Shown here piece by piece: positions 1-64,000 of a stretch of 64,000 nt of DNA. Both the position numbers and the translations under genes were made by a program. The DNA comes from Lutibacter citreus (GTDB lineage: Bacteria; Bacteroidota; Bacteroidia; Flavobacteriales; Flavobacteriaceae): positions 1 through 64,000 of the forward strand of contig NZ_QEIH01000010.1 of the NCBI RefSeq assembly GCF_003260195.1, read 5' to 3'. Each line of letters opens with the position of its first letter. The stretch's first letter is position 1. Under the pieces are notes generated by a model. The model ran no database searches. It was not told where the DNA came from and saw only the letters and a program-made list of their open reading frames with translations.

Positions 1-83
1 GCATCTACTGTTTTGTGATTTTTCAATACTTCTTTTACGCAACGAAGTTTAAAATCGTAACTATACTTGACTTTTCTACCCAT
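1..83 (-). CDS. IS3-family transposase orfA, N-terminal fragment (window edge)
   Basis: The ATG at 81-83 (complement) opens a frame that starts MGRKVKYSYDFKLRCVKEVL and continues out of the window. The basic start and the helix-turn-helix-like pattern (YDFKLRCVKEVLKN) are typical of the DNA-binding first ORF of IS3/IS150-type elements, which is joined to orfB by programmed frameshifting in this family. Only 27 codons are visible. The gene points away from the McrB-like gene. Confidence 0.75.
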   Translation of the reverse strand, partial: MGRKVKYSYDFKLRCVKEVLKNHKTVD

Positions 84-126
84 AAATATACTCTCAAATA
101 GTGTCTAACTTTTTGGGGGCAGTTCA
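1..126 (-). mobile_element. IS3-family element, 5' end only
   Basis: Read on the minus strand this is the start of an IS3-type element: a terminal sequence beginning TGAACTGCCCCCAAAAAG (complement of about 109-126), followed by the beginning of a transposase orfA. The window cuts the element off at position 1, so its other end and target duplication are not visible. The assignment of the outer boundary at 126 rests on my recollection of how ends of this IS group look and should be confirmed against a complete copy. Confidence 0.7.
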
Positions 127-2038
127 TGAAAATGGAGGTTTTTTAACCGCAAAACTTCAAATAGTTGAAAATGGCTATTTGTTAATAAAAGGATCTTATC
201 TTTATAAAGAACCTAAACCAAGCTTTTTAACACATTCCTATTTTGAACTTATATCTACTTATTCAACTAGCGAATATGTTAATGATAGCACATTTAGCGA
301 ATTTTATATATTAAAAAAGGATATAATATTTAATTCTCCGTCGGCAGCTGCATCTATGGTGTTGAATAGAGCAGCAAATGGTCCAAATGAATGGAAATTG
401 GCAAATGGTACTAGACTTGTAGAATTTGAAAAAAAGTTTGATTTTACTGAAATTATAAATAAATTTTTAGAACAAGCCAAAACGACTAATTTAAAAACAA
501 AAAATTATCCAAAATCATATGATGAACTCAAAATTAAGGTGAGTTTTGGAGCAGGTAATCAGGCGAAAATTCCTTGGATAGCATTGTTAAAAGAACCCAA
601 TAGGGTAACCGAAGGTATTTATCCTGTATATCTTTATTTTAAAAGTATAGATAAGCTAATATTAGCGTATGGATTAAGTGAAACAACTAATCCAACAGCG
701 GAATGGAAAATTGATGAGCCAATTACTATTACTAATTATTTTTATAAAAACAACCTAGGAAAACCAGATAGGTATGGGAGTTCTTATGTGTATAAAGTTT
801 ATGATATTAATGAGCTCCCTGATGAAACCATTTTAAACGATGAGTTGGATATGCTATTGTCATTTTATAAAAATCAAGAAAACCCCATTAAAATAAATCC
901 TGAAATTGATAACTTAATTGAACAAGAAGACTTTGAGTTATCAAAATTTATTGAAGACACAAAAGCATCTGGTTTGCTATTCACAAATACGCTTCTTACA
1001 CGTTTTGTAAGTTCACTAATTACTAAACCATTTGTATTGTTGAGTGGCTTATCTGGTTCTGGTAAAACTAAATTAGCACAAACTTTTACAAAATGGGTAT
1101 GTGAAAATGACAAGCAATATTGTGTTGTTCCTGTTGGGGCTGATTGGACCAATAGAGAACCCTTATTAGGTTATGAAAACGCATTAAATAGTGCAGAGTA
1201 TATATTGCCAGAGAACGGTGCGTTGCAGTTAATTATTAATGCTAATAATAACATAAGTAAACCTCATTTTTTGATTTTGGATGAAATGAATTTAAGTCAT
1301 GTTGAGCGGTATTTTGCAGATTTTTTAAGTGTTATGGAATCTAAAGAAAATTTCAAATTACACAGTGAACAGGGAACTATTAAATCAACAGTACCGGCAG
1401 AACTTAGATGGCCAAAAAATTTATTTGTTATTGGAACTGTGAATATTGACGAAACTACGTATATGTTTAGTCCTAAAGTATTGGATAGAGCAAATGTGAT
1501 TGAGTTTAGAGTTCAAGAAGATGAAATTGAAAACTTTTTAAGTGCACCAAAAGACATTGATTTTAAAAATTTAATTGGCAATGGAAGTTCTATGGCTATG
1601 GACTTTATTAAAATGGCAAATAATGAAACCAATAGCACGATTTCACAAGAATTAAACGGGACCTTAGTTAAATTTTTCACTCAGCTAAAGAAAACAGGCG
1701 CTGAATTTGGATACAGAACAGCAATGGAAATTCATCGCTTATTTCATCAGTTAGAATTGGTAAATTCGGAATTAACAACCAATCAAAGAATAGACATTGC
1801 CATTATGCAAAAGCTATTACCGAAGCTACATGGATCTAGAAGAAAACTCTGTCCAGTGTTAGAGAATTTGGGAGGTTTATGTGTACAGGAAATAGATGTT
1901 AAAAAAGAGTTTTTTGAAAATAGTGCAGATTTAAACTTCGATAATGAGAACATTGTATATCCATTATCCCTTGAAAAGATAACCAGAATGTACAAAGGAG
2001 CCATAGATAACGGATTTGCAAGTTACGCTGAAGCATAG
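101..2038 (+). CDS. McrB-like AAA+ GTPase with N-terminal DUF4357 domain
   Basis: This is a 645-aa protein with an N-terminal DUF4357-like domain (residues about 10-105, containing SPSAAASMVLNRAANGPNEW) and a C-terminal AAA+ domain of the McrB type: Walker A GLSGSGKT (about 313-320) and Walker B FLILDEMNLSHVERY (about 389-403). McrB proteins are the GTP-driven motor of modified-DNA restriction systems and work with a McrC nuclease, which here would be the next gene, 3 nt downstream. The GTG start at 101 lies inside the terminal repeat of the neighbouring IS3 element, so the first eight or so residues are IS-derived. Either the IS supplies the start or the native N-terminus has been lost; the next in-frame ATG falls after most of DUF4357. 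The AAA call is strong, the exact start uncertain. Confidence 0.85.
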   Translation: MSNFLGAVHENGGFLTAKLQIVENGYLLIKGSYLYKEPKPSFLTHSYFELISTYSTSEYVNDSTFSEFYILKKDIIFNSPSAAASMVLNRAANGPNEWKLANGTRLVEFEKKFDFTEIINKFLEQAKTTNLKTKNYPKSYDELKIKVSFGAGNQAKIPWIALLKEPNRVTEGIYPVYLYFKSIDKLILAYGLSETTNPTAEWKIDEPITITNYFYKNNLGKPDRYGSSYVYKVYDINELPDETILNDELDMLLSFYKNQENPIKINPEIDNLIEQEDFELSKFIEDTKASGLLFTNTLLTRFVSSLITKPFVLLSGLSGSGKTKLAQTFTKWVCENDKQYCVVPVGADWTNREPLLGYENALNSAEYILPENGALQLIINANNNISKPHFLILDEMNLSHVERYFADFLSVMESKENFKLHSEQGTIKSTVPAELRWPKNLFVIGTVNIDETTYMFSPKVLDRANVIEFRVQEDEIENFLSAPKDIDFKNLIGNGSSMAMDFIKMANNETNSTISQELNGTLVKFFTQLKKTGAEFGYRTAMEIHRLFHQLELVNSELTTNQRIDIAIMQKLLPKLHGSRRKLCPVLENLGGLCVQEIDVKKEFFENSADLNFDNENIVYPLSLEKITRMYKGAIDNGFASYAEA

Positions 2039-2041
2039 AAT

Positions 2042-4318
2042 ATGATCGGGAAAAGTTCCATTGTAATAGCATTAGAGAATCTCGAAAAAGATTTAAAACT
2101 TTTTATTGATGATAGGAAGAATAATACTTTGTTCCATAGAGATGATGCAATTCAAAATAATGAAGCGCCTTATCAACTCCAAGAAGGAAATTTTTATGAT
2201 TATGAATTTAGCAATCAAGATTATTTTTTTCAACGAAGTGAAATTGTTCAACCACATCGTAGGAAAAGGTATTCAGGGCAAATAGCCCCAAATATTTATG
2301 TAGGAACCTTAACTCTTGACATATGTAAAGAAGGTATTGAAAAACCAATTGGAGAATTAAAATTAGAAGTACAATCAATAAAAGCGACCTATCGTGAAGA
2401 TTATAGGTATATGCTGGAAAGTATCACTGAAAAATGTACCGATTTAATTTTGCAATCAAATGCTCCAGTAAGCCATTCTTTTGAAACAGATTATGAAACA
2501 GATAGCAAAACATTATACCAGCGGTTTGCTTTCATAAAATCCATTATTCAATCGGATGATTTTGATGAAGCAATTCACAGAATAATTACTTCACCAACAA
2601 CAATTTGGAAGGAAAAAGAAGAGTTAGTAGATGTTAGGAAAATAAAGCGTTTTAATGCGACTGCTGTAAAACAGTTATTAAATGCTTCGAATAGATTACC
2701 TGTTGGATCTAGTCATCCATTAACTAAAAGAGGGCTTAGTACGGTTGCAGGTAAAATTAATTCCAATAAAAAAACGGAAAATGTAGACACTTCAGAAAAT
2801 AGGTTTATTAAACATGCATTGAACACTTTTTTAAAGTTTTGTATAGATATTCAAAAACATCCAAAAGCCACAGAAAGGTTACAAAAAGAAGCAGGAGCAG
2901 TCGTTTACATATTGGAAAGCCATTTACAACATAGTTTATTTAAACAAATATCTAGACCCGACACCTTAAAATTGAACAGCCCAATTTTACAAAGAAAAGA
3001 AGGATATCGTGAAGTGCTAAAAGTATGGTTAATGTTCGATTTGGCGGCTAAATTAATCTGGGAAGGTGGTGATGATATTTATAGTGGAGGTAAAAAAGAT
3101 ATTGCTACTTTATATGAATATTGGCTATTTTTTACGCTTCTTGATTTATTGAAGAAAAAATTTGAGATAGAACCAAAAGACCTCGAGAAATTAACCAATT
3201 TCAATTCAAAAACTAAAAACTTAAATCTTCAATTAAAGCAAGGTAAATTTACAGCACTTCAAGGAGTATTTACCTCTCATTCAAGAGATCTTAATGTGAA
3301 ATTTAATTATAATAGAAGTTTTTCGGGAGCATCAACATATCCAAATTCCGGAAGTTGGACCACAGCAATGCGCCCAGATTATACACTTTCATTTTGGCCT
3401 AAAGAAATTAAAGAAAAGGTTGCTGAAGAAACCGAGCAAATAGTACATATTCATTTTGATGCTAAATACAAAGTTAATGAGATTAAGGAAATTGTTGGAG
3501 ATAATTTAACTACAAATGAAGAAGAGATTTCAGAAGAAAAGCTAGAGCATAAAAAAGGAATTTATAAAAATGCAGATTTATTAAAAATGCATGCTTATAA
3601 AGATGCTATACGAAGAACGGGTGGTGCATATGTGTTATATCCAGGAACTGAGCAAACAACTAAAATGGGGTTTCATGAAATTCTACCTGGTCTTGGAGCG
3701 TTTTCTGTGAAGCCCTCAAAAACAAATGTGGAAACTAGTCATTTGGAAGCGTTCCTAGATCAAGTTATTGCCCATTTTATAAATAGGGCAACTCAGCGTG
3801 AAAACTTAGCCTCTAAAAGTTATGATATTCATAAATCAGATAATCTTAATAAACTTCAACAGCCAATACCAGAATATTTAAACAATAAAAAATTAATACC
3901 AGATGAAACCTTTGTTTTGGTTGGTTATTACAATTCGGAACAACAACATAACTGGATAAATTCTAAAAAACTATATAATTTTAGAATGGGGACAGGAAAC
4001 GGTTCCTTAATTTTAGATAAACAAACGGTATCAGCAAAATATTTGCTTTTACATGGAAAAGGTCAAAACTCCTCAAATGAGTTATGGGAAATAAAAAGCA
4101 AAGGGCCAAAGGTATATTCAAAAGATGATTTAATTAAAAGAGGTTATATAAATCCGTCCTCTGATAATTATTTAGTGATAGAAATTGAAAAGGTTGAAAT
4201 GAATATTTTTGGTAATCAGATTTGGAACTTTAAAAATTTGAAAAATTATAAAAAGGGAAGAGGTTCGTCGTTACCTTTTTCTTGCTCATTAATAGAGTTG
4301 ATGAAAAATATTATTTGA
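2042..4318 (+). CDS. DUF2357 McrC-like PD-(D/E)XK nuclease subunit
   Basis: The 758-aa product follows the McrB-like gene after 3 nt and is almost certainly its partner. The N-terminal half resembles DUF2357. Residues about 440-530 carry a PD-(D/E)XK-like arrangement: RPDYTLSFW, then HFDAKYKV, then LLKMHAYKDAIRR, the pattern seen in McrC-type nucleases. The pair would form a type IV-like restriction system in which the AAA motor loads onto modified or foreign DNA and this subunit cleaves. Its true target is unknown. No signal peptide or membrane segment is visible. It is followed by a strong terminator at 4497-4535. Confidence 0.75.
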   Translation: MIGKSSIVIALENLEKDLKLFIDDRKNNTLFHRDDAIQNNEAPYQLQEGNFYDYEFSNQDYFFQRSEIVQPHRRKRYSGQIAPNIYVGTLTLDICKEGIEKPIGELKLEVQSIKATYREDYRYMLESITEKCTDLILQSNAPVSHSFETDYETDSKTLYQRFAFIKSIIQSDDFDEAIHRIITSPTTIWKEKEELVDVRKIKRFNATAVKQLLNASNRLPVGSSHPLTKRGLSTVAGKINSNKKTENVDTSENRFIKHALNTFLKFCIDIQKHPKATERLQKEAGAVVYILESHLQHSLFKQISRPDTLKLNSPILQRKEGYREVLKVWLMFDLAAKLIWEGGDDIYSGGKKDIATLYEYWLFFTLLDLLKKKFEIEPKDLEKLTNFNSKTKNLNLQLKQGKFTALQGVFTSHSRDLNVKFNYNRSFSGASTYPNSGSWTTAMRPDYTLSFWPKEIKEKVAEETEQIVHIHFDAKYKVNEIKEIVGDNLTTNEEEISEEKLEHKKGIYKNADLLKMHAYKDAIRRTGGAYVLYPGTEQTTKMGFHEILPGLGAFSVKPSKTNVETSHLEAFLDQVIAHFINRATQRENLASKSYDIHKSDNLNKLQQPIPEYLNNKKLIPDETFVLVGYYNSEQQHNWINSKKLYNFRMGTGNGSLILDKQTVSAKYLLLHGKGQNSSNELWEIKSKGPKVYSKDDLIKRGYINPSSDNYLVIEIEKVEMNIFGNQIWNFKNLKNYKKGRGSSLPFSCSLIELMKNII

Positions 4319-4496
4319 TGAATTGGGTATTTTCTTGATTATTAGATAATGGGTTACGTTGTTTAATTTTTAGTCAATAACTGTAAAAAGTGATACAAAA
4401 AAAAATACATCGTTTACTTACATGATTAAAAATCTTAATTACACCTCAAATTAGACTCTTAGCAACCTTCAATTATTGAAAGATTAGTTATTTCTT

Positions 4497-4535
4497 ACTA
4501 CTCAAAAACTCCTTAAAAAGGAGTTTTTGAGTAGT
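4497..4535. terminator. perfect bidirectional terminator hairpin
   Basis: An 18-bp perfect stem (4497-4514 pairing with 4518-4535) with a 3-nt AAA loop is followed by a T-rich run on both strands. It sits between the rightward restriction pair and the leftward gene ending at 4589 and can terminate both. The right arm (4511-4535) recurs unchanged at 7146-7170. The rest of 4319-4588 holds no gene I can support. Confidence 0.85.
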
Positions 4536-4561
4536 ATTTTTTAATTTTTATTTCTTTATGC

Positions 4562-4577
4562 AACGATTACCATTGTT
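4562..4577. repeat. cassette-boundary palindrome, copy A
   Basis: The sequence AACGATTACCATTGTT is one of three sites matching AACGAT-N4-ATTGTT. It lies 12 nt beyond the stop codon of the leftward lipoprotein gene. The preceding TTATGC is shared with copy C. Confidence 0.6.
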
Positions 4578-4588
4578 ACAAGCAGTTT

Positions 4589-5356
4589 TTAATTTACATA
4601 TTCAAATATTGCAGAATAAGTATGTTGTTGAGAATGTTCTATCGAGACTTTAGTTACTGTAGCTGATGTTGGATAATTTTCGTTATCATACACATAATTG
4701 GAGTTAATTGTGAAAACAATTTCACCTTCTTCGTTTTTGTAAATAATCTGAGATGGGTTATTAACAGGGAATAACATCCTAGCCTGAGCAATTTCAGGAA
4801 CTTGTGGGTTGATTCCAAAATTTAATCGGACACCATCTAAAACATCGATAATTCCGGCAGCTTCTAAAGTATAAAAAAATGGATTATGTGTATCGTCATA
4901 CGAAATATCAGCTGTATAGATTTTTGTGGTATAGGTACCTGAAGTAATATTATATTCCTCTTCAAAAAAATTAATTTTTTTAGGGTTTCCGTTATCGTCA
5001 TAAACTATAACATCACCTGTTTCAAATGCATCATATGGGGATTCATATAAATCCAAAATATTGAGATTATCACCTCCTCCAGTGATATTAGTTAATTCGT
5101 CATTATTGCCATAGATAAATATTCGAGTTTCAACACCGTTATTTATCGTGTTTAATGAACCATCTGAAGAATACAACATTGAAATTACTCTATTTTCTTG
5201 AGGGTCTTGAGCTGAAATAATAGCTACAGAACTTATTAATTTTTTTTGAACATTTCCATTAGCTTTGTCAAAGTCCTCTGAAACTGAATCATCACTACAA
5301 CTAAATGTTAAAATTAAAGCACTTAAAAGAGAAATTGAATAAATAAATTTTTTCAT
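4589..5356 (-). CDS. putative lipoprotein, beta-rich, unknown function
   Basis: A 255-aa protein starts with a lipoprotein signal peptide ending in the lipobox LTFSC (Cys at residue 20) followed by SDDS, which suggests a Bacteroidota surface or periplasmic lipoprotein. The body is rich in short beta-strand-like stretches with Asn/Asp turns, e.g. YDDNGNPKKINF and YKNEEGEIVFT, recalling the YD/RHS-like or DUF4595-type lipoproteins common in this phylum. No catalytic motif is visible. It stands alone, flanked on the 3' side by palindrome A and on the 5' side by a diverged hairpin repeat at 5398-5478. Confidence 0.65.
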   Translation of the reverse strand: MKKFIYSISLLSALILTFSCSDDSVSEDFDKANGNVQKKLISSVAIISAQDPQENRVISMLYSSDGSLNTINNGVETRIFIYGNNDELTNITGGGDNLNILDLYESPYDAFETGDVIVYDDNGNPKKINFFEEEYNITSGTYTTKIYTADISYDDTHNPFFYTLEAAGIIDVLDGVRLNFGINPQVPEIAQARMLFPVNNPSQIIYKNEEGEIVFTINSNYVYDNENYPTSATVTKVSIEHSQQHTYSAIFEYVN

Positions 5357-5397
5357 AATTATTTTTTTGAATTTTTAATATGTATTGTTTTAAATTG

Positions 5398-5478
5398 TTT
5401 ACCATGAGTTTTTATATGATTTGTGCGACTGGAAATCAGAGAATCTTCGGAGGTAGCAAATTGTTAGCTGAATATTTG
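5398..5478. repeat. hairpin repeat H1 (diverged copy)
   Basis: About 80 bp resembling the closer pair at 7964-8042 and 15303-15381. Shared blocks include GATTTGTGCGACTG and a GCAAAT-TGTTAG segment that can fold back on GATTTG. It precedes (5' of) the leftward gene 4589-5356. Confidence 0.55.
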
Positions 5479-5542
5479 AAGTTTTTATAACCAACTCAAT
5501 AAAATAACCTCATCAAAAATAGAAATTTACCACGTAATTTTT

Positions 5543-5689
5543 TTACTTAGTAGCTCTGGATGATACCCAAAATAAGTAAAATGATAAGCCAATACATATA
5601 AAAGATATTTCAGGTTGATGTGCGAACCCTAGTATTCCCCCTAAGATAAATAAAATGACACCTAATATTCCTGCAAAATTTGATTCCAT
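5543..5689 (-). CDS. small membrane protein, 48 aa
   Basis: A 48-codon frame beginning MESNFAGILGVILFILGG and ending FYLFWVSSRATK is predominantly hydrophobic and can form two transmembrane helices (about residues 5-22 and 28-43) joined by a short polar turn (AHQPE). The ATG is preceded by an A-rich leader (AAAAAAAATGG context on the coding strand), normal for this phylum. I recognise no family. Its coding status rests on composition and placement in a gap within a row of leftward genes. Confidence 0.5.
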   Translation of the reverse strand: MESNFAGILGVILFILGGILGFAHQPEISFICIGLSFYLFWVSSRATK

Positions 5690-5715
5690 TTTTTTTAGTT
5701 TTTATTGTTTTTGGT

Positions 5716-5731
5716 AACGATTGTAATTGTT
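5716..5731. repeat. cassette-boundary palindrome, copy B
   Basis: AACGATTGTAATTGTT matches AACGAT-N4-ATTGTT and is followed by GTAA. It lies 54 nt beyond the stop codon of the leftward gene 5786-6007. Confidence 0.6.
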
Positions 5732-5785
5732 GTAAAAAGTAGAACTCATCCGAATAAGCACATTTTGCTTGAATTTAGATTTCAA

Positions 5786-6007
5786 CTACCAATTTTCCAT
5801 ATCGTTTTCATCCGCTTTTCGAATCAATAAATTTAAAAGATTTGATAAAATTTGACCATTTTTTCCATGAGCACTAACAATAGCTTCTTCTAAATCATTT
5901 CTATTTACTAAAAATCTTTCGTACATTTCTTGACTTCTATCTTCTGAATGTTCAACTTCATCTATCATAGTGTTAGTTCTTTTAATCAAATCATCAAATA
6001 ATCCCAT
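5786..6007 (-). CDS. hypothetical protein, 73 aa, coupled to EcsC-like gene
   Basis: A small acidic, probably helical soluble protein (MGLFDDLIKRTNTMIDEVEH at the start) with no signal peptide or membrane segment. Its start codon lies 1 nt after the stop of the upstream EcsC-like gene, so the two are almost certainly co-transcribed and translationally coupled, which suggests a functional pairing. I recognise no domain. Confidence 0.6.
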   Translation of the reverse strand: MGLFDDLIKRTNTMIDEVEHSEDRSQEMYERFLVNRNDLEEAIVSAHGKNGQILSNLLNLLIRKADENDMENW

Positions 6008-6008
6008 A

Positions 6009-6707
6009 TTATTTCTTATTTTTTAGTGTGTATTCTATAGATTCGTCAGATTCAAAATATTTTATAGCTGAACCTTTAAATTTTGTCATCGTGAAATAGT
6101 TAAATGTTCCTCCCACGGCTGCACCAACTCCCAATGGTATTAATCTACCTAAAGCAATTCCTCCTCTTTTTGCACCGTATTTTGTGAAAATAGTAGTTCC
6201 AACTCTTTGATTTATTTTCGCTAAAGTTTTACCGCTAACTTTTCTATTAAAAGTTGTTACTGCAACCTTTGTAGCAATTTTCTCTGTTGCTAATTTAGAT
6301 GCTTCAATAGCCCCGCACCATAATCCTAAAATTTTTACGAATTCCTGATTAAAATCAGAACGAATGTCTTTATCATTAATTAACGCAACACCGTAGCAAG
6401 TTGAAGCCATCCATCTCAACATTAAAATTAAATCGCCAGAAATTGTTCCAGTTTCTATTGCTATTTGAATACCAGTTCCAAGACCAGGGATGGTACTCGG
6501 TAAAGCACTTACAATTCCAATTGATGTATACTTATTTCTAATTCTATTTGTATAGATTTTTGAAAGCTCTTTTTTTGATTTATTTGGTTTTCCTTTTCTC
6601 AGTTCAGCTACGTCTTTTTCAACTGATTCGAAAGATGGTGACACAAAATTCACTACTTTCATAAAGTCAAAATCTTTGGTTATTTCTACTTCTTTGTTTT
6701 TTTCCAC
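6009..6707 (-). CDS. EcsC-like family protein
   Basis: The 232-aa product has the layout of EcsC-like proteins: a basic N-terminal region (KGKPNKSKKELSKIYTNRIR), then a Gly/Pro-rich segment ALPSTIPGLGTGIQIAIE (about 70-90), helical stretches and a Gly-rich hydrophobic segment near the C-terminus (GRLIPLGVGAAVGGTFNYF). EcsC-like proteins are membrane-associated and of unclear biochemical role. It heads a two-gene unit with the 73-aa gene 1 nt downstream. It is flanked 5' by a repeat-rich 520-bp spacer. Confidence 0.6.
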   Translation of the reverse strand: MEKNKEVEITKDFDFMKVVNFVSPSFESVEKDVAELRKGKPNKSKKELSKIYTNRIRNKYTSIGIVSALPSTIPGLGTGIQIAIETGTISGDLILMLRWMASTCYGVALINDKDIRSDFNQEFVKILGLWCGAIEASKLATEKIATKVAVTTFNRKVSGKTLAKINQRVGTTIFTKYGAKRGGIALGRLIPLGVGAAVGGTFNYFTMTKFKGSAIKYFESDESIEYTLKNKK

Positions 6708-7139
6708 GTTTTTTTTGTAAAAGATTTAATTAGTTAATGTGCAATATTTTTTTATCTACTTTTTGTAACGGTTATGTATAAGGGTATTGCGAATTTTTGT
6801 ACGAAGATTTTTCGTAAGAAAATCAGACGTAACAAAAGAGTACTAACCAGATTGTACTGACATATCCAATTCATAACTTTGTTGCTAACTTATAGGGAAC
6901 TTATGTTTATGTATTTTAGAATCATAAAAACTTACAATTGAAATTTATTAAAATTATTGAAGCAAAAATATATATCTAAAGTTATTATTAGATTTCACTA
7001 TTGAATTTGGCTTTTCTAGAAATTATTGTCAATGGCCGTTCTAGTATAAGAAAAGTAGGGCAGTTCAATATCCGCGAGGATTTCTGTAAGTTGGCTATTA
7101 CTAGCAATGAATTAATCTCTTAGTTACTTCTTAAAAATT

Positions 7140-7187
7140 AATAAACCTTAAAAAGGAGTTTTTGAGTAGTGTTTTTTTAGGTTTATT
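7140..7187. terminator. terminator-like hairpin sharing an arm with 4497-4535
   Basis: AATAAACCTTAAAAA (7140-7154) pairs with TTTTTAGGTTTATT ending at 7187, with one bulge. The loop and left arm contain 25 bp (7146-7170) identical to 4511-4535. It lies downstream of the leftward DUF2971 gene. Confidence 0.5.
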
Positions 7188-7196
7188 GACTTATGC

Positions 7197-7212
7197 AACG
7201 ATATCTATTGTT
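7197..7212. repeat. cassette-boundary palindrome, copy C
   Basis: AACGATATCTATTGTT matches AACGAT-N4-ATTGTT, is preceded by TTATGC as in copy A, and is followed by GTAAG. It lies 15 nt beyond the stop codon of the leftward DUF2971 gene. Confidence 0.6.
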
Positions 7213-7227
7213 GTAAGTAGTATTATA

Positions 7228-7929
7228 TTAAATTAAGGTTGCTTTTAATTTATATGTTTTTGGTATTTTCTCAATTTGATAAAATTTAATGTTTTTACTT
7301 TTAAGTGAATTTATTATTTCCTGTTTCTTATCGGAGCATATTCTAAGTCCAAAATAAATAGATTTAATGGCTAAAGGCGAGTAATTTATTTTACCTATCG
7401 TATTTGTTATTAATCTATATTCCTGTTCGTATTCCCATCTTTTTGACTTATTAAACCCCATTTTGTTTAATCTCTTAGAATTAGAACTGAAAAAATCTTT
7501 CCAATTGATTACTAATGGGGTTTTAGAATATGTGACGGAAGAATAATGTTCTATTTCCTTAATACTATTTAAAAGTATATTCAAGTCATATTCTATGCAG
7601 TACCCATTATGTTGATTTGCATAATGAGCCCAAAGTAATTCATCTATACTATTCTTTGATAATGAATACATTCCATTTCTATTATCAATTGACATTACTT
7701 TGTCTGTATTTTTATTTAAAAAATCAATATCTTTTTCTGAGTTTATCCCAAACCATCTAGCAATAAACTCAATTAACTTTATTACAGGTCGATTATCTAT
7801 TACAGTTTCAAAAACATCATTAAATTCTATTGGATTCGCAGACCAAAAGTTGTTTTCTAAAATTGAATTTATATCTCGCTCAAAAGTTTTGTCAAAAATC
7901 CCTCGATATTTATAAATGGTGTTTTTCAA
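7228..7929 (-). CDS. DUF2971 family protein
   Basis: A 233-aa protein with DUF2971 hallmarks: an N-terminal YKYRG followed by a segment on wrongly placed ENNFWSANPIEFNDVFE (about 27-43), then MYSLSKNSIDELLWAHYANQ (about 93-112) with the conserved W-HY and GYCIEYD, and near the end SIYFGLRI. The function of DUF2971 is not established; members are frequent in mobile and defence-associated regions. The only usable start is TTG at 7929, as an in-frame stop lies just upstream. It is bounded by palindrome C on the 3' side and hairpin repeat H2 on the 5' side. Confidence 0.75.
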   Translation of the reverse strand: MKNTIYKYRGIFDKTFERDINSILENNFWSANPIEFNDVFETVIDNRPVIKLIEFIARWFGINSEKDIDFLNKNTDKVMSIDNRNGMYSLSKNSIDELLWAHYANQHNGYCIEYDLNILLNSIKEIEHYSSVTYSKTPLVINWKDFFSSNSKRLNKMGFNKSKRWEYEQEYRLITNTIGKINYSPLAIKSIYFGLRICSDKKQEIINSLKSKNIKFYQIEKIPKTYKLKATLI

Positions 7930-7963
7930 ATAATTTATATTTTAATTGGATATCAAATTAACT

Positions 7964-8042
7964 ACAACGGTATTTTATAAGATTTGTACGACTGGAAAAT
8001 CAGAGATTTTTCTGCCGTTGCAAATCGTTAGTTGAATGTTTG
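7964..8042. repeat. hairpin repeat H2
   Basis: A 79-bp element about 89% identical to 15303-15381 by eye. The ends AACG and CGTT can pair, as can GATTTGT with GCAAATC, giving a long imperfect hairpin with a bulge, reminiscent of the structure of integron attC sites although the integron core consensus is not exactly met. Confidence 0.65.
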
Positions 8043-8124
8043 CCGCTTGTACTAGTTCAAATTTAAGCGTAAAATTGCAGTTTGTAACAAGCTTTTGCAA
8101 TCGCTAAATCAGGATTAATATACC

Positions 8125-8198
8125 ATGACACCTATAGAAGTACTTTAGTGAAAAATTAATCAATTTTTACTTGTTTTTTACCACAGTACTTTGTTGTA
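8125..8198. repeat. 74-bp repeat, copy 1
   Basis: Identical over 74 bp to 14427-14500. It contains AGTACT near both ends of an imperfect inverted repeat and ends in TTGTTGTA, which is also found beside palindromes B and C. It ends 10 nt before the stop codon position of the leftward gene 8209-9408. Confidence 0.8.
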
Positions 8199-8208
8199 GC
8201 CCGTTTTT

Positions 8209-9408
8209 TTATTCATACTTTTCTAATAAATTTTCTGTAATGTGAAACATATTATTGTTTCCCAAATCTTCAAATCTTAGATATAAATTCCCAGAATCTT
8301 TATTTATTGAAATAGTATTTATTTGATAAATTTCTATTGAAGTAACATCTTTAAAATATCTGTCCTTATTTATTAATTCATTAAAATGAGGTAATACATA
8401 CTTCAATAAATTATCTAAATCGTGATCGACTTTACTTGGTTTTTCATAAAAAAATTTTAAAGCTAGAGCGGGGTTTTTAGGTAGTAGTTTCCCATTTAGA
8501 ACTTTCCATTCTTTCAATTTTGTGTTAATCCTATCTTTAAAAAGCTTGCTTTCACCTTGAGAAACAGGAACGCTTCCGAAATTTATATTATATCGACCAT
8601 TTAGAGTTGTTACTCTTTCAATTTTAGTTAGGGTCTTAGAAAGATTAGAAAGAATTGAATTATTTTTCACCGTTTCTGGTTGATCGGTAATTAATGTTAG
8701 AATAGAACTAGCTGATGATTTAGAGTTTAATTTTAAAAACTGTTGACCTTTTTCCTCCTCAAATAATTGGTTTTGGAATTCGTCATAATCTATTTTCGTT
8801 CCGTCAATTTCAATTTTCAGACCTTCAATTTTAACAGGTTTGTAATAGTCTAAATCATTCAACCTTCTTTGACTTTCTTCATACTCATTATCCTCTGAGA
8901 ATGAATATATTTTTCTATTAGAAAATTTTCCAAATTCTAAATCCCTAGCAAATTCTAAATTAGAAATAAAATCTCTAAATGGTCTTATGGATATAGTAAG
9001 TTCCTGTTCCTCATTTTTATTTGATTTCCAATAATGGGCCGATAATGCTTTGATTTGAGAATCATCTTTTATTAATAAGTACTTTCGCCTAGTAGCTATT
9101 TCTTTTTGTGGTTTTTGAATTAAGTCAATATAATGTTTAAGTAAAGATTGAATAGCGGGCGAGTTACTTTGATTTATTTTAAAAGAAAATTCAATAGCAA
9201 CATTTGCTCTGAAACAATTTTTCTTTATACTTGTTAGTTCAGAAAGCACAAATTTTTGAAATTTAATGTTTTCTATAAGGCTCTTACTTCTTTTAGTCTG
9301 GTATTTCCCTACCTTATATGAAATGAAAATTGAGTTTTTCCCCATTTGATTCCGATACTGATACCTTCGACCTTCAAATGATTCTAGAAATTCATTTCGA
9401 TTACTCAT
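8209..9408 (-). CDS. putative RusA-like resolvase-fold protein (possibly duplicated domain)
   Basis: A 399-aa soluble protein that I can only tentatively classify. Near the C-terminus, residues 326-355 (KVDHDLDNLLKYVLPHF, then FKDV) resemble the acidic active-site region of RusA Holliday-junction resolvases (pattern PDxDNLxKxxLD, then an acidic pair). An N-terminal segment, SLLKHYIDLIQ followed by YLLIKDDSQIKALSAHYW, resembles the second half of the same motif with the first acidic pair lost. This suggests two RusA-like halves, one degenerate. The RusA match is by eye and weak. It stands alone between a 74-bp repeat (3' side) and an IS relic (5' side). Confidence 0.45.
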   Translation of the reverse strand: MSNRNEFLESFEGRRYQYRNQMGKNSIFISYKVGKYQTKRSKSLIENIKFQKFVLSELTSIKKNCFRANVAIEFSFKINQSNSPAIQSLLKHYIDLIQKPQKEIATRRKYLLIKDDSQIKALSAHYWKSNKNEEQELTISIRPFRDFISNLEFARDLEFGKFSNRKIYSFSEDNEYEESQRRLNDLDYYKPVKIEGLKIEIDGTKIDYDEFQNQLFEEEKGQQFLKLNSKSSASSILTLITDQPETVKNNSILSNLSKTLTKIERVTTLNGRYNINFGSVPVSQGESKLFKDRINTKLKEWKVLNGKLLPKNPALALKFFYEKPSKVDHDLDNLLKYVLPHFNELINKDRYFKDVTSIEIYQINTISINKDSGNLYLRFEDLGNNNMFHITENLLEKYE

Positions 9409-9418
9409 ATTATTTTTC

Positions 9419-9845
9419 TGTCTTGTCCTGAAATATGGCTACAGGTTAAAATTGATTTTACGCTGTTAATTTATATACCATATTTGGTGTTTTAAAGTCT
9501 AAAGATAAGTGTAATCTTATTTCGTTGTATAATTTAATTGCATTTTTTGCTGCTCTTATAGCGTGCGCCACGTTCATAAAGGTTTGATCAAGATAAAACA
9601 CATCTTTTAATATTTCATTTACACGTTTTGCCATTGCATTTTCATAACAATGATTTTCTTCAGTCATACAAATGTTAATCTATTTTCTTTAAAGAATATT
9701 GGTGTATAAATTGCTGTAATATTGTATTCCTCTAGCTCAATGATGTATGAATCCTTTAATGTTTAAAATTATGTAGCCTTTATTCAGGACGAGTCAAATT
9801 GTAATAAGTTGTCTAATTTTAATCAACCTATTTCAGGAAAGTACA
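9419..9845 (-). mobile_element. internally deleted IS3-family relic with terminal inverted repeats
   Basis: About 427 bp flanked by imperfect inverted ends: TGTCTTGTCCTGAAATA at 9419-9435 and, on the other strand, TGTACTTTCCTGAAATA from 9845 inward. Between them only the C-terminal end of a transposase orfB survives, so most of a normal IS3 (about 1.2-1.5 kb) has been lost. Its ends differ from the IS at the left edge of the window, so it is a different element. Confidence 0.65.
9458..9667 (-). pseudogene. IS3 transposase orfB, C-terminal remnant
   Basis: Sixty-nine codons match the final part of IS3-type integrases: EENHCYENAMAKRVNEILKD and the downstream region FYLDQTF, then YNEIRLHLSLDFKTPNMVY. 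The glutamate of the DDE triad falls in the ENAMAKRVNEILK segment. The upstream catalytic part is absent. Confidence 0.85.
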
Positions 9846-9863
9846 TTGTTTGGGCTTGCTTTT

Positions 9864-10565
9864 TTATTCAATTACTGTCGTTAATATTCCTTTTTCGTCA
9901 ATGATTTGTTTCTTGTTTTCATATGTTTCAACGAGAGAGAATCCATTATAAAATGGTTCGATCATTAAATATCTTTCTTTATATAGTTCATCTCCATTTT
10001 TGTTAATATGAAACCACCCGTTTTTGTCTTTAGCTGTTGCGTATTTTTTGTGAAAAACACCCAAATCGAGAAATATCTTACTATTTATTAATTGACCTTT
10101 TTCATTGATGTGTCTAAAACCATTTTTAGTCTTTACGCAAGCAATTCCATCTTTATAATCTCCTGCATATAAATAATTTTCTGTGTAGATTCTTTTTCCT
10201 GATAAATTGATGTGAAAATAGTTGTTTTTTATATCACGAACAGAACAAATCTTTTCTTGATAGTTTCCTATCCAAGAATAAGAAGTTGAATATACTTTTT
10301 CTCCTTTTGTATTAAGATGAACCCATTTATTATTTAAAACAACACTTGCTCTTTCGCAATAATATCCAAAAGTTCTATCATAGCGTTCTTTGTAAAGCTC
10401 TTTTCCTTGTATATCGATATGATACCAACCTGATTCATCATAAACAGGAGCAAAACCCTCTGAATGAAACTTTAATACTTCTAAAAATTTCTTGTTAAAA
10501 ACGGGCTCTTCATTGTAAGTGAAATGTGTTCCATCTTTTGATATTTTGATTTCAGTATATTTCAT
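9864..10565 (-). CDS. WG-repeat (KWG) protein, operon partner of sugar/radical-SAM enzymes
   Basis: A 233-aa protein built of roughly eight repeats of the WG type, with units such as GWYHIDIQGKELYKERYDR, KWVHLNTKGEKVYSTSYSW and GWFHINKNGDELYKERYLM. Each unit ends in a conserved Lys/Glu-Tyr (ELYKERY, KVYSTSY, RIYTENY). There is no signal peptide. It begins directly at the stop codon of the upstream glycosyltransferase/phosphatase gene, so the three leftward genes 9864-14233 form one operon. WG repeats are generally taken as binding scaffolds; in this setting the protein could be a scaffold or a modified substrate, which is inference. Confidence 0.75.
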   Translation of the reverse strand: MKYTEIKISKDGTHFTYNEEPVFNKKFLEVLKFHSEGFAPVYDESGWYHIDIQGKELYKERYDRTFGYYCERASVVLNNKWVHLNTKGEKVYSTSYSWIGNYQEKICSVRDIKNNYFHINLSGKRIYTENYLYAGDYKDGIACVKTKNGFRHINEKGQLINSKIFLDLGVFHKKYATAKDKNGWFHINKNGDELYKERYLMIEPFYNGFSLVETYENKKQIIDEKGILTTVIE

Positions 10566-11963
10566 TTAGCAAACTATTTTTGATTTTAAGAACTCTATTT
10601 GTTCATTAGATATTTCGCAAGATTTAAAGTATTCAATTATTCCTCCTTTTTCATAAACTGCATCAAGTAGTATTTGAATATAATTTTCTTTAGTATCCAT
10701 TTTACTTGCTAAATAGTCTAATAAAATAGTTTCTTTATTCGCTCCAGATAACAAATGAAATAAGGTAATTATTATGCCTGTTCTATCTTTTCCTGCGTGA
10801 CAATGAATGTTAATTGCGCCAATTGAGTTAATAACTGCTTCAATTACTAATTTTATTGATGCTTTACATTCATTTGAGAAAAAATGGTAAGCAATTTCTG
10901 TATTTGTTCCTGTGTTATGTATATTCTGAAATTCAACACTTTGCTTCCAAGGGTCAAAAGGAGCGTGAATAATTTTATATTTATCTTGCTGTTTTTTGTT
11001 GTAAAAAATCTCCTTTAATTCTCTATCTGCTCGTAAATCAACTATTGTTTCAATATTTTTAGATTGTAAATGACTTTCTAAACTCGATTCATTTTTATAT
11101 AAACACAAAGCTGAACTACGATAAATAATTCCTTTTTTTAATTTTGGATTGTATTTTGATACATCCCTAAAATTTTTTATTTTTTCTATATTTTTATGAT
11201 AATGATTCCAAACATCATTTTTATAGTACTTGTCCCAATGTGGATAATGACAATAATTGCAACCACAAAAATGACCTACACAATACTCTGTTATAATATT
11301 TTCTTTTTTTTTATTTATGAATTCAATAGTGTTAGACTGGAAAACATCACTTTTTGGTAAAATAAATAGTTCTCTATTTGAATTAGTAAATTCATTAACA
11401 ATAAATCCTTGTTCAGCTATAAATCTTTCTGATAATAAGTCTACTTCAGGAAGTGTAACACTAAATTGAGGTGGATAACCAATTATTCCAGCATTTAATT
11501 CATATTCTTTTGGGATTGATTGGTCGTAGTTCCCATAATTTCGTCCATTCCAGTCAGAGTTCAATAATAATCCATCCGATTTGAGCCATTTAATAATAGC
11601 TTTAGGTACTTTCCAAAAGACAATGTCAGAATCCAAGACTAATTCATATTTTTGTGAATTGATACGTAAAGGGATATACTTCCAAAATGAATTTTTCATT
11701 TCATTACCCCATTCGTTTTTCCCCTCTAATAAAGTTGCTTTATTTAGAGTTATTCGTTTTAATTTTTCTAAAGAATTAGAATTTGATAAGGAATTGTATA
11801 CTATATGCATTTCTGCATTTGGAAATAATTTTAAAGCAAATAGCAAACTACATTCAAGCATATCAAATGCTTGTAAGGAAGTTGGTCTTTCTTTTGTTTC
11901 TCCGAAAGTCCAGCGAATAACTAAGTTTGAAAAATCTATCATATAGGTTTTCTCATATTGCAA
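10566..11963 (-). CDS. fusion: glycosyltransferase-like domain + tyrosine phosphatase (Y_phosphatase3 type)
   Basis: This 465-aa protein joins two unrelated activities. The N-terminal ~250 residues look like a nucleotide-sugar glycosyltransferase fold, with the DXD-like motif VLDSDIVFW (D111, D113) and later a Cys/His-rich stretch (HFCGCNYCHYPHWDKYY). The C-terminal ~190 residues are a dual-specificity/tyrosine phosphatase: IIYRSSAL, then TIVDLRADRE, then the signature HCHAGKDRTG with catalytic Cys388. The cysteine and arginine are intact. The start overlaps the end of the upstream GT4/radical-SAM gene by 25 nt, and the WG-repeat gene follows without a gap, indicating translational coupling. 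The glycosyltransferase assignment is by pattern; the phosphatase is clear. Confidence 0.7.
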   Translation of the reverse strand: MQYEKTYMIDFSNLVIRWTFGETKERPTSLQAFDMLECSLLFALKLFPNAEMHIVYNSLSNSNSLEKLKRITLNKATLLEGKNEWGNEMKNSFWKYIPLRINSQKYELVLDSDIVFWKVPKAIIKWLKSDGLLLNSDWNGRNYGNYDQSIPKEYELNAGIIGYPPQFSVTLPEVDLLSERFIAEQGFIVNEFTNSNRELFILPKSDVFQSNTIEFINKKKENIITEYCVGHFCGCNYCHYPHWDKYYKNDVWNHYHKNIEKIKNFRDVSKYNPKLKKGIIYRSSALCLYKNESSLESHLQSKNIETIVDLRADRELKEIFYNKKQQDKYKIIHAPFDPWKQSVEFQNIHNTGTNTEIAYHFFSNECKASIKLVIEAVINSIGAINIHCHAGKDRTGIIITLFHLLSGANKETILLDYLASKMDTKENYIQILLDAVYEKGGIIEYFKSCEISNEQIEFLKSKIVC

Positions 11964-14233
11964 GTTTTACAAAGTGCATTCGATTTATAATTTTTTACAA
12001 GATTTGTATAAATAGGACTTTTTATAACCTCTTTAATTGTTTTTGTTTCAATGTTTCCGAAATCACCCAATGATTTTCGTAAATTGTCTGGAGCACAACA
12101 AGGAGAAATAACGCCTGTTGGAGGTATCCAAAGTTCTTTTTCAAGAAAAGGACATTCATATTCTATAGGAATAGCATTAATTGCTTTTTCATTAATTGGT
12201 ATAATGTTTTCTAAAATAATTTGCTCTCCATTTGGTTTTTTAAATTCTTTTTGAACTTTAAGAGCTTGTCTAACATACTTATTCCATTGTTGAACACTTT
12301 CATTACTATCTTTCATTGATAGCTTTTTTATTTCTTCAAAATGAGCCCAAAGCTGATGTCCTTTTACTCTATCAACCCCTAAAGAAATTGCTAATTTTAT
12401 AATATCAGCTAATTCGTGCATATTATTCTGCATAAAAGTAAGCTGAAATGTTACTCGACAAAAATAACCTGTTTCCTTTTGATATTCGTTTCTATATTTT
12501 ATAAACTCTTTTACATTTGAGATTGATTTATTGAAATCAATCCCTAACATTATTTTTTTTGTTGTTTGTTCGGTTGCACCATTCCAACTTATTTTTACAT
12601 CTGTAGTATTTGGGACTATTAATTTAGCCCATTCTGTTACAGTTTTCTTGGGAAATGTTCCGTTTGTTGTTAAATTTATTTTGATGTTTTTTTGTTGTGC
12701 TAATTCAAATATTTGGTCAAACTTTTTGTAAAGTAAAGGTTCATCCATAGTTGAAGGAATAATTTCTGTAACACCCAATTTTTCGGCTTGTTCAAATATA
12801 TCTTCAACCGTTTCAAATTTCATTCTTCTGCGTTTTACACCTGTTTTCTGGTACAGATTTGGAATAAAATCACTGTATGGACTGTGTTCTTCACACATTA
12901 TACATTTCAAGTTACAATCTTCTGGGTTTGTATCAATTGTAATTCTCCAAAGTTTCGGTTTAATGAAACTACTATACATTGTTTCTAATTCTTTACAATG
13001 TTCTTGAATGTTAGGAACGCTACCGTCTTTAGAAAAAAGATAACCTTTTTCTCCAAATTGTTTTAACAAATTGGGGTTTGCGATAGCAAACCTCATTTGT
13101 TTAATTAAGGATTTGGTATTTCTATGCTCAAATAAAAGTCCATTAACTTTATGCTCAACATATTCTTTCATTCCTCCAATATTTGCTGTTATTACAGGTA
13201 CTTTACAAGATTGAGATTCGTGAATTACAAGAGGGGAGTTTTCTGTCCAAATAGATGGAACTACAATACAATCTACTTTTGCTAAAACTTCATTTGCTAA
13301 GTTTTTATTGATGTATTCGCCAACAAATTCAATTTTGTTTTTAGATTTCTGAGCAAGTTGTTTTAATGCTTTCGTACTTTGTCCGTTTACTCGACCATAA
13401 ATTCGGAGTGTTGCAGTTTCTTCTATTTCATTAAACGCCTCTATTAATTGATTAATTCCTTTTGCTGGAATATGAGTTCCAATATAACCAAAAGTAAAAT
13501 TTGATGTTTCTTTTGTTTTTTCAGTTGGAGTTAAATATTCAGTTGGAAAACCATAATCAAGATAAGTAATTTTGTCTTTTGGAACAGAAAATTCATATAC
13601 AAACCTATTTAATAAGTATTTTGATGGAGCAATAAATAAATCAACTTTATTAATTATTGATTTTGTCTCAATCATTCTATTGTGAACCCATTTACTCCAA
13701 CTTGCAATATCTTGATTTTCGTCAAATGAATTTCCACTAAAATATACTTTGTAACAACTTGTGGCGCATTTGCTATCTTCTTGTTTAGAACATAATTGAT
13801 TATTGTTTTCAAGTCCAATACTACGAGTTAAAAATTGACCTCTTGGACACATTAACCAGAAATCGTGTAGAGTAAATATTATTGGTATTCTTTGTTTATT
13901 GAGTTCATCAATTAAACCTGTAGATAAGTGGTTTAAATGTCCTATGTGAGCAACATCAGGATTTATTGATTTTATTAAATTGGCAAAATTCTCATCAATT
14001 TTCTTGTGTTTATATCCATCTTTTCCTTGTGGATTATTTACAAAATAGAAATCGAGATTTTGATGTTCGTTTTTGTGTCTTATTTCGAAATCTTTACTAT
14101 AAGGATTTTCTTCTCTTGTGAAAACTGAAATTTTATGAGTTTTTGATAATTCGTTACAAATTGATTGGCTATATACTTCTGAACCTGCATTGTAACTTGT
14201 AGGATATCCGTGAATAATTTTTAGTATGTGCAT
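11939..14233 (-). CDS. fusion: GT4 glycosyltransferase + radical SAM/SPASM enzyme
   Basis: A 764-aa protein. Residues 1 to about 400 form a GT-B fold of family GT4: GYPTSYNAGSEVYS, HDFWLMCPRGQF, GYIGTHIPAKGINQLIEAF and the C-terminal PSIWTENSPLVIHESQSCKVPV region with the EX7E-like glutamate pair. Residues about 430-764 are a radical SAM domain with the cluster motif C440-x3-C444-x2-C447 (CNLKCIMC), followed by a C-terminal SPASM-type cluster region (SPCCAPD, then ALCKTCNMRKP). It heads the three-gene operon ending in the WG-repeat protein. A radical SAM enzyme of this kind modifies peptides, proteins or sugars; combined with glycosyl transfer it points to a modified glycoconjugate or peptide, but the product cannot be read from sequence. 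Confidence 0.8.
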   Translation of the reverse strand: MHILKIIHGYPTSYNAGSEVYSQSICNELSKTHKISVFTREENPYSKDFEIRHKNEHQNLDFYFVNNPQGKDGYKHKKIDENFANLIKSINPDVAHIGHLNHLSTGLIDELNKQRIPIIFTLHDFWLMCPRGQFLTRSIGLENNNQLCSKQEDSKCATSCYKVYFSGNSFDENQDIASWSKWVHNRMIETKSIINKVDLFIAPSKYLLNRFVYEFSVPKDKITYLDYGFPTEYLTPTEKTKETSNFTFGYIGTHIPAKGINQLIEAFNEIEETATLRIYGRVNGQSTKALKQLAQKSKNKIEFVGEYINKNLANEVLAKVDCIVVPSIWTENSPLVIHESQSCKVPVITANIGGMKEYVEHKVNGLLFEHRNTKSLIKQMRFAIANPNLLKQFGEKGYLFSKDGSVPNIQEHCKELETMYSSFIKPKLWRITIDTNPEDCNLKCIMCEEHSPYSDFIPNLYQKTGVKRRRMKFETVEDIFEQAEKLGVTEIIPSTMDEPLLYKKFDQIFELAQQKNIKINLTTNGTFPKKTVTEWAKLIVPNTTDVKISWNGATEQTTKKIMLGIDFNKSISNVKEFIKYRNEYQKETGYFCRVTFQLTFMQNNMHELADIIKLAISLGVDRVKGHQLWAHFEEIKKLSMKDSNESVQQWNKYVRQALKVQKEFKKPNGEQIILENIIPINEKAINAIPIEYECPFLEKELWIPPTGVISPCCAPDNLRKSLGDFGNIETKTIKEVIKSPIYTNLVKNYKSNALCKTCNMRKPI

Positions 14234-14426
14234 ATTTTGGGTAGTTCAAAATTTTTTCTAATATATTTTGATTGGTTTTCGGTGTTTTTTTTATAAGTCA
14301 TAACGGTTTTGAATATGAAAAGTTGTGAATTTTTAAGTACTACCTTTTCGATTTATAACTGACCTTTGTTTTATTATTATCTTTCGTTTAAGGCCTAAGT
14401 CTTAAAGCCTCTATTTTTTATATACG
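14234..14426. promoter_or_regulatory. upstream region of the GT/radical-SAM operon
   Basis: This gap lies 5' of the three-gene leftward operon and must hold its promoter. It contains a TAACGGTT element (about 14299) similar to that at 6766. No coding frame is visible. Confidence 0.4.
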
Positions 14427-14500
14427 ATGACACCTATAGAAGTACTTTAGTGAAAAATTAATCAATTTTTACTTGTTTTTTACCACAGTACTTTGTTGTA
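14427..14500. repeat. 74-bp repeat, copy 2
   Basis: Identical over 74 bp to 8125-8198. As there, it ends exactly 10 nt before the stop codon position of a leftward gene (14511-14855), although the two genes are unrelated. Confidence 0.8.
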
Positions 14501-14510
14501 AACTGTGCTT

Positions 14511-14855
14511 TTATTTTTCCGCCATTAATTTCGTGTAAAATTTTTCTTTTTTCGCATTATTTGTTGCTTTTTCATATAAATCAAAAAGTCCGAATAAATA
14601 AAGTCTTTCGTTCATTGTCATTCCTCCAATTCCGTTAATTGCAGAGTCTCTAAATTCCGACCATATTCCGTAAACTTTTTCAAAATCCGCTTTTTTGTCA
14701 ATCCACGCATTTCCAAGATACCGTTCAACATTTTCTTTTAATTCAAGAGCATTTTGTTCGTTAGTTTTCCATTTTTGGATAAATTCCGCTAATTCTTGAA
14801 CATTTTTTTCAGATGATATTTTTCTGATATTTTTTGTCAATTCATCAATATTCAT
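14511..14855 (-). CDS. hypothetical protein, 114 aa
   Basis: A small soluble, helix-rich protein (start MNIDELTKNIRKISSEKN; later IQKWKTNEQNALELKENVER and MTMNERLYLFGLFDLYEKA). No known domain, signal peptide or membrane segment is recognised. It sits between a 74-bp repeat and a GCATTGTTTACAA repeat as a one-gene module, as expected for a mobile gene cassette. Confidence 0.55.
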   Translation of the reverse strand: MNIDELTKNIRKISSEKNVQELAEFIQKWKTNEQNALELKENVERYLGNAWIDKKADFEKVYGIWSEFRDSAINGIGGMTMNERLYLFGLFDLYEKATNNAKKEKFYTKLMAEK

Positions 14856-14876
14856 TTCCGCAAGAGTGGTTTTTCA

Positions 14877-14889
14877 GCATTGTTTACAA
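14877..14889. repeat. 13-bp direct repeat, left copy
   Basis: GCATTGTTTACAA occurs here and again at 15294-15306, delimiting the gene 14896-15246. Confidence 0.6.
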
Positions 14890-14895
14890 TTGTGC

Positions 14896-15246
14896 TTATA
14901 AATCAGATACTTTTCTTTTTAACCAATTCATAAAATCCTCTCTATTATATTCTTTCCATTCATTTGTCAGAAGATATTCAGTTTCTCGGTTTTCAATCGG
15001 TTTTGCATAATATCTCGGATTTCCATTTATCAATCCGTTTTCTTTCAGAGATATTTTTTTGTCCACTTTTTTTAGAATAGGGAAGATTACGTTAAAAGTA
15101 AATTTAGAGTAATCTTTTTTCAGTAAATTTTGAATTTCATTTTCAGAAATTAAATCCTTTTCCAAAATTATAGATATTGTATTCTTAACTAATTTTCCAA
15201 TTTTCAATTTGTCAAGTTCTTTTTTTTCGCTCTCTGATATTTCCAT
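14896..15246 (-). CDS. hypothetical protein, 116 aa, in a repeat-bounded module
   Basis: A charged helical protein (MEISESEKKELDKLKIGKLV at the start) whose body contains a winged-helix-like succession: ISENEIQNLLKKDYSKFTF, then RYYAKPIENRETEYLLTNEW. This pattern, a short helical DNA-binding-like region followed by a YLLTNEW strand, recalls small proteins of unknown function near restriction genes, but I cannot name a family. It is bounded by 13-bp direct repeats at 14877-14889 and 15294-15306. Confidence 0.55.
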   Translation of the reverse strand: MEISESEKKELDKLKIGKLVKNTISIILEKDLISENEIQNLLKKDYSKFTFNVIFPILKKVDKKISLKENGLINGNPRYYAKPIENRETEYLLTNEWKEYNREDFMNWLKRKVSDL

Positions 15247-15293
15247 AATTCCGATTTTCTATCTATGATTTTTCAAATGCGTACTGCTTTTCG

Positions 15294-15306
15294 GCATTGT
15301 TTACAA
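15294..15306. repeat. 13-bp direct repeat, right copy
   Basis: Second copy of GCATTGTTTACAA, overlapping the first bases of hairpin repeat H3. Confidence 0.6.
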
Positions 15307-15381
15307 CGGTATTTTATAAGATTTGTGCGACTGAGAAATCGGAGATTTTTCGGTGGTAGCAAATCGTTTGTTGAATGTTTG
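15303..15381. repeat. hairpin repeat H3
   Basis: About 89% identical over 79 bp to 7964-8042. It can fold through AACG/CGTT, GATTTGT/GCAAATC and the inner GAGAAATC/GATTTTTC pairing. It lies between the 116-aa and 200-aa leftward genes. Confidence 0.65.
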
Positions 15382-15426
15382 TCGGTTCGTTATTTAGTTT
15401 AGATGTAAGCATAAATTTTATGAGGT

Positions 15427-15441
15427 GTTAGCTAAAGTAAT
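15427..15441. repeat. 15-bp inverted repeat flanking a gene, left arm
   Basis: GTTAGCTAAAGTAAT; its reverse complement matches 16045-16059 at 14 of 15 positions. The pair brackets the gene 15444-16046. Confidence 0.6.
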
Positions 15442-15443
15442 TA

Positions 15444-16046
15444 TCAGTTTTGTTGTCCTACTGCATAAACTAAATCCAAAAAGTATCGTCTATAAACCTC
15501 TTTGTTAAACTTTCTATTCGGTATTTTATCAATCGATTTATTCAAAATTTCTAATCCCTTTTTATTGAATCCTCCATCTGCCTCATACTTGTCTAATATT
15601 ACGCAAAACTCATATTGCCATCCTTTTTTCTCTTTTGACAATTGATTATATCTGTATTCTGTGTTAGCAAAACATCCTTTATTCGAAAATGTCATAAAAA
15701 TCATTGAAGTATCAAATCTCATAAATTCTGAAAACTCAAATATTTTTTTTGAGGTTATCTTTTTATCAAAAGATTTTTGCAATAAATCTTTATATCCTTT
15801 TTTGGTTATTTCGTTAAGAATTTTCTCATCTAATAAAAAGTTTTCAAATAGTGAATAGATATTTTTTACAGAATCAATTTTACTCTCTGGAATTGGGTAA
15901 AATGAATTATTAATACTTTCTGATAATTCTAAATCCTTGCATAATTGAAATTTCTCATCCCAAACTTCACTTTCAATGTTTCGTGTCGTAGAGCAGGAAG
16001 TAATTAAAATCGTTGAAATTATCAATATGTAAAAATATTTCGTCAT
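15444..16046 (-). CDS. putative lipoprotein, 200 aa
   Basis: The N-terminus MTKYFYILIISTILITSCST is a lipoprotein signal peptide with Cys at residue 18. The remainder is helical and charged with two further cysteines (LQKSFDKK region, then SNKGCFAN and YEFCVIL). I recognise no family. The gene fits closely between two 15-bp inverted repeats, one overlapping the start codon, which is unusual and suggests that gene and repeats move together. Confidence 0.6.
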   Translation of the reverse strand: MTKYFYILIISTILITSCSTTRNIESEVWDEKFQLCKDLELSESINNSFYPIPESKIDSVKNIYSLFENFLLDEKILNEITKKGYKDLLQKSFDKKITSKKIFEFSEFMRFDTSMIFMTFSNKGCFANTEYRYNQLSKEKKGWQYEFCVILDKYEADGGFNKKGLEILNKSIDKIPNRKFNKEVYRRYFLDLVYAVGQQN

Positions 16047-16059
16047 TATTTTAGCTAAC
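16045..16059. repeat. 15-bp inverted repeat flanking a gene, right arm
   Basis: ATTATTTTAGCTAAC, inverted counterpart of 15427-15441 (one mismatch). Beyond it up to 16328 I see no gene. Confidence 0.6.
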
Positions 16060-16328
16060 TCGTTATATAATCATTCAAAGTGTTTTTATACCCGTTAAAT
16101 TTACGGGATAAAAATACTTTGTATGATTTTTTAAATTTTTACTTTTTGTGTGTGAATAATGATACTTATTTAATATCCACATACAAATATAAATATTCAA
16201 TTGGTTTATGGCTGTGATATTTATCAGATTCTTTCTTTTATGATACTTTAGGGATAGTGTATTTCTCTGTTTCTGATAATTATTTATAGCAACGTAAATA
16301 TGTGAAATTTAATCCTATCAATAGGATT

Positions 16329-16810
16329 TTAAGGTATGAAAACGGAAGGATTTACAAAATTTGGATCCAATATATATACTACAGAACGAGATGTCATATC
16401 TTAATGGGGGAGTGAGCCGTCATTTCTAAGTGGCATGTTTTTAATTAAGAAGTATCTTTTGTCTATTAAATGTTTTAGATCATTAATATCTTGTTTTGTA
16501 GCAGGTATGTTATCTGGTGTTTCATTTATTTTTTTCACTCCATATTTAAGGACCTCTGTGAGTGCATTACCTATAATATTGTTTGCCACTCCAGCAGAAC
16601 TGACGTTATCAATTTTTGTAGGTTCTATTGAATTTTTATGTTCTGATTTCTTAAAATGTTTTTTTTGGATTTGAGCTTAATTTTCTTTTTTTTATTTTTA
16701 TGATAATTGTGTTTTTGACCACATTTTCTACTACAAAACTTTTGTGTGCCTCTTTTAGTTGGTTCAAATTCTTTTACACAAAGTAAGCATGTGTAATTTC
16801 CAGTTTTCAT
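16329..16810 (-). pseudogene. decayed zinc-ribbon-type gene of Bacteroidota mobile regions
   Basis: The coding strand opens at 16810 with MKTGNYTCLLCVKEFEPTKR and a CxxC...CxxxC metal-binding pattern (CLLC, then FCSRKCGQ). The frame stops at 16625, but a +/-1 shift in a run of eight A (about 16658-16665) continues into a frame containing GVANNIIGNALTEVLKYG, PATKQDINDLKHLIDKRY and FLIKNMPLRNDGSLPH. A second break, a TAA at 16401, is followed in frame by DMTSRSVVYI up to 16331. From memory, intact relatives have all of these segments in one protein, ending in an FDMxxxxVVY-like motif. I therefore read this as one gene broken by a frameshift and a nonsense mutation rather than two small genes. 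Confidence 0.55.
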
Positions 16811-17211
16811 TTTTTTTAATTTTAATGTCTGAATAGTGTCGAATCCGACACCAAATTTCCTTTTTTTGTGGATACCGTTTTTTCTCTGAAATATTTAATA
16901 GAATCCTCTTCTAGATTAGAGAAGGACAGAAGACAGATGTCTTTAAAATTAAAACCTAAAGTTGATTAACAATATTTAATAACTAAAAATATAGAAGTAT
17001 AGTAGTTTTTTAATAAGTATGTGGTTGTTATTAGATTCATTTCATTTAGAGAGGTTAGTTCTCATTATTTAATACAAATAGTGAAGAAAGTATACTTATA
17101 AGTACATAGAATAAACTAATACAGACAGTAACTAATAGTATTAAAAATATATTTGTTAACGAAAGTTAGTTTAGAATACTAACAGTTTAAATTTTAAAAA
17201 TAATTAATAGA
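16811..17211. promoter_or_regulatory. left boundary and promoter region of the PUL
   Basis: Four hundred bases without a credible gene separate the leftward accessory genes from the rightward PUL. It must hold the promoter for the first sulfatase pair. The sequence is extremely AT-rich; I could not define a promoter with confidence. Confidence 0.4.
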
Positions 17212-18771
17212 ATGAACTTAACAAAAAGAACATTTAGAAGTAGTATAACAGTTATTTTACTAAGCTTTATTGTTTTTGTTTCCTGTAAAACTAAAGAGAA
17301 AACAGAAAGTGAAGTGTTAGAAAAATCATCTAAAAAAACAAATATAGTATTCATTTTAGTGGATGATATGGGTTATGCAGATGTTGGTTTTAATGGTTCA
17401 AAATATTTTGAAACACCAAATTTAGATGCTTTGGCAAAGGAAAGTTTGGTGCTAGATAATGCCTATATGTATCCTACTTGTTCACCATCAAGAACAGCAA
17501 TTTTTACAGGTCAACAATCGTTTAGAACAGGAGTTTATGGAGTGCCAGTTTTAGAAAAAGGAACGGCTCAAGAAAATATTTTTTCTCGTTGGACTGTTGG
17601 AAAACAATTTCCTATTTATTCAGAACCGCTTGCAAAAAACGGATACAAATCTATACATATTGGAAAATGGCATATTGTAGGGCCATACCCAAAGGAAGAA
17701 TTAAATAGCACTTGGCCAATAGATCATAAATTAGCGCAACCAGATCCAGGTGATTTTAGCTGGGTAAAAGAGCATAAAACTCCTGAAATTCAGCAATATT
17801 ATCCTGAAGGTCGTGGGTTTATTAAAAATGTTGGAGGAACATTTAGAGGTGATCCTGCGTTAGAAGCTGGTGGTTATCATAGTGAAAGAGGAGGATATTG
17901 GGCTCCGTTTGAAAATCCATTTATTGAACAAAAACCAACAGATAATTGGTTAACAGATAGATTGACAGATGAAGCAATTGAATTTATGGATATACATAAA
18001 GACGAGCCTTTTTTAATAAATTTAGATTACTATGCTGTGCATAAGCCTATTCGCTCTAGAAGCGATGAGTTGTATGATAAATACTTCAAAAAGCAAGATA
18101 CCGTTACTGGTCAAGGAGTTTCAAATAATCCTAAGAAAAAGAAAGAGTATACTGCTTATGCAACTATGGTTGAATCTGTAGATGATAATATTCAAAGAAT
18201 TGTAAAGTATTTAGATGAAAACAACCTAAGAGAAAACACAATGATAATTGTAACTTCAGATAATGGTTACAATGGTGGTCAAAGTAGAAATAATTTATTG
18301 AGAGGAGCCAAAAGAGATGTTTATGAAGGAGGAATTAAAGTTCCTATGTTAATAAATTGGCCAGGTAAAGTAGAACCAAGAAGGAGTAATGTTGGTGTTT
18401 CTTGTATGGATATTTTTCCAACAATGATGGATGTTTCGGGTACTAGCTATAATGGAGTTTTAGATGGGAATTCTTTAACAGATATTTTTAAAAATGATAC
18501 AGATTCTTTTAAAGATAGACCTTTGTTTTGGCATTTGGCAAGTGTAATATCACATGGAACATGTTCTGTAATTAGAAAAAATAATTATAAGCTTATTCAG
18601 TTTTTAGCAGATGGAAAATTAGAATTGTATGATTTAGAAAAAGACCCAAAAGAAAGTACAAATTTAGCAGACCAAAAGAAAGAATTAACAGCTGAGTTAT
18701 TAAAAGAATTAGTAGAGTGGCGCAGCGTAAATAAAGTTCCATTACCTCCAAACTCTATATTGGATATCTAA
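17212..18771 (+). CDS. Cys-type S1 sulfatase, lipoprotein
   Basis: A 519-aa type I sulfatase, exported as a lipoprotein (VFVSCKTKE, Cys at about residue 25). Metal-binding LVDDMGYADVG lies at about 50-60, and the formylglycine motif CSPSR has catalytic Cys90. IGKWHI (about 156-161) and a C-terminal TSDNGYNGGQ (about 347-356) complete the alkaline-phosphatase-like site. Sulfatases of this type hydrolyse sulfate esters from sugars after the Cys is converted to formylglycine. It is the first PUL gene and the next sulfatase follows after about 70 nt, so the two probably share a transcript. The S1 subfamily, and hence which sulfate is removed, cannot be read by eye. Confidence 0.9.
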   Translation: MNLTKRTFRSSITVILLSFIVFVSCKTKEKTESEVLEKSSKKTNIVFILVDDMGYADVGFNGSKYFETPNLDALAKESLVLDNAYMYPTCSPSRTAIFTGQQSFRTGVYGVPVLEKGTAQENIFSRWTVGKQFPIYSEPLAKNGYKSIHIGKWHIVGPYPKEELNSTWPIDHKLAQPDPGDFSWVKEHKTPEIQQYYPEGRGFIKNVGGTFRGDPALEAGGYHSERGGYWAPFENPFIEQKPTDNWLTDRLTDEAIEFMDIHKDEPFLINLDYYAVHKPIRSRSDELYDKYFKKQDTVTGQGVSNNPKKKKEYTAYATMVESVDDNIQRIVKYLDENNLRENTMIIVTSDNGYNGGQSRNNLLRGAKRDVYEGGIKVPMLINWPGKVEPRRSNVGVSCMDIFPTMMDVSGTSYNGVLDGNSLTDIFKNDTDSFKDRPLFWHLASVISHGTCSVIRKNNYKLIQFLADGKLELYDLEKDPKESTNLADQKKELTAELLKELVEWRSVNKVPLPPNSILDI

Positions 18772-18843
18772 GTTAAAAACTACTAAGATTAAATGTTGTT
18801 TAGCTAGTTTTAAAAAATGATTATAACATATAAAATAAAAAAC

Positions 18844-20373
18844 ATGAACTTTGTAAAAAGATATATACTTATTTGTTTTTCAATTGTAGCACTTGTTTCT
18901 TGCAAGAATAAAGAGGTTGTTAAAAAGGAGAATGTAGAAGTGAAGAAACCAAATATTATTTGGTTAATGGCTGAGGATATTAGTACAGATTTAGAGTGCT
19001 ATGGAATGCCAAATGTAAAGACACCATATTTAAATAAAATGGCTGCTGAAGGTATTCAATTTGAAAACGCTTTTGTAACAAATTCTATTTGTTCACCAAG
19101 TCGTTCAGCAATGATGGTTGGTACGCATCAGGTAAAAACAAACTCGCATAATCATAGAAGTAACCGTGATGTTCCTTTAAATAAAAAATTTAAACCTTTT
19201 ACAGCTTTATTAAGAGAAGCTGGGTACACTTGTGTTTTAGGTCATGAAAAAGTATATACCTATGGTCAAAAGATTGATGTGAATTTTAAAACAGAACAGC
19301 TTGGAGAGTGGGATGGAGTTACAAAATTTGGATTATTTGATAAGACAAATGAGTATACCAAAGAAGATGAACCATTTTTTGCTCAAATTCAGTTAAAAGC
19401 AACGCATAGAGGAAATTGGTGGAGTGAGGTTAGAGAGAAATCAAAACATCCTGTAGATCCTGAAACCGTTACTTTACCACCTTATATGGCTGATCATCCA
19501 GCAATTAGATTAGACTGGGCAAAATACTTAGATCAAATTGAGTTTATTGATGGTGAAGTTGGTATGATTTTTAAGGAGTTAGAAGATAAAGGAATGGCAG
19601 AGAATACCATTGTTATTTTTATTGGAGATAATGGCCGTTGTAATATTAGAGGTAAAGGATATTTACACGATCCAGGTTTAAGAATTCCATTTATAATTCA
19701 TTATCCAAAACAATTTAAAGGAGGTGAAATTAGAAAAGATATTGTAAGCTCTACGGATATTACTGCTTCAATATTAGAATTTGCAGGAGTTGAAATTCCT
19801 GAGTATATGACAGGGCAGCCTATTTTTAATGATAATTTTAATAGAGAATATGTGTATGGGGCTAGAGATTTGTGGGATGAAATTGAAGAGAAATCTAGAG
19901 CCTTAATTTCTGAAGATTGGTCTTATATTAGAAATGATAAACCCGAAATACCTTATGATGCTCATCAAGCGTATTTAGAGTTTTATAGACCAGCTGTTCA
20001 TGTAATGAGAACACTTTATAAAGAAGGAAAATTAACAAAAGAACAAAAGCCGTTTTTTGAACCTAATAAACCTAAGGAGGAACTTTATAATTTAAAAGAA
20101 GATCCATATGAATTATACAATCTAGCAAGCAATTCAAAGTATACATCGGTTTTAGAAAAATTTCGTAAAAAAACAATTGAATTTGATGAAGAAATGAAAC
20201 CTGTAGGAACAGAATATTTTCCAACTATACCTAGAAGCGCTATTGTTTTAGAATGGCTGAAGAAAGAGTTGCCTAATGATTATAAAAGAATGCAAGCAGG
20301 TGAAGAAATTGGATTAAAAAGAGTAATGGGTTTATATAAAGAAGCTCAAAAAAAAGTAAATAAGAATAAATAA
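18844..20373 (+). CDS. Cys-type S1 sulfatase, lipoprotein
   Basis: A 509-aa sulfatase. I prefer the ATG at 18844 to the one nine codons upstream because it opens directly onto the signal peptide MNFVKRYILICFSIVALVSC with its lipobox. The formylglycine motif is CSPSR at Cys83. The usual N-terminal Asp-Asp of the metal site is Glu-Asp here (WLMAEDISTDLECYG), and the DNG motif reads GDNGRCNIRGKG, features of sulfatase subgroups distinct from the GALNS-like ones in this locus. A strong terminator at 20431-20462 ends the two-gene unit. Confidence 0.88.
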   Translation: MNFVKRYILICFSIVALVSCKNKEVVKKENVEVKKPNIIWLMAEDISTDLECYGMPNVKTPYLNKMAAEGIQFENAFVTNSICSPSRSAMMVGTHQVKTNSHNHRSNRDVPLNKKFKPFTALLREAGYTCVLGHEKVYTYGQKIDVNFKTEQLGEWDGVTKFGLFDKTNEYTKEDEPFFAQIQLKATHRGNWWSEVREKSKHPVDPETVTLPPYMADHPAIRLDWAKYLDQIEFIDGEVGMIFKELEDKGMAENTIVIFIGDNGRCNIRGKGYLHDPGLRIPFIIHYPKQFKGGEIRKDIVSSTDITASILEFAGVEIPEYMTGQPIFNDNFNREYVYGARDLWDEIEEKSRALISEDWSYIRNDKPEIPYDAHQAYLEFYRPAVHVMRTLYKEGKLTKEQKPFFEPNKPKEELYNLKEDPYELYNLASNSKYTSVLEKFRKKTIEFDEEMKPVGTEYFPTIPRSAIVLEWLKKELPNDYKRMQAGEEIGLKRVMGLYKEAQKKVNKNK

Positions 20374-20430
20374 CTTCAATTTAAGTTTGGGCTCTTAAGT
20401 GTTCAGATATAAATTGTTTCTTTTAACAAA

Positions 20431-20462
20431 AAAACCTTAAGATTAATTAGTCTTAAGGTTTT
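20431..20462 (+). terminator. intrinsic terminator after the first sulfatase pair
   Basis: A 12-bp perfect stem (20431-20442 with 20451-20462), an 8-nt loop and a T-run. The remaining bases to 20698 hold no gene and presumably carry the promoter of the GH110-like gene. Confidence 0.88.
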
Positions 20463-20698
20463 TTTATTTAAGCAAGTAACCATTTTATAAAAGGAATATC
20501 TTAAAATATTAATTAGTAAAATAAGGATTCTAATAAATCTATACAGGATATACTCAAACATTCTACAATTTTGTGTATAAGCTTCTGAATAAAGGGATTT
20601 AAGTACTCAGACGAACATTATTAAATCTGATAAAAACATAATAATTTGTTAATTATTGAAACTTTGGATAAAATTAATAGCAATAATTCTATTTGATA

Positions 20699-22597
20699 AT
20701 GTTCAATAATAAAGGTTTAAAAATAATATTTCTAATACTGCTAATATCTAATCTCTGCTTTGCTACAAATTGCAAAGAGTTTCCTTTGTTCCAAAATCAA
20801 ATTTCTTTTGGTTTAAATATTGCAAAAGATGCAACCCCTGCTGTATTAAGTAAACTATTAAAAGTAGATAAAAATATTTCTTCGGAAATCAAATTTGAAA
20901 AAGGAACATATCATTTTTATCCAGATAAAGGATACGAAAGTTTTGAATATATTTCTAATCATTGTGATTTAATGGTAGTGTCAGCTTTTCCTATAGATGG
21001 GTTTAAAAATTTAACGATTGATGGGCAAGGCTCAACTTTTATTTTTCACGGTGTAATAATTCCTTTTCTAGTAAAAAACAGTGATAATATTACGGTAAAG
21101 AATGTAACTATAGATTGGAATGAATCATTTCATAGTGAAGGATTAATTGTAGCTAACAATTCAAAAGATAAAACTTTTGATATGCAAATATCTAATACAT
21201 ACCCTTATGAGATTAGAAATAATCAACTTTACTTTATTAAAGAATACTACGAGCATACATTTGGGCAAAATATTTTATTCGATCCTAAACGAAAAGCCAT
21301 AGCTTATAATACCAGCGCATATACAGCAGTTTCTACTAAAAAACGCAATTCTGTAAAAAATAATTTAGATAAAATTAAATATAAGTACGAGTTCGATTTA
21401 AGAGCTCCAGAATTTAAATATATAGGATTTGAAACTAATTTAGTTGTTAAAGAATTAAAACCGGGTTTAGTACGTGTTTTTGGACATAAAAAGAAAATGC
21501 CTCCAGTAGGTTTAATTTTAAGTATGAAAGGCGAGCAAGGTTTTAACAGAGTTGCTCCAGCCTTTAGAGTTACACATACAAATGGTTTTAATGGTAAAAA
21601 TGTAAATATTCACCACGCAGGCGGTATGGGAATTATTGCAGAAAACTCTTCAGATATTATTTTAGATAGTTTTAATATAACACCATCTCAAGGTCGTATG
21701 GTATCTACAACTGCAGATGCTACTCATTTTGTTGGTTGTAGAGGTAAATTAGTTTTAAAAAATAGCACATTTAATAATCAATTAGATGATGCAATGAATG
21801 TACATGGAACCTACCAAAAAGTAATTGACATTTTAGGGAATAATAAAATAGGTGTTAGAATGATGCACCATCAACAAAAAGGTTTTGTAATTGGGCAAAC
21901 TAACGATACAATTGGACTTGTAAGATTAGAAGATTCATTTTTTCCTTATAGTAAATTAACAATTAAAAATACGGAGTATATAAGTAGTAGATATCAAATA
22001 ATAAGTTTTAATGAAAACTTGCCTAAAAATTTAAAAGAAGGAGATTTAATTGAAAACTTAGATGCATATCCAGATCTATTGGTTAAGAATTGTAAAATAG
22101 GAAGTAATAGAGCAAGAGGGTTATTAATTTCCAATCCTGTAAAAACAATAATAGAAGATAATTTTTTCAATACAGAAATGGAAGCCATACTAATTCCGGT
22201 TGAAAGTGGACATTGGTTTGAATCTGGTAATGCAGCAAATGTTATTATTAGAAATAATGTATTTCAGGATTGTCTGCATGGAGGAGGAAATAAAGGTGTT
22301 ATTCGTTTTGCAACAGATGATAATAATGAGAATATAGCTTTTAAGAATATTGAAATAACGAATAATACTTTCAATCAATTTGATAATTTAATAATGCAAA
22401 TTACCAATACGGATGGTTTAATATTTTCTGGAAATAATATTAAGAACTCAGGAACATTTCCAATGTTGAATGAAGAAAATCCAGCGATTAAAGTAAATAC
22501 TTCAAAACATATAATTTTTCAAAAAAACATTTATAACGGAAAAGCTAAGATTAAGCTTCAATCTGATGGGGCAGTTCCAAATTTAAAATTTAAATAA
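20699..22597 (+). CDS. GH110-like exo-alpha-1,3-galactosidase (right-handed beta-helix)
   Basis: A 632-aa secreted protein with a signal peptide ending near NLCFA. The body is a parallel beta-helix with N-terminal pattern LTIDGQGSTFIFHG, then ITVKNVTIDWNESFHSEGLI, both characteristic of GH110, and the paired aspartates in NQLDDAMNVHGTY (D363, D364), which match the conserved Asp pair at the GH110 active site. GH110 enzymes are inverting and release terminal alpha-1,3-linked galactose; one characterised member acts on lambda-carrageenan-derived oligosaccharides (from memory). This fits a galactan-degrading role. I chose ATG 20699 over a TTG two codons upstream. It is a single-gene unit preceding the SusC gene by 138 nt. 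Confidence 0.8.
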   Translation: MFNNKGLKIIFLILLISNLCFATNCKEFPLFQNQISFGLNIAKDATPAVLSKLLKVDKNISSEIKFEKGTYHFYPDKGYESFEYISNHCDLMVVSAFPIDGFKNLTIDGQGSTFIFHGVIIPFLVKNSDNITVKNVTIDWNESFHSEGLIVANNSKDKTFDMQISNTYPYEIRNNQLYFIKEYYEHTFGQNILFDPKRKAIAYNTSAYTAVSTKKRNSVKNNLDKIKYKYEFDLRAPEFKYIGFETNLVVKELKPGLVRVFGHKKKMPPVGLILSMKGEQGFNRVAPAFRVTHTNGFNGKNVNIHHAGGMGIIAENSSDIILDSFNITPSQGRMVSTTADATHFVGCRGKLVLKNSTFNNQLDDAMNVHGTYQKVIDILGNNKIGVRMMHHQQKGFVIGQTNDTIGLVRLEDSFFPYSKLTIKNTEYISSRYQIISFNENLPKNLKEGDLIENLDAYPDLLVKNCKIGSNRARGLLISNPVKTIIEDNFFNTEMEAILIPVESGHWFESGNAANVIIRNNVFQDCLHGGGNKGVIRFATDDNNENIAFKNIEITNNTFNQFDNLIMQITNTDGLIFSGNNIKNSGTFPMLNEENPAIKVNTSKHIIFQKNIYNGKAKIKLQSDGAVPNLKFK

Positions 22598-22735
22598 AAA
22601 ATAATATAACCAAATAACGATGACTATCAACAACAAAAATTGAAAAACATACACTTAAAGTGTGAAGGATAACATTCATAAAACCAAATCTATGAATGCT
22701 TAATTACTAATAAAATGTAAACTAAACCAAATTAA

Positions 22736-25700
22736 ATGAATTTAAAAAATGTATTAAAGGCGCAAAAAACATGGGGAAATTCACTCCTACCATGTTTATT
22801 ATTTTTATTGTGTTTTACAACTAATTTGCAAGCACAAGAAATGACGGTTAAAGGAGTTGTTACAGGCTCTGAAGATGGAATGCCAATTCCAGGTGTTTCA
22901 GTTATTGTTAAGAATACAAGTAATGGAGTAGCAACAGATTTTGATGGAAACTACACCATTTCGGCCAAAGTTGGGGATTATCTTGTATTTAGTTACTTAG
23001 GTATGACCGATCAAACTATTAAAGTAACCGGTTCAACTTATAATGTTAAACTTATTTCAAATTTTGAAAGTTTGGAAGAAGTTGTAGTAATAGGGTATGG
23101 TACCATAACTAAAAAAGAGATAACGGGAGCAGTTGCTCAAGTAAAGGCTAAAGAAATAGAAGATTTTGTTACCGCTGATATTGCTTCGGCAATGCAAGGG
23201 CAAATTGCAGGTGTAAATATAGTTTCATCTTCAGGACAACCAGGTGAAGAATCTAGTATTCAAATTAGAGGTATTACTTCTTTGGCAGGTAGTAATGAAC
23301 CTTTATATGTTGTAGATGGAATTCCGCAGGTTGGTAACCCCGGAATAAGTTCAAATGAAATAGAAACAATAGATGTACTAAAAGATGCTGGGTCTACGGC
23401 AGTTTATGGAGCTAGAGGCGCTGCAGGTGTAATTTTAATTACAACTAAAAGAGGAAAAGATGGATCCGCTAGAGTTACTTTAACTTCATCTTATGGTATT
23501 CAGCGTATGCAAAAGGGGCTTCCTTTAATGAATACAGATGAACAGCTTTATTTTGATAATGTTCAGAAGTTTTATTTTAACGGTTTTATTCCTAATATTA
23601 GCCAAGAGGCTTGGTTAAATAACGATAATACATTTACTGATTATGTAGTTGTTGAAAATGCTGCAACTCAAAGATATGACCTTAACCTAACAGGAGGAAC
23701 AAAAGACTTCTCATATAATGCCGTTATGGGGTATTTAGATCAGGAAGGACAAATTATTAATTCAGGATTTAGAAGATATAATGGGCGTTTCTCTACTACA
23801 TACAAAACTAAAAACTGGAAGTTTGATGGTAGTGTAGGTTTTACTTCAGAAAAAATAAAAAAGACATCAACCTCTTTGTTTCAAAATGCAGCATACTATT
23901 CTCCATTATTTCCAAAAGTAGATTTAGATTCAGATATTGCTTATACCGATGGAAGTGGAGGGGTAAACACTCCTTTAAATAAGTTATTGCAATCCATTAG
24001 AGGGCAAAACTATAGTAGTAAAGATCGTATTAATACAAGTTTAAGTGTTTCTAGAAAGTTTGGAGATGATTTATTGTTAACATCAAGGCTTGGAGGAGCA
24101 GTTGCTACTGAAATTAATAATGTTTTCAGGCCAAAAACTACATTAGTTGATGTTAATGACAATTCATCAACAGATGACCCAACACTAAATGGAGTTTCGG
24201 CGGAGGCTATTAGAACAACTAAATTAAGTTGGGATGCTATTTTAAATTATAATAAAAGTTTTGGAGATCATAATATAAATGTAACAGGTTCATTATCTGT
24301 TGAAGAAGCATACAAAGAATCATTTGAAGCTTCAAGACAAGGTGTTGCCAACAACAGCATTAAAGTTATTAATGGAGCAACTATCAACCCGCAATCTTTT
24401 AGTGGAACTAGCGGAATAAATTATACAAAGAATACAGTTGGTACGTTAGGTAGAATTCAATATAATTTCCAACGAAAGTATTTATTATCAGTTTTAGCAA
24501 GATATGATGGTTCTTCAAGATTTGGTAAAGATTACAGATGGGGATTGTTTCCAACTATTTCTGGAGGATGGAATGTTTCTGATGAGGATTTTTGGGATTC
24601 TATGAAATCTGTTGTTAATAATTTTAGAGTAAGAGCCAGTTATGGTAAAGTAGGTAACGATAGTTTTAGTGATTATGAGTTTGCGAGTACATTGTCACAA
24701 TCTGTAGATTATATTTTCGATCCAACAGATCAACAACAATCATTTGGATCTATTGTAAAATCTTATTCTAACGAAGATGTAAAATGGGAAACTTCTATTT
24801 CAACAAATGTAGGTGTTGATTTAGGGTTGTTTAGTAATAAACTAACACTTTCTGCAGATTACTACATAACTAAAAAAGAAGATATGTTGTTTCCTGTAAG
24901 ACTTCCTGGATCTGCAGGAGCATATTATGATAATACTTTAACTCTTAATGTTGGAAATATGGAGAACTCTGGGTTAGAGCTTTCTGCCCGTATTCGTGAA
25001 AGTATTGGTAAAAGTAAATTTAATGTAGGTCTTACATTTTCAACAAATGAAAACATTGTAACTAAAATGGAAGGAGACACTAAGAGAATTTTTAATTCAA
25101 GTTCAAATGTTGGAGGAATACCGGTAACTGTTTTAGAAGAAGGACTAGAAGCAGGAGCATTTTACTTATATAAAACAGACGGAATTATAAAAACACAAGA
25201 AGAACTTGATGAGTATCATCAGTACCCTTCAAGATCTGTTGCTACTTTAGGAGATTTGAGATTTGTAGATACTAATAATGATGGCGATATTGATGATGAT
25301 GATAGAGTATACTCTGGTAGTGGACTTCCTGAATATGAAATGGGATTTAATTTTAATTGGAAATATACTAATTGGGATTTTTCTATGAATTGGTACGCTT
25401 CTTTAGGGTCCGAAATTATTAATGCTCAAAAAAGAGAAGCATATAATCGAGGAAGACATAAAGATCAGGTTAATATGTGGACACCAGAGAATCCAGATTC
25501 TAATATAGCTTTTTGGAAAATTAAATCAGATATAAACCAATTAGGAGCTACAGATTTATGGCTTGAGAATGGAGATTATTTAAGATTGAAGCTTGTAACT
25601 CTTGCCTATAATTTACCAAAAGAAACTTGTTCTAAATTAGGTGTAAACGATTTTAAAATTTATGGTTCAGCTCAAAATGCTCTAACTATTACAGGTTATG

Positions 25701-25807
25701 ACGGATTTGAACCTGAAATTGGAGGTAATGTAGCAAAAAGAGGTATTGATTTAGATAGATATCCTATTTCAGCACTGTATTCATTGGGAGTAAAACTTTC
25801 GTTTTAA
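22736..25807 (+). CDS. susC: SusC-like TonB-dependent outer-membrane transporter
   Basis: The 1023-aa protein has a signal peptide (to about residue 34, LQAQ), a carboxypeptidase-regulatory-like domain (VKGVVTGSEDGMPIPGVSV, about 38-115), a plug domain with EEVVVIGYGT and SAMQGQIAGVNIVSSSGQPG, NEPLYVVDGIP and YGARGAAGVILITTKRG, and a C-terminal beta-barrel ending in ...ALYSLGVKLSF with terminal Phe. It imports oligosaccharides with its SusD partner encoded 15 nt downstream. It heads a three-gene unit with SusD and the binding lipoprotein. Confidence 0.95.
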   Translation: MNLKNVLKAQKTWGNSLLPCLLFLLCFTTNLQAQEMTVKGVVTGSEDGMPIPGVSVIVKNTSNGVATDFDGNYTISAKVGDYLVFSYLGMTDQTIKVTGSTYNVKLISNFESLEEVVVIGYGTITKKEITGAVAQVKAKEIEDFVTADIASAMQGQIAGVNIVSSSGQPGEESSIQIRGITSLAGSNEPLYVVDGIPQVGNPGISSNEIETIDVLKDAGSTAVYGARGAAGVILITTKRGKDGSARVTLTSSYGIQRMQKGLPLMNTDEQLYFDNVQKFYFNGFIPNISQEAWLNNDNTFTDYVVVENAATQRYDLNLTGGTKDFSYNAVMGYLDQEGQIINSGFRRYNGRFSTTYKTKNWKFDGSVGFTSEKIKKTSTSLFQNAAYYSPLFPKVDLDSDIAYTDGSGGVNTPLNKLLQSIRGQNYSSKDRINTSLSVSRKFGDDLLLTSRLGGAVATEINNVFRPKTTLVDVNDNSSTDDPTLNGVSAEAIRTTKLSWDAILNYNKSFGDHNINVTGSLSVEEAYKESFEASRQGVANNSIKVINGATINPQSFSGTSGINYTKNTVGTLGRIQYNFQRKYLLSVLARYDGSSRFGKDYRWGLFPTISGGWNVSDEDFWDSMKSVVNNFRVRASYGKVGNDSFSDYEFASTLSQSVDYIFDPTDQQQSFGSIVKSYSNEDVKWETSISTNVGVDLGLFSNKLTLSADYYITKKEDMLFPVRLPGSAGAYYDNTLTLNVGNMENSGLELSARIRESIGKSKFNVGLTFSTNENIVTKMEGDTKRIFNSSSNVGGIPVTVLEEGLEAGAFYLYKTDGIIKTQEELDEYHQYPSRSVATLGDLRFVDTNNDGDIDDDDRVYSGSGLPEYEMGFNFNWKYTNWDFSMNWYASLGSEIINAQKREAYNRGRHKDQVNMWTPENPDSNIAFWKIKSDINQLGATDLWLENGDYLRLKLVTLAYNLPKETCSKLGVNDFKIYGSAQNALTITGYDGFEPEIGGNVAKRGIDLDRYPISALYSLGVKLSF

Positions 25808-25822
25808 TTAAAACTAGAAATC

Positions 25823-27565
25823 ATGAAAAAATTAATATTAAAAATTATTGTATTGATTGGTGTAATTACAATGACCCAATCATGTGACGATTATTTATCA
25901 GAATCTAATCCAAATGAAATATCTGAAGATGTTTTTTGGTCTAATTTAGATGAAACAAATACGGGATTAAATGCGGTTTATAGTGCTATGTTAAATGAGT
26001 TTATGTTTGAAGCTATTTCAGAAGCATTAAGATCAGATATGGCTTTTCCTAACCTACGTAATAAGCCAACAAACAATGTGTATTATAAACAACTATTTAA
26101 TTCCACTACTAGCGATATAAGTAAGCGATGGACCGCAATTTACCAATTGATTTGGAGAGCTAATCAGGTTATTAATGGGCTAGAAGCTTTAAATGAGGAA
26201 TTTAAAGCTCAAGAAGAATGGACAAACCAAATGGGACAAGCAAGGTTTTTTAGAGGTCTAGGACATTTTTATGCGGCATCAGTATTTAATAAAGGAAGTA
26301 TAATTATTAGAGATAAAATACCAGGAAATACTGAGGAATTTCAAAAACCTCTTTCATCAGCCGATGAAGTTAGAGCATTTTATAGAGCAGATTTAGAGTA
26401 TGCTTATCAAAATCTTCCTGCTCAATTTGCAGAAAAATCTAGAGTAGATGGTGGTACTGCGGCAACAATTTTGGGTACAAGCTATTTATATGAAGGAGAT
26501 TATACAATGGCAAAAGAATACTTTAATGATGTATTAAATAATTCTGATTATGGATATTCACTTGTTCAAAATACAGATATATTATTTACTTCGGCAGGAG
26601 ATTTTAATTCAGAATCTATTTTTGAAATTAATTATGGATTGTTACAAACTGAAGATGGAACTTGGGATGAAGAAAGTTTTTTTACAAGATTGGCTCGTTA
26701 TTCAGCACCATCTAATAAAGGAGGAGGATCAGCAAAGCACAGTGTTCCTTCAGCATGGTTAACGCATGCTTATTCATCGGAAGAATTAGATGCTCAAGAT
26801 CCACGTAATTATGTAGATAATGGAACAGGTGGTGTAAGGTTTAGAAAAGTATCATTAAGAGCTTCAGCAATGATTGCTTTGGTAAATGATGAAGATACTC
26901 CATACTATTTATCACCTTCTGTACCTATAGCAGCATCTTTTGGACTTAAGTTTTCTTATTTTAAACACTTTTCTAATCATGATATTGCAGCAAGTGAAAA
27001 CGATTTGGCAGAAACAGGTTGGAAATCATCTAAAAACTTTATTTTAAATCGTTTAGGTCATGTGTATATTATGCAAGCCGAATGTTTAGTTAAAACAGGA
27101 GATGTTGAAGGTGCAATAGACCTAATAAATGAAGTAAGAGCAAGATGGGGATTAAGATTAATTGGTTTAGAGGACGGCTCAAATCACGATTTTGATGGTG
27201 TTGTTTATACTGCAGAAACGTTGATGGATAGAATTATGTACATTGAAAAACCACTAGAATCGTCTATTGAAGGTTTTTCAACAAGAAATATTGATATGCA
27301 AAGATGGGGTATAGGTAAAGCTAGATATCAAGAATTGGCAAATACTCAATTTTATTTAACTGATTATGAGTATACAGATATTGACGGGAATCCAAAAACA
27401 GCTTCAGGATCTTTATTATTAAAAGGGGAAAATCCAGATCCAGTAAATTTTACTACAATTGATATGGAATATATTCAAGCTGCAGAATTCTTTAATCCAG
27501 ATTTACATGCGTTTTTACCGCTTCCATCTGCAGAAACATTGAATAACGGCCAAGTGTCTAACTAA
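25823..27565 (+). CDS. susD: SusD-like glycan-binding lipoprotein
   Basis: A 580-aa lipoprotein (lipobox QSC at residue 21) with the RagB/SusD fold: N-terminal DYLSESNPNEISEDVFW, then RWTAIYQLIWRANQVINGLEAL and QARFFRGLGHFYAASVFNKGS, and the typical C-terminal NAxNRLxLIxEVRARWG-like region (CLVKTGDVEGAIDLINEVRARWG). It sits on the cell surface as the lid of the SusC barrel and selects the imported glycan. Confidence 0.95.
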   Translation: MKKLILKIIVLIGVITMTQSCDDYLSESNPNEISEDVFWSNLDETNTGLNAVYSAMLNEFMFEAISEALRSDMAFPNLRNKPTNNVYYKQLFNSTTSDISKRWTAIYQLIWRANQVINGLEALNEEFKAQEEWTNQMGQARFFRGLGHFYAASVFNKGSIIIRDKIPGNTEEFQKPLSSADEVRAFYRADLEYAYQNLPAQFAEKSRVDGGTAATILGTSYLYEGDYTMAKEYFNDVLNNSDYGYSLVQNTDILFTSAGDFNSESIFEINYGLLQTEDGTWDEESFFTRLARYSAPSNKGGGSAKHSVPSAWLTHAYSSEELDAQDPRNYVDNGTGGVRFRKVSLRASAMIALVNDEDTPYYLSPSVPIAASFGLKFSYFKHFSNHDIAASENDLAETGWKSSKNFILNRLGHVYIMQAECLVKTGDVEGAIDLINEVRARWGLRLIGLEDGSNHDFDGVVYTAETLMDRIMYIEKPLESSIEGFSTRNIDMQRWGIGKARYQELANTQFYLTDYEYTDIDGNPKTASGSLLLKGENPDPVNFTTIDMEYIQAAEFFNPDLHAFLPLPSAETLNNGQVSN

Positions 27566-27576
27566 AATTATTAAAA

Positions 27577-29220
27577 ATGAAAAAAATATTATTAAAAGCA
27601 ATATTATTGATATTTATTATAGGTATTAGTTGTGATGATAAAGATGACTATGAAATTCCAAGTAATGATTATTCAAGTTTTTGGACAATTACAACAAAAT
27701 TTAATGACTCCGTAGACAAGGTTGTTAATATTAATGATTACATAGCATTTTATGATGTATCTAGAAATGCTTTATCTCATAAATGGACAACACCAGAAGA
27801 AACTAAATTATTGAGTAAAGAATTTACTCAATTAGATTCTGTTTACGATAAATTTATTATTGGGAATGGGGGAGTTTCAAATGAGAAATTAGTGAATGTA
27901 TATTTTGATGAACCGGGATTATTTAATGTTAACTTATACAATACATTTAAAGATTCTGTTTCAGAAGCGGTATATTCAGATGGTATTGGAGCTTGGGTTG
28001 TTGATAAAACATTTACGGTAGATGTTTTTGAAGATCCTAATCCAGCCGCAAAAATTTTATATAATGACGTAGAAGTATTTTCAATGGTCGAATCTGATAA
28101 TCCTTCATTAGAAGATAAAGAATCTTGGCCTGTGATTGATGTTGAAGCAGGAGATCAGTTAGTGTTTGTTGATGCATCAACAACCGGAAGACCAACTAGT
28201 AGTCTTTGGAAATTTGAAAATGGAAGTCCTGATAAATCTTCAAAAGATACAATAGGTGTTTTATTTAATAAATTGGGTGAATTTAATGTGTCATTAGAAT
28301 CAGTTAGAAAATATCCAAAAAAATCTATATTAAAATACCTTCCAGTAAATATTAAAGTAAATCCATCTACAAAGCCATTTGTACTTAATGGTGGAATTAG
28401 TATGGATGTTAATAAAGTTATTTCTTTTGCTGTTACAGGAGAAGTTGCTTCAGTTGTAGGAGCAAAATCTGATTTTACGGTACATGTTACAAATATAGCA
28501 GCTGGTTATGAAGCCGATATTCCAGTTGATGTTGTAAGTATAAATAGTGCTGATGCTACAATTATTGAATTAACATTAGCAGAGCCTGTATATAATACTG
28601 ATGAAGTTAAAGTTTCATATTCTGGAGACAAAATTACATCTGTTGATGCGAGGGTTTTACAAGGTTTTGATCCTCTAAATACGGTTATAGATTTAGGATA
28701 TAGTGTATTAGTTGATGATTATGTTGGATTTGAAATTCCTTATACCGGTAATAAAGCTGAAAAGCGAGCAGGTACAAATGGATATTGGTGTGGTAATACT
28801 AATAACGACCCAATTTATTTTGATAGAACAGAAGATAAATTTTCAAAAGGAATTGCTTCAATGAAATATACAAACATGGCAGGAGTATTTAATGAGGTTA
28901 CTTTAGCTGCATCTGATTTTTCAAAACCAAATGGAATTGCAGCAGGAACTTATTATGTTTCTTATAAATTATTTTTAGCTGAAGGAAATACAATGAAAGG
29001 ATTTGCAACAAAAATTAATAAACCGTCACAGGAATTTACATGGAATATTGAAGATTTACCTAGAGGGAAATGGGTGGAAATAGGACAGACAATTACAACA
29101 GATGCAATTGAAGGAACGTGGACGCTTATAATTAGAGATACTGAAAATCCTGGAGTTACAGGAACTCAAGAAATGTATTTTGATGAATTAAAACTTATTC
29201 CATTGGCACCCAGAACATAA
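27577..29220 (+). CDS. surface glycan-binding lipoprotein (PKD-like/CBM), SGBP
   Basis: A 547-aa lipoprotein (GISCDDKDDYE, Cys at 19) located directly after SusD, the standard position of a surface glycan-binding protein. It has beta-sandwich PKD-like segments (SSFWTITTKFND, then FVDASTTGRPTSSLWKFENG) and a C-terminal domain resembling a carbohydrate-binding module (FEIPYTGNKAEKR, GYWCGNTNNDPIYFDR, TYYVSYKLFLAEG, GTWTLIIRDTENPG). No catalytic residues are apparent. A terminator follows. Confidence 0.8.
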   Translation: MKKILLKAILLIFIIGISCDDKDDYEIPSNDYSSFWTITTKFNDSVDKVVNINDYIAFYDVSRNALSHKWTTPEETKLLSKEFTQLDSVYDKFIIGNGGVSNEKLVNVYFDEPGLFNVNLYNTFKDSVSEAVYSDGIGAWVVDKTFTVDVFEDPNPAAKILYNDVEVFSMVESDNPSLEDKESWPVIDVEAGDQLVFVDASTTGRPTSSLWKFENGSPDKSSKDTIGVLFNKLGEFNVSLESVRKYPKKSILKYLPVNIKVNPSTKPFVLNGGISMDVNKVISFAVTGEVASVVGAKSDFTVHVTNIAAGYEADIPVDVVSINSADATIIELTLAEPVYNTDEVKVSYSGDKITSVDARVLQGFDPLNTVIDLGYSVLVDDYVGFEIPYTGNKAEKRAGTNGYWCGNTNNDPIYFDRTEDKFSKGIASMKYTNMAGVFNEVTLAASDFSKPNGIAAGTYYVSYKLFLAEGNTMKGFATKINKPSQEFTWNIEDLPRGKWVEIGQTITTDAIEGTWTLIIRDTENPGVTGTQEMYFDELKLIPLAPRT

Positions 29221-29251
29221 AAGAACATATTAAAGTTTGATTGAGTTTTAT

Positions 29252-29283
29252 GAAAGCTATCTAGATTAATTTAGGTAGCTTTC
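29252..29283 (+). terminator. intrinsic terminator after the SusC/D unit
   Basis: An 11-bp stem (29252-29262 with 29273-29283, one G-T pair) followed by a T-rich run. Beyond it, about 200 bases contain no gene and hold the promoter of the regulator. Confidence 0.75.
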
Positions 29284-29481
29284 TTTATTATTTATTTAAA
29301 GCATTATTTTATATTTAAAAGTTTTTTAGAGATACTTTAGTAAATTTGAAATCAATAAATTTATTAATTGTTTTAATAGTATATTTAAATCGAAATACAG
29401 ACTTATATTTTTCTAAATTCTTTGTAATAGTATATTAAAAATACAAGTATCATTTATTTATCATAATTATATATTCGACGT

Positions 29482-32400
29482 ATGATGTTGAAATTTTTTC
29501 GAATAATGTTTTTTGTATTATGCTGCAGTAATTTAATGGCTCAGGATAATATTTTTCAAAATTATAAGAAGCTCTCCATCTCTGATGGATTATCACATAA
29601 TGGTGTTACTTCTATTATGGAAGATTCTAAAGGTTTTTTATGGTTTGGTTCTTTTTCGGGTATTAATAGGTATGATGGATATAAGTTACTTACTTTCAAA
29701 AACACTACAAAAAAAGAGATTTTAAATAGTAATCGTGTTAGATCACTAGCAGAAGATACAAATGGAAATATATGGATTGGAACGGAAAGAGGGATTTCTA
29801 TATACAAAAGCGAAACACATAAGTTTGTAAAATTAAAAAAGATTGTCAAAGGCTCTTTACTAGAATCATATAGACAAAGAATTGTAAAGAAGATATTAAT
29901 TTGTAAAGAGGAGAAGTTAATTTTGTGTGTATCTGAAAATAAAGGAATTCAGATTTTTACAGATGATTATAAGTTTTTAGGAGAATACAAGGTTAAAGGA
30001 GATATAGATAGATTCGGAATTATTATTTCTGATGCCATAAAACTAAAAGAATCACATGTGTTATTGGCTTCAAATATTGGGCTGATTGATTTCAATTTAA
30101 AAACCAGAAAGTTTAAACATCATTTAAAAAAAGAGATTAATTCTTGTACTGATATTGTGTTACTTGATGATAAGAATTTGATAGTAACTTTAAATAGAGG
30201 TGTTTGTTTGGTAAATTATGACCAATTTGAAAAGTTATTGTCATTAAAGAAACAACAATCATATTTAAATAATTATAAATTTATAGGGGCAAGCCTCGAT
30301 AAATTTGGGAGTTTATGGTTGGGAACACAAAGGGCAGGAGTTAGATATATTAAAGAAACAAAATCCCTTTTTGAGGGAGGGGAATTTAAAATTCAAGCTT
30401 TTAAAGATAATACTAACTTATTAAGAAGTAGTAATCTTTTTTGTTCTTCAAAGAATAGTTGTTGGTACGCAACTTTTAATTCAGGTGTATATAAATTTAA
30501 TACAAAAGAGAACGCATTTGTTAGTTTTAACTTAGGTGAACATGAAAGTAAAGTGTATAACGTTCAACAAGTTGATGATTCAAAAATCACTGTTTCCAGA
30601 GGTTTAAAAGGTGTTGTTACATATGATTTAAAAAAAATAAAACAAGAGAATTTACCTTCAAGTTTAATAGAGGGAGCGGATTTTGTATTTCCTGATTCTA
30701 AAGGTGATTTTTGGATAAATGATGATGAAAAAGGCTTTTTTAGAATTACAAAAGGAGCAACTAAAAGAGAGAAAATTCAAATATATAATTCAAGAAAATC
30801 ATCTGGTATAATAAAACTTCGCACAATTGTTGAAGAAGAAAATGGTAATGAGCGATACATATGGGTAGGCTCAATGACTAATATTTATCGAATCAGATTA
30901 GATTCTAATGATGAAATTACTAAAATTGAATCACTACATAAAAATTTTTCATTAAAAAACACAAGAATTACAGGTGTAAGATGTATTTACCCAGACCCTA
31001 TTTATAATTTTATTTGGGTTGGAACAGACCATAAAGGTTTATTTAGAGTGAAGAATCAGAAAAATACTGGAATTGAAAATTTAATAATTGAGCAATATAC
31101 TCCTAATAATAAACATGATTTTGCATTGCCAAGTGTATTTGTAAGTTCTATTTTACGCTTACCAAATAATGAATTATGGATTGGAACAGAAGGAGGTGGG
31201 ATATGTAAGGTAGAGGATAGCCAATCTAACCCGAAGTTTATTCCATTTAGTGAAGAAAATGGATTGAGTAATAATGTTGTAAAAAGTGTTTTAAGCGATA
31301 ATGAATCAAATCTTTGGGCTGCTACTAATGTTGGTTTGAACAAGATAAACACTAAAACATTGAAAATTACTAAATACGGAAAGTCTGATGGTTTACCATT
31401 TCTAGATTTTTATTATGGAGCTAAAAAAATGAAAAATGGAGATTTAGTATTTACAGGAGAAAGAGGTATGTTCTATTTTAATCCTAAAAATATATTAGAT
31501 AAGGAGGAGGTTCCAAGAATTGAATTTGAAAGCTTAAAAATATTTGATAAAACTGTAAATGTTAATGATACAATTAACAATAGGGTTTTATTAAAGAAGT
31601 CTTTAAGTCAATTAAATGAGATTAATTTAAAATACAATGAAAATGTATTTTCTTTAGATTTAATAAGTTTACATTACTCCAATCCTGAAAATCATTTAAT
31701 AAAATACAAGCTCCATCCAATTAATAAATCTTGGGTTGAAGTACCATCAAATCAAAATACTATTACTTATAGTGGTCTTCAACCTGGAAATTATGTACTA
31801 AATGTATCGGCATCCAATTCATTAGGAGAATGGGGTGAACCAAGAAATATTAAAATTGTTATCCATCCTCCAATATGGAAAACACCTTGGGCTTATGCAC
31901 TTTATTTTATATTTATTGTTTTTTTAGTTTATGCCATTAACCGAATTATTTTAAAAATTCACCTTTTAAATCATAAGATTGAAATTGAGCAATTGGAAAA
32001 AGACAAAGTACATGAAGTAAATGAAGCCAAGCTTCGGTTTTTTGCAAATATTTCTCACGAAATTAAAACACCGTTAACGTTAATAGCAAACCCTATTAAC
32101 AATTTGTATGAACGCTACAAGGGAAATCCAGATTTAGGAGAAAAACTAAGTATGGTTTCACGACAATCTAAAAAAATTCAAGAATTAATAGAACAAGTAC
32201 AAGACTTTAGAAGATCAGACGCAAATATGTTGAAAATGAGTTATTCTAGATTTGAGTTTAATGCTTTCATAAATGAAGTAGTAAATGATTTTATGTTTGC
32301 TGCTTATAGCGATAAAAAGGATTTGAAATTATTAGGTGAAGAAACACCAATTATTGTTTCTGCAGATAAAAACAAACTAGAAAAAATATTTAATAATCTG

Positions 32401-33591
32401 TTAAATAATGCATTTAAGTATACTAGCGAATCTGATCAAATTAAAGTTGTTTATAGAAGTGACGATAAAAATTTAATTATTTCATTTGAAGATACTGGAA
32501 GAGGAATTGATAAGGTTGATGTAGAACATGTATTTGAAAGGTTTTATCAGTCTCATTTGCAGGATGAGAAACATATTGGTGGGTCTGGAATTGGTTTAGC
32601 ATTTTCTAAAAGACTTGTTGAAATGCACTATGGTTATATAAACGTTGAAAGTGAATTAGGAAAAGGTTCCAAATTCATAGTTAAATTACCAATTGTTAAA
32701 GAACATAAACCAGAAGATATAGTATTAAAAAATGAAATAGTTTTGCCAAAGGAGAAAGAAATATCGGTAAAAAATATTCAGAATAATGAGGAATGGTCTA
32801 AAATTGAAGCGACTGGAGATTTTGCAGATTCTTTAATTTTTTATGCAGAGGATAATGATGAAATGAGAAATTATATTACGCGTTTTCTATCTCAATATTT
32901 TAAGGTTAAAAGTTTTAGAAATGGAAAAGAATGCCTTGATGCTTTTGATGATGAGTGGCCAGATTTAGTAATTAGCGATGTTCAAATGCCAGAATTAAAT
33001 GGCTTAGATTTATGTATTCAGATAAAATCAGATTTAAAAACAAGTCATATTCCAATTGTATTATTAACAGCACTAACTAATTTAACAGATCATTTACAAG
33101 GTATTAGAGACGGGGCAGATGCTTACATAGAAAAGCCTTTTAATCTAGAGCAATTAATAACAACAATTGAAGCCCTTTTAAATAATAGAAAGCAATTACG
33201 AGAAAGGTTTCAAATTGGAATTCCGCTAACTAGAGACAATAAAAATAGCAGGAATGATAATGCCTTTTTAGAAAAATTTTACAGTATTATTGATGATAAT
33301 TTAGACAATCAAAATTTCGATTTAAAGAACTTAGCATCTGATTTATGTTTGAGTAAATCAGCTTTTTATCAAAAGGTAAATACACTTACAAATCAAACTC
33401 CTTTTGAATTAATAATTAATTACCGTTTAAAAAGAGCCAGTGAGTTTTTAGCTCAAGAAAAATTATCTGTTACACAAGTATTTTTAATGACTGGATTTAA
33501 AAGTAGAACACATTTTTCTACAAAGTTTAAAGAGAAATATAAAGTGAGCCCTAGTAAATATGCTAATCAAGTAGATGAACAAAAAGGGTAA
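29482..33591 (+). CDS. hybrid two-component system regulator (HTCS) of the PUL
   Basis: A 1369-aa membrane-bound sensor/regulator in one chain. After a signal peptide (1-21) comes a periplasmic double beta-propeller of Reg_prop repeats (e.g. SISDGLSHNGVTSIMED, NIWIGTERGISIY), then a Y_Y_Y domain (about 720-795), one transmembrane helix (803-823), a histidine-kinase domain with phospho-acceptor His859 (ANISHEIKTPL), an HATPase region with GGSGIGLAF, a receiver domain with Asp1166 (VISDVQMPELNG), and an AraC-type helix-turn-helix pair at the C-terminus (about 1265-1360). It senses an oligosaccharide in the periplasm and activates the neighbouring PUL. It is transcribed alone. Its DNA site is unknown; see the CGGTT direct repeats upstream of GH29 and GH43. 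Confidence 0.95.
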   Translation: MMLKFFRIMFFVLCCSNLMAQDNIFQNYKKLSISDGLSHNGVTSIMEDSKGFLWFGSFSGINRYDGYKLLTFKNTTKKEILNSNRVRSLAEDTNGNIWIGTERGISIYKSETHKFVKLKKIVKGSLLESYRQRIVKKILICKEEKLILCVSENKGIQIFTDDYKFLGEYKVKGDIDRFGIIISDAIKLKESHVLLASNIGLIDFNLKTRKFKHHLKKEINSCTDIVLLDDKNLIVTLNRGVCLVNYDQFEKLLSLKKQQSYLNNYKFIGASLDKFGSLWLGTQRAGVRYIKETKSLFEGGEFKIQAFKDNTNLLRSSNLFCSSKNSCWYATFNSGVYKFNTKENAFVSFNLGEHESKVYNVQQVDDSKITVSRGLKGVVTYDLKKIKQENLPSSLIEGADFVFPDSKGDFWINDDEKGFFRITKGATKREKIQIYNSRKSSGIIKLRTIVEEENGNERYIWVGSMTNIYRIRLDSNDEITKIESLHKNFSLKNTRITGVRCIYPDPIYNFIWVGTDHKGLFRVKNQKNTGIENLIIEQYTPNNKHDFALPSVFVSSILRLPNNELWIGTEGGGICKVEDSQSNPKFIPFSEENGLSNNVVKSVLSDNESNLWAATNVGLNKINTKTLKITKYGKSDGLPFLDFYYGAKKMKNGDLVFTGERGMFYFNPKNILDKEEVPRIEFESLKIFDKTVNVNDTINNRVLLKKSLSQLNEINLKYNENVFSLDLISLHYSNPENHLIKYKLHPINKSWVEVPSNQNTITYSGLQPGNYVLNVSASNSLGEWGEPRNIKIVIHPPIWKTPWAYALYFIFIVFLVYAINRIILKIHLLNHKIEIEQLEKDKVHEVNEAKLRFFANISHEIKTPLTLIANPINNLYERYKGNPDLGEKLSMVSRQSKKIQELIEQVQDFRRSDANMLKMSYSRFEFNAFINEVVNDFMFAAYSDKKDLKLLGEETPIIVSADKNKLEKIFNNLLNNAFKYTSESDQIKVVYRSDDKNLIISFEDTGRGIDKVDVEHVFERFYQSHLQDEKHIGGSGIGLAFSKRLVEMHYGYINVESELGKGSKFIVKLPIVKEHKPEDIVLKNEIVLPKEKEISVKNIQNNEEWSKIEATGDFADSLIFYAEDNDEMRNYITRFLSQYFKVKSFRNGKECLDAFDDEWPDLVISDVQMPELNGLDLCIQIKSDLKTSHIPIVLLTALTNLTDHLQGIRDGADAYIEKPFNLEQLITTIEALLNNRKQLRERFQIGIPLTRDNKNSRNDNAFLEKFYSIIDDNLDNQNFDLKNLASDLCLSKSAFYQKVNTLTNQTPFELIINYRLKRASEFLAQEKLSVTQVFLMTGFKSRTHFSTKFKEKYKVSPSKYANQVDEQKG

Positions 33592-33862
33592 TAATCCTAT
33601 TTTAATTATTTTCTAAAATATAAATTTTAATTTTTCGGTAAATAGGATGTTAAATTCATTTTTTTCAATCTGTTTATTATAATTTTTATATTTCTAATGT
33701 TTTCAGTTATTTGTAGGCATTATAGTCTTTTTCCACCAATTAAGTACCCTAGTGAACATCTACTTTACTTATAGAGACATTTTTTTAACGGTCTAAAGTT
33801 AATTTAGCTTACAAGTTTACCTAGCATTGAATTAAAGCATTAATTAACGAGTCTATAATATC

Positions 33863-35389
33863 ATGAAATATTTAACAATTATTCTAACTTCAATGGTTTG
33901 TCTTAACCTTTTAAGTTGCAAATCTCGGAACGAAATAAAAAAACCAAATATAATTTTAATTTATGCAGATGATCTTGGTAGAGGACTATTAGGAACTTAT
34001 GGTCAGAAAATTATAAAAACTCCTAATATAGATATGTTAGCAAATGAAGGAGTTAGTTTTAAAAACGCCTACGGTTGTCACTTTTGTGCACCAGCACGCG
34101 CAAGTTTATTAACTGGTATGCATGATGTTCGACCAAATCAATGGAAAATTACCAAAGGTGGAATTTACCAAAATCTGGACAATGGAATGACTTTTGAAGA
34201 AATAAAAGATTCAATTCATAAAATGGCAATGCCCGCAAAACCAAAAGAAGTTTTTCTTGGGCAAGTAGCACAAAAGGCAGGTTATACAACTGCTGAATTT
34301 GGAAAATTAGAATGGGGATTTGCAACAACACCAGAACGTATAGAGCGTCACGGATGGGATTATCATTTTGGTTATTATGATCATCAGCGTTGTCATGGTT
34401 TTTATCCCCCATTTTTATTCGAAAATGGTAATAAAATAGACATACCAGGTAACACACATATAGATTGTGCAAAAACTAATAATGTAGAATCAGAGGAAGG
34501 ATATAAAGATAGATGGGATATGACGGGTAAATCTTTTTATTCAGAAGATATTATAATGGAAAAGCTATTAGGTTATATAGATAATTATAGCGATACAAAA
34601 GTAGAAAAACCATTTTTTATGTTTTTCCCTACACAGCTCCCTCACGGACCAATTGCAATTCCAGAAATTCATGAAGATTTTAAATATGATGAGCGGTTAA
34701 CAGAAATGGAAAAAGAATATGCCTCAATGGTTAAAATGTTAGATACAGATGTTGGTAGAATTATGGAAAGATTAGATTCTTTAAAATTGCTTGAAAATAC
34801 AATCATTGTTTTCGCTTCAGATAATGGGCATGAGGTGTATGCGCAACAAGAAAATAGAACAAATAAAGAAGTTGATTTAACTACAGGTAAAAAATATGAT
34901 AATATAAAAACAAAGTTTCTTAGTAATTTAAGTAATGATGTTTTTGATGGTAATGATGGAATGTCTGGTTTAAAACGATCTAATTGGGAAGGTGGTACAA
35001 GAGTGCCATTAATTTGGTATTGGAAAGGAAAAATTAAAGAAGGTGTAGTTTCTGAGCAACGAGTAGCAAATTACGATTTCTTAAATACTTTGGCAGAAAT
35101 TGCAGGTGAAGAAGAATTAAAAGAAAAAGATGGAATTTCTTATGCTAAAACTTTATTTGGAGGGAAAAGTGAAGTTCATCCTTATATAGTTACCAATTCA
35201 AAATTGGGGCCGGCATTGGTAACTAGTGATGGTTGGAAATTACGCTATCATCTTAAAAAAGATGTATTTCAATTGTATTTTCTTCCAGAAGATTATCAAG
35301 AAATGAAAGAACTTTCTGCTAAATACCCTAATAAAGTACAAGATCTTAAAGAAATATTATTGATGGAATCTGGAGGTTCTTGGAATTAA
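33863..35389 (+). CDS. Cys-type S1 sulfatase, lipoprotein; paralogue of the 61070 gene
   Basis: The 508-aa sulfatase opens the 12-gene operon. Lipobox LLSC (Cys at 19), metal motif LIYADDLGRGLLG, formylglycine motif CAPAR at Cys75, FGKLEWGFATTPER in place of the usual GKWHLG, and ASDNGHEVYAQ toward the C-terminus. These features, including FPTQLPHGPIAI and GNDGMSGLKRSNWEGGTRVP, are shared almost word for word with the sulfatase at 61070-62650, so the locus carries two copies of one specificity class. Next gene after 16 nt. Confidence 0.9.
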   Translation: MKYLTIILTSMVCLNLLSCKSRNEIKKPNIILIYADDLGRGLLGTYGQKIIKTPNIDMLANEGVSFKNAYGCHFCAPARASLLTGMHDVRPNQWKITKGGIYQNLDNGMTFEEIKDSIHKMAMPAKPKEVFLGQVAQKAGYTTAEFGKLEWGFATTPERIERHGWDYHFGYYDHQRCHGFYPPFLFENGNKIDIPGNTHIDCAKTNNVESEEGYKDRWDMTGKSFYSEDIIMEKLLGYIDNYSDTKVEKPFFMFFPTQLPHGPIAIPEIHEDFKYDERLTEMEKEYASMVKMLDTDVGRIMERLDSLKLLENTIIVFASDNGHEVYAQQENRTNKEVDLTTGKKYDNIKTKFLSNLSNDVFDGNDGMSGLKRSNWEGGTRVPLIWYWKGKIKEGVVSEQRVANYDFLNTLAEIAGEEELKEKDGISYAKTLFGGKSEVHPYIVTNSKLGPALVTSDGWKLRYHLKKDVFQLYFLPEDYQEMKELSAKYPNKVQDLKEILLMESGGSWN

Positions 35390-35405
35390 TTAACATTAAA
35401 TAAAA

Positions 35406-37082
35406 ATGAAAAAACAACTATTTACAATTGCTTTAGTATTATTTCTAGTAAGTGAAATAAGTGCACAAATTGAATATCGTCCACTTCCTGCTGAATGGGA
35501 AAACTTAATTCCAGGAGGAAACTTTATGGACCGGATTTTACCAATGCCAAATGGTAAATTATCAAAAAATGTTTGGGGAGATAAGGGAGTAATTCCACGT
35601 TTTGTAGATAATGGAATTGAAGATGATAAAATTTCATATTGGGGTGGAAATATAATAAAAGAAGCAGAAGGGAAATATCATTTTTTCCTTTGTGGATGGG
35701 ACGAAAACAACCCCAATGGTCATATGGGATATAAAGATTATTCTATGATGTATCATGCAACAGCCAATAATTCTATAGGTCCATTTAAAGTAATTCAAGA
35801 TTTAGGAGAAGGTCATAATACTGAAATTTTTCAATTAAAGAATGGAAAGTATGTTATTTACCATGTTACAGGACATGAAGTTGATAAACATTGTAATTAT
35901 TTAATTTCAGATAATTTAAATGGCCCTTGGGAAAAGCACACTTTTACAATGGATAGTAGAGATCGTGAATTACGATTAGGTGGCGGTAATTGGTTTCATA
36001 ATTTAAGTTTTACTAAACGAGAAGACGGTTCAGTTTTAATGTTAAGTCGTCAAGGTTCTATGTGGATTAGTAAAACAGGTACAAGTCCGTTTGAGTTGAT
36101 AACCACAAAATCTATTTATCCAATGGTGGCAGGTAAATATGAAGATCCAGTTATTTGGAAAGATAATATTCAATACAATGCTATTGTAAATGATTGGATT
36201 GGACGTACGGCATTTTATTTACGTTCAAAAGATGGAATAAATTGGATTATAGAAGATGGTAGAGCATACGCAACAGGTGTGGCTGTGCATAAAGATGGAA
36301 CAAAAGAAGATTGGTATAAATACGAACGTATTAGAATTCTTCAAGATAAATATGGTAGAGCAATACAAGCCAATTTTGCGGTAATTGATGCTAATAAACA
36401 TGAAGATTTGTCTAATGACAATCATAGTTCAAAAAATATAGGGTTACCTCTAAATCCTGGCATGTTATTATCAATTGAGAACAAATTACCTTTCAATGTA
36501 AAAACAAAAGAAATAAAAGTAAGAATTAAAGGTGAAGAAAATTTTAATCCTGAAGCTGAGATTGATATTGAAACTCTTCGTTTTGGAGCTTCTTCGGAAG
36601 TAAATTATGGAAGGGGTGCAAAAGTATTAAAAGTTAAAAAAGATGGGAAAGATCTTATTGTAATATTCGAAGCTAAAAATCATTGTATAGGTGAAGATGA
36701 ATTTGCTCCAAAAATGTTAGGGAAAAACAAAAAAGGAGAAATGCTTTTTGGGTATACACGTTTGCCTTGGGTTAATTTTATAGAACCAATTCTATCAGCA
36801 AGAAAACCAATATTTAAAAATGGAAAATTTACTGTTGTAGTTGAAAATCATGGGCAAATAGCATCTAAATCAACATTTTTAACAATATATGGTTATGGTG
36901 AAAATGGAGTAGAGGAAGCTTGGGGAGAGATTCAATTACCAGCTTTAAAAGCTTATGGTAAGGAGGAATTAGTACTAAAACTAGATAAAGATTTAGTAAA
37001 AGGAAAACAATATCCAGTAGTTATAAAAATACTATCTCGAACTTTAAAGCCAGTTGTATTTAATACAACTATAAACAAATAA
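35406..37082 (+). CDS. secreted beta-propeller protein, GH43/GH32-like, unclassified (paralogue of 40036)
   Basis: A 558-aa exported protein (signal peptide to about residue 20). The first ~330 residues have strand repeats like those of five-bladed propeller glycosidases: SYWGGNIIKEAEGKYHFFLCGW, GHNTEIFQLKNGKYVIYHVT, then GKYEDPVIWKDNIQYNAIVND and RSKDGINWIIEDG. The C-terminal ~200 residues look like a beta-sandwich (EIDIETLRFGASSEVNYGRG, then an Ig-like TVVVENHGQIASKST). Acidic residues at the centre could serve catalysis, but I cannot place it in a named family. It is about 50% similar by eye to the 40036 protein. Embedded among sulfatases, it is a candidate glycosidase. Confidence 0.65.
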   Translation: MKKQLFTIALVLFLVSEISAQIEYRPLPAEWENLIPGGNFMDRILPMPNGKLSKNVWGDKGVIPRFVDNGIEDDKISYWGGNIIKEAEGKYHFFLCGWDENNPNGHMGYKDYSMMYHATANNSIGPFKVIQDLGEGHNTEIFQLKNGKYVIYHVTGHEVDKHCNYLISDNLNGPWEKHTFTMDSRDRELRLGGGNWFHNLSFTKREDGSVLMLSRQGSMWISKTGTSPFELITTKSIYPMVAGKYEDPVIWKDNIQYNAIVNDWIGRTAFYLRSKDGINWIIEDGRAYATGVAVHKDGTKEDWYKYERIRILQDKYGRAIQANFAVIDANKHEDLSNDNHSSKNIGLPLNPGMLLSIENKLPFNVKTKEIKVRIKGEENFNPEAEIDIETLRFGASSEVNYGRGAKVLKVKKDGKDLIVIFEAKNHCIGEDEFAPKMLGKNKKGEMLFGYTRLPWVNFIEPILSARKPIFKNGKFTVVVENHGQIASKSTFLTIYGYGENGVEEAWGEIQLPALKAYGKEELVLKLDKDLVKGKQYPVVIKILSRTLKPVVFNTTINK

Positions 37083-37102
37083 AATTTAAAAGATTTTTAA
37101 AA

Positions 37103-38593
37103 ATGAATTTCTTCAAAACAATTGTTATAACGGTTTTTCTAGTTTGTACTGCAAATAAAAGTTATGGACAGAATGACACATCTAAACCAAATATTGTTGT
37201 GTTCTTAGTTGATGATTTAGGGTATGGAGATTTAAGTTGTTATGGTCATCCTTTTATGATTACTCCTAATATAGATAAGTTTGCTTCAGAGGGAATGAAA
37301 TTTACAGATCTTCACTCAGGATCATCAATTTGTTCACCATCTAGAGCTGCTTTACTAACAGGTAGAAATCCCTATAGAGTAGGGATTTGGAGACTAGCTG
37401 GTAAGAATACTCATATGAGAAACAGCGAAGTTACTATTGCCGAAGTTTTAAAGAAGAAAAATTATCAAACTTTTTTTTCTGGTAAATGGCATATGAGTGA
37501 TATAAATTTAGGTCAACCAACCCCAGGAGACCAAGGTTTTGATAAATGGATTATAAGAGATAAGGATAAATTTGTTAGTAATAAGGGAAATGTGAAGCTA
37601 GAAGATGGAGGGTCTTGCGTTAAAGTGGTGGATTATTCTATTGAAATGTTAGAAAATAGAGATAAAAAGAAACCTTTCTTTTTAGAGGTTAGTATTAGAG
37701 AGCCACATACACCATTAAGCCCACCTAAAAAATATATGGATTTATATGATAATGAAAGGGTTCGTTATTTAGAAAAATCTATAAAATATGGTAGAGTTCT
37801 ACGCCCTTCTTATATAGACGAAAATGCGTCGGAATTAGCTCGTTATTACTATGGTACAGTAACTCAGTTGGATGAAGCTTTTGGAAGGTTAATGCAAAAA
37901 TTAGATGAATTAGAGGTGAGAGAAAATACACTTGTGATTTTTACAAGTGATAATGGTAGCGAACACCCAGTTACACATAAAAATTCTGAAAGAGATAGAT
38001 CGTGGGGTACACCAGGTGAATTGCGCGGTATGAAACGTTTTTTATATGAAGGAGGACATAGAGTTGCAGGGTTAATGCGTTGGCCTGAAGTTATAGCTTC
38101 AGGAGTAGTTTCGGATGAGTTAGTTTCTTCAGTAGATTTTATGCCAACTATTTGTAATATAGTTGAAGCTGAAAAACCTAATGTTACATTAGACGGGATA
38201 AATATTTTACCAGTTTTAAAAGGATATCCATTTAATCGTGAAAAACCATTGAGTTGGAATATATGTTATACACATGCTCCAAATATGGCAATGCGATTAG
38301 GTAAATATTCATTGGTTGGATATTTTGATCCATTAAAGGAAGGAGAAAATTTACAAGAATGGATTAAACGAGCAAACCTTAGTAGTTTTGAGTTATATGA
38401 TTTAGAAAAGGATATAAAACAAGAAGTTGATTTAAAAGAAAAGGAACACGCCACTTTTGTTTTGTTACGTGATCGAATGATTGAAACATTCAAAGGCATT
38501 CAAAAAGAAGGTCCAACTTGGCCAAATTATAAGGCATTTACACGTCCAATAAATGAAGGTCAGCAAAAAGGGATTCCTGGAGCTAAAAAATAA
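37103..38593 (+). CDS. Cys-type S1 sulfatase, GALNS/arylsulfatase-like
   Basis: A 496-aa secreted sulfatase with a cleavable signal peptide ending SYGQ (about residue 23). It has FLVDDLGYGDLSCYG, formylglycine motif CSPSR at Cys77, SGKWHMSD (about 130), EVSIREPHTPL, and TSDNGSEHPVTHKN. The domain order and FLYEGGHRVAGLMRWP are those of arylsulfatase-A/GALNS-like S1 enzymes. Second sulfatase of the operon; 20 nt from its upstream neighbour. Confidence 0.9.
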   Translation: MNFFKTIVITVFLVCTANKSYGQNDTSKPNIVVFLVDDLGYGDLSCYGHPFMITPNIDKFASEGMKFTDLHSGSSICSPSRAALLTGRNPYRVGIWRLAGKNTHMRNSEVTIAEVLKKKNYQTFFSGKWHMSDINLGQPTPGDQGFDKWIIRDKDKFVSNKGNVKLEDGGSCVKVVDYSIEMLENRDKKKPFFLEVSIREPHTPLSPPKKYMDLYDNERVRYLEKSIKYGRVLRPSYIDENASELARYYYGTVTQLDEAFGRLMQKLDELEVRENTLVIFTSDNGSEHPVTHKNSERDRSWGTPGELRGMKRFLYEGGHRVAGLMRWPEVIASGVVSDELVSSVDFMPTICNIVEAEKPNVTLDGINILPVLKGYPFNREKPLSWNICYTHAPNMAMRLGKYSLVGYFDPLKEGENLQEWIKRANLSSFELYDLEKDIKQEVDLKEKEHATFVLLRDRMIETFKGIQKEGPTWPNYKAFTRPINEGQQKGIPGAKK

Positions 38594-38629
38594 GGGAAAA
38601 ATTTAAAAACAGATTAAATCAAAATTATA

Positions 38630-40015
38630 ATGAGAATTTTAATAGTTATTTTTTTTATTGGAACTTCCATTTCAATAAATGCTCAAAATTGGATAGTTGA
38701 TAAACAAGCAGATTGGCTGGAAATAACAGCTAATACCCAAGGTGTTGAATTGCTTAATGGGCAGGCAAAATCAAGCGTAAAGAAAAGTACGTTTACTAGT
38801 AAAATTCACAGTTACAAAACAAAGAAAAAAGCACAGTCAATTACATTTAAACAATCTTCCAATTGGGATAACTGGAAAGAAGTTCCAAATGTGGGGCCAG
38901 AAGGAACTCTAGATGCCATTGTTTTAATTCCAATAAAAGAAAATGATTATTGGTTGTTAGCTAGAAAATATGATACTCACCCTAAACGAGTTGATGTAAC
39001 CCGTTTAACTCATTCCGATGATGAATTAGGTTATCATGCATGGCACAGTACAGATATGAAATCATGGAAACATTATGGTCCTGTTAGTGGTTATAGAGAG
39101 CGTTGGGTTACAACAGCAGAATATAAAAATGGAGCGTTTTATATATATTATGATCATCCTAATGATGAAGATCCACATCTTATTATAGATAATGATTTAA
39201 CAGATGGGAAAATGGGAAAAGATATGGGAATGGTATTTAATGATCCTTCTCATGGTTCAGATTGTGCAATATTTAGAGATGAAGACAATTCATTTCACTT
39301 GATATACGAAAATTGGGATCCAATTAATGCTCAAACACATTCTTGGGATTCTCCACTTGGCGGTCATGCAGTAAGCCCAGATGGAATTCATGATTTTAAA
39401 ATTTTATCTCCGGTAGTTGATCATCGTACAAAACCGACTGGTAAGTATGGAGAATATATTCATGGCAGCATTGTTAAAGAGGTAAAGAAATATGAAATAC
39501 ATGAACCTGAACAAAAAGCATATGGAGATTGGACAGCAATTAAAGTTGGAGGGCAATATTATTTATTTTGTGATTATCATCCAGTAGGGGAACGTATAAA
39601 AATTGGGTGTTTCACAAGTGGAGATATAAATAAACAGTTTAGTTTTATTGGAGAAATGGGAAATGGACATCCAGACCCAACTATTGGATTTGCTGAAGGG
39701 CAATTTTATTTATTACAACAACAAGGCAAAGTAGATTTTGTAAGTCCAGGTCCTTGGGTGCCAGGTGTAAAAACTCGTGTAGGTGTTGATATATCTGGGA
39801 ATGGAAAAATTGACGAATGGACTGATTGGCAAGAGATAAAAGAATCTTATTCTTTAAAACAAGGTTTTTCAAGAATAGTAGATACTGTTCCAGCAAAACT
39901 TGTTTTAACAGGTTTACCTGAAGGATATGGTTTTTGTTTTGAATATAAAACAGAAACTCTTGATTTTGAAAATGCAAATATTGTTATTGAAAAGGTTCAA
40001 GTAGACTTTAAATAG
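38630..40015 (+). CDS. secreted five-bladed-propeller-like protein, unclassified
   Basis: A 461-aa exported protein (signal peptide to about ISINAQ, residue 19). Repeats such as YHAWHSTDMKSWKHYGPV, GAFYIYYDHPNDEDPHLII, SDCAIFRDEDNSFHLIYENW and QYYLFCDYHPVGERIKI follow the sugar-propeller pattern of clan GH-F/GH-J-type enzymes, and the conserved AVSPDGIHDFKI and PDPTIGFAEGQFYLLQQQ regions carry potential catalytic acids. The C-terminal GFSRIVDTVPAKLVLTGLP block forms an extra strand pair. I cannot name a family. It differs from the 35406/40036 pair, so at least two propeller types are present in this operon. Confidence 0.6.
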   Translation: MRILIVIFFIGTSISINAQNWIVDKQADWLEITANTQGVELLNGQAKSSVKKSTFTSKIHSYKTKKKAQSITFKQSSNWDNWKEVPNVGPEGTLDAIVLIPIKENDYWLLARKYDTHPKRVDVTRLTHSDDELGYHAWHSTDMKSWKHYGPVSGYRERWVTTAEYKNGAFYIYYDHPNDEDPHLIIDNDLTDGKMGKDMGMVFNDPSHGSDCAIFRDEDNSFHLIYENWDPINAQTHSWDSPLGGHAVSPDGIHDFKILSPVVDHRTKPTGKYGEYIHGSIVKEVKKYEIHEPEQKAYGDWTAIKVGGQYYLFCDYHPVGERIKIGCFTSGDINKQFSFIGEMGNGHPDPTIGFAEGQFYLLQQQGKVDFVSPGPWVPGVKTRVGVDISGNGKIDEWTDWQEIKESYSLKQGFSRIVDTVPAKLVLTGLPEGYGFCFEYKTETLDFENANIVIEKVQVDFK

Positions 40016-40035
40016 ACATAATTAAAAAGATTAAA

Positions 40036-41799
40036 ATGAATAAAAAAACCTTCTTAATTAATTTAATAATTATTGTTATGAGCGTTTTACCAATGGTAAC
40101 TCAAGCGCAAAATAAGCCAATAGTACAAAAAGGAGTTGAATTACAATCTTTTACTTCAAGACCAATGGTTGTGGAACGTGATCGTCCAGAAGAGTGGAAA
40201 GATTTAGTTCCTGGAGGGCAATTTATGGATCGTTTTCAACCAATGCCTGTTCAGGGTAAATTAATTTACAATACTTGGGGAAATAAAGAAGTTTTACCAA
40301 GATATACTGATAATGGTTTAGAAGATGAAGATTATAGTTATTGGGGAGGAAATTCTCTTTTAGGAAAAGATGGTAAATACCATATGATTGGTTGTAGATG
40401 GTTAGAAAGTGCTAAAGGAGGTCATAAATATTGGCCACTGTCTGATGTAGTTCATGCAGTAAGCACAAATCTATTAGGTCCTTATAAAGTTACTAGAACA
40501 CTTTTTCCAGGACATAATCCTAATTTAATGCAACTAAAAGATGGTAGATATTTTATCAAGTCAAGTGGTAAGTTTTTTGTTGAAAGCTCAAAAAAAGGGT
40601 TAAGTTCTTTAAAGGAAATAAGAGGGCTTTCAAAATATTGGGAAGAGTATCCATTAATAAAAGATAATCGTGAAAGGTTATGTAATGAAAAAGGTTTTAT
40701 GGGTTTTGTTATGCGTGAAGATGGTTCCTTTTTTGGATTAACTCGCCATGGATTTATAGCGGTAAGTAAAACAGGATATTCACCATATAAAATATTAACA
40801 GAGAAGCGTGTTTATCCAAGAATAGAAGGGCGTTTTGAAGATCCTGTTATTTGGAGAACAAATATTCAATATCATTTAATAATGAATGATTGGCAAGGTA
40901 GAATGGCATATCATATGCGTTCAAAAGATGGATTGCATTGGAAATTAGATGATGGAACAGCCTATGAACCCGGGATTGGAATTACAGAAGATGGTATTGT
41001 TAATAAATGGAATAAATATGAAGTAATTAGACTTTCTCAAGATAAGTATGGTAGAGCTATAAGTGTAAATTTTGCAGCTATTGATACAACCAAAAAGGAA
41101 GATTTAGAAAATGACAACCATAGTTCTAAAGTGGTATTTTTCCCTTTAAAAAAAGGCAAATTACTTTCTGTATTGAATGCCAAAGAATTAAATATGAGAA
41201 CTAATGAAATTATGGTTAAAATTAAGGCAGAAGAAGGTTTTAATCCTCAAACGGATTTAGATTTATCATCATTAAAATTTGGAGTGTCTGAAGAAGTTAA
41301 TTTCGGAAGAGGCTGCTCATTAATTCAATCAAAAAAAATGGGAAATGACTTGATTTTAATTTTTGATGGAGCTAATAATAAATTTACAAAAGAGCATTTT
41401 GCTGGAAAATTAATAGGTAAAGATAAAAAGGGAGACTTTGTATTTGGTTATAGTAGATTGCCAAATGTTAACTATTTGGAACCATTATTATCAGCAATGC
41501 CAGCTAAATTTTCAAGAATAAAAAATGGAGCGCAAGTAGAAGTTGAGGTTCAGAATTTTGGACAAGTGAGCTCTAAAGAAACTTCAATTAAAGTTATAGT
41601 TGGTAAAACAGGAAATGTTGAAGTAATTCAAGGAAAAATACCAGTTCTTAAACCTTACGAAAAAACAATTGTTAAAATGACAAGAATGAATGATAGAACT
41701 TGGTTTAAAGATGCAAGTAAAAACCAAGTAATTATTCAAATAGATACTCCAAGTCAAAAGGCAGAAACATTTACAAGAGAGCAAATAATATTGGAATAA
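40036..41799 (+). CDS. secreted beta-propeller protein, unclassified (paralogue of 35406)
   Basis: A 587-aa exported protein (signal peptide to about residue 25, TQAQ), with an extra 20-residue segment after it compared with its paralogue. It shares LVPGGQFMDRFQPMP, SYWGGNSLLGKDGKYHMIG, FEDPVIWRTNIQYHLIMNDW and the C-terminal YLEPLLSA/Ig-like region with the 35406 protein. A notable difference is a stretch AKGGHKYWPLSDVVHAVS. The paralogues are separated by two genes, suggesting divergence to act on related linkages. Confidence 0.65.
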   Translation: MNKKTFLINLIIIVMSVLPMVTQAQNKPIVQKGVELQSFTSRPMVVERDRPEEWKDLVPGGQFMDRFQPMPVQGKLIYNTWGNKEVLPRYTDNGLEDEDYSYWGGNSLLGKDGKYHMIGCRWLESAKGGHKYWPLSDVVHAVSTNLLGPYKVTRTLFPGHNPNLMQLKDGRYFIKSSGKFFVESSKKGLSSLKEIRGLSKYWEEYPLIKDNRERLCNEKGFMGFVMREDGSFFGLTRHGFIAVSKTGYSPYKILTEKRVYPRIEGRFEDPVIWRTNIQYHLIMNDWQGRMAYHMRSKDGLHWKLDDGTAYEPGIGITEDGIVNKWNKYEVIRLSQDKYGRAISVNFAAIDTTKKEDLENDNHSSKVVFFPLKKGKLLSVLNAKELNMRTNEIMVKIKAEEGFNPQTDLDLSSLKFGVSEEVNFGRGCSLIQSKKMGNDLILIFDGANNKFTKEHFAGKLIGKDKKGDFVFGYSRLPNVNYLEPLLSAMPAKFSRIKNGAQVEVEVQNFGQVSSKETSIKVIVGKTGNVEVIQGKIPVLKPYEKTIVKMTRMNDRTWFKDASKNQVIIQIDTPSQKAETFTREQIILE

Positions 41800-41829
41800 A
41801 TAAACAGACTTAAAACCTGAAAAATTATT

Positions 41830-43242
41830 ATGAAATTAATAGCTGTTATTATAACATGTCTTTTATCAATTACATTGATTTCGTGTAAAAATGAAAAAGT
41901 AAAAGTAAATAAAAAACCAAATGTTATTATCATTTTATCGGATGATCAGGGGTATGGAGATTTGGGTCGTCATGGGCATCCTATTTTAAAAACACCAAAC
42001 TTAGATAAATTTTATGATCAAAGTGTACGTTTTACAAAGTTTCATGTAAGTCCAACATGTGCGCCAACACGAGCTGCTTTAATGACAGGGAAACATGAGT
42101 TCAAGTCAGGAGTAACACATACAGTAGCGGGTTGGGGTAGAGAAAAATTAAGTCTAGAATCAACTACGTTGGCCACACATTTAAAAAATGCAGGTTATTC
42201 TACAGGACTTTTTGGCAAATGGCACTTGGGTAAAACAGGAGCCTACAGAGCTGAAAAAAGAGGGTTTGATGTTGCGTTGACAATTGAAGGGGCTAAAAAC
42301 CCACCTAAAAACCATTGGGATCCAAATTTAATGTTAAATGGTGTAGAGCATAATTATAAAGGTTTTAGAACAGATATCTTTTTTAATGAAGCAACAAAAT
42401 GGATTAGTGAGAAAAAAGAAACACCTTTTTTCTGTTACATTCCAACATATTCACCACATGGTCCAATAGATGCTCCAAAAGAATTTATAGAACAATATAA
42501 AGGTCATGGTTCAGGTAAATATTGGGCTGCCGAATCTAATATTGATTGGAATGTTGGTAAACTAATGAAAAAGTTAAAAGAGCTCGGTATTGATGATAAT
42601 ACGTTGGTTATTTATATGAACGATAATGGAGGTACTCATGTTACTACATATAATGCCGGAATGCGAGGTAAAAAAGCAACTGTGTGGATGGGAGGAACAA
42701 GAGCAATGTCTTTATGGCGTTGGCCAAAACATTTTACACCAGGAGATGTAGATAAGTTGTGCGGGCATACAGATGTGATGCCGACTATTGCTGAATTAGC
42801 AGAGTCTCCAATCCCAGATAGTTATAAAGTGGAAGGTAAATCTTTACTTCCCTTATTAAAAGATGTTAATGCAGATTTTCCAGATAGAGTGTCTATTAGA
42901 CACTTAGGACGTTGGCCAAATGGAGAACTTGAAAAACATAAATATATTGGAGCAAGTGTTTTGTGGAAAAATTATAGATTAATTAGAACAGAAGTTTGCG
43001 GTAACGAAGCTTGTGAAGGAGAATGTAAAGCTTTTTATAAAGCTAAAAAAGAAGGAGGATCTAATGGTTTTCATAGAGCAACAACAACTCCTTTAAAGCA
43101 ATGGAACCTATTTGATGTGGATAAAGATCCCCTAGCAGAGAATGATTTAGCAAAGGAGAAACCTGAATTAGTTAAAAAGCTATCAGGGAAATTTGAAGAC
43201 TGGTGGGTAGAAGTTCAACCATACTTAATAAATGATAAATAA
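41830..43242 (+). CDS. Cys-type S1 sulfatase, lipoprotein
   Basis: A 470-aa sulfatase with lipobox LISC (about residue 20). IILSDDQGYGDLGRHG, formylglycine motif CAPTR at Cys77, FGKWHLGKTGAYRAEKRGFD, and MNDNGGTHVTTYNAGMRGKK. The last of these is closest to sulfatases grouped with ALP-like enzymes that carry DNGG. A Cys-rich stretch near the C-terminus (VCGNEACEGECKAFY) is unusual and might bind a metal or form disulfides. The next gene may start 10 nt before this stop codon or, as I prefer, 19 nt after it. Confidence 0.9.
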   Translation: MKLIAVIITCLLSITLISCKNEKVKVNKKPNVIIILSDDQGYGDLGRHGHPILKTPNLDKFYDQSVRFTKFHVSPTCAPTRAALMTGKHEFKSGVTHTVAGWGREKLSLESTTLATHLKNAGYSTGLFGKWHLGKTGAYRAEKRGFDVALTIEGAKNPPKNHWDPNLMLNGVEHNYKGFRTDIFFNEATKWISEKKETPFFCYIPTYSPHGPIDAPKEFIEQYKGHGSGKYWAAESNIDWNVGKLMKKLKELGIDDNTLVIYMNDNGGTHVTTYNAGMRGKKATVWMGGTRAMSLWRWPKHFTPGDVDKLCGHTDVMPTIAELAESPIPDSYKVEGKSLLPLLKDVNADFPDRVSIRHLGRWPNGELEKHKYIGASVLWKNYRLIRTEVCGNEACEGECKAFYKAKKEGGSNGFHRATTTPLKQWNLFDVDKDPLAENDLAKEKPELVKKLSGKFEDWWVEVQPYLINDK

Positions 43243-43261
43243 GAAATTAAAATTTAATAAA

Positions 43262-44788
43262 ATGATGAAAGTAAAATATGCAATGTTATTGGTAGCTATT
43301 CTTTTTAAATTAACTACCGTTAATGCCCAATCTTTAGCAAACTCAAAACCAAATATAGTTTTAGTAATGACAGATGACCAAGGTTTGGTATTAGGCTCTT
43401 TAGGTCATCCCGTAGTGAAAACCCCTTATATTGATGCATTTGCTAAAAAATCAACAAGGTTTTCAAACTTTTATATGAGTCCAAATTGTGCGCCTTCAAG
43501 AGCCGCTTTAATGAGTGGTGCTCATGAATTTAGAGCTGCAGTTACAGCAACTCATAATGAGTGCGAACGTATGGCTTTAGATATTACAACATTTCCAGAG
43601 TTATTACAAAAACAAGGGTATGAAACAGGATTATTTGGTAAATGGCATTTAGGTGATATTAATGAGTATTTACCTCAAAACAGGGGGTTTTCAGAAGTTT
43701 TAATGCACGGTGCAGGAGGAATAGGACAAAGAGAAAGAGGTGTTAAGATTACTAGTTATGCAGATTTCCCACCAAATCAAGGTGAGAAGAAAAACGCCAA
43801 GTATTTTAATCCTGTATTGTTACATAATAATACAATAGTTCAGACTGAGGGATATTGTACAGATATTTTCTTTAATGCTGGTTTGGCTTGGATAAAAGAG
43901 CAAAAGGAAAAGGAAAAACCGTTTTTCGCTTATATTTCTACCAACGCACCACATTCACCTTTAATTGCTCCAAAAGAGAATTTAGACAGAATGTTAAAAC
44001 GAGGAATGAAAAAAGCAGAACCTAGGTTGGCAATGATTGAAAATATTGATGACAATTTCGGTGTTATGATGGAAAAATTAGAAAGATGGGACATGTTAGA
44101 TAATACAATTGTAATTTTTACATCAGACAATGGAGCTCCAGGTTCAGATAGTAATTTTATTCAAGGCCATAAAACAGGTAAAGGTACACCGTTTGAAGGA
44201 GGTGTGCATGTTCCTATATTTTGGTATTGGAAAGGTAAAATTAAAGAAGATGTAGATATTGAAGCTTTAACTGCTCATATTGATTTGTATAAAACTTTTT
44301 GTGAATTAGTTGGAGCCGATAACTCTAAAGTTAAACAAAAATTAGAAGGAAGAAGTTTATTACCACTACTTGAAAATCCTAATAGTGAATGGAAACCAAG
44401 AATAATTCAAACACAAAGAGGAAATATAGCTAAGAATCCAAAAGATTCTGCTAATAAAATGTGGTCGGTAAGAACTGATCGTTGGAGACTTGTTGGGAAA
44501 GAGTTATATGATCTTAAAAATGATCCATATGAGCAAAATGATGTAGCTTCAGAGTATCCTTTTGTAGTTGAGGGTTTAACAAAATCTCATTTTGAATGGT
44601 ATGACACTATGATTCCATATATGATCAATCAAAATAATGTTTGGACAGATCCACAAGCTCCACTTGAAAAACTTTATACTCAGCAAAAAGCTGAAAAAGG
44701 AATACCAAATTGGGCTCCAAAAAATACAGATGAGAAAGATATATTGAAAAATGGATTATCTGATTGGAAAAGAAATACACTTGATTAA
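43262..44788 (+). CDS. Cys-type S1 sulfatase
   Basis: I choose the ATG at 43262, which gives a proper signal peptide MMKVKYAMLLVAILFKL ending at about NAQ, over the ATG at 43232, which would add ten residues and overlap the upstream gene. The 508-aa product has LVMTDDQGLVLGSLG, formylglycine motif CAPSR at Cys76, FGKWHLGDINEYLPQNRGF and TSDNGAPGSDSNFIQ. It belongs to the operon and resembles the 41830 sulfatase in the N-terminal half. Confidence 0.9.
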   Translation: MMKVKYAMLLVAILFKLTTVNAQSLANSKPNIVLVMTDDQGLVLGSLGHPVVKTPYIDAFAKKSTRFSNFYMSPNCAPSRAALMSGAHEFRAAVTATHNECERMALDITTFPELLQKQGYETGLFGKWHLGDINEYLPQNRGFSEVLMHGAGGIGQRERGVKITSYADFPPNQGEKKNAKYFNPVLLHNNTIVQTEGYCTDIFFNAGLAWIKEQKEKEKPFFAYISTNAPHSPLIAPKENLDRMLKRGMKKAEPRLAMIENIDDNFGVMMEKLERWDMLDNTIVIFTSDNGAPGSDSNFIQGHKTGKGTPFEGGVHVPIFWYWKGKIKEDVDIEALTAHIDLYKTFCELVGADNSKVKQKLEGRSLLPLLENPNSEWKPRIIQTQRGNIAKNPKDSANKMWSVRTDRWRLVGKELYDLKNDPYEQNDVASEYPFVVEGLTKSHFEWYDTMIPYMINQNNVWTDPQAPLEKLYTQQKAEKGIPNWAPKNTDEKDILKNGLSDWKRNTLD

Positions 44789-44824
44789 TGTGTTGTATTT
44801 GTGTTTTTACTAAAATAAACTTAG

Positions 44825-47476
44825 ATGAATAAAATTATACTATTCTTTTTGACTTGTGTCCTTTTTACAAGGCTAAGCGCACAAAATTTTAATACTGAAG
44901 GAAATGGAATTCGTAATGTTGTAACTGCTACAATAAGTGGAAATGATGTTCTATATATTTCAGAAGTTGACGGTGCAATTTCTTGCTATAAAACAAATGG
45001 AGATAAATTATGGCGAAATAACTCTCAGGATCCTGCAGTAATGTTCGAAATTGAAGCTGTAGATATTGATAATGATGGAAATGATGATTTATTAGCAGCA
45101 AGTGGAGATGGACATATATACGCTTGGAAAAGTGATGGAACGCTATTATGGAAATTTAATCCAGGTCATAAAGTTCGTTTTAATGAGGTAGCTGTTATAG
45201 GTAAGGGAGTTGATTTAAGAATTTTTGCAGGAGGAAATGATTATCGTCTATATGAAATTAACACCATAGGTAAACTTGTAAATGATAGACCAATAGGAGG
45301 CTCGATTAGAAAAATTGAAGCAGGTGATTTTATTGAAGAAGGAAAAGAAATACTATTTGTTTATACTCTAAAACACGATAAATACAGATCAGAGTTTTTT
45401 GGTTTTATTCAACCAGAACAATTTAACGAAGTATTAAAATCTACAACAATTGATAGAGTTATTCCTGAAGGAGGAAATCGTTTTATGTTACACGATGTAT
45501 CTATAGCAGATATTAATAAAGATGGACGTGATGATATTGTAATGTTTGGAGGGGAAGGAGCTCCCAAAATGGTTGGGATAGATGGGGATTTTAATAGAAT
45601 TGCTGAGTTTAAAGGCTCTAAAAAAGATAAACAACGTTATGTACATGCTATTGGAACAACTCTTCTTCCTTATAAAGATGAGATTGTACTTCAATATGGA
45701 GGACTAATTTATAGACTTGATTTAGAAGGGAACATATTAAGTAGAACTGGTGAAGCGCATCGTAAAATTATTTATGCTGATTTTGTTAGTGTTTCAAACA
45801 ATCTTATTGGTTGCGGTCAGGTTGGTGGTGGTAATGGTTTATATTTCTATCCTTTATCTAAAAAGGAATGGTGGAATACGGATCATAAATTTCAAGGGCG
45901 TATAGCAAAAGTAGAAGAGAATATTGATGAGTTATATAAGCAAGTTCTAAATTTTAAGTTGCCAAAATATCAGAAAAAATCTACTAAGAGTTTTAACATG
46001 ATTACGGGTATGAGACCCAATGAAGAAGTGAAAAAGTTAAAAGGTGGTTCTGTTAATTATATTCGTCAGTTTACATTAAGTGAAAGTACTGATCGTAGTA
46101 ATTTGGTAAAAGCAATTGGTAAAGATGCTTTAAAATTAGATAAGCGCCAGAAATATGAATTATCTCGTGAGGACGTTGTGGATATTGCTAGAAAATCAGA
46201 AGCTGATAACGAACCATTTGTAATTTGGGCGGGTCACGGTATGGATCCTTTCTACCTTCAAATAGAAACTTTAGAGAAAATTTTAGAAGTAGCTCCAAAT
46301 ATGTGTCACGGATTTATATATGCTGAAATTGCAAATCCATTAGATCCACGAGTACATTATTGGATTGATGAATATTTACCTCGTATGGCAACTGCTATTA
46401 GAAATAACGGAAACAAAGCTAAAATCTATTTCCGTTATAAAAGTATGTTTTGGGCGGCAACCTCACATAATGAAACTTGGAAAAAAGTGTTTTTCTCGGA
46501 AAAGTACAATGATATTTTAGTGCCTTCAGCAGAAGATACAAATAACCGTTTGCAAGATTTAAATTTTAGTGGGAGAGTAGGAATGTTTGCAGGTGGCTAT
46601 GTAGATGATTGGGCTATTCGTTTGGTAGATGATAACCCAACAAGTTGGAGACCTTATTCTCCTGGCGGACAAAGATCTGTTTCACCTTATTTGAGAAATG
46701 GAGCAAGTATGATTTCTTATGGAGCTAGATATGGAATTCTATTTAATATTAGATACTTGGAAGAACCAGGAATGAATGTCTTATTTTCTTTAATGAAATC
46801 AGGAGTTTTACCTATTGTAGAAAAAGAAGATATATTATCTATAGGTTCTTGGCATTTGATAAAAGATATAAACGAGGATATTGTACATACTGCAGATGAT
46901 GGGCATAACTTAGGTAATTATAAAGAAGAAGATATAAATGCTGTTGTGGCTGTAAATTCAGTAACATGGTGTGGAACTACAGTTCCTGATTATGATTATT
47001 CAAAAATATCTTTAGGCGTTAACTATAGATGGTTACATTTTATACCTGAAATGCCAAATGGAATGGTTCCTGTTGTTCCTTCAGAAATGGAATCGAAACT
47101 TAAAAAGAGGGGAGATTCTTACTGCATAAGTGATATGAAAGTTGGGTATGTGAATGATAAACCTATTGCAGCTAAAGATTTTGGTAAAACAATGCAAGCA
47201 GCAGTTAAAAAAGGTGCTGAAAAATTACCATTATTAGTAAAAGGAGCTTCTTGGAGTTTAATAAAATTGGATGAAACTCATGCTCGTTTAATTTTAATTG
47301 ATCCAGGTTATATTGATCCACAACAAAGAGAAGTAGTTGTTTCTTTCCAATCTATGGTTCCATTAAAAGCTACTGATATATTAAGTGGGGAGAAAATCAC
47401 AATCAAAAACAACAAAATTAATTTAACAGTGCCGGCTGGATCAATGAGATTTGTTGATATTGAATATAAGAAATAG
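44825..47476 (+). CDS. secreted beta-propeller/barrel protein, candidate GH150 (lambda-carrageenase-like)
   Basis: An 883-aa exported protein (signal peptide to about residue 20, LSAQ). The N-terminal ~380 residues form a propeller of PQQ/FG-GAP-type repeats: IEAVDIDNDGNDDLLAASGDGHIYAWKSDG is split over two blades, with calcium-loop-like DIDNDGNDD and DINKDGRDD. The C-terminal ~450 residues contain VIWAGHGMDPFYLQIETLEK, CHGFIYAEIANPLDP and FAGGYVDDWAIRLVDD, which look like the strands of a (beta/alpha)-barrel, then a beta-sandwich end. Known lambda-carrageenases (GH150) have this size and an N-terminal propeller, so I propose that family. The match is architectural and from memory, not proven. 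Confidence 0.45.
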   Translation: MNKIILFFLTCVLFTRLSAQNFNTEGNGIRNVVTATISGNDVLYISEVDGAISCYKTNGDKLWRNNSQDPAVMFEIEAVDIDNDGNDDLLAASGDGHIYAWKSDGTLLWKFNPGHKVRFNEVAVIGKGVDLRIFAGGNDYRLYEINTIGKLVNDRPIGGSIRKIEAGDFIEEGKEILFVYTLKHDKYRSEFFGFIQPEQFNEVLKSTTIDRVIPEGGNRFMLHDVSIADINKDGRDDIVMFGGEGAPKMVGIDGDFNRIAEFKGSKKDKQRYVHAIGTTLLPYKDEIVLQYGGLIYRLDLEGNILSRTGEAHRKIIYADFVSVSNNLIGCGQVGGGNGLYFYPLSKKEWWNTDHKFQGRIAKVEENIDELYKQVLNFKLPKYQKKSTKSFNMITGMRPNEEVKKLKGGSVNYIRQFTLSESTDRSNLVKAIGKDALKLDKRQKYELSREDVVDIARKSEADNEPFVIWAGHGMDPFYLQIETLEKILEVAPNMCHGFIYAEIANPLDPRVHYWIDEYLPRMATAIRNNGNKAKIYFRYKSMFWAATSHNETWKKVFFSEKYNDILVPSAEDTNNRLQDLNFSGRVGMFAGGYVDDWAIRLVDDNPTSWRPYSPGGQRSVSPYLRNGASMISYGARYGILFNIRYLEEPGMNVLFSLMKSGVLPIVEKEDILSIGSWHLIKDINEDIVHTADDGHNLGNYKEEDINAVVAVNSVTWCGTTVPDYDYSKISLGVNYRWLHFIPEMPNGMVPVVPSEMESKLKKRGDSYCISDMKVGYVNDKPIAAKDFGKTMQAAVKKGAEKLPLLVKGASWSLIKLDETHARLILIDPGYIDPQQREVVVSFQSMVPLKATDILSGEKITIKNNKINLTVPAGSMRFVDIEYKK

Positions 47477-47505
47477 GGTAATATTTTAAGATTAAATAGA
47501 TTTTT

Positions 47506-50500
47506 ATGAAGGTATATATAACATGTTTATTGCTATTGAGCTCTTTTTTGTTTTTCGGACAAGAGAAAATAAATTTTAATGAGAATTGGAAATTTGCATT
47601 AGATATTGAAGAAGATGCATCCTTAAAAGATTATAACGATGCAAAATGGAGGGTGTTAGATTTACCTCATGATTGGAGTATTGAGGGTGAGTATGATAAA
47701 AACAATCCGTCTGGTGTGTTTTGCGGGTATCTTCCAGGAGGAATTGGTTGGTACAGAAAAACAATAGAGGTGCCTGAAAATTGGAAAAATAAAAGTGTTG
47801 CCATTTCATTTGATGGTGTTTTTAGAAATAGTACAGTTTGGGCCAATGGTGCTAAGTTAGGACATAGACCTTATGGTTGGGTATCATTTTCTTATGATGT
47901 TTCAAATATTATAAATGATTCAGGTAAAATAACATTTGTAGTTAAAGTAGATAATTCACTGCAGTCTGCTGCAAGATGGTATACAGGGAGTGGTATTTAT
48001 GCAGATACTCATTTAGAAATTAAAAATAGAATTCACATTCCTCAAGATGGTGTATTTGTGAGAACAGAAGGCGCAAATGTTTTAGTTGATGTGGAGATAG
48101 TGAATCAAACGAATAAGAATTCGAAAGTAGAATTAATTTCTACTGTTTTAGATAAAAATGGAATAATAGTCGCTTCTAAAAAATCTAATTTATCCGTTAT
48201 AAAAGGAGGTGAAAAGAAAACCTCAGAACCTCAAAAAATGATGTTAACAGATTCTAAATTATGGAGTCCAGAATCACCATATTTATACACTTTAGAAACG
48301 AAAATTGTTTCTGGAAATACTTTGTTGGACAAGGTTGAAACACGTTTTGGTGTTCGTGAAGTTAAATGGGTTCCAGAAACGGGGATGTGGTTAAATGGAG
48401 TTAATACAAAATTACAAGGAATTTGTAATCATCAATCTGCGGGGGCGCTAGGAGCTGCAGTTCCAGATAAAATTTTACGTTTTCGTATTAAGCAATTGAA
48501 AGATATGGGAGTTAATGCTATCCGTACCGCTCATAATGCCCAAACGCCACGTTTTTATGAAATGTGTGACGAAATGGGAATGATGGTGATGGATGAGTTT
48601 TTTGATGGTTGGCATAAAAAAGCTGAACATGATTATGGTGCTCACGATTTTGAAGACTGGTGGGAGCGCGATTTAATTTCTTTGGTAAAGAGAGATAGAA
48701 ACCATCCATCAGTAGTAATTTATAGTGTTGGAAATGAATCTAAAGGTGATTACGGAAAAAGATTAGTGGAAACTTGTCATAAATATGACAATACACGTTT
48801 GGTTACTTCTGGTCATGCTGGGCCTAACGATATGGATGTATTTGGAGAAAATGGTGGAAGTGAGAAAAAAGGATTTTTTGAAACTTTAGAAAAGGACAGA
48901 GCATTTATTGGAACTGAGAATGTGCATACATGGCACACAAGAGGTTTTTACAGAACCAATATGTGGTATAGAGACGGACTTAGAGGGAAATCAGGTAAGA
49001 ACGATTTGTATTTTTACCCAGATTTAGCCAAAGAAGAAGTTTTTACTTATGATTGGACTAACGGAACAGAGCGAACAAATTCTAGACAAACATTAAGATC
49101 TAGTTATGATAATTCTGTTATTGGTTTAACCGTAAGACATAATATTCAAAAGCTTCGTGATATTCCTAATTTTGCTGGTTCATTTCGCTGGACAGGCTAT
49201 GATTATTTAGGTGAAGTAAAATATCACGGAGGATGGCCATTCAAATCATTTTCAGGGGGCGCAATAGATATGGCAAACTTTGAGAAAGATTTATTTTATT
49301 TATACCAAAGTCAATGGACTACCAAGCCAATGGTTCATATTTTACCTCATTGGACACATCCAACAATAAAATTGGGTACAGAAATTCCAGTTTGGGTTTA
49401 TTCAAATTGTGACGAGGTTGAATTGTTTTTTAATGGAAAGTCTTTAGGGAAACAACAACCAGGTAAAAATCATGATGAAATGCAATGTGATTGGATGGTG
49501 CCTTGGAAACCGGGAGAATTAAAAGCAATTGCTTATAAGGACGGTGTTGAAGTGACTCAGAAAATTATTAGAACTTCTAACCCTCCTTCAAAAATTAAAC
49601 TATCTATTGATGGAAAACCATTGATGAATAAGAAAAATGATATTGTTCAGGTTCGTGTAACAGCAACCGATAATAAGGGAGAAATGTATCCATATGGAGA
49701 AAATAGAACTTATTTTCATGTATTAGGAGCTGGAAAAGTTAGGGCATTAGACAATGGAAGTCCGCTCGATAAAGAAAAATATTTTGAAGCAAAGAGTAGA
49801 ATTGGATTTTTTGGTTTAACTAGAGCCTATATAGAAGCGACAAAAGCTGAAGGATCTATTAATTTATTTACGGCTTCTATTCTTGGAGAGAAAAAATTGA
49901 TTAGTTCTAATAAAGTTAGCATTGATACAGAGTTTATAAACTTAAGAGGAAACGATATTTATAATAAAAAGGTGGATGTGTATTATACCATTGATGGAAG
50001 TATACCTACAAAATCTTCAAAATTGTATTCAAAACCTTTTAATGTTCAATTAGGGACAACCGTAAAAGCATTGGTATTATTAAATGGTGATGAAGTTTTT
50101 GTTATGGAAGAAGAATTTTCTAACAAAGTAGGTTTTTATTGGGATACGGTTGTTGAACCTTCAGAAATGGGAGGTGATCAAGCTGAAGATACCAAATACA
50201 AAATTGGAGTTGTTAGTTCTAGTGGTAAAAACTTTAATGGAAATGGATTTCTTGAATTTGGACCAGATAGTAATGGTACAGGTTTTGTAGAATGGTATTA
50301 TGAAAACGATAGAAGTGATGGGCAATTTACACTAAAACTAAAATATAGTGGATCAAATAGAATAACCACTATTCAGAAAGTTTTAATCTCTATAAATGAT
50401 GTTGTTCAAGAAGTAGAATTGAAATCGAGCCAAAAATATAGATCCGAATGGAAGGTTTATGAAACAAAGATTGATTTAAATGCTGGTGCAAATTATATAA

Positions 50501-50556
50501 AGGTCATTCCTAAAGATGTAACAGGATTAAGTATTGATGAATTAATAATAGAATAA
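47506..50556 (+). CDS. GH2 beta-galactosidase-like, secreted, with accessory C-terminal modules
   Basis: A 1016-aa exported protein. Sugar-binding jelly roll (residues about 20-190: NENWKFALDIEED, DLPHDWSIEGEYD, GGIGWYRKTI), Ig-like domain, TIM barrel with acid/base Glu411 in VIYSVGNESKG and probable nucleophile Glu471 in FIGTENVHTWH, then DUF4982-like (WVYSNCDEVELFFNGKSLG) and GH2 C-terminal domains. The last ~140 residues form an extra beta-sandwich resembling a CBM6/35-type module, preceded by a chitobiase-like VDVYYTIDGSIPTKSSKLY. Activity is expected on beta-galactosyl termini. Most GH2 enzymes lack these modules. Confidence 0.88.
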   Translation: MKVYITCLLLLSSFLFFGQEKINFNENWKFALDIEEDASLKDYNDAKWRVLDLPHDWSIEGEYDKNNPSGVFCGYLPGGIGWYRKTIEVPENWKNKSVAISFDGVFRNSTVWANGAKLGHRPYGWVSFSYDVSNIINDSGKITFVVKVDNSLQSAARWYTGSGIYADTHLEIKNRIHIPQDGVFVRTEGANVLVDVEIVNQTNKNSKVELISTVLDKNGIIVASKKSNLSVIKGGEKKTSEPQKMMLTDSKLWSPESPYLYTLETKIVSGNTLLDKVETRFGVREVKWVPETGMWLNGVNTKLQGICNHQSAGALGAAVPDKILRFRIKQLKDMGVNAIRTAHNAQTPRFYEMCDEMGMMVMDEFFDGWHKKAEHDYGAHDFEDWWERDLISLVKRDRNHPSVVIYSVGNESKGDYGKRLVETCHKYDNTRLVTSGHAGPNDMDVFGENGGSEKKGFFETLEKDRAFIGTENVHTWHTRGFYRTNMWYRDGLRGKSGKNDLYFYPDLAKEEVFTYDWTNGTERTNSRQTLRSSYDNSVIGLTVRHNIQKLRDIPNFAGSFRWTGYDYLGEVKYHGGWPFKSFSGGAIDMANFEKDLFYLYQSQWTTKPMVHILPHWTHPTIKLGTEIPVWVYSNCDEVELFFNGKSLGKQQPGKNHDEMQCDWMVPWKPGELKAIAYKDGVEVTQKIIRTSNPPSKIKLSIDGKPLMNKKNDIVQVRVTATDNKGEMYPYGENRTYFHVLGAGKVRALDNGSPLDKEKYFEAKSRIGFFGLTRAYIEATKAEGSINLFTASILGEKKLISSNKVSIDTEFINLRGNDIYNKKVDVYYTIDGSIPTKSSKLYSKPFNVQLGTTVKALVLLNGDEVFVMEEEFSNKVGFYWDTVVEPSEMGGDQAEDTKYKIGVVSSSGKNFNGNGFLEFGPDSNGTGFVEWYYENDRSDGQFTLKLKYSGSNRITTIQKVLISINDVVQEVELKSSQKYRSEWKVYETKIDLNAGANYIKVIPKDVTGLSIDELIIE

Positions 50557-50609
50557 ACAATTAAAAGTGTTTGTCTTTAATTAGCCTAAACAAGATAATA
50601 TTAAAAACA

Positions 50610-52178
50610 ATGGAAAGAAAAATAGAATTGAAAAATAGATTGAATTTTTCAAAATTAATTGTTTTTCTATTTGTGCTGAATATATTTTCAGTAAAAGCAC
50701 AATATGTAGAAAAAATGAATCCTAATGGATTCCAAGTAGATCTTAAAAAAGATTATGGTTTGGTAAATGATAATGCAGTCAAGCCACAAGGATATATTTT
50801 GCAAAAAGCAATAGATCAGGTTACAAATAAAAAAGATGGAGGAAGTATTTATATACCTAAAGGAGTTTATAATATTGAGGGTGTTACCTTAAAATCTAAT
50901 GTTCATATTTTAATAGAAAAGGGTACTGTACTTAAGTCTAATAAAGTTTCAATTGGCGCTAAAGGATTAAAAAAAGATAAAAAGAATTTAGAGTTAGAAA
51001 AGGGTCTAAAAAAGAATAAAAAATCTAAATATTCATTAAAGGAAAAAGGATCTAAAAAGGATAAAAAAGCAAAAAGGGAAAAAGGAACTAAGAAAGATAA
51101 AAAAGGCACTAAAAATGGTGAAAAGGTAAAAGCTGCAACAGAAGAAAAAGGTGTGTTTTTTAAGTTTGATACAGACGATAAAAATAGTTCTGAGTATATT
51201 GAAAACGTTAGTGTAAGAGGTGTTGGAGGTCCATTTGTTATAGATTATCACCAACTTAAAAGCCAAGATAAACAAAGAGCTTTTATGGTTAAAATGGTAA
51301 AGAATTTCTTAATTGAAAATGTAGATATTAAAGATAATTATACAGTGTATTGTGGAACAAGTTTTGGGCCGTCAAGTTCAAAAGAAGATGTTTCAGATTG
51401 GGAGGTTTCTCGTCCAACAGATGGTTTAATTAGAAATTACCGTCATTTTAGAGGTAGTCCAGGTTATGGAGCTATTCAATGTCATGGAGGACAAACAGTG
51501 CATTTTGAAAATATTTATACCTATGGAGGTGTTGGTTTTAGATTAGAAGTTGGAGCAAATAATAAAAACGTAGGCGTGTTTGATATGTCTGCAAAAAACG
51601 TTATTTGCGAAGATGGTAAAGTAGCAGTTATGATGGGACCACATTCTGCAAAAAATGGGATTGTTACAGTTGATGGTATTTTAGCAATTGGATGTGTAAA
51701 AGCATTTTCTATGGGAGATGGCCATGTAAAGAAAAATGCTCCAGATCAAACTCCTGGTTGGTTTGATTCTAAATCTTCAGTGAAAAATATTCATGCAATT
51801 TATGGAGAGTCAGCGCAACTTAAAGGAACAAGTTTGGGGTTATATAAAGATCCAAAGTATTTAGAGAAACTTAAAATGTGGTCTGATGAAAAGTTTTTTT
51901 CAGGTCCATCTTTAGGAGTGATTTCAGAACAGCCAAAAGCTTATAGTGTTTCTATTAGTAACGTAACACATTCTGGTTTTCCATTTAATCCATCTGTAGT
52001 AGAGAAGGAAGTTGAGAATAGACATGATACAAAAAAAGCTTGGACAAAATCTCATACAGGAGAAAAGTGGATGACTGATAAAGGTGTAGTTAATGATGAT
52101 TATGAAATTGAATCACCGGAAGAATTAAAAGCTAGAATAAAAGAACTAATGAAAAAACAAAGTATTAAAAAAGCATAA
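50610..52178 (+). CDS. GH82-like (iota-carrageenase family) beta-helix protein with Lys-rich insert
   Basis: I start at the ATG 50610 (signal peptide MERKIELKNRLNFSKLIVFL to about SVKAQ) rather than a TTG upstream; 522 aa. After GGSIYIPKGVYNIEGVTLKSNVHILIEKGT the beta-helix is interrupted by a Lys-rich segment (about residues 118-180; see findings). Later rungs carry residues spaced as in iota-carrageenase of Alteromonas fortis: Gln290 (GAIQCHGG), Glu313 (RLEVG), and His345 (GPHSAKNG). From memory the reference has Gln222, Glu245, Asp247, His281. The Asp two residues after the Glu is Gly here (EVG). GH82 enzymes cleave beta-1,4 linkages of iota-carrageenan. Whether the Asp change reduces activity is open. 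Confidence 0.65.
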   Translation: MERKIELKNRLNFSKLIVFLFVLNIFSVKAQYVEKMNPNGFQVDLKKDYGLVNDNAVKPQGYILQKAIDQVTNKKDGGSIYIPKGVYNIEGVTLKSNVHILIEKGTVLKSNKVSIGAKGLKKDKKNLELEKGLKKNKKSKYSLKEKGSKKDKKAKREKGTKKDKKGTKNGEKVKAATEEKGVFFKFDTDDKNSSEYIENVSVRGVGGPFVIDYHQLKSQDKQRAFMVKMVKNFLIENVDIKDNYTVYCGTSFGPSSSKEDVSDWEVSRPTDGLIRNYRHFRGSPGYGAIQCHGGQTVHFENIYTYGGVGFRLEVGANNKNVGVFDMSAKNVICEDGKVAVMMGPHSAKNGIVTVDGILAIGCVKAFSMGDGHVKKNAPDQTPGWFDSKSSVKNIHAIYGESAQLKGTSLGLYKDPKYLEKLKMWSDEKFFSGPSLGVISEQPKAYSVSISNVTHSGFPFNPSVVEKEVENRHDTKKAWTKSHTGEKWMTDKGVVNDDYEIESPEELKARIKELMKKQSIKKA

Positions 52179-52181
52179 AAA

Positions 52182-53687
52182 ATGAAAAAAATAGGATTGT
52201 TAGTCATTTGCTGTTTGATAAAATTATCTTCAGTAAATGCTCAAGAAAGACCAAATATTATTTTTCTTTTTTCCGATGACCAAACAATAAATACGCTAGG
52301 TGCCTATGGAAATAAGGATATTATTACGCCTAATTTAGATAAATTGGCAGATAAAGGAATTCGTTTTACCAATCATTACAATACAACTTCCATATGTATG
52401 GCTAGTAGAGCTTGTGTTATGACGGGGTTATATGAATATAGACATGGAACGAATTTTGGACATGGTGATTTGGAGCGTAAATTATTTAATGAGTCCTATA
52501 CCGCTAAATTAAGAAAAGAAGGTTATTATACAGGCTTTGTAGGTAAAGTGGGATTTGTTATTGAAGGTGAAAAATTTGATGATATTGAAAAAGATTTCGA
52601 TGAGTTTGCCGGTGGACCAGGTCAAACGTCTTATATAACTGCAAATAATAAGCCGTTGGTTAAGTATGCTGTGAAGTATCCACATGCTACTAGAGCTAAT
52701 GGAGCTTGGGCTCAAGATTTTATGAAAAATGCAAAAGCATCAGGAAAGCCTTTCTGTTTAAGTGTTAGTTTTAAAGCTCCACACAGACCTACAACACCAG
52801 ATCCAATTGATTTAAAACGTTATGAATCTATTAAAACATTTACAAAACCAATTAATTTTGGTGTTAAAAATGGAGAGCATTTATCCGCTCAAGCGCATAC
52901 TTCTAGAGCAGCACTTCAATATCGCTATTGGATAACAGATTTTGATCAATCTGCACGTGATTATTATGCTTTAATATCTGGAGTTGATGCTGCAGTTGGT
53001 ATGATAATGGATGGACTAAAAGAAGAAGGATTAGATAAAAACACAATTATTATTTTCACCTCAGATAATGGTTATAATTGCGGTGCCCATGGTTTTGCAG
53101 GTAAAGTTTTACCTTATGAAGAGGGGTCAAAATCTCCTTTAATTATTTACGATCCGCGTTTACCAAAAAAATACAATAATAAAGTTAGTGATGCATTAAC
53201 ATCTAATGTAGATATGGCAGCTACAATTCTAGATTTTTCGGGATTACCAGTTTCTGAAGAAATGGATGGTAAAAGTTTAATTCCATTGCTAAAAAAACCT
53301 AATTCAGAAGTGAGAGAATCTTTACCGTTGTTTAATTTTTGGGGAGTTCCAGAAGCACATTCAATGGCCATTGTTACTAAAGATTGGAAATATGTGTTTT
53401 GGAATTCAGCAAGCCAAGGAATGAAGCCTACGGAGGAATTATTTAATTTAAAAAATGATTCTTTTGAAATGCATAATGTAATAAATAAAAATTCAGATGT
53501 ATTAAATCGAATGAAAAGTTATTATAGTGTTGAACTAAAGACAATGAAAGAAAGATTAATAGAAGGCCACGAGTATGAACATTTTCCTCTTTTATTTGAT
53601 CAAAATGTAAATTGGAATGAGAAAAAGTCTTTGGATAAGGATTTCCAATCTATTAGAAAGAAAAAAGTTAAAAAAGTAAAAAAATAG
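52182..53687 (+). CDS. S1 sulfatase with variant CMASR motif and basic tail
   Basis: A 501-aa secreted sulfatase beginning 3 nt after the GH82-like gene, so the two are translationally coupled. Signal peptide to about VNAQ. Metal motif FLFSDDQTINTLGAYG. The formylglycine motif is C72-M-A-S-R76, i.e. Ala where most have Pro. SVSFKAPHRPTTPD and TSDNGYNCGAHGFAGK complete the active site. The C-terminus ends in a strongly basic tail (KKKVKKVKK). Confidence 0.88.
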   Translation: MKKIGLLVICCLIKLSSVNAQERPNIIFLFSDDQTINTLGAYGNKDIITPNLDKLADKGIRFTNHYNTTSICMASRACVMTGLYEYRHGTNFGHGDLERKLFNESYTAKLRKEGYYTGFVGKVGFVIEGEKFDDIEKDFDEFAGGPGQTSYITANNKPLVKYAVKYPHATRANGAWAQDFMKNAKASGKPFCLSVSFKAPHRPTTPDPIDLKRYESIKTFTKPINFGVKNGEHLSAQAHTSRAALQYRYWITDFDQSARDYYALISGVDAAVGMIMDGLKEEGLDKNTIIIFTSDNGYNCGAHGFAGKVLPYEEGSKSPLIIYDPRLPKKYNNKVSDALTSNVDMAATILDFSGLPVSEEMDGKSLIPLLKKPNSEVRESLPLFNFWGVPEAHSMAIVTKDWKYVFWNSASQGMKPTEELFNLKNDSFEMHNVINKNSDVLNRMKSYYSVELKTMKERLIEGHEYEHFPLLFDQNVNWNEKKSLDKDFQSIRKKKVKKVKK

Positions 53688-53712
53688 ATTCAATTAAATT
53701 TTTATAAGTAAA

Positions 53713-55209
53713 ATGAATAAATTAAATCACAATAAGCTTAGCTCTATATTTCTGTTTGTAATCTGTGTTTTTTTCTTAGGAAATTTGCAATCTCAATCTA
53801 AAAAACCAAACATTATTTTAATGATGGCTGATGATATGGGTTATGGAGATACCGGTTTTAATGGGAATAAAATAATAAAGACACCAAATCTAGATGCACT
53901 TTCAAAAAAAGGAATGATATTAAATCATTTTTATTCAGGAAATTCGGTCTGTTCACCAACTAGAGCAACACTACTTACAGGAAGACATCATGACCGTATG
54001 GGAGTGTTTAGCGCAAATAGAGGTCATCTTCCTAAGCAAGAAATTACAATAGCTAAAATGCTTAAAGAAAAAGGTTATACTACAGGTCATTTTGGAAAAT
54101 GGCATTTAGGAACATTAAGTAAAACAGAATCTTCCAAAGGAGCATCTAGAAAACCAGTATTGAATTTTGCGCCACCTTGGTTAAGAGATTATGATACTTC
54201 TTTTGTAACAGAATCTGCGGTAACAACGTGGAATCCGGGAATAGGTGTTAGAGCTAAAAATAATCCGTTTTATGAAAATGGAATTGCTCTAAAAGGAGAA
54301 GGAAATGAAAGCTTAATGGGAGGTGCTGCAAGAGTTGTTGTTGATAGAGTAGTTCCTTTTATTGAAAAGGCTGTAGATAATAAAAAACCATTTTTATCGG
54401 TTGTTTGGTTTCACGCTCCTCATCAAAATGTTGAAGCTGGGCCAGAATATCTAAAAATGTATGAAGGATATAATGAAGCAGCCCATTTTTATGGGTGTAT
54501 TACTGAATTAGATGAACAAGTTGGACGTATTGTTGAAACCTTAAAAAAAACAAATCAATTAGATAATACTATAATATTCTTTTGCTCTGATAATGGACCA
54601 GAAGGCGGAAAGGCTTCAGGAAGAACCGCAGGAACAACTAATGGATTAAGAGGTAGAAAGAGATCGTTATATGAAGGTGGTGTGAGAGTACCTGCTTTTG
54701 CTGTTTGGCCAGGTATTATTAGAGAAAATACGGAGTCTAGTACTGTGATGTCTACATTAGATTATCTTCCCACTATTCAGAATATAGTGAATTATGATAT
54801 GCCAGATAACAGACCTATTGATGGCCAAAATATTTTACCAATTCTTAAAGGAAAGGAAAACAAAAGATCTAAATCAGTTGTTTTTAGATATTCAGGAGGA
54901 ACAACATCTATAGTAAAAGATGGTTATAAATTATTATTTCCAGCAAGGGAACTTTATGACGTTTCAAAGGATAGGTCAGAAGAAAATAATATTGCTAAAT
55001 CAATGCCTAAAAGAGCAAAGGAAATGGAAGAGGAATTGCTACAAACTTTTGAAAGCATAGAAAAAAGTCAATCAGGAGCAGATTACAATGATTCAACTTT
55101 TAAACCTGTTGAAAAATGGGAATCTGTAATATTAGACATAAATAAAATTGACCCTAAAAGAGGAGGAAAGTTGAAGGGTAAATCAAAAAATAAAAAGAAG
55201 AAGAAATAG
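53713..55209 (+). CDS. Cys-type S1 sulfatase, GALNS-like, with basic tail; last gene of the operon
   Basis: A 498-aa secreted sulfatase (signal peptide to about LQSQ). MMADDMGYGDTGFNG, formylglycine motif CSPTR at Cys80, FGKWHLGTLSK, VVWFHAPHQNVEAGPEY and CSDNGPEGGKASGRTAGT. The C-terminus (KLKGKSKNKKKKK) is unusually basic. A related copy of this C-terminal region survives at 56968-57135. A terminator shared with the convergent GH82-like gene follows. Confidence 0.9.
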   Translation: MNKLNHNKLSSIFLFVICVFFLGNLQSQSKKPNIILMMADDMGYGDTGFNGNKIIKTPNLDALSKKGMILNHFYSGNSVCSPTRATLLTGRHHDRMGVFSANRGHLPKQEITIAKMLKEKGYTTGHFGKWHLGTLSKTESSKGASRKPVLNFAPPWLRDYDTSFVTESAVTTWNPGIGVRAKNNPFYENGIALKGEGNESLMGGAARVVVDRVVPFIEKAVDNKKPFLSVVWFHAPHQNVEAGPEYLKMYEGYNEAAHFYGCITELDEQVGRIVETLKKTNQLDNTIIFFCSDNGPEGGKASGRTAGTTNGLRGRKRSLYEGGVRVPAFAVWPGIIRENTESSTVMSTLDYLPTIQNIVNYDMPDNRPIDGQNILPILKGKENKRSKSVVFRYSGGTTSIVKDGYKLLFPARELYDVSKDRSEENNIAKSMPKRAKEMEEELLQTFESIEKSQSGADYNDSTFKPVEKWESVILDINKIDPKRGGKLKGKSKNKKKKK

Positions 55210-55242
55210 TAGGAATATCAAAAGCAGCATAAAAGTTTAAAC

Positions 55243-55278
55243 AAAAAACTCAGGATTGAATTTAATCCTGAGTTTTTT
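55243..55278. terminator. bidirectional terminator between convergent genes
   Basis: A 15-bp stem (55243-55257 with 55264-55278; A-rich left, T-rich right) separates the rightward sulfatase from the leftward GH82-like gene. Its symmetric A and T flanks can serve both strands. Confidence 0.85.
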
Positions 55279-55358
55279 GTTTTTATAATTGAGAGTGTTA
55301 GTTTAATAGTCTATGATAAGTTATTGTTACCAATTAATAACTCTAGTATTTTATACTA

Positions 55359-56723
55359 TTATGTTCTTTTCGTTTTACAAGTTAAATCAGCATCGGATTC
55401 CCATTGAATTTTTTTAGGTTGATATTGTTCATTAAAACCTTCTTGAGTTATAGTTTTTTTAGGTATTTCTACATTAAAATAACCTTTATCCATACTTCCT
55501 CCATTTTCTGGATATGCTGAATACCTGAGTGCGGCTGCTGATGGGCCATTAAAATTTTTGTCACTATCTCTATTTGCTGTATACCCAATTAAATCTCTCA
55601 TTTCACAAGGTATCCATCTAAAATGTCCTAGTTTGAGGGGCGTAGTTTCTCCATATGTAGCATGTACGTTTTTAACAAGACAATCACCACTAAAATATCC
55701 TGCAACTCCTTCTTCATTATTTCGATCATCACCTCTATCTATTCGAACAGTATGTATACAACTGTTACTTTTAGCTCCATCTACATCAACTTCGCCATTT
55801 TTAATTGAATGAGGAGATATCATTACTGCAGCGTTACAGTTTTCGCCAAATATATTTCTAACAACCATATTATGAATTGATCCTTCTTCTCTAAGGGGTA
55901 TTACATCTTTGCTTCCACTTTCCAATCTAACAACAACACCTCCTTCTCCTGTAAGGTCTTTAAAAAGCATATTTTTACCAGCATTAACTTGTACTAATCC
56001 GTATCCAACATGTGATTCTCTAATATCTGAATTTTTTACGATTCCATTTTTAGGAATTACGTGATTTCCATTGTGTATTACAGTAGTAAAGACTAATGCA
56101 GCAAGTCTAGTAATATTATCTAACACATTCATATCGGAAAACATGAAATTTTGAGCATTTTTCACAAAAAATGCCAAAGCTTTTTCATTTAATGGTGCTT
56201 TATTGATATCAATAGTAAATCTACCTGTTTTAGCTCTTACACTAAAATTTTCTATACGATCACCACTTTCTCCACAAAGGAACATAAAATTCCTATTTGT
56301 ATCATTAGTTAATCTTAATATGGTCCCATTATCAATAACAATATGTACATTAGACTTCATTACAATTTGATTAAAATAATAAGTTCCTTCTGGAATAATT
56401 ATTTTCCCTCCTTTTGGCAATAAAGTTATATCATCAATAGCTTTTTGAAGTAAATCACTATCATCTTTAGTATCAGTTTCATCTACATTATAGTCATCAA
56501 CCAAATTTACAACTTTACTTACTTCATTAATTTTATCAATGTAAAAATCATTTTCATTTACTGCTGAAATATCTTCTAGATTAAATGGAGTATTTGTATC
56601 TACCTCTTTTACTAAAGTGTTTTCTTCATATGGAATTATTTCACTATCTGAACTACAACTTAGAATATTGAAGATTAGTAGAAAAATTATAATACATTTT
56701 TTAAAAAAATAACGTTTATTCAT
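55359..56723 (-). CDS. second GH82-like (iota-carrageenase family) lipoprotein
   Basis: The only leftward gene in the PUL; 454 aa. Lipoprotein signal peptide ending in ILSC (Cys at 23). Beta-helix start LPKGGKIIIPEGTYYFNQI and KSNVHIVIDNGTI match the 50610 protein, which has the Lys insert just after this point; here the helix continues directly into NFMFLCGESGDRIENFSVR. Conserved residues: Gln245 (GLVQVNAG), Glu268 (RLESG) and His305 (ISPHSIKNG), spaced as in iota-carrageenase of A. fortis. The Asp expected two residues after the Glu is Gly (ESG). Being a lipoprotein it is likely surface-anchored, the expected place for an endo-acting enzyme that starts polymer breakdown. Confidence 0.7.
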   Translation of the reverse strand: MNKRYFFKKCIIIFLLIFNILSCSSDSEIIPYEENTLVKEVDTNTPFNLEDISAVNENDFYIDKINEVSKVVNLVDDYNVDETDTKDDSDLLQKAIDDITLLPKGGKIIIPEGTYYFNQIVMKSNVHIVIDNGTILRLTNDTNRNFMFLCGESGDRIENFSVRAKTGRFTIDINKAPLNEKALAFFVKNAQNFMFSDMNVLDNITRLAALVFTTVIHNGNHVIPKNGIVKNSDIRESHVGYGLVQVNAGKNMLFKDLTGEGGVVVRLESGSKDVIPLREEGSIHNMVVRNIFGENCNAAVMISPHSIKNGEVDVDGAKSNSCIHTVRIDRGDDRNNEEGVAGYFSGDCLVKNVHATYGETTPLKLGHFRWIPCEMRDLIGYTANRDSDKNFNGPSAAALRYSAYPENGGSMDKGYFNVEIPKKTITQEGFNEQYQPKKIQWESDADLTCKTKRT

Positions 56724-56967
56724 TGTGATAATTATTTAGTTGATATAAAAAAATCAATGTTTTTTGAATCTTTTTATAAAGATTTTCAAGTAAACCTAAT
56801 AAATCAAAAATAAAAACAATAGGAGCTCAAAGAGTTTTTTATAATATTAAGTAAAATAAGAACTTAGAGAAACTTTCGGTGGAATTGTCGAAACATTTTA
56901 AGGTGTGTTGAGTTACTTTATTATTAGATAATTGAATAATAAGATTAGAATTACAGAAATAAAACAA

Positions 56968-57135
56968 TTGTTAAACCGTTTTAAGAGTATAGAGAAAAGC
57001 CATTCAGGAGCAGATTATAACGATGTTAGTTTTAAACCGGTTGAAGCTTGGGAACCTGTAATTTTGGATGTGAATAAAATTGATGCAAGAGGATGTAAAT
57101 TAAGGAATAAATCAAAATCTAATAAAAAAAAATAG
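56968..57135 (+). pseudogene. C-terminal remnant of a sulfatase duplicated from the 53713 gene
   Basis: An open frame of 50-odd codons reads SIEKSHSGADYNDVSFKPVE, then VILDVNKIDARG and a Lys/Asn-rich tail, matching the tail of the upstream sulfatase (SIEKSQSGADYNDSTFKPVE, VILDINKIDPKRGG) throughout. The remaining ~440 residues are missing, and no start codon with a signal peptide precedes it. It is followed by a terminator. Confidence 0.75.
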
Positions 57136-57175
57136 AATAACTAATATTTTAGGTAACAGGTAAATCTTATTTAGT

Positions 57176-57211
57176 AAAACCACTTTATCTTTTTTCTGAT
57201 AAAGTGGTTTT
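57176..57211 (+). terminator. intrinsic terminator after the sulfatase remnant
   Basis: A 14-bp perfect stem (57176-57189 with 57198-57211), 8-nt loop, T-run at the 3' side. It now follows the remnant and lies directly upstream of the GH29 regulatory region. Confidence 0.85.
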
Positions 57212-57315
57212 ATTATTTAATTCAAGAAGCTTTTGTTTTAAAGTATAGCGTTTATTAGTTAGAGTGTTGAGGTTGATAATTAACCGTTAATTCGCGGTTA
57301 CTTTACGGTTCTTTA
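57212..57315 (+). promoter_or_regulatory. duplicated upstream region, copy 1 (GH29)
   Basis: A 104-bp segment 92% identical (96/104 by eye) to 59362-59465. It contains CGGTTACTTTACGGTT, two CGGTT copies 11 bp apart, plus an inverted ACCGTTA further left. Direct repeats spaced by one helical turn are the kind of site bound by AraC-type output domains, so it is a candidate regulator operator. It starts 190 nt before the GH29 gene. Confidence 0.6.
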
Positions 57316-57400
57316 TTATTTTGAATTCAATAATATCAATTCTAATGATTACTTTGTTTTCTGTTTGTAAAATTTAGACAAGATAAAATAGAATAACATT

Positions 57401-59332
57401 ATGAAATCAAGTAAACTATTATTGTTTTTATGTTTCGTTTTCATGAAGCTAAATGCACAATCTCAAATATTACCAACTGTTAAAAGTTTAAAAGCTAACT
57501 ATGAAGCACCTGAGTGGTTTCGTGATGCTAAGTTGGGAATTTATACGCATTGGGGACCAGTTACTGAAGCTCTTAAATTCGAAGACAAATTAAATACAGG
57601 TGAACTTGGTTGGTATGGTATGCAAATGTATTTACCCGGTTCCAAAGGTTTTGAGTATCACAAAAAATATTGGGGAGGAACAGAAAAGACTGGATTTAAA
57701 GATATTATTCCACAATTTACTGCCAAGAACTTTGATCCTGAGGAATGGGCTGATCTTTTCCAAATGGCTGGTGCCCGGTTTGCTGGTACGGTATCTACAC
57801 ATCATGATGGGTTTTATATGTGGGATAGTGAAATTAACCCTTATAATTCATCTAAAATGGGACCTAAACGAGATGTTTGTGGTGAAATGGCAACAGCATT
57901 GCGAAAAAGAGGGATTAAATTTATAGGAACCTTTCATCATGGATTTACTCACCGTTACTATGAAGGCGCTTGGGATTTTGATGGTAAAGAAGCTCCAGAA
58001 TTTTATGGAAATAAACGTGAACGAATTTCTGAAACATATATAAATGAAGAAGGGTTTAAATGGGTTAAATATAAATGGCAGGGAGATAATGATTGGAAAA
58101 AAATTCCACGTGATTATCAAGAACATTGGCGAGATGTTGTGGCCGAATTTGTTGATAAATATGAACCAGATCTTCTCTGGTTTGACTTTGGCTTAGGTTG
58201 GATGGATTCTGATATTCAGAATCAAATGTTTGCTAATTTTTATAACAAAGCTCATGCATATGGTCAAAAACAACCAACGGTTGCTCATAAGTCTCGTAGA
58301 GATGATCCATTATATTATGGAACTTTAGATCTTGAACGTGGAAATATGCCAAGATTAACATCTTATCCTTGGTTATCTGATACATCTCCAAGTGCTTGGT
58401 TTTATTATCCAAATCCAAAAATGCAAAGTGATGACATCGTAGTGGATATGTTTGTAGATATAGTTGCAAAGAATGGTTGTATGTTATTGAATGTTGGACC
58501 AAATCACACGGGGGAAATTCCACCTGAATTTATGAGTGGATTGAAAGCTTTGGGAGCATTCAATGATATATGTGGTGAAGGGATTTTTGAAACTCGCCCT
58601 TGGTTTACTTATGGAGAAGGTATTACTAAAACAATAACAGGGCATCAAGGAGCAGCTAACTCATTAGCACATCAGGGATCTAATTTTACTACACAAGATA
58701 TCAGGTATACACAAAGTAAAGATGAAAAGAAACTTTTTGCTTTTGCAATGGACTGGCCTAAAAACGGCAAGCTTACGTTGAAATCAGTATCAGTTGAAGA
58801 AGTCAAAAAAAATGCTACTATTGAACTCTTTGGATATGGTGTTGTAAATTATAAAATCAATAAAGACAAAACTATTACCATTGATCTACCAATCAAAGCA
58901 CCAAACCCAAACTGTAATGGATTTAAGATTAGTAATATGGATATAAAATGGCAACCATTAGGCCATTATTTGATTGCTAATGCAAGTCGAATTGATGTGT
59001 CTAACTTGAAGCGAATAAGTAGAGATGAGATTAGTGTGAATTTTGTGTCAGGCTCTATTTGTAATGGAAGTATTATGTTGGGCAGTAAAGTAGATTCCGA
59101 AGGTGTAATATCTCTTTTTGATGGAAGTAAAAAGTTAGCTGAAGTAAACTATAATGTAAAAGCGAAAGAGACTGTTGAAGTAGGTGATTTTATGTTAGTG
59201 CTTGGTCGTAATGAAAAGACTAGAGAATTTCGAATGGTGATATCAGGAATTGATAAAAAGGACGTAACAGAACTTGCTGTTGGTATTCAACGTGAACATA
59301 CGATTCTAAATTTAGGAGAAGGATTCAATTAG
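57401..59332 (+). CDS. GH29 alpha-L-fucosidase-family enzyme, secreted
   Basis: A 643-aa exported enzyme (signal peptide MKSSKLLLFLCFVFMKLNAQ). GH29 catalytic barrel: EWFRDAKLGIYTHWGPVT near the N-terminus, GTVSTHHDGFYMWDSEINPY, nucleophile Asp262 in LLWFDFGLGW, and CMLLNVGPNHTGEIPPE. C-terminal beta-sandwich, with KLFAFAMDWPKNGKLTLKS, and a further ~140 residues at the end. GH29 enzymes release alpha-L-fucose, but members active on alpha-L-galactose are known. In a galactan locus either is possible. Its leader and upstream DNA resemble those of the GH43 gene. Confidence 0.9.
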   Translation: MKSSKLLLFLCFVFMKLNAQSQILPTVKSLKANYEAPEWFRDAKLGIYTHWGPVTEALKFEDKLNTGELGWYGMQMYLPGSKGFEYHKKYWGGTEKTGFKDIIPQFTAKNFDPEEWADLFQMAGARFAGTVSTHHDGFYMWDSEINPYNSSKMGPKRDVCGEMATALRKRGIKFIGTFHHGFTHRYYEGAWDFDGKEAPEFYGNKRERISETYINEEGFKWVKYKWQGDNDWKKIPRDYQEHWRDVVAEFVDKYEPDLLWFDFGLGWMDSDIQNQMFANFYNKAHAYGQKQPTVAHKSRRDDPLYYGTLDLERGNMPRLTSYPWLSDTSPSAWFYYPNPKMQSDDIVVDMFVDIVAKNGCMLLNVGPNHTGEIPPEFMSGLKALGAFNDICGEGIFETRPWFTYGEGITKTITGHQGAANSLAHQGSNFTTQDIRYTQSKDEKKLFAFAMDWPKNGKLTLKSVSVEEVKKNATIELFGYGVVNYKINKDKTITIDLPIKAPNPNCNGFKISNMDIKWQPLGHYLIANASRIDVSNLKRISRDEISVNFVSGSICNGSIMLGSKVDSEGVISLFDGSKKLAEVNYNVKAKETVEVGDFMLVLGRNEKTREFRMVISGIDKKDVTELAVGIQREHTILNLGEGFN

Positions 59333-59361
59333 AGAGTATTTGTATAATAATTAGTGTTGAG

Positions 59362-59465
59362 ATTATTTAATTCAAGAAGCTTTTGTTTTAAATTATAGCG
59401 TCTGTTAGTTAGAGTGTTGACTTTGAAAAGTAACCGTTAATTTGCGGTTACTTTACGGTTCTTTA
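59362..59465 (+). promoter_or_regulatory. duplicated upstream region, copy 2 (GH43)
   Basis: Second copy of the 104-bp segment, with CGGTTACTTTACGGTT fully conserved. It lies 84 nt before the GH43 gene. The differences concentrate in the middle, whereas the CGGTT repeats and the left 30 bp are unchanged, which suggests those parts are functional. Confidence 0.6.
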
Positions 59466-59549
59466 GCCTTTTTAATTATTTAGATTAAATAGAATACTTA
59501 ATTTGTCTTTTATAATAAAAAAGTACCCTTATAAATATTCCAAAGTATT

Positions 59550-61049
59550 ATGAAATCAGTTAAACTATTATTGCTTTTATGTTTTGTTTTTATAAAAACG
59601 AATGCACAGTTTCAGAAAGTTGATACTAATAAATTTCAAAATCCAATTTTTATAGGAGATAATCCAGACCCTAGTATTTTAGTTGAAGAAGATGATTATT
59701 ATATAACATTTTCATCGTTTGATTACTATCCAGGTTTACCTATTTGGCATTCAAAAGATTTAATAAATTGGAATCCGGTTTCACACGCAATTACTAAAAA
59801 TGTAGGTTCTGTATGGGCTCCAGATTTGATTAAGTACAATGATAAGTATTATGTTTATTTTCCTGCAAATAAAACCAATTGGGTTGTTTGGGCAAATTCA
59901 ATAGAAGGACCTTGGAGTGAACCTATTGATTTAAAAGTAAGACATATTGATCCAGGTCATATTGTAGATGATGAAGGTAAACGTTATATTCATTTAAGTC
60001 AAGGACATTATGTTCAGTTAGCTGATGATGGTTTATCAATTGTTGGCGAAGTAAAAAAATCATATGAAGGGTGGAAATTCCCAAAAGAATGGTCTGTTGA
60101 AACTTTTGGTTTAGAAGGTCCTAAACTTATGAAACGTGGTGATTACTATTATATGACAGTTGCACAAGGAGGAACTGCAGGCCCGGCAACAAGCCATATG
60201 GTTGTTTCTGCTCGTTCCAAAACCCCTTTTGGTCCTTGGGAAAATTCACCTTATAATCCAATTGTTAGAACTGAAAATAAATCTGAAAAATGGTGGTCAA
60301 AAGGACATGGAACTCCATTTAAAGATACTAATAACAAGTGGTGGCTAGTTTTTCACGGATATGAAAACGGATTTTACCAAATGGGACGTCAAGTATTATT
60401 ACAACCTATTGAATGGACTAAAGATGGTTGGTTTAAAACGCCAGAAGGAATAAGGACTGAAATGCCAATTTTGCGTCCTAAAGCAAAATCTAAAGCAATA
60501 AAATATGATTTATCAGATAATTTTTCGAGCAATAAACTTAAATTTCAATGGCAGTTTTATAAAAATAACAATCCTGAGCGATATAGTTTAGTAGATAATA
60601 AACTTGTTTTAAAAGGAATGGGAGAAACTACTGGTGAAGCTTTTCCTTTATTATGTATGCCTTTGCATCATTCTTATTCAGCACAAGTGGATGTTGAAAC
60701 AGAAGAAGGAACAATAGGAGGATTAACATTGTTCTATAACGAAAAAGGATTTGTTTCTTCTGGAGCAGATCAATCTAAAATATATTACTCAAATAAAGGA
60801 TGGCAACGTCCAGTAGATAGCTTTAAAAAAGCAGATAAGATTTCAATTAAACTTATAAATAAAGAAGGAACTGTAGATTTTTATTATAGTTTAAATGGGA
60901 AAGATTGGATAAAAACAGATCATTCAGCACTAGTTTCTTCATTTAATCACAATGCATTTGGAGGGTTTTTAAGTTTAAAATTAGGTTTGTATGCAACAGG
61001 TAATGGAAGGGTTAAGTTTAGTAACTTTAAATATAAAAAACTTGAATAA
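59550..61049 (+). CDS. GH43 beta-propeller glycosidase, secreted
   Basis: A 499-aa exported enzyme with signal peptide MKSVKLLLLLCFVFIKTNAQ. Five-bladed propeller with the three GH43 carboxylates: Asp40 (DNPDPSILV), Asp134 (RHIDPGHIV) and Glu189 (GLEGPKLM). The C-terminal ~180 residues form a XynB-C2-like beta-sandwich (QVDVETEEGTIGGLTLFYN, YSLNGKDWIKTD). GH43 enzymes act on pentosides or galactosides; the subfamily cannot be judged by eye. The next sulfatase follows after 20 nt, so they share a transcript. Confidence 0.92.
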   Translation: MKSVKLLLLLCFVFIKTNAQFQKVDTNKFQNPIFIGDNPDPSILVEEDDYYITFSSFDYYPGLPIWHSKDLINWNPVSHAITKNVGSVWAPDLIKYNDKYYVYFPANKTNWVVWANSIEGPWSEPIDLKVRHIDPGHIVDDEGKRYIHLSQGHYVQLADDGLSIVGEVKKSYEGWKFPKEWSVETFGLEGPKLMKRGDYYYMTVAQGGTAGPATSHMVVSARSKTPFGPWENSPYNPIVRTENKSEKWWSKGHGTPFKDTNNKWWLVFHGYENGFYQMGRQVLLQPIEWTKDGWFKTPEGIRTEMPILRPKAKSKAIKYDLSDNFSSNKLKFQWQFYKNNNPERYSLVDNKLVLKGMGETTGEAFPLLCMPLHHSYSAQVDVETEEGTIGGLTLFYNEKGFVSSGADQSKIYYSNKGWQRPVDSFKKADKISIKLINKEGTVDFYYSLNGKDWIKTDHSALVSSFNHNAFGGFLSLKLGLYATGNGRVKFSNFKYKKLE

Positions 61050-61069
61050 AATCATAAATAAATAATTAT

Positions 61070-62650
61070 ATGTCAAAATTATATCAATATTTAATAATTG
61101 TAATATTAATTGCTTTTTCAGCTTGTAAAGAGCAAGAAAAGTTAATTAAAACGGGTAACAAACCAAATATTATTCTCATTTATGCTGATGATTTAGGTAG
61201 GGGAATGTTGGGCACTTATGGTCAAAAGTATTTAACTACACCTAACATAGATAAATTGGCAAGCGAAGGTATGCGTTTTAACAATGTTTATGGCTGTATG
61301 TTTTGTGCTCCAGCTCGTGCAAGTTTAATATCGGGGATGCATGATGCTCAGCAACAACAATGGTCTCTTACAAAAGGAGGTATTTACATTAAGCCTGCTA
61401 ATGAGATTAACCTGAAAGAAATTTCTGAAAAAATACATAAGGTTTCAAAACCAGCTAAAGAGGGAGAAGTGTTTTTAGGAACTGTAGCTCAAAAAGCAGG
61501 ATATGTTACTGCTGAAATAGGAAAGCTAGAATGGGGATTTGCTACAACTCCAGAGAGAGTTAAGAGTCATGGTTGGGATTACCATTATGGATTTTATGAT
61601 CATAAACGTTGTCACGGATTTTATCCTCCGTTCTTGTTTGAAAATGGAAATTTAGTCGAAATACCTGGGAATACTCATATTGATTGTGCTGTAACTTTCG
61701 AATCTGAATCAGAAGAGAATTATAAAGCACGTTGGAATATGGATGGTAAAAAGGTGTATTCTGAAGATCTTTTTGTTGAAAAAGCACTAAGCTTTATAGA
61801 AAGTAATAATCCTAAGAAAACAAACAAACCTTTTTTTATTTATTATCCTACACAATTGCCACATGGTCCCATTGCTGTGTCTAAAGTTGACGCTGAGTTA
61901 AAGAATAATCCAAATTTAACAGAGTTTGAAAAAGAGTATGCAACAATGGTAAAAATATTGGACAATAGTGTTGGTCAAATATATAAGAAGCTGGAAGAAT
62001 TAGATATTTTAGACAATACCATAATTATTTTTACTGGTGATAATGGACATGAGATATATACACGTCAAAAAGGCAAAACGGAACATGGTAGAGCAACTTT
62101 AACGGGAGGTAAATTTAATGATATTAGCACTAAATTTTACAGTGAAGTAAATGGAGATATTTTTGATGGAAATGATGGAATGGCAGGATTAAAACGTTCT
62201 AATTGGGAAGGCGGTGTTCGTGTTCCTTTATTCTGGTATTGGAAAGGGAAAATAAAAGCGGGTAGTGTAAGTAATGAACTTGTTGCGAATTATGATCTTT
62301 TAAATACAATTTCAGAAATAACTAATGGGAAAACTGTTCTAGGAAAAGATAGTAAATCATATTTGAATACTCTTTTTGGAGGAGAAAAGTCAGTGCATGA
62401 TTATACTGTTTATGCTTCAAAATTTGGACCAGCAATTGTTACTAAGAACGGATGGAAATTAAGATCTCTTTTGAGAGAAAATATTTTTCAATTGTATTAT
62501 TTACCAGATGATTATAGAGAGGAAAATGTATTGAATGAACAAAATCCTGAAAAAGTAGAAGAATTAAAGAAGATATTACTTGAAAAATGTGATGCAGATT
62601 TTAAGAATGGAGGAATGCCAAAATTTGTAAATCCTGAAAAAATAAACTAA
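61070..62650 (+). CDS. Cys-type S1 sulfatase, lipoprotein; paralogue of the 33863 gene
   Basis: A 526-aa sulfatase with lipobox FSAC (about 19). LIYADDLGRGMLGTYG, formylglycine motif CAPAR at Cys79, IGKLEWGFATTPERV, FYPTQLPHGPIAV and TGDNGHEIYTRQ are nearly the same as in the 33863 sulfatase. Differences include TLTGGKFNDISTKFYS and a C-terminal extension (DADFKNGGMPKFVNPEKIN). Co-transcribed with GH43 and probably the following GH2 gene (53 nt apart). Confidence 0.92.
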   Translation: MSKLYQYLIIVILIAFSACKEQEKLIKTGNKPNIILIYADDLGRGMLGTYGQKYLTTPNIDKLASEGMRFNNVYGCMFCAPARASLISGMHDAQQQQWSLTKGGIYIKPANEINLKEISEKIHKVSKPAKEGEVFLGTVAQKAGYVTAEIGKLEWGFATTPERVKSHGWDYHYGFYDHKRCHGFYPPFLFENGNLVEIPGNTHIDCAVTFESESEENYKARWNMDGKKVYSEDLFVEKALSFIESNNPKKTNKPFFIYYPTQLPHGPIAVSKVDAELKNNPNLTEFEKEYATMVKILDNSVGQIYKKLEELDILDNTIIIFTGDNGHEIYTRQKGKTEHGRATLTGGKFNDISTKFYSEVNGDIFDGNDGMAGLKRSNWEGGVRVPLFWYWKGKIKAGSVSNELVANYDLLNTISEITNGKTVLGKDSKSYLNTLFGGEKSVHDYTVYASKFGPAIVTKNGWKLRSLLRENIFQLYYLPDDYREENVLNEQNPEKVEELKKILLEKCDADFKNGGMPKFVNPEKIN

Positions 62651-62703
62651 CAGTTTAAAGAGTATTGGTTTTTTTAATAAATTTTTAAAATATGAGTATT
62701 TAA

Positions 62704-64000
62704 ATGAAACATTCAATTTATTTAATTTCTACACTTTGTTTACTTCTAAGTTGTTCTAATTCAGAAAAATTAGAACAAAAGAAAATAGAAGTTCTGAATA
62801 CAAATTCACAAGAAATAATTTCACTTTCTGGAGAATGGGAATTAGCTTTATATTCAGAAGAATCAATTTTAAAAGAACAAACGATACATCATTTAACTTT
62901 TAATGATGTTGTTAATTTACCAGGTTCATTAGCTGAAAATAAAAAAGGAATTATTAATAACGATCGTGAGGTTTGGAAGAATCTTTCAGTAGAATATCAT
63001 TTTGAAGGAACTGCATATTACAAGCGAACTATAAATATACCTAAGGAATGGAAAGGTAAATATGTTACTCTGCGTATGGAGCGTACACGTAAAACTGCAG
63101 TTTGGTTAGACGGAATGTTATTAGGAACAAATCCATACCTATCTACAGCTCAGGTTTATTATATAAAAGATGTGGAACCAGGTGCACATGAATTGATTGT
63201 AGCTGTAGACAATATTGTGAGTGCGCATCCTGCAGGTCGATCACATATGAACGAAGAAGCTACACAAACCAATTGGAATGGAGTGTTGGGTAAGTTTCAG
63301 TTGGAAGCTACACCTCAGGTTTTTGTGAGTAAGGTTCGAGTTTTTCCTAAGGTTAAGAGTAAACAAGCTGAGTTAGAATTTACTATTGACAATCATTTAG
63401 TAGGAATACAAAAAGGACATATTAAAATTGAAACTTCAAGTTTTAATTCTGAAAATAAACATTTAGCGAAGTCAGTTTCTATTGATTTTCAAATTGAAGG
63501 TACTTCAAAAAAAATAAAAGCAGTTGTAGAATTAGGCGAAGATATGTTGTTATGGGATGAGTTCAATCCAGCTCTATACCGTGCTAAAATTATTTTAGAA
63601 TTAGAAAATGGTGAAACTCAGCAATTGGGACGTTCTTTTGGAATGCGAACTTTTACTCAAAACGGTTCTCAGTTTGTAATTAATGGAAATACTACCTTTT
63701 TACGAGGTAAGCACGATGCTTGTGTTTTTCCGCTAACTGGTTATGCTCCTATGGATGTGAAAGAGTGGGTACGTGTTTTAAACATAGCTAAGGAATATGG
63801 AATTAATCATTATCGTTTTCATACTTGGTGTCCACCTGAAGCTGCACTTGCGGCTGCAGATTTAGTTGGGATTTATATGCAACCAGAATTGCCAAGTTGG
63901 GGAGAATTGGATGCTCAGGAAAGAGGTGTTTCATTTAAAGATATAAATGCTGTTGCTTTTGGGTCGGAGAAAACGAATAAAGGAAAAAAATACGATTCAA
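62704..64000 (+). CDS. GH2-family glycosidase, lipoprotein, cut by the window edge
   Basis: An ATG at 62704 opens MKHSIYLISTLCLLLSCSNS, a lipoprotein leader with Cys at 17, and the frame is open to position 64000 (432 codons). SLSGEWELALYSEESI, TAYYKRTINIPKEWKGKYVTL and AVWLDGMLLGTN are the sugar-binding N-domain of GH2; TFLRGKHDACVF and GINHYRFHTWCPPEAALAAA start the catalytic barrel. The catalytic glutamates lie beyond the window. It differs from the GH2 at 47506 (not a close paralogue), so it probably has another specificity. Confidence 0.85.
   Translation, partial: MKHSIYLISTLCLLLSCSNSEKLEQKKIEVLNTNSQEIISLSGEWELALYSEESILKEQTIHHLTFNDVVNLPGSLAENKKGIINNDREVWKNLSVEYHFEGTAYYKRTINIPKEWKGKYVTLRMERTRKTAVWLDGMLLGTNPYLSTAQVYYIKDVEPGAHELIVAVDNIVSAHPAGRSHMNEEATQTNWNGVLGKFQLEATPQVFVSKVRVFPKVKSKQAELEFTIDNHLVGIQKGHIKIETSSFNSENKHLAKSVSIDFQIEGTSKKIKAVVELGEDMLLWDEFNPALYRAKIILELENGETQQLGRSFGMRTFTQNGSQFVINGNTTFLRGKHDACVFPLTGYAPMDVKEWVRVLNIAKEYGINHYRFHTWCPPEAALAAADLVGIYMQPELPSWGELDAQERGVSFKDINAVAFGSEKTNKGKKYDS

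Follow-up and report, generated by a model that had tools for sequence, protein, structure and literature searches.

A Lutibacter citreus operon as a reduced copy of a mobile, probably biosynthetic gene module built on a GT4-radical SAM enzyme and a WG propeller

Here we show that a fusion enzyme with GT4 and radical SAM/SPASM halves (GT4-rSAM) and a His-type WG propeller form the constant, co-diverging core of a module whose other parts are interchangeable and which is found on phages, plasmids and chromosomes and in repeat-flanked islands. What we studied in Lutibacter citreus is a smaller version of this horizontally transferred, probably biosynthetic module. It lies in the window, i.e. the whole stretch of 64,000 nucleotides analysed (contig NZ_QEIH01000010.1, positions 1 to 64,000), with the following features:

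11939..14233, minus strand: GT4 + radical SAM/SPASM fusion enzyme, 764 aa, module core; homologue of Wolbachia WD0613 (UC3)
10566..11942, minus strand: glycosyltransferase (GT)-like domain (DSD) + HCHAGKDRTG tyrosine phosphatase (PTP), 458 aa (465 aa if the start is TTG 11963)
9864..10565, minus strand: module-type WG protein, predicted beta-propeller, 233 aa, module core; homologue of the N-terminal half of WD0614 (UC4)
14417..14515, no strand: upstream copy of a 99-nt direct repeat flanking the operon region, 93% identical to 8115-8213
8115..8213, no strand: downstream counterpart of this 99-nt repeat, at the end of a 399-aa gene (8209-9408)
9831..9870, no strand: weak match to part of the 99-nt repeat, in degenerate form (family D4, 73% over 40 nt), at the WG gene end, possible cassette boundary

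The original prediction had described a three-gene operon made of two domain fusions and a WG-repeat gene. Indeed, the three frames (11939-14233, 10566-11963 and 9864-10565, all on the minus strand) are open, intact and, by an ORF check within the window, tightly coupled, and Pfam returned GT4, Radical_SAM, SPASM, Y_phosphatase3 and WG_beta_rep. The gene junctions, given as a 25-nt overlap and an abutment, need a partial correction. The start of the WG gene directly abuts the stop of the second gene (TAAATG), but the 25-nt overlap of the first and second genes holds only for a TTG start at 11963. A start at the ATG at 11942 would share just 4 nt (ATGA) with the end of the upstream gene, and the second protein is therefore probably 458 aa long.

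The genes had also been proposed to act together, and for the core pair this is borne out. Among 395 Bacteroidia genomes, that of L. citreus included, a module-type WG protein was found in 17 and a GT4-rSAM in 16: both occur in 15 of the 18 genomes having either, two have the WG protein only, one the enzyme only, and 377 neither (Fisher p = 4e-24, with genomes taken as independent and families f77 and f104 represented three times each). Genome G530 has the WG gene without the enzyme. The WG threshold, 1e-70, was chosen after a gap had been seen between 4e-76 and 8e-26. A phylum sample searched with a single protein (P0001) gave matches in 2/395 genomes and the class sample searched with a profile in 16/395, the own genome being counted in both; as samples and queries differ, no overall frequency is claimed. 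Furthermore, the divergences of the two proteins are correlated over 21 loci (Mantel r = 0.88, p = 1e-4). Different families and phyla have the core pair, arranged in much the same order, so that the operon is not a chance arrangement. That the genes are never found together elsewhere is thus excluded for this pair, and for the pair with a tyrosine phosphatase (8 other loci). The 21-locus table omits L044 (contig ending in the O-methyltransferase), L045 (no GT4-rSAM), L054 (generic WG), L076 (contig ending at the rSAM start) and two further Arsenophonus plasmids.

The three genes as a unit, as originally proposed, fared differently: the GT-PTP fusion is exclusive to the window (1/21 loci), and the GT-like domain occurs in 3/21, in L046 and L006 as separate genes adjoining NTase-phosphatase fusions. 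The parts that are swapped around the core are a tyrosine or histidine phosphatase, an O-methyltransferase or carbamoyltransferase, and a nucleotidyltransferase. No module has more than one phosphatase, which is of the histidine type in seven loci, of the tyrosine type in nine (never both) and absent from five. Ten loci have an O-methyltransferase, fused to the WG domain in two of them, two have a carbamoyltransferase and nine have neither; positions 1-20000 of the window gave no O-methyltransferase match. A phage contig (L017) and two genome loci (L052 and L053) have, of the known parts, just GT4-rSAM and WG. The core is also carried by phage WO, a prophage contig (L016) and Arsenophonus plasmids.

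The domains of the enzyme all score above the curated Pfam cut-offs (GT4 PF00534, 2.7e-28; Radical_SAM PF04055, 1.6e-14; SPASM PF13186, 8.7e-9). The predicted cluster C440-x3-C444-x2-C447 was found in the window protein, and both the radical SAM C-x3-C-x2-C and the GT4 E-x7-E are kept in 21/21 loci. Among PHROGs, phrog_21308 is a strong match (E 9.2e-185). The enzyme differs from the glycosyltransferase of the TIGR04157/CFB-group radical SAM peptide systems (54 bits vs a cut-off of 400), which likewise pair a GT4 with a radical SAM maturase in Bacteroidota. We also considered that it might be a viperin and rejected this: its match to pVip in PADLOC is at the superfamily level only (E 5.3e-8 vs 4.6e-90 for the true pVip in L051). 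Apart from such weak matches (pVip with a generic rSAM, E 5e-8), none of the window proteins counts as a defence protein in PADLOC.

The WG protein (233 aa, ending after the repeats) matches WG_beta_rep PF14903 above the curated cut-off (3.4e-8). Its predicted structure (pLDDT 92.9) is a compact propeller, and on the match of this model we assign it a propeller fold: it aligns with eIF2A (8dys, VIA) with Z 10.3 and rmsd 3.9 over 233 residues, and the best Foldseek matches (TMq mostly 0.5-0.6) are BamB and designed repeat proteins, which we take to be of the propeller type. It shares its repeat family with generic WG-repeat proteins, but in module WG proteins five repeats share a His at an equivalent position, and there are blade-specific invariants: W98, N101, Q103, C107, H172, K173, E203 and N207 are invariant in 21/21. 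With a strict pattern, 3-5 His-type repeats were counted in 21/21 module WG proteins and 0 in 5 generic ones, and the label of generic WG protein was rejected for the window copy.

In the second protein, the predicted tyrosine phosphatase was confirmed: HCHAGKDRTG fits the C-x5-R signature, the motif is kept in relatives, and Y_phosphatase3 PF13350 scores 103.2 bits against a cut-off of 22.2 (2.9e-29). The N-terminal part is a putative glycosyltransferase. It carries a DSD motif and is one of 2/3 GT-like sequences that do, the third having DND; Pfam, NCBIfam and PHROGs gave no match to it, and PADLOC a weak one (E 0.0011), with a type I specificity subunit. An AlphaFold model from a two-row alignment has a mean pLDDT of 33.9. 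A profile search gave only a chance hit in the PDB (E 1.7), and no relatives were found in the viral scan. A search of 100 genomes for the second protein returned five matches, one from L. citreus itself and four to the phosphatase part only.

We had supposed that no described pathway has this gene set. However, the pair of GT4-rSAM/SPASM and WG (with an O-methyltransferase) has been described in Wolbachia and Rickettsia (accessible text of PMC4701759 and PMC9203015). It belongs to the Undecim cluster of phage WO (UC3 = WD0613, UC4 = WD0614), which has rickettsial plasmid relatives. The window enzyme is 46.7% identical to that of WO over 100% of the query, the WG domain that follows is 46.2% identical, and in both cases the core is borne as mobile-element cargo. 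Yet WO has 11 genes, with WG fused to O-methyltransferase, and its fetched 32 kb gave no phosphatase match, whereas in the window the GT-PTP gene separates the core enzyme from the UC4-type WG. The eleven-gene set UC1-UC11 does not surround the operon: no UC1, UC2 or UC5-UC11 gene lies beside it, and the neighbouring ORFs have other or no families. Undecim genes are called highly expressed in Wolbachia in the available part of PMC9203015, and WD0614-0616 are below average in that of PMC4701759.

As predicted, the window copy lies in a repeat-flanked, cassette-like region, with direct repeats of 99 nt and 86 nt. No such repeat flanks nine further loci that were tested on both sides, and L040 has a 34-nt one only. 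The repeats flanking L050, L052 and L053 resemble coding duplications and were therefore not used as cassette evidence. We also scanned the flanks of 13 loci for signs of a defence island, using 90 of the 98 ORFs computed there (8 frames that overlapped or were doubtful were omitted; the window, L015, L016 and L046 were excluded). Among the PADLOC matches listed (25 of 52 families), Lmu, DarT/DarG, AbiLi, a type I methylase and a viperin were each hit by a single protein; scattered as they are among 90 proteins, they are suggestive only, and the idea was set aside.

A divergent RtcR/PspF-like activator lies upstream in 12/18 usable module loci. This count includes L076 and omits L006, with just 451 nt upstream, as well as three loci from outside the Bacteroidota (L017, WO and Arsenophonus); L016 lies on a viral contig with no host assigned. 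The activator is absent beside the window copy and five more usable loci (L015, L038, L040, L052 and L053), and 1/12 activator loci (L046) has a promoter that fits the sigma-54 consensus. The CARF part of the activator was found in 9/395 genomes: five times beside the module, once beside a viperin alone, twice beside neither (G522 and G585), and once at a contig start. In G573 and G641, a viperin (PADLOC pVip, E 7.5e-80 and 4.6e-90) and the GT4 gene share one apparent operon. The genome search of L. citreus gave no match to the CARF part; three matches were confined to the AAA part (best E 6.8e-28), and viperin was matched once, weakly (E 6e-10). Relatives of the module resemble prokaryotic viperin operons in the CARF-AAA activator family, in a radical SAM key enzyme and in a similar small upstream gene (G530), but the module enzyme carries SPASM and GT4 and is no viperin, and neither activator nor viperin lies beside the window copy. 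In the published literature searched we found neither RtcR/PspF-like activators upstream of the module, in a CARF form that also occurs beside viperin genes, nor a viperin and GT4 in one apparent operon.

The viperins and activators beside relatives lend support to the role in defence or antagonism first suggested for the operon. Since relatives often lie beside a stress-type switch, and sometimes viperins, the module may serve chemical defence against phages. The reading that we favour, at somewhat less than even confidence, is that it is an inducible biosynthetic module making a modified glycosidic small molecule, probably with an antiviral or antagonistic action. GT4 would transfer a sugar and the radical SAM half would modify the glycoside, the phosphatase would remove phosphate from a phosphorylated intermediate, and the WG propeller, as a subunit and not the product, would hold substrate or product through its blade-specific invariants. 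With less certainty, in most of the mapped Bacteroidota-type relatives the activator, of the type also found beside viperin genes, would turn the module on and the small molecule would be antiviral, so that the module would work like a viperin operon without being one. As neither activator nor methyltransferase is present in the window copy, its product is probably simpler and its control a different one. A bolder version, which we consider unlikely, is a second radical-SAM chemical immunity: a module triggered by infection through the RtcR/PspF-like activator, in which GT4-rSAM, with the His-type WG propeller holding the substrate, would make a modified glyco-metabolite or nucleotide glycoside that stops phages from replicating, and would in some genomes follow viperin in a chain, acting on its ddh-nucleotides, and which phages, plasmids and cassette arrays would have spread to insect endosymbionts.

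We judge it equally improbable that the product is, as suggested for related endosymbiont genes, a secreted aminoglycoside-like or other glycosidic antibiotic against competing bacteria, with the phosphatase removing a self-protecting phosphate last. Glycoside natural products are typically tailored by enzymes such as the O-methyltransferase and carbamoyltransferase of the module and, in WO or Arsenophonus, an epimerase, a PhyH dioxygenase and PLP enzymes, and WO also has an ABC transporter; UC5/UC6 were read as antibiotic production and export (accessible part of PMC9203015). R. buchneri has AGAB synthesis genes, which may or may not be the WD0612-0618 homologues (available text of PMC9111745); the same text, citing another paper, reports no antibacterial activity for its antibiotic-type clusters. 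Moreover, no exporter was found inside the mapped Bacteroidota operons, and antagonism leaves the viperins and RtcR/PspF-like activators unexplained.

The view, taken from the original prediction, that WG is the substrate, glycosylated or cross-linked by GT4-rSAM into a modified protein, is a less probable alternative again. SPASM enzymes often act on peptides, the three loci with only GT4-rSAM and WG of the known parts would suit it, and many WG residues, among them C107 and several Tyr, are invariant. It is weakened by the fusion of WG to an enzyme domain, O-methyltransferase, in WO and Arsenophonus, by the compact propeller of the predicted model, and by the higher level of WD0613 (RAL 10) than of WD0614 (RAL 4.5) in one Wolbachia proteome (accessible text of PMC4701759). 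Least probable is a modification of surface glycans (lysogenic conversion or exopolysaccharide) altering receptors or host interaction: the GT4 half of WD0613 was named ExpE7-like, after an exopolysaccharide enzyme type (available part of PMC4701759), WO has epimerase, GlmU-like and UDP-glucose dehydrogenase genes nearby and the core is phage cargo, but no flippase, polymerase or initiating transferase was found inside the mapped Bacteroidota operons, a propeller and a phosphatase without visible export parts fit poorly, and the two-gene version is hard to reconcile with a glycan pathway.

In conclusion, the Undecim core pair also exists as a compact module of free-living bacteria, with phosphatases, tailoring enzymes and viperin-type regulation. 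A question that is intractable in endosymbionts can thus be tested with two to five genes in bacteria that can be cultured. If its product is antiviral, the module would represent a new class of immunity based on small molecules, in which WG propellers would have a chemical role.

The three open reading frames of the original prediction are present and intact in the window, arranged in tandem on its minus strand:

11939-14233, minus strand: enzyme with GT4, radical SAM and SPASM domains
10566-11942, minus strand: GT-like domain fused to a phosphatase, the terminal Y_phosphatase3 domain carrying HCHAGKDRTG
9864-10565, minus strand: WG-repeat protein

For the second gene, ATG 11942 is a more probable start than TTG 11963 and gives an ATGA overlap with the first gene; the third starts directly after TAA.

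The enzyme and the WG protein form a constant core pair whose members co-diverge and whose catalytic motifs are conserved. When 395 Bacteroidia genomes, the window's own included, were searched with a WG profile (E <= 1e-70) and a GT4-radical SAM profile (E <= 1e-50), WG was found in 17, the enzyme in 16 and both in 15 (Fisher p = 4e-24, assuming independent genomes, although these belong to fewer families). WG occurred without the enzyme in two genomes: the G522 contig stops inside the methyltransferase gene adjoining WG, and the profile search of G530 found no GT4-radical SAM enzyme. The enzyme lacked WG in G573 only, where the contig stops just inside the radical SAM part. Gene maps of 17 fetched loci place the pair within a single cluster in 13; its members are about 4 kb apart in L051, L044 is cut at a contig end, L045 has WG alone and L054 a generic WG. 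We also compared 21 loci, from Bacteroidota genomes, Wolbachia phage WO, Arsenophonus, two viral contigs and a 10 kb MAG contig labelled Melioribacter (possibly misbinned). From one pair of loci to the next, the divergence of the enzyme tracks that of WG (r = 0.88), and the GT4 E-x7-E and radical SAM C-x3-C-x2-C motifs are conserved in 21/21, the enzyme being fused in 13 and split in 8.

The WG model is confident (pLDDT 92.9, pTM 0.81) and the predicted fold is propeller-like. With the repeats aligned on each other, a His stands five residues before the repeat glycine in five repeats of all 21 proteins; by strict pattern, module WG proteins have 3-5 such repeats and five generic WG proteins have 0. 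The invariants 10-16 residues after the glycine differ by repeat (W98/N101/Q103; Y133/D136; H172/K173; E203/Y206/N207). Since these invariants are position-specific in a repeat protein, they suggest one shared putative binding site, which points to a subunit or putative ligand-holding protein rather than a passive scaffold.

Around this pair, phosphatase and tailoring enzymes are interchangeable and the carriers are mobile. No locus (0/21) holds both phosphatase types.

Phosphatase type in the 21 loci
Histidine type (7/21): L015, L038, L040, L042, L043, L047, L049
Tyrosine type (9/21): window, L006, L016, L039, L041, L046, L048, L050, L051
None (5/21): L017, L052, L053, WO, Arsenophonus

In 6/9 (L006, L039, L041, L046, L050, L051) a nucleotidyltransferase-like domain forms one protein with the tyrosine phosphatase; Pfam Polbeta falls under the cut-off in both scanned copies, L006 and L046. 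An O-methyltransferase is a separate gene in 8/21 and WG-fused in 2/21, a carbamoyltransferase occurs in 2/21 (L048, L051), and 9/21 have neither. Two-gene versions are found in L017 (a phage contig), L052 and L053. The L016 module, on an IMG/VR contig, has five genes at 6500-13930 (GT4, radical SAM, phosphatase, O-methyltransferase, WG); we take the gene after it, on the opposite strand, to be integrase-like. The GT-like domain is present in 3/21, as a separate gene in L046 and L006. The co-conservation check proposed for the three-gene set holds for the core pair, together in 15 genomes; among the 21 loci, the GT-like/phosphatase fusion is confined to the window. It looks like the loss of a nucleotidyltransferase between the two domains, plus methyltransferase loss.

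In relatives, the module is linked to an activator and to viperin. A divergent sigma-54-activator-like AAA+ gene lies upstream of the operon in 12/18 usable loci, at most about 1 kb away; those of L039 and L046 are cut at contig ends. PADLOC names the family RtcR/PspF CARF_AAA_HTH, and the N-terminal CARF part, present in some copies only, was found in 9/395 genomes when searched alone.

Activator, CARF part and small genes
Activator present: L016, L039, L041, L042, L043, L046, L047, L048, L049, L050, L051, L076
Activator absent: window, L015, L038, L040, L052, L053
CARF beside module (5/9): G573, G589, G609, G641, G662
CARF beside viperin alone (1/9): G689
CARF beside neither within 12-18 kb (2/9): G522, G585
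CARF at contig start (1/9): G530
Small gene at module start (8 loci): L039, L041, L042, L043, L047, L049, L050, L051

A pVip-class viperin precedes GT4 in one apparent operon in G573 (E 7.5e-80) and G641 (E 4.6e-90). The small genes (about 100-123 aa, three sequence types) had no PADLOC match; a homologue of one type is coupled to viperin in G530 (L077 747-1082). HicA or RelE genes adjoin pVip according to PMC10865869. RtcR-like CARF-AAA proteins unlinked to rtc often adjoin restriction systems, with sigma-54-dependent control predicted, according to passages of PMC4012209.

The core pair is already known as WD0613 and WD0614 (UC3 and UC4) of the WO Undecim cluster. The claim that no pathway had been described therefore needs correcting, though the pair has no assigned function. 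Passages of PMC9203015 call UC3 a glycosyltransferase-radical SAM fusion, the functions given there being predictions. Those of PMC4701759 describe WD0613 as GT1 (ExpE7-like) + radical SAM + SPASM and WD0614, citing Gillespie 2012, as an unusual KWG repeat domain-O-methyltransferase fusion; they also name Desulfovibrio, Haliangium, Capnocytophaga and Saprospira as potentially syntenic. The same pair is on three Arsenophonus plasmids; in the one analysed, the enzyme is split into two overlapping ORFs and WG forms a fusion with an O-methyltransferase. As a side observation, PMC4267127 ties pathogenic potential to a block on a Brachyspira plasmid that encodes a radical SAM protein, a group 1 glycosyltransferase and epimerases. 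Neither the free-living form of the module and the swapping of its parts, nor the subfamily of His-type WG proteins, nor the viperin/RtcR link turned up in the literature searched; among the matches listed, where subscription literature is thinly covered, no paper tied the module to viperin or RtcR.

The window operon is flanked by 99-nt repeat copies (8115-8213, 14417-14515; 93%) and 86-nt copies (7963-8048, 15302-15387; 87%), and L015 by its own 125-nt repeats (86%). In window 4500-15400, direct repeats between the genes (84-99 nt; D1, D2, D3) and those of a 38-nt family (D5) coincide with gene ends or lie close to them, an arrangement that resembles a gene-cassette array, with no integrase visible. 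Searches found no activator match in the window, none to viperin over its first 20 kb and no CARF match in its genome, where the full activator matched generic AAA parts only and viperin gave one weak match. Other features nearby are:

101-4318, plus strand: MrcB_N/DUF4357 AAA-like protein, then DUF2357/PDDEXK_7 nuclease; the two are together McrBC-like and lie close to the module
6009-6707 and 7228-7929, minus strand: matches to PADLOC candidate families PDC-S29 and PDC-S31 (DUF2971)
9458-9667, minus strand: transposase-like remnant, 69 aa, downstream of the WG gene, presumably IS3 family
17212-62650: long series of sulfatase-like genes, accompanied by glycoside-hydrolase-like and SusC/SusD-like ones, which we take to be a polysaccharide utilisation locus acting on a sulfated glycan

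In L050 the module lies behind a gene read as DXP synthase (649-3111; one flanking protein matches this enzyme), and an apparent duplicate of its 3' end (10411-10539; 129 nt, 89%) lies beyond the module, which looks like the trace of an island insertion at this site.

Mechanistically, the GT4 domain would transfer a sugar and the radical SAM part would modify the glycoside; dephosphorylation and tailoring would be further steps, with WG as the putative ligand-holding subunit. The weakest steps are product identity and, for the window copy, regulation; the product may be diffusible, and antiviral or antagonistic.
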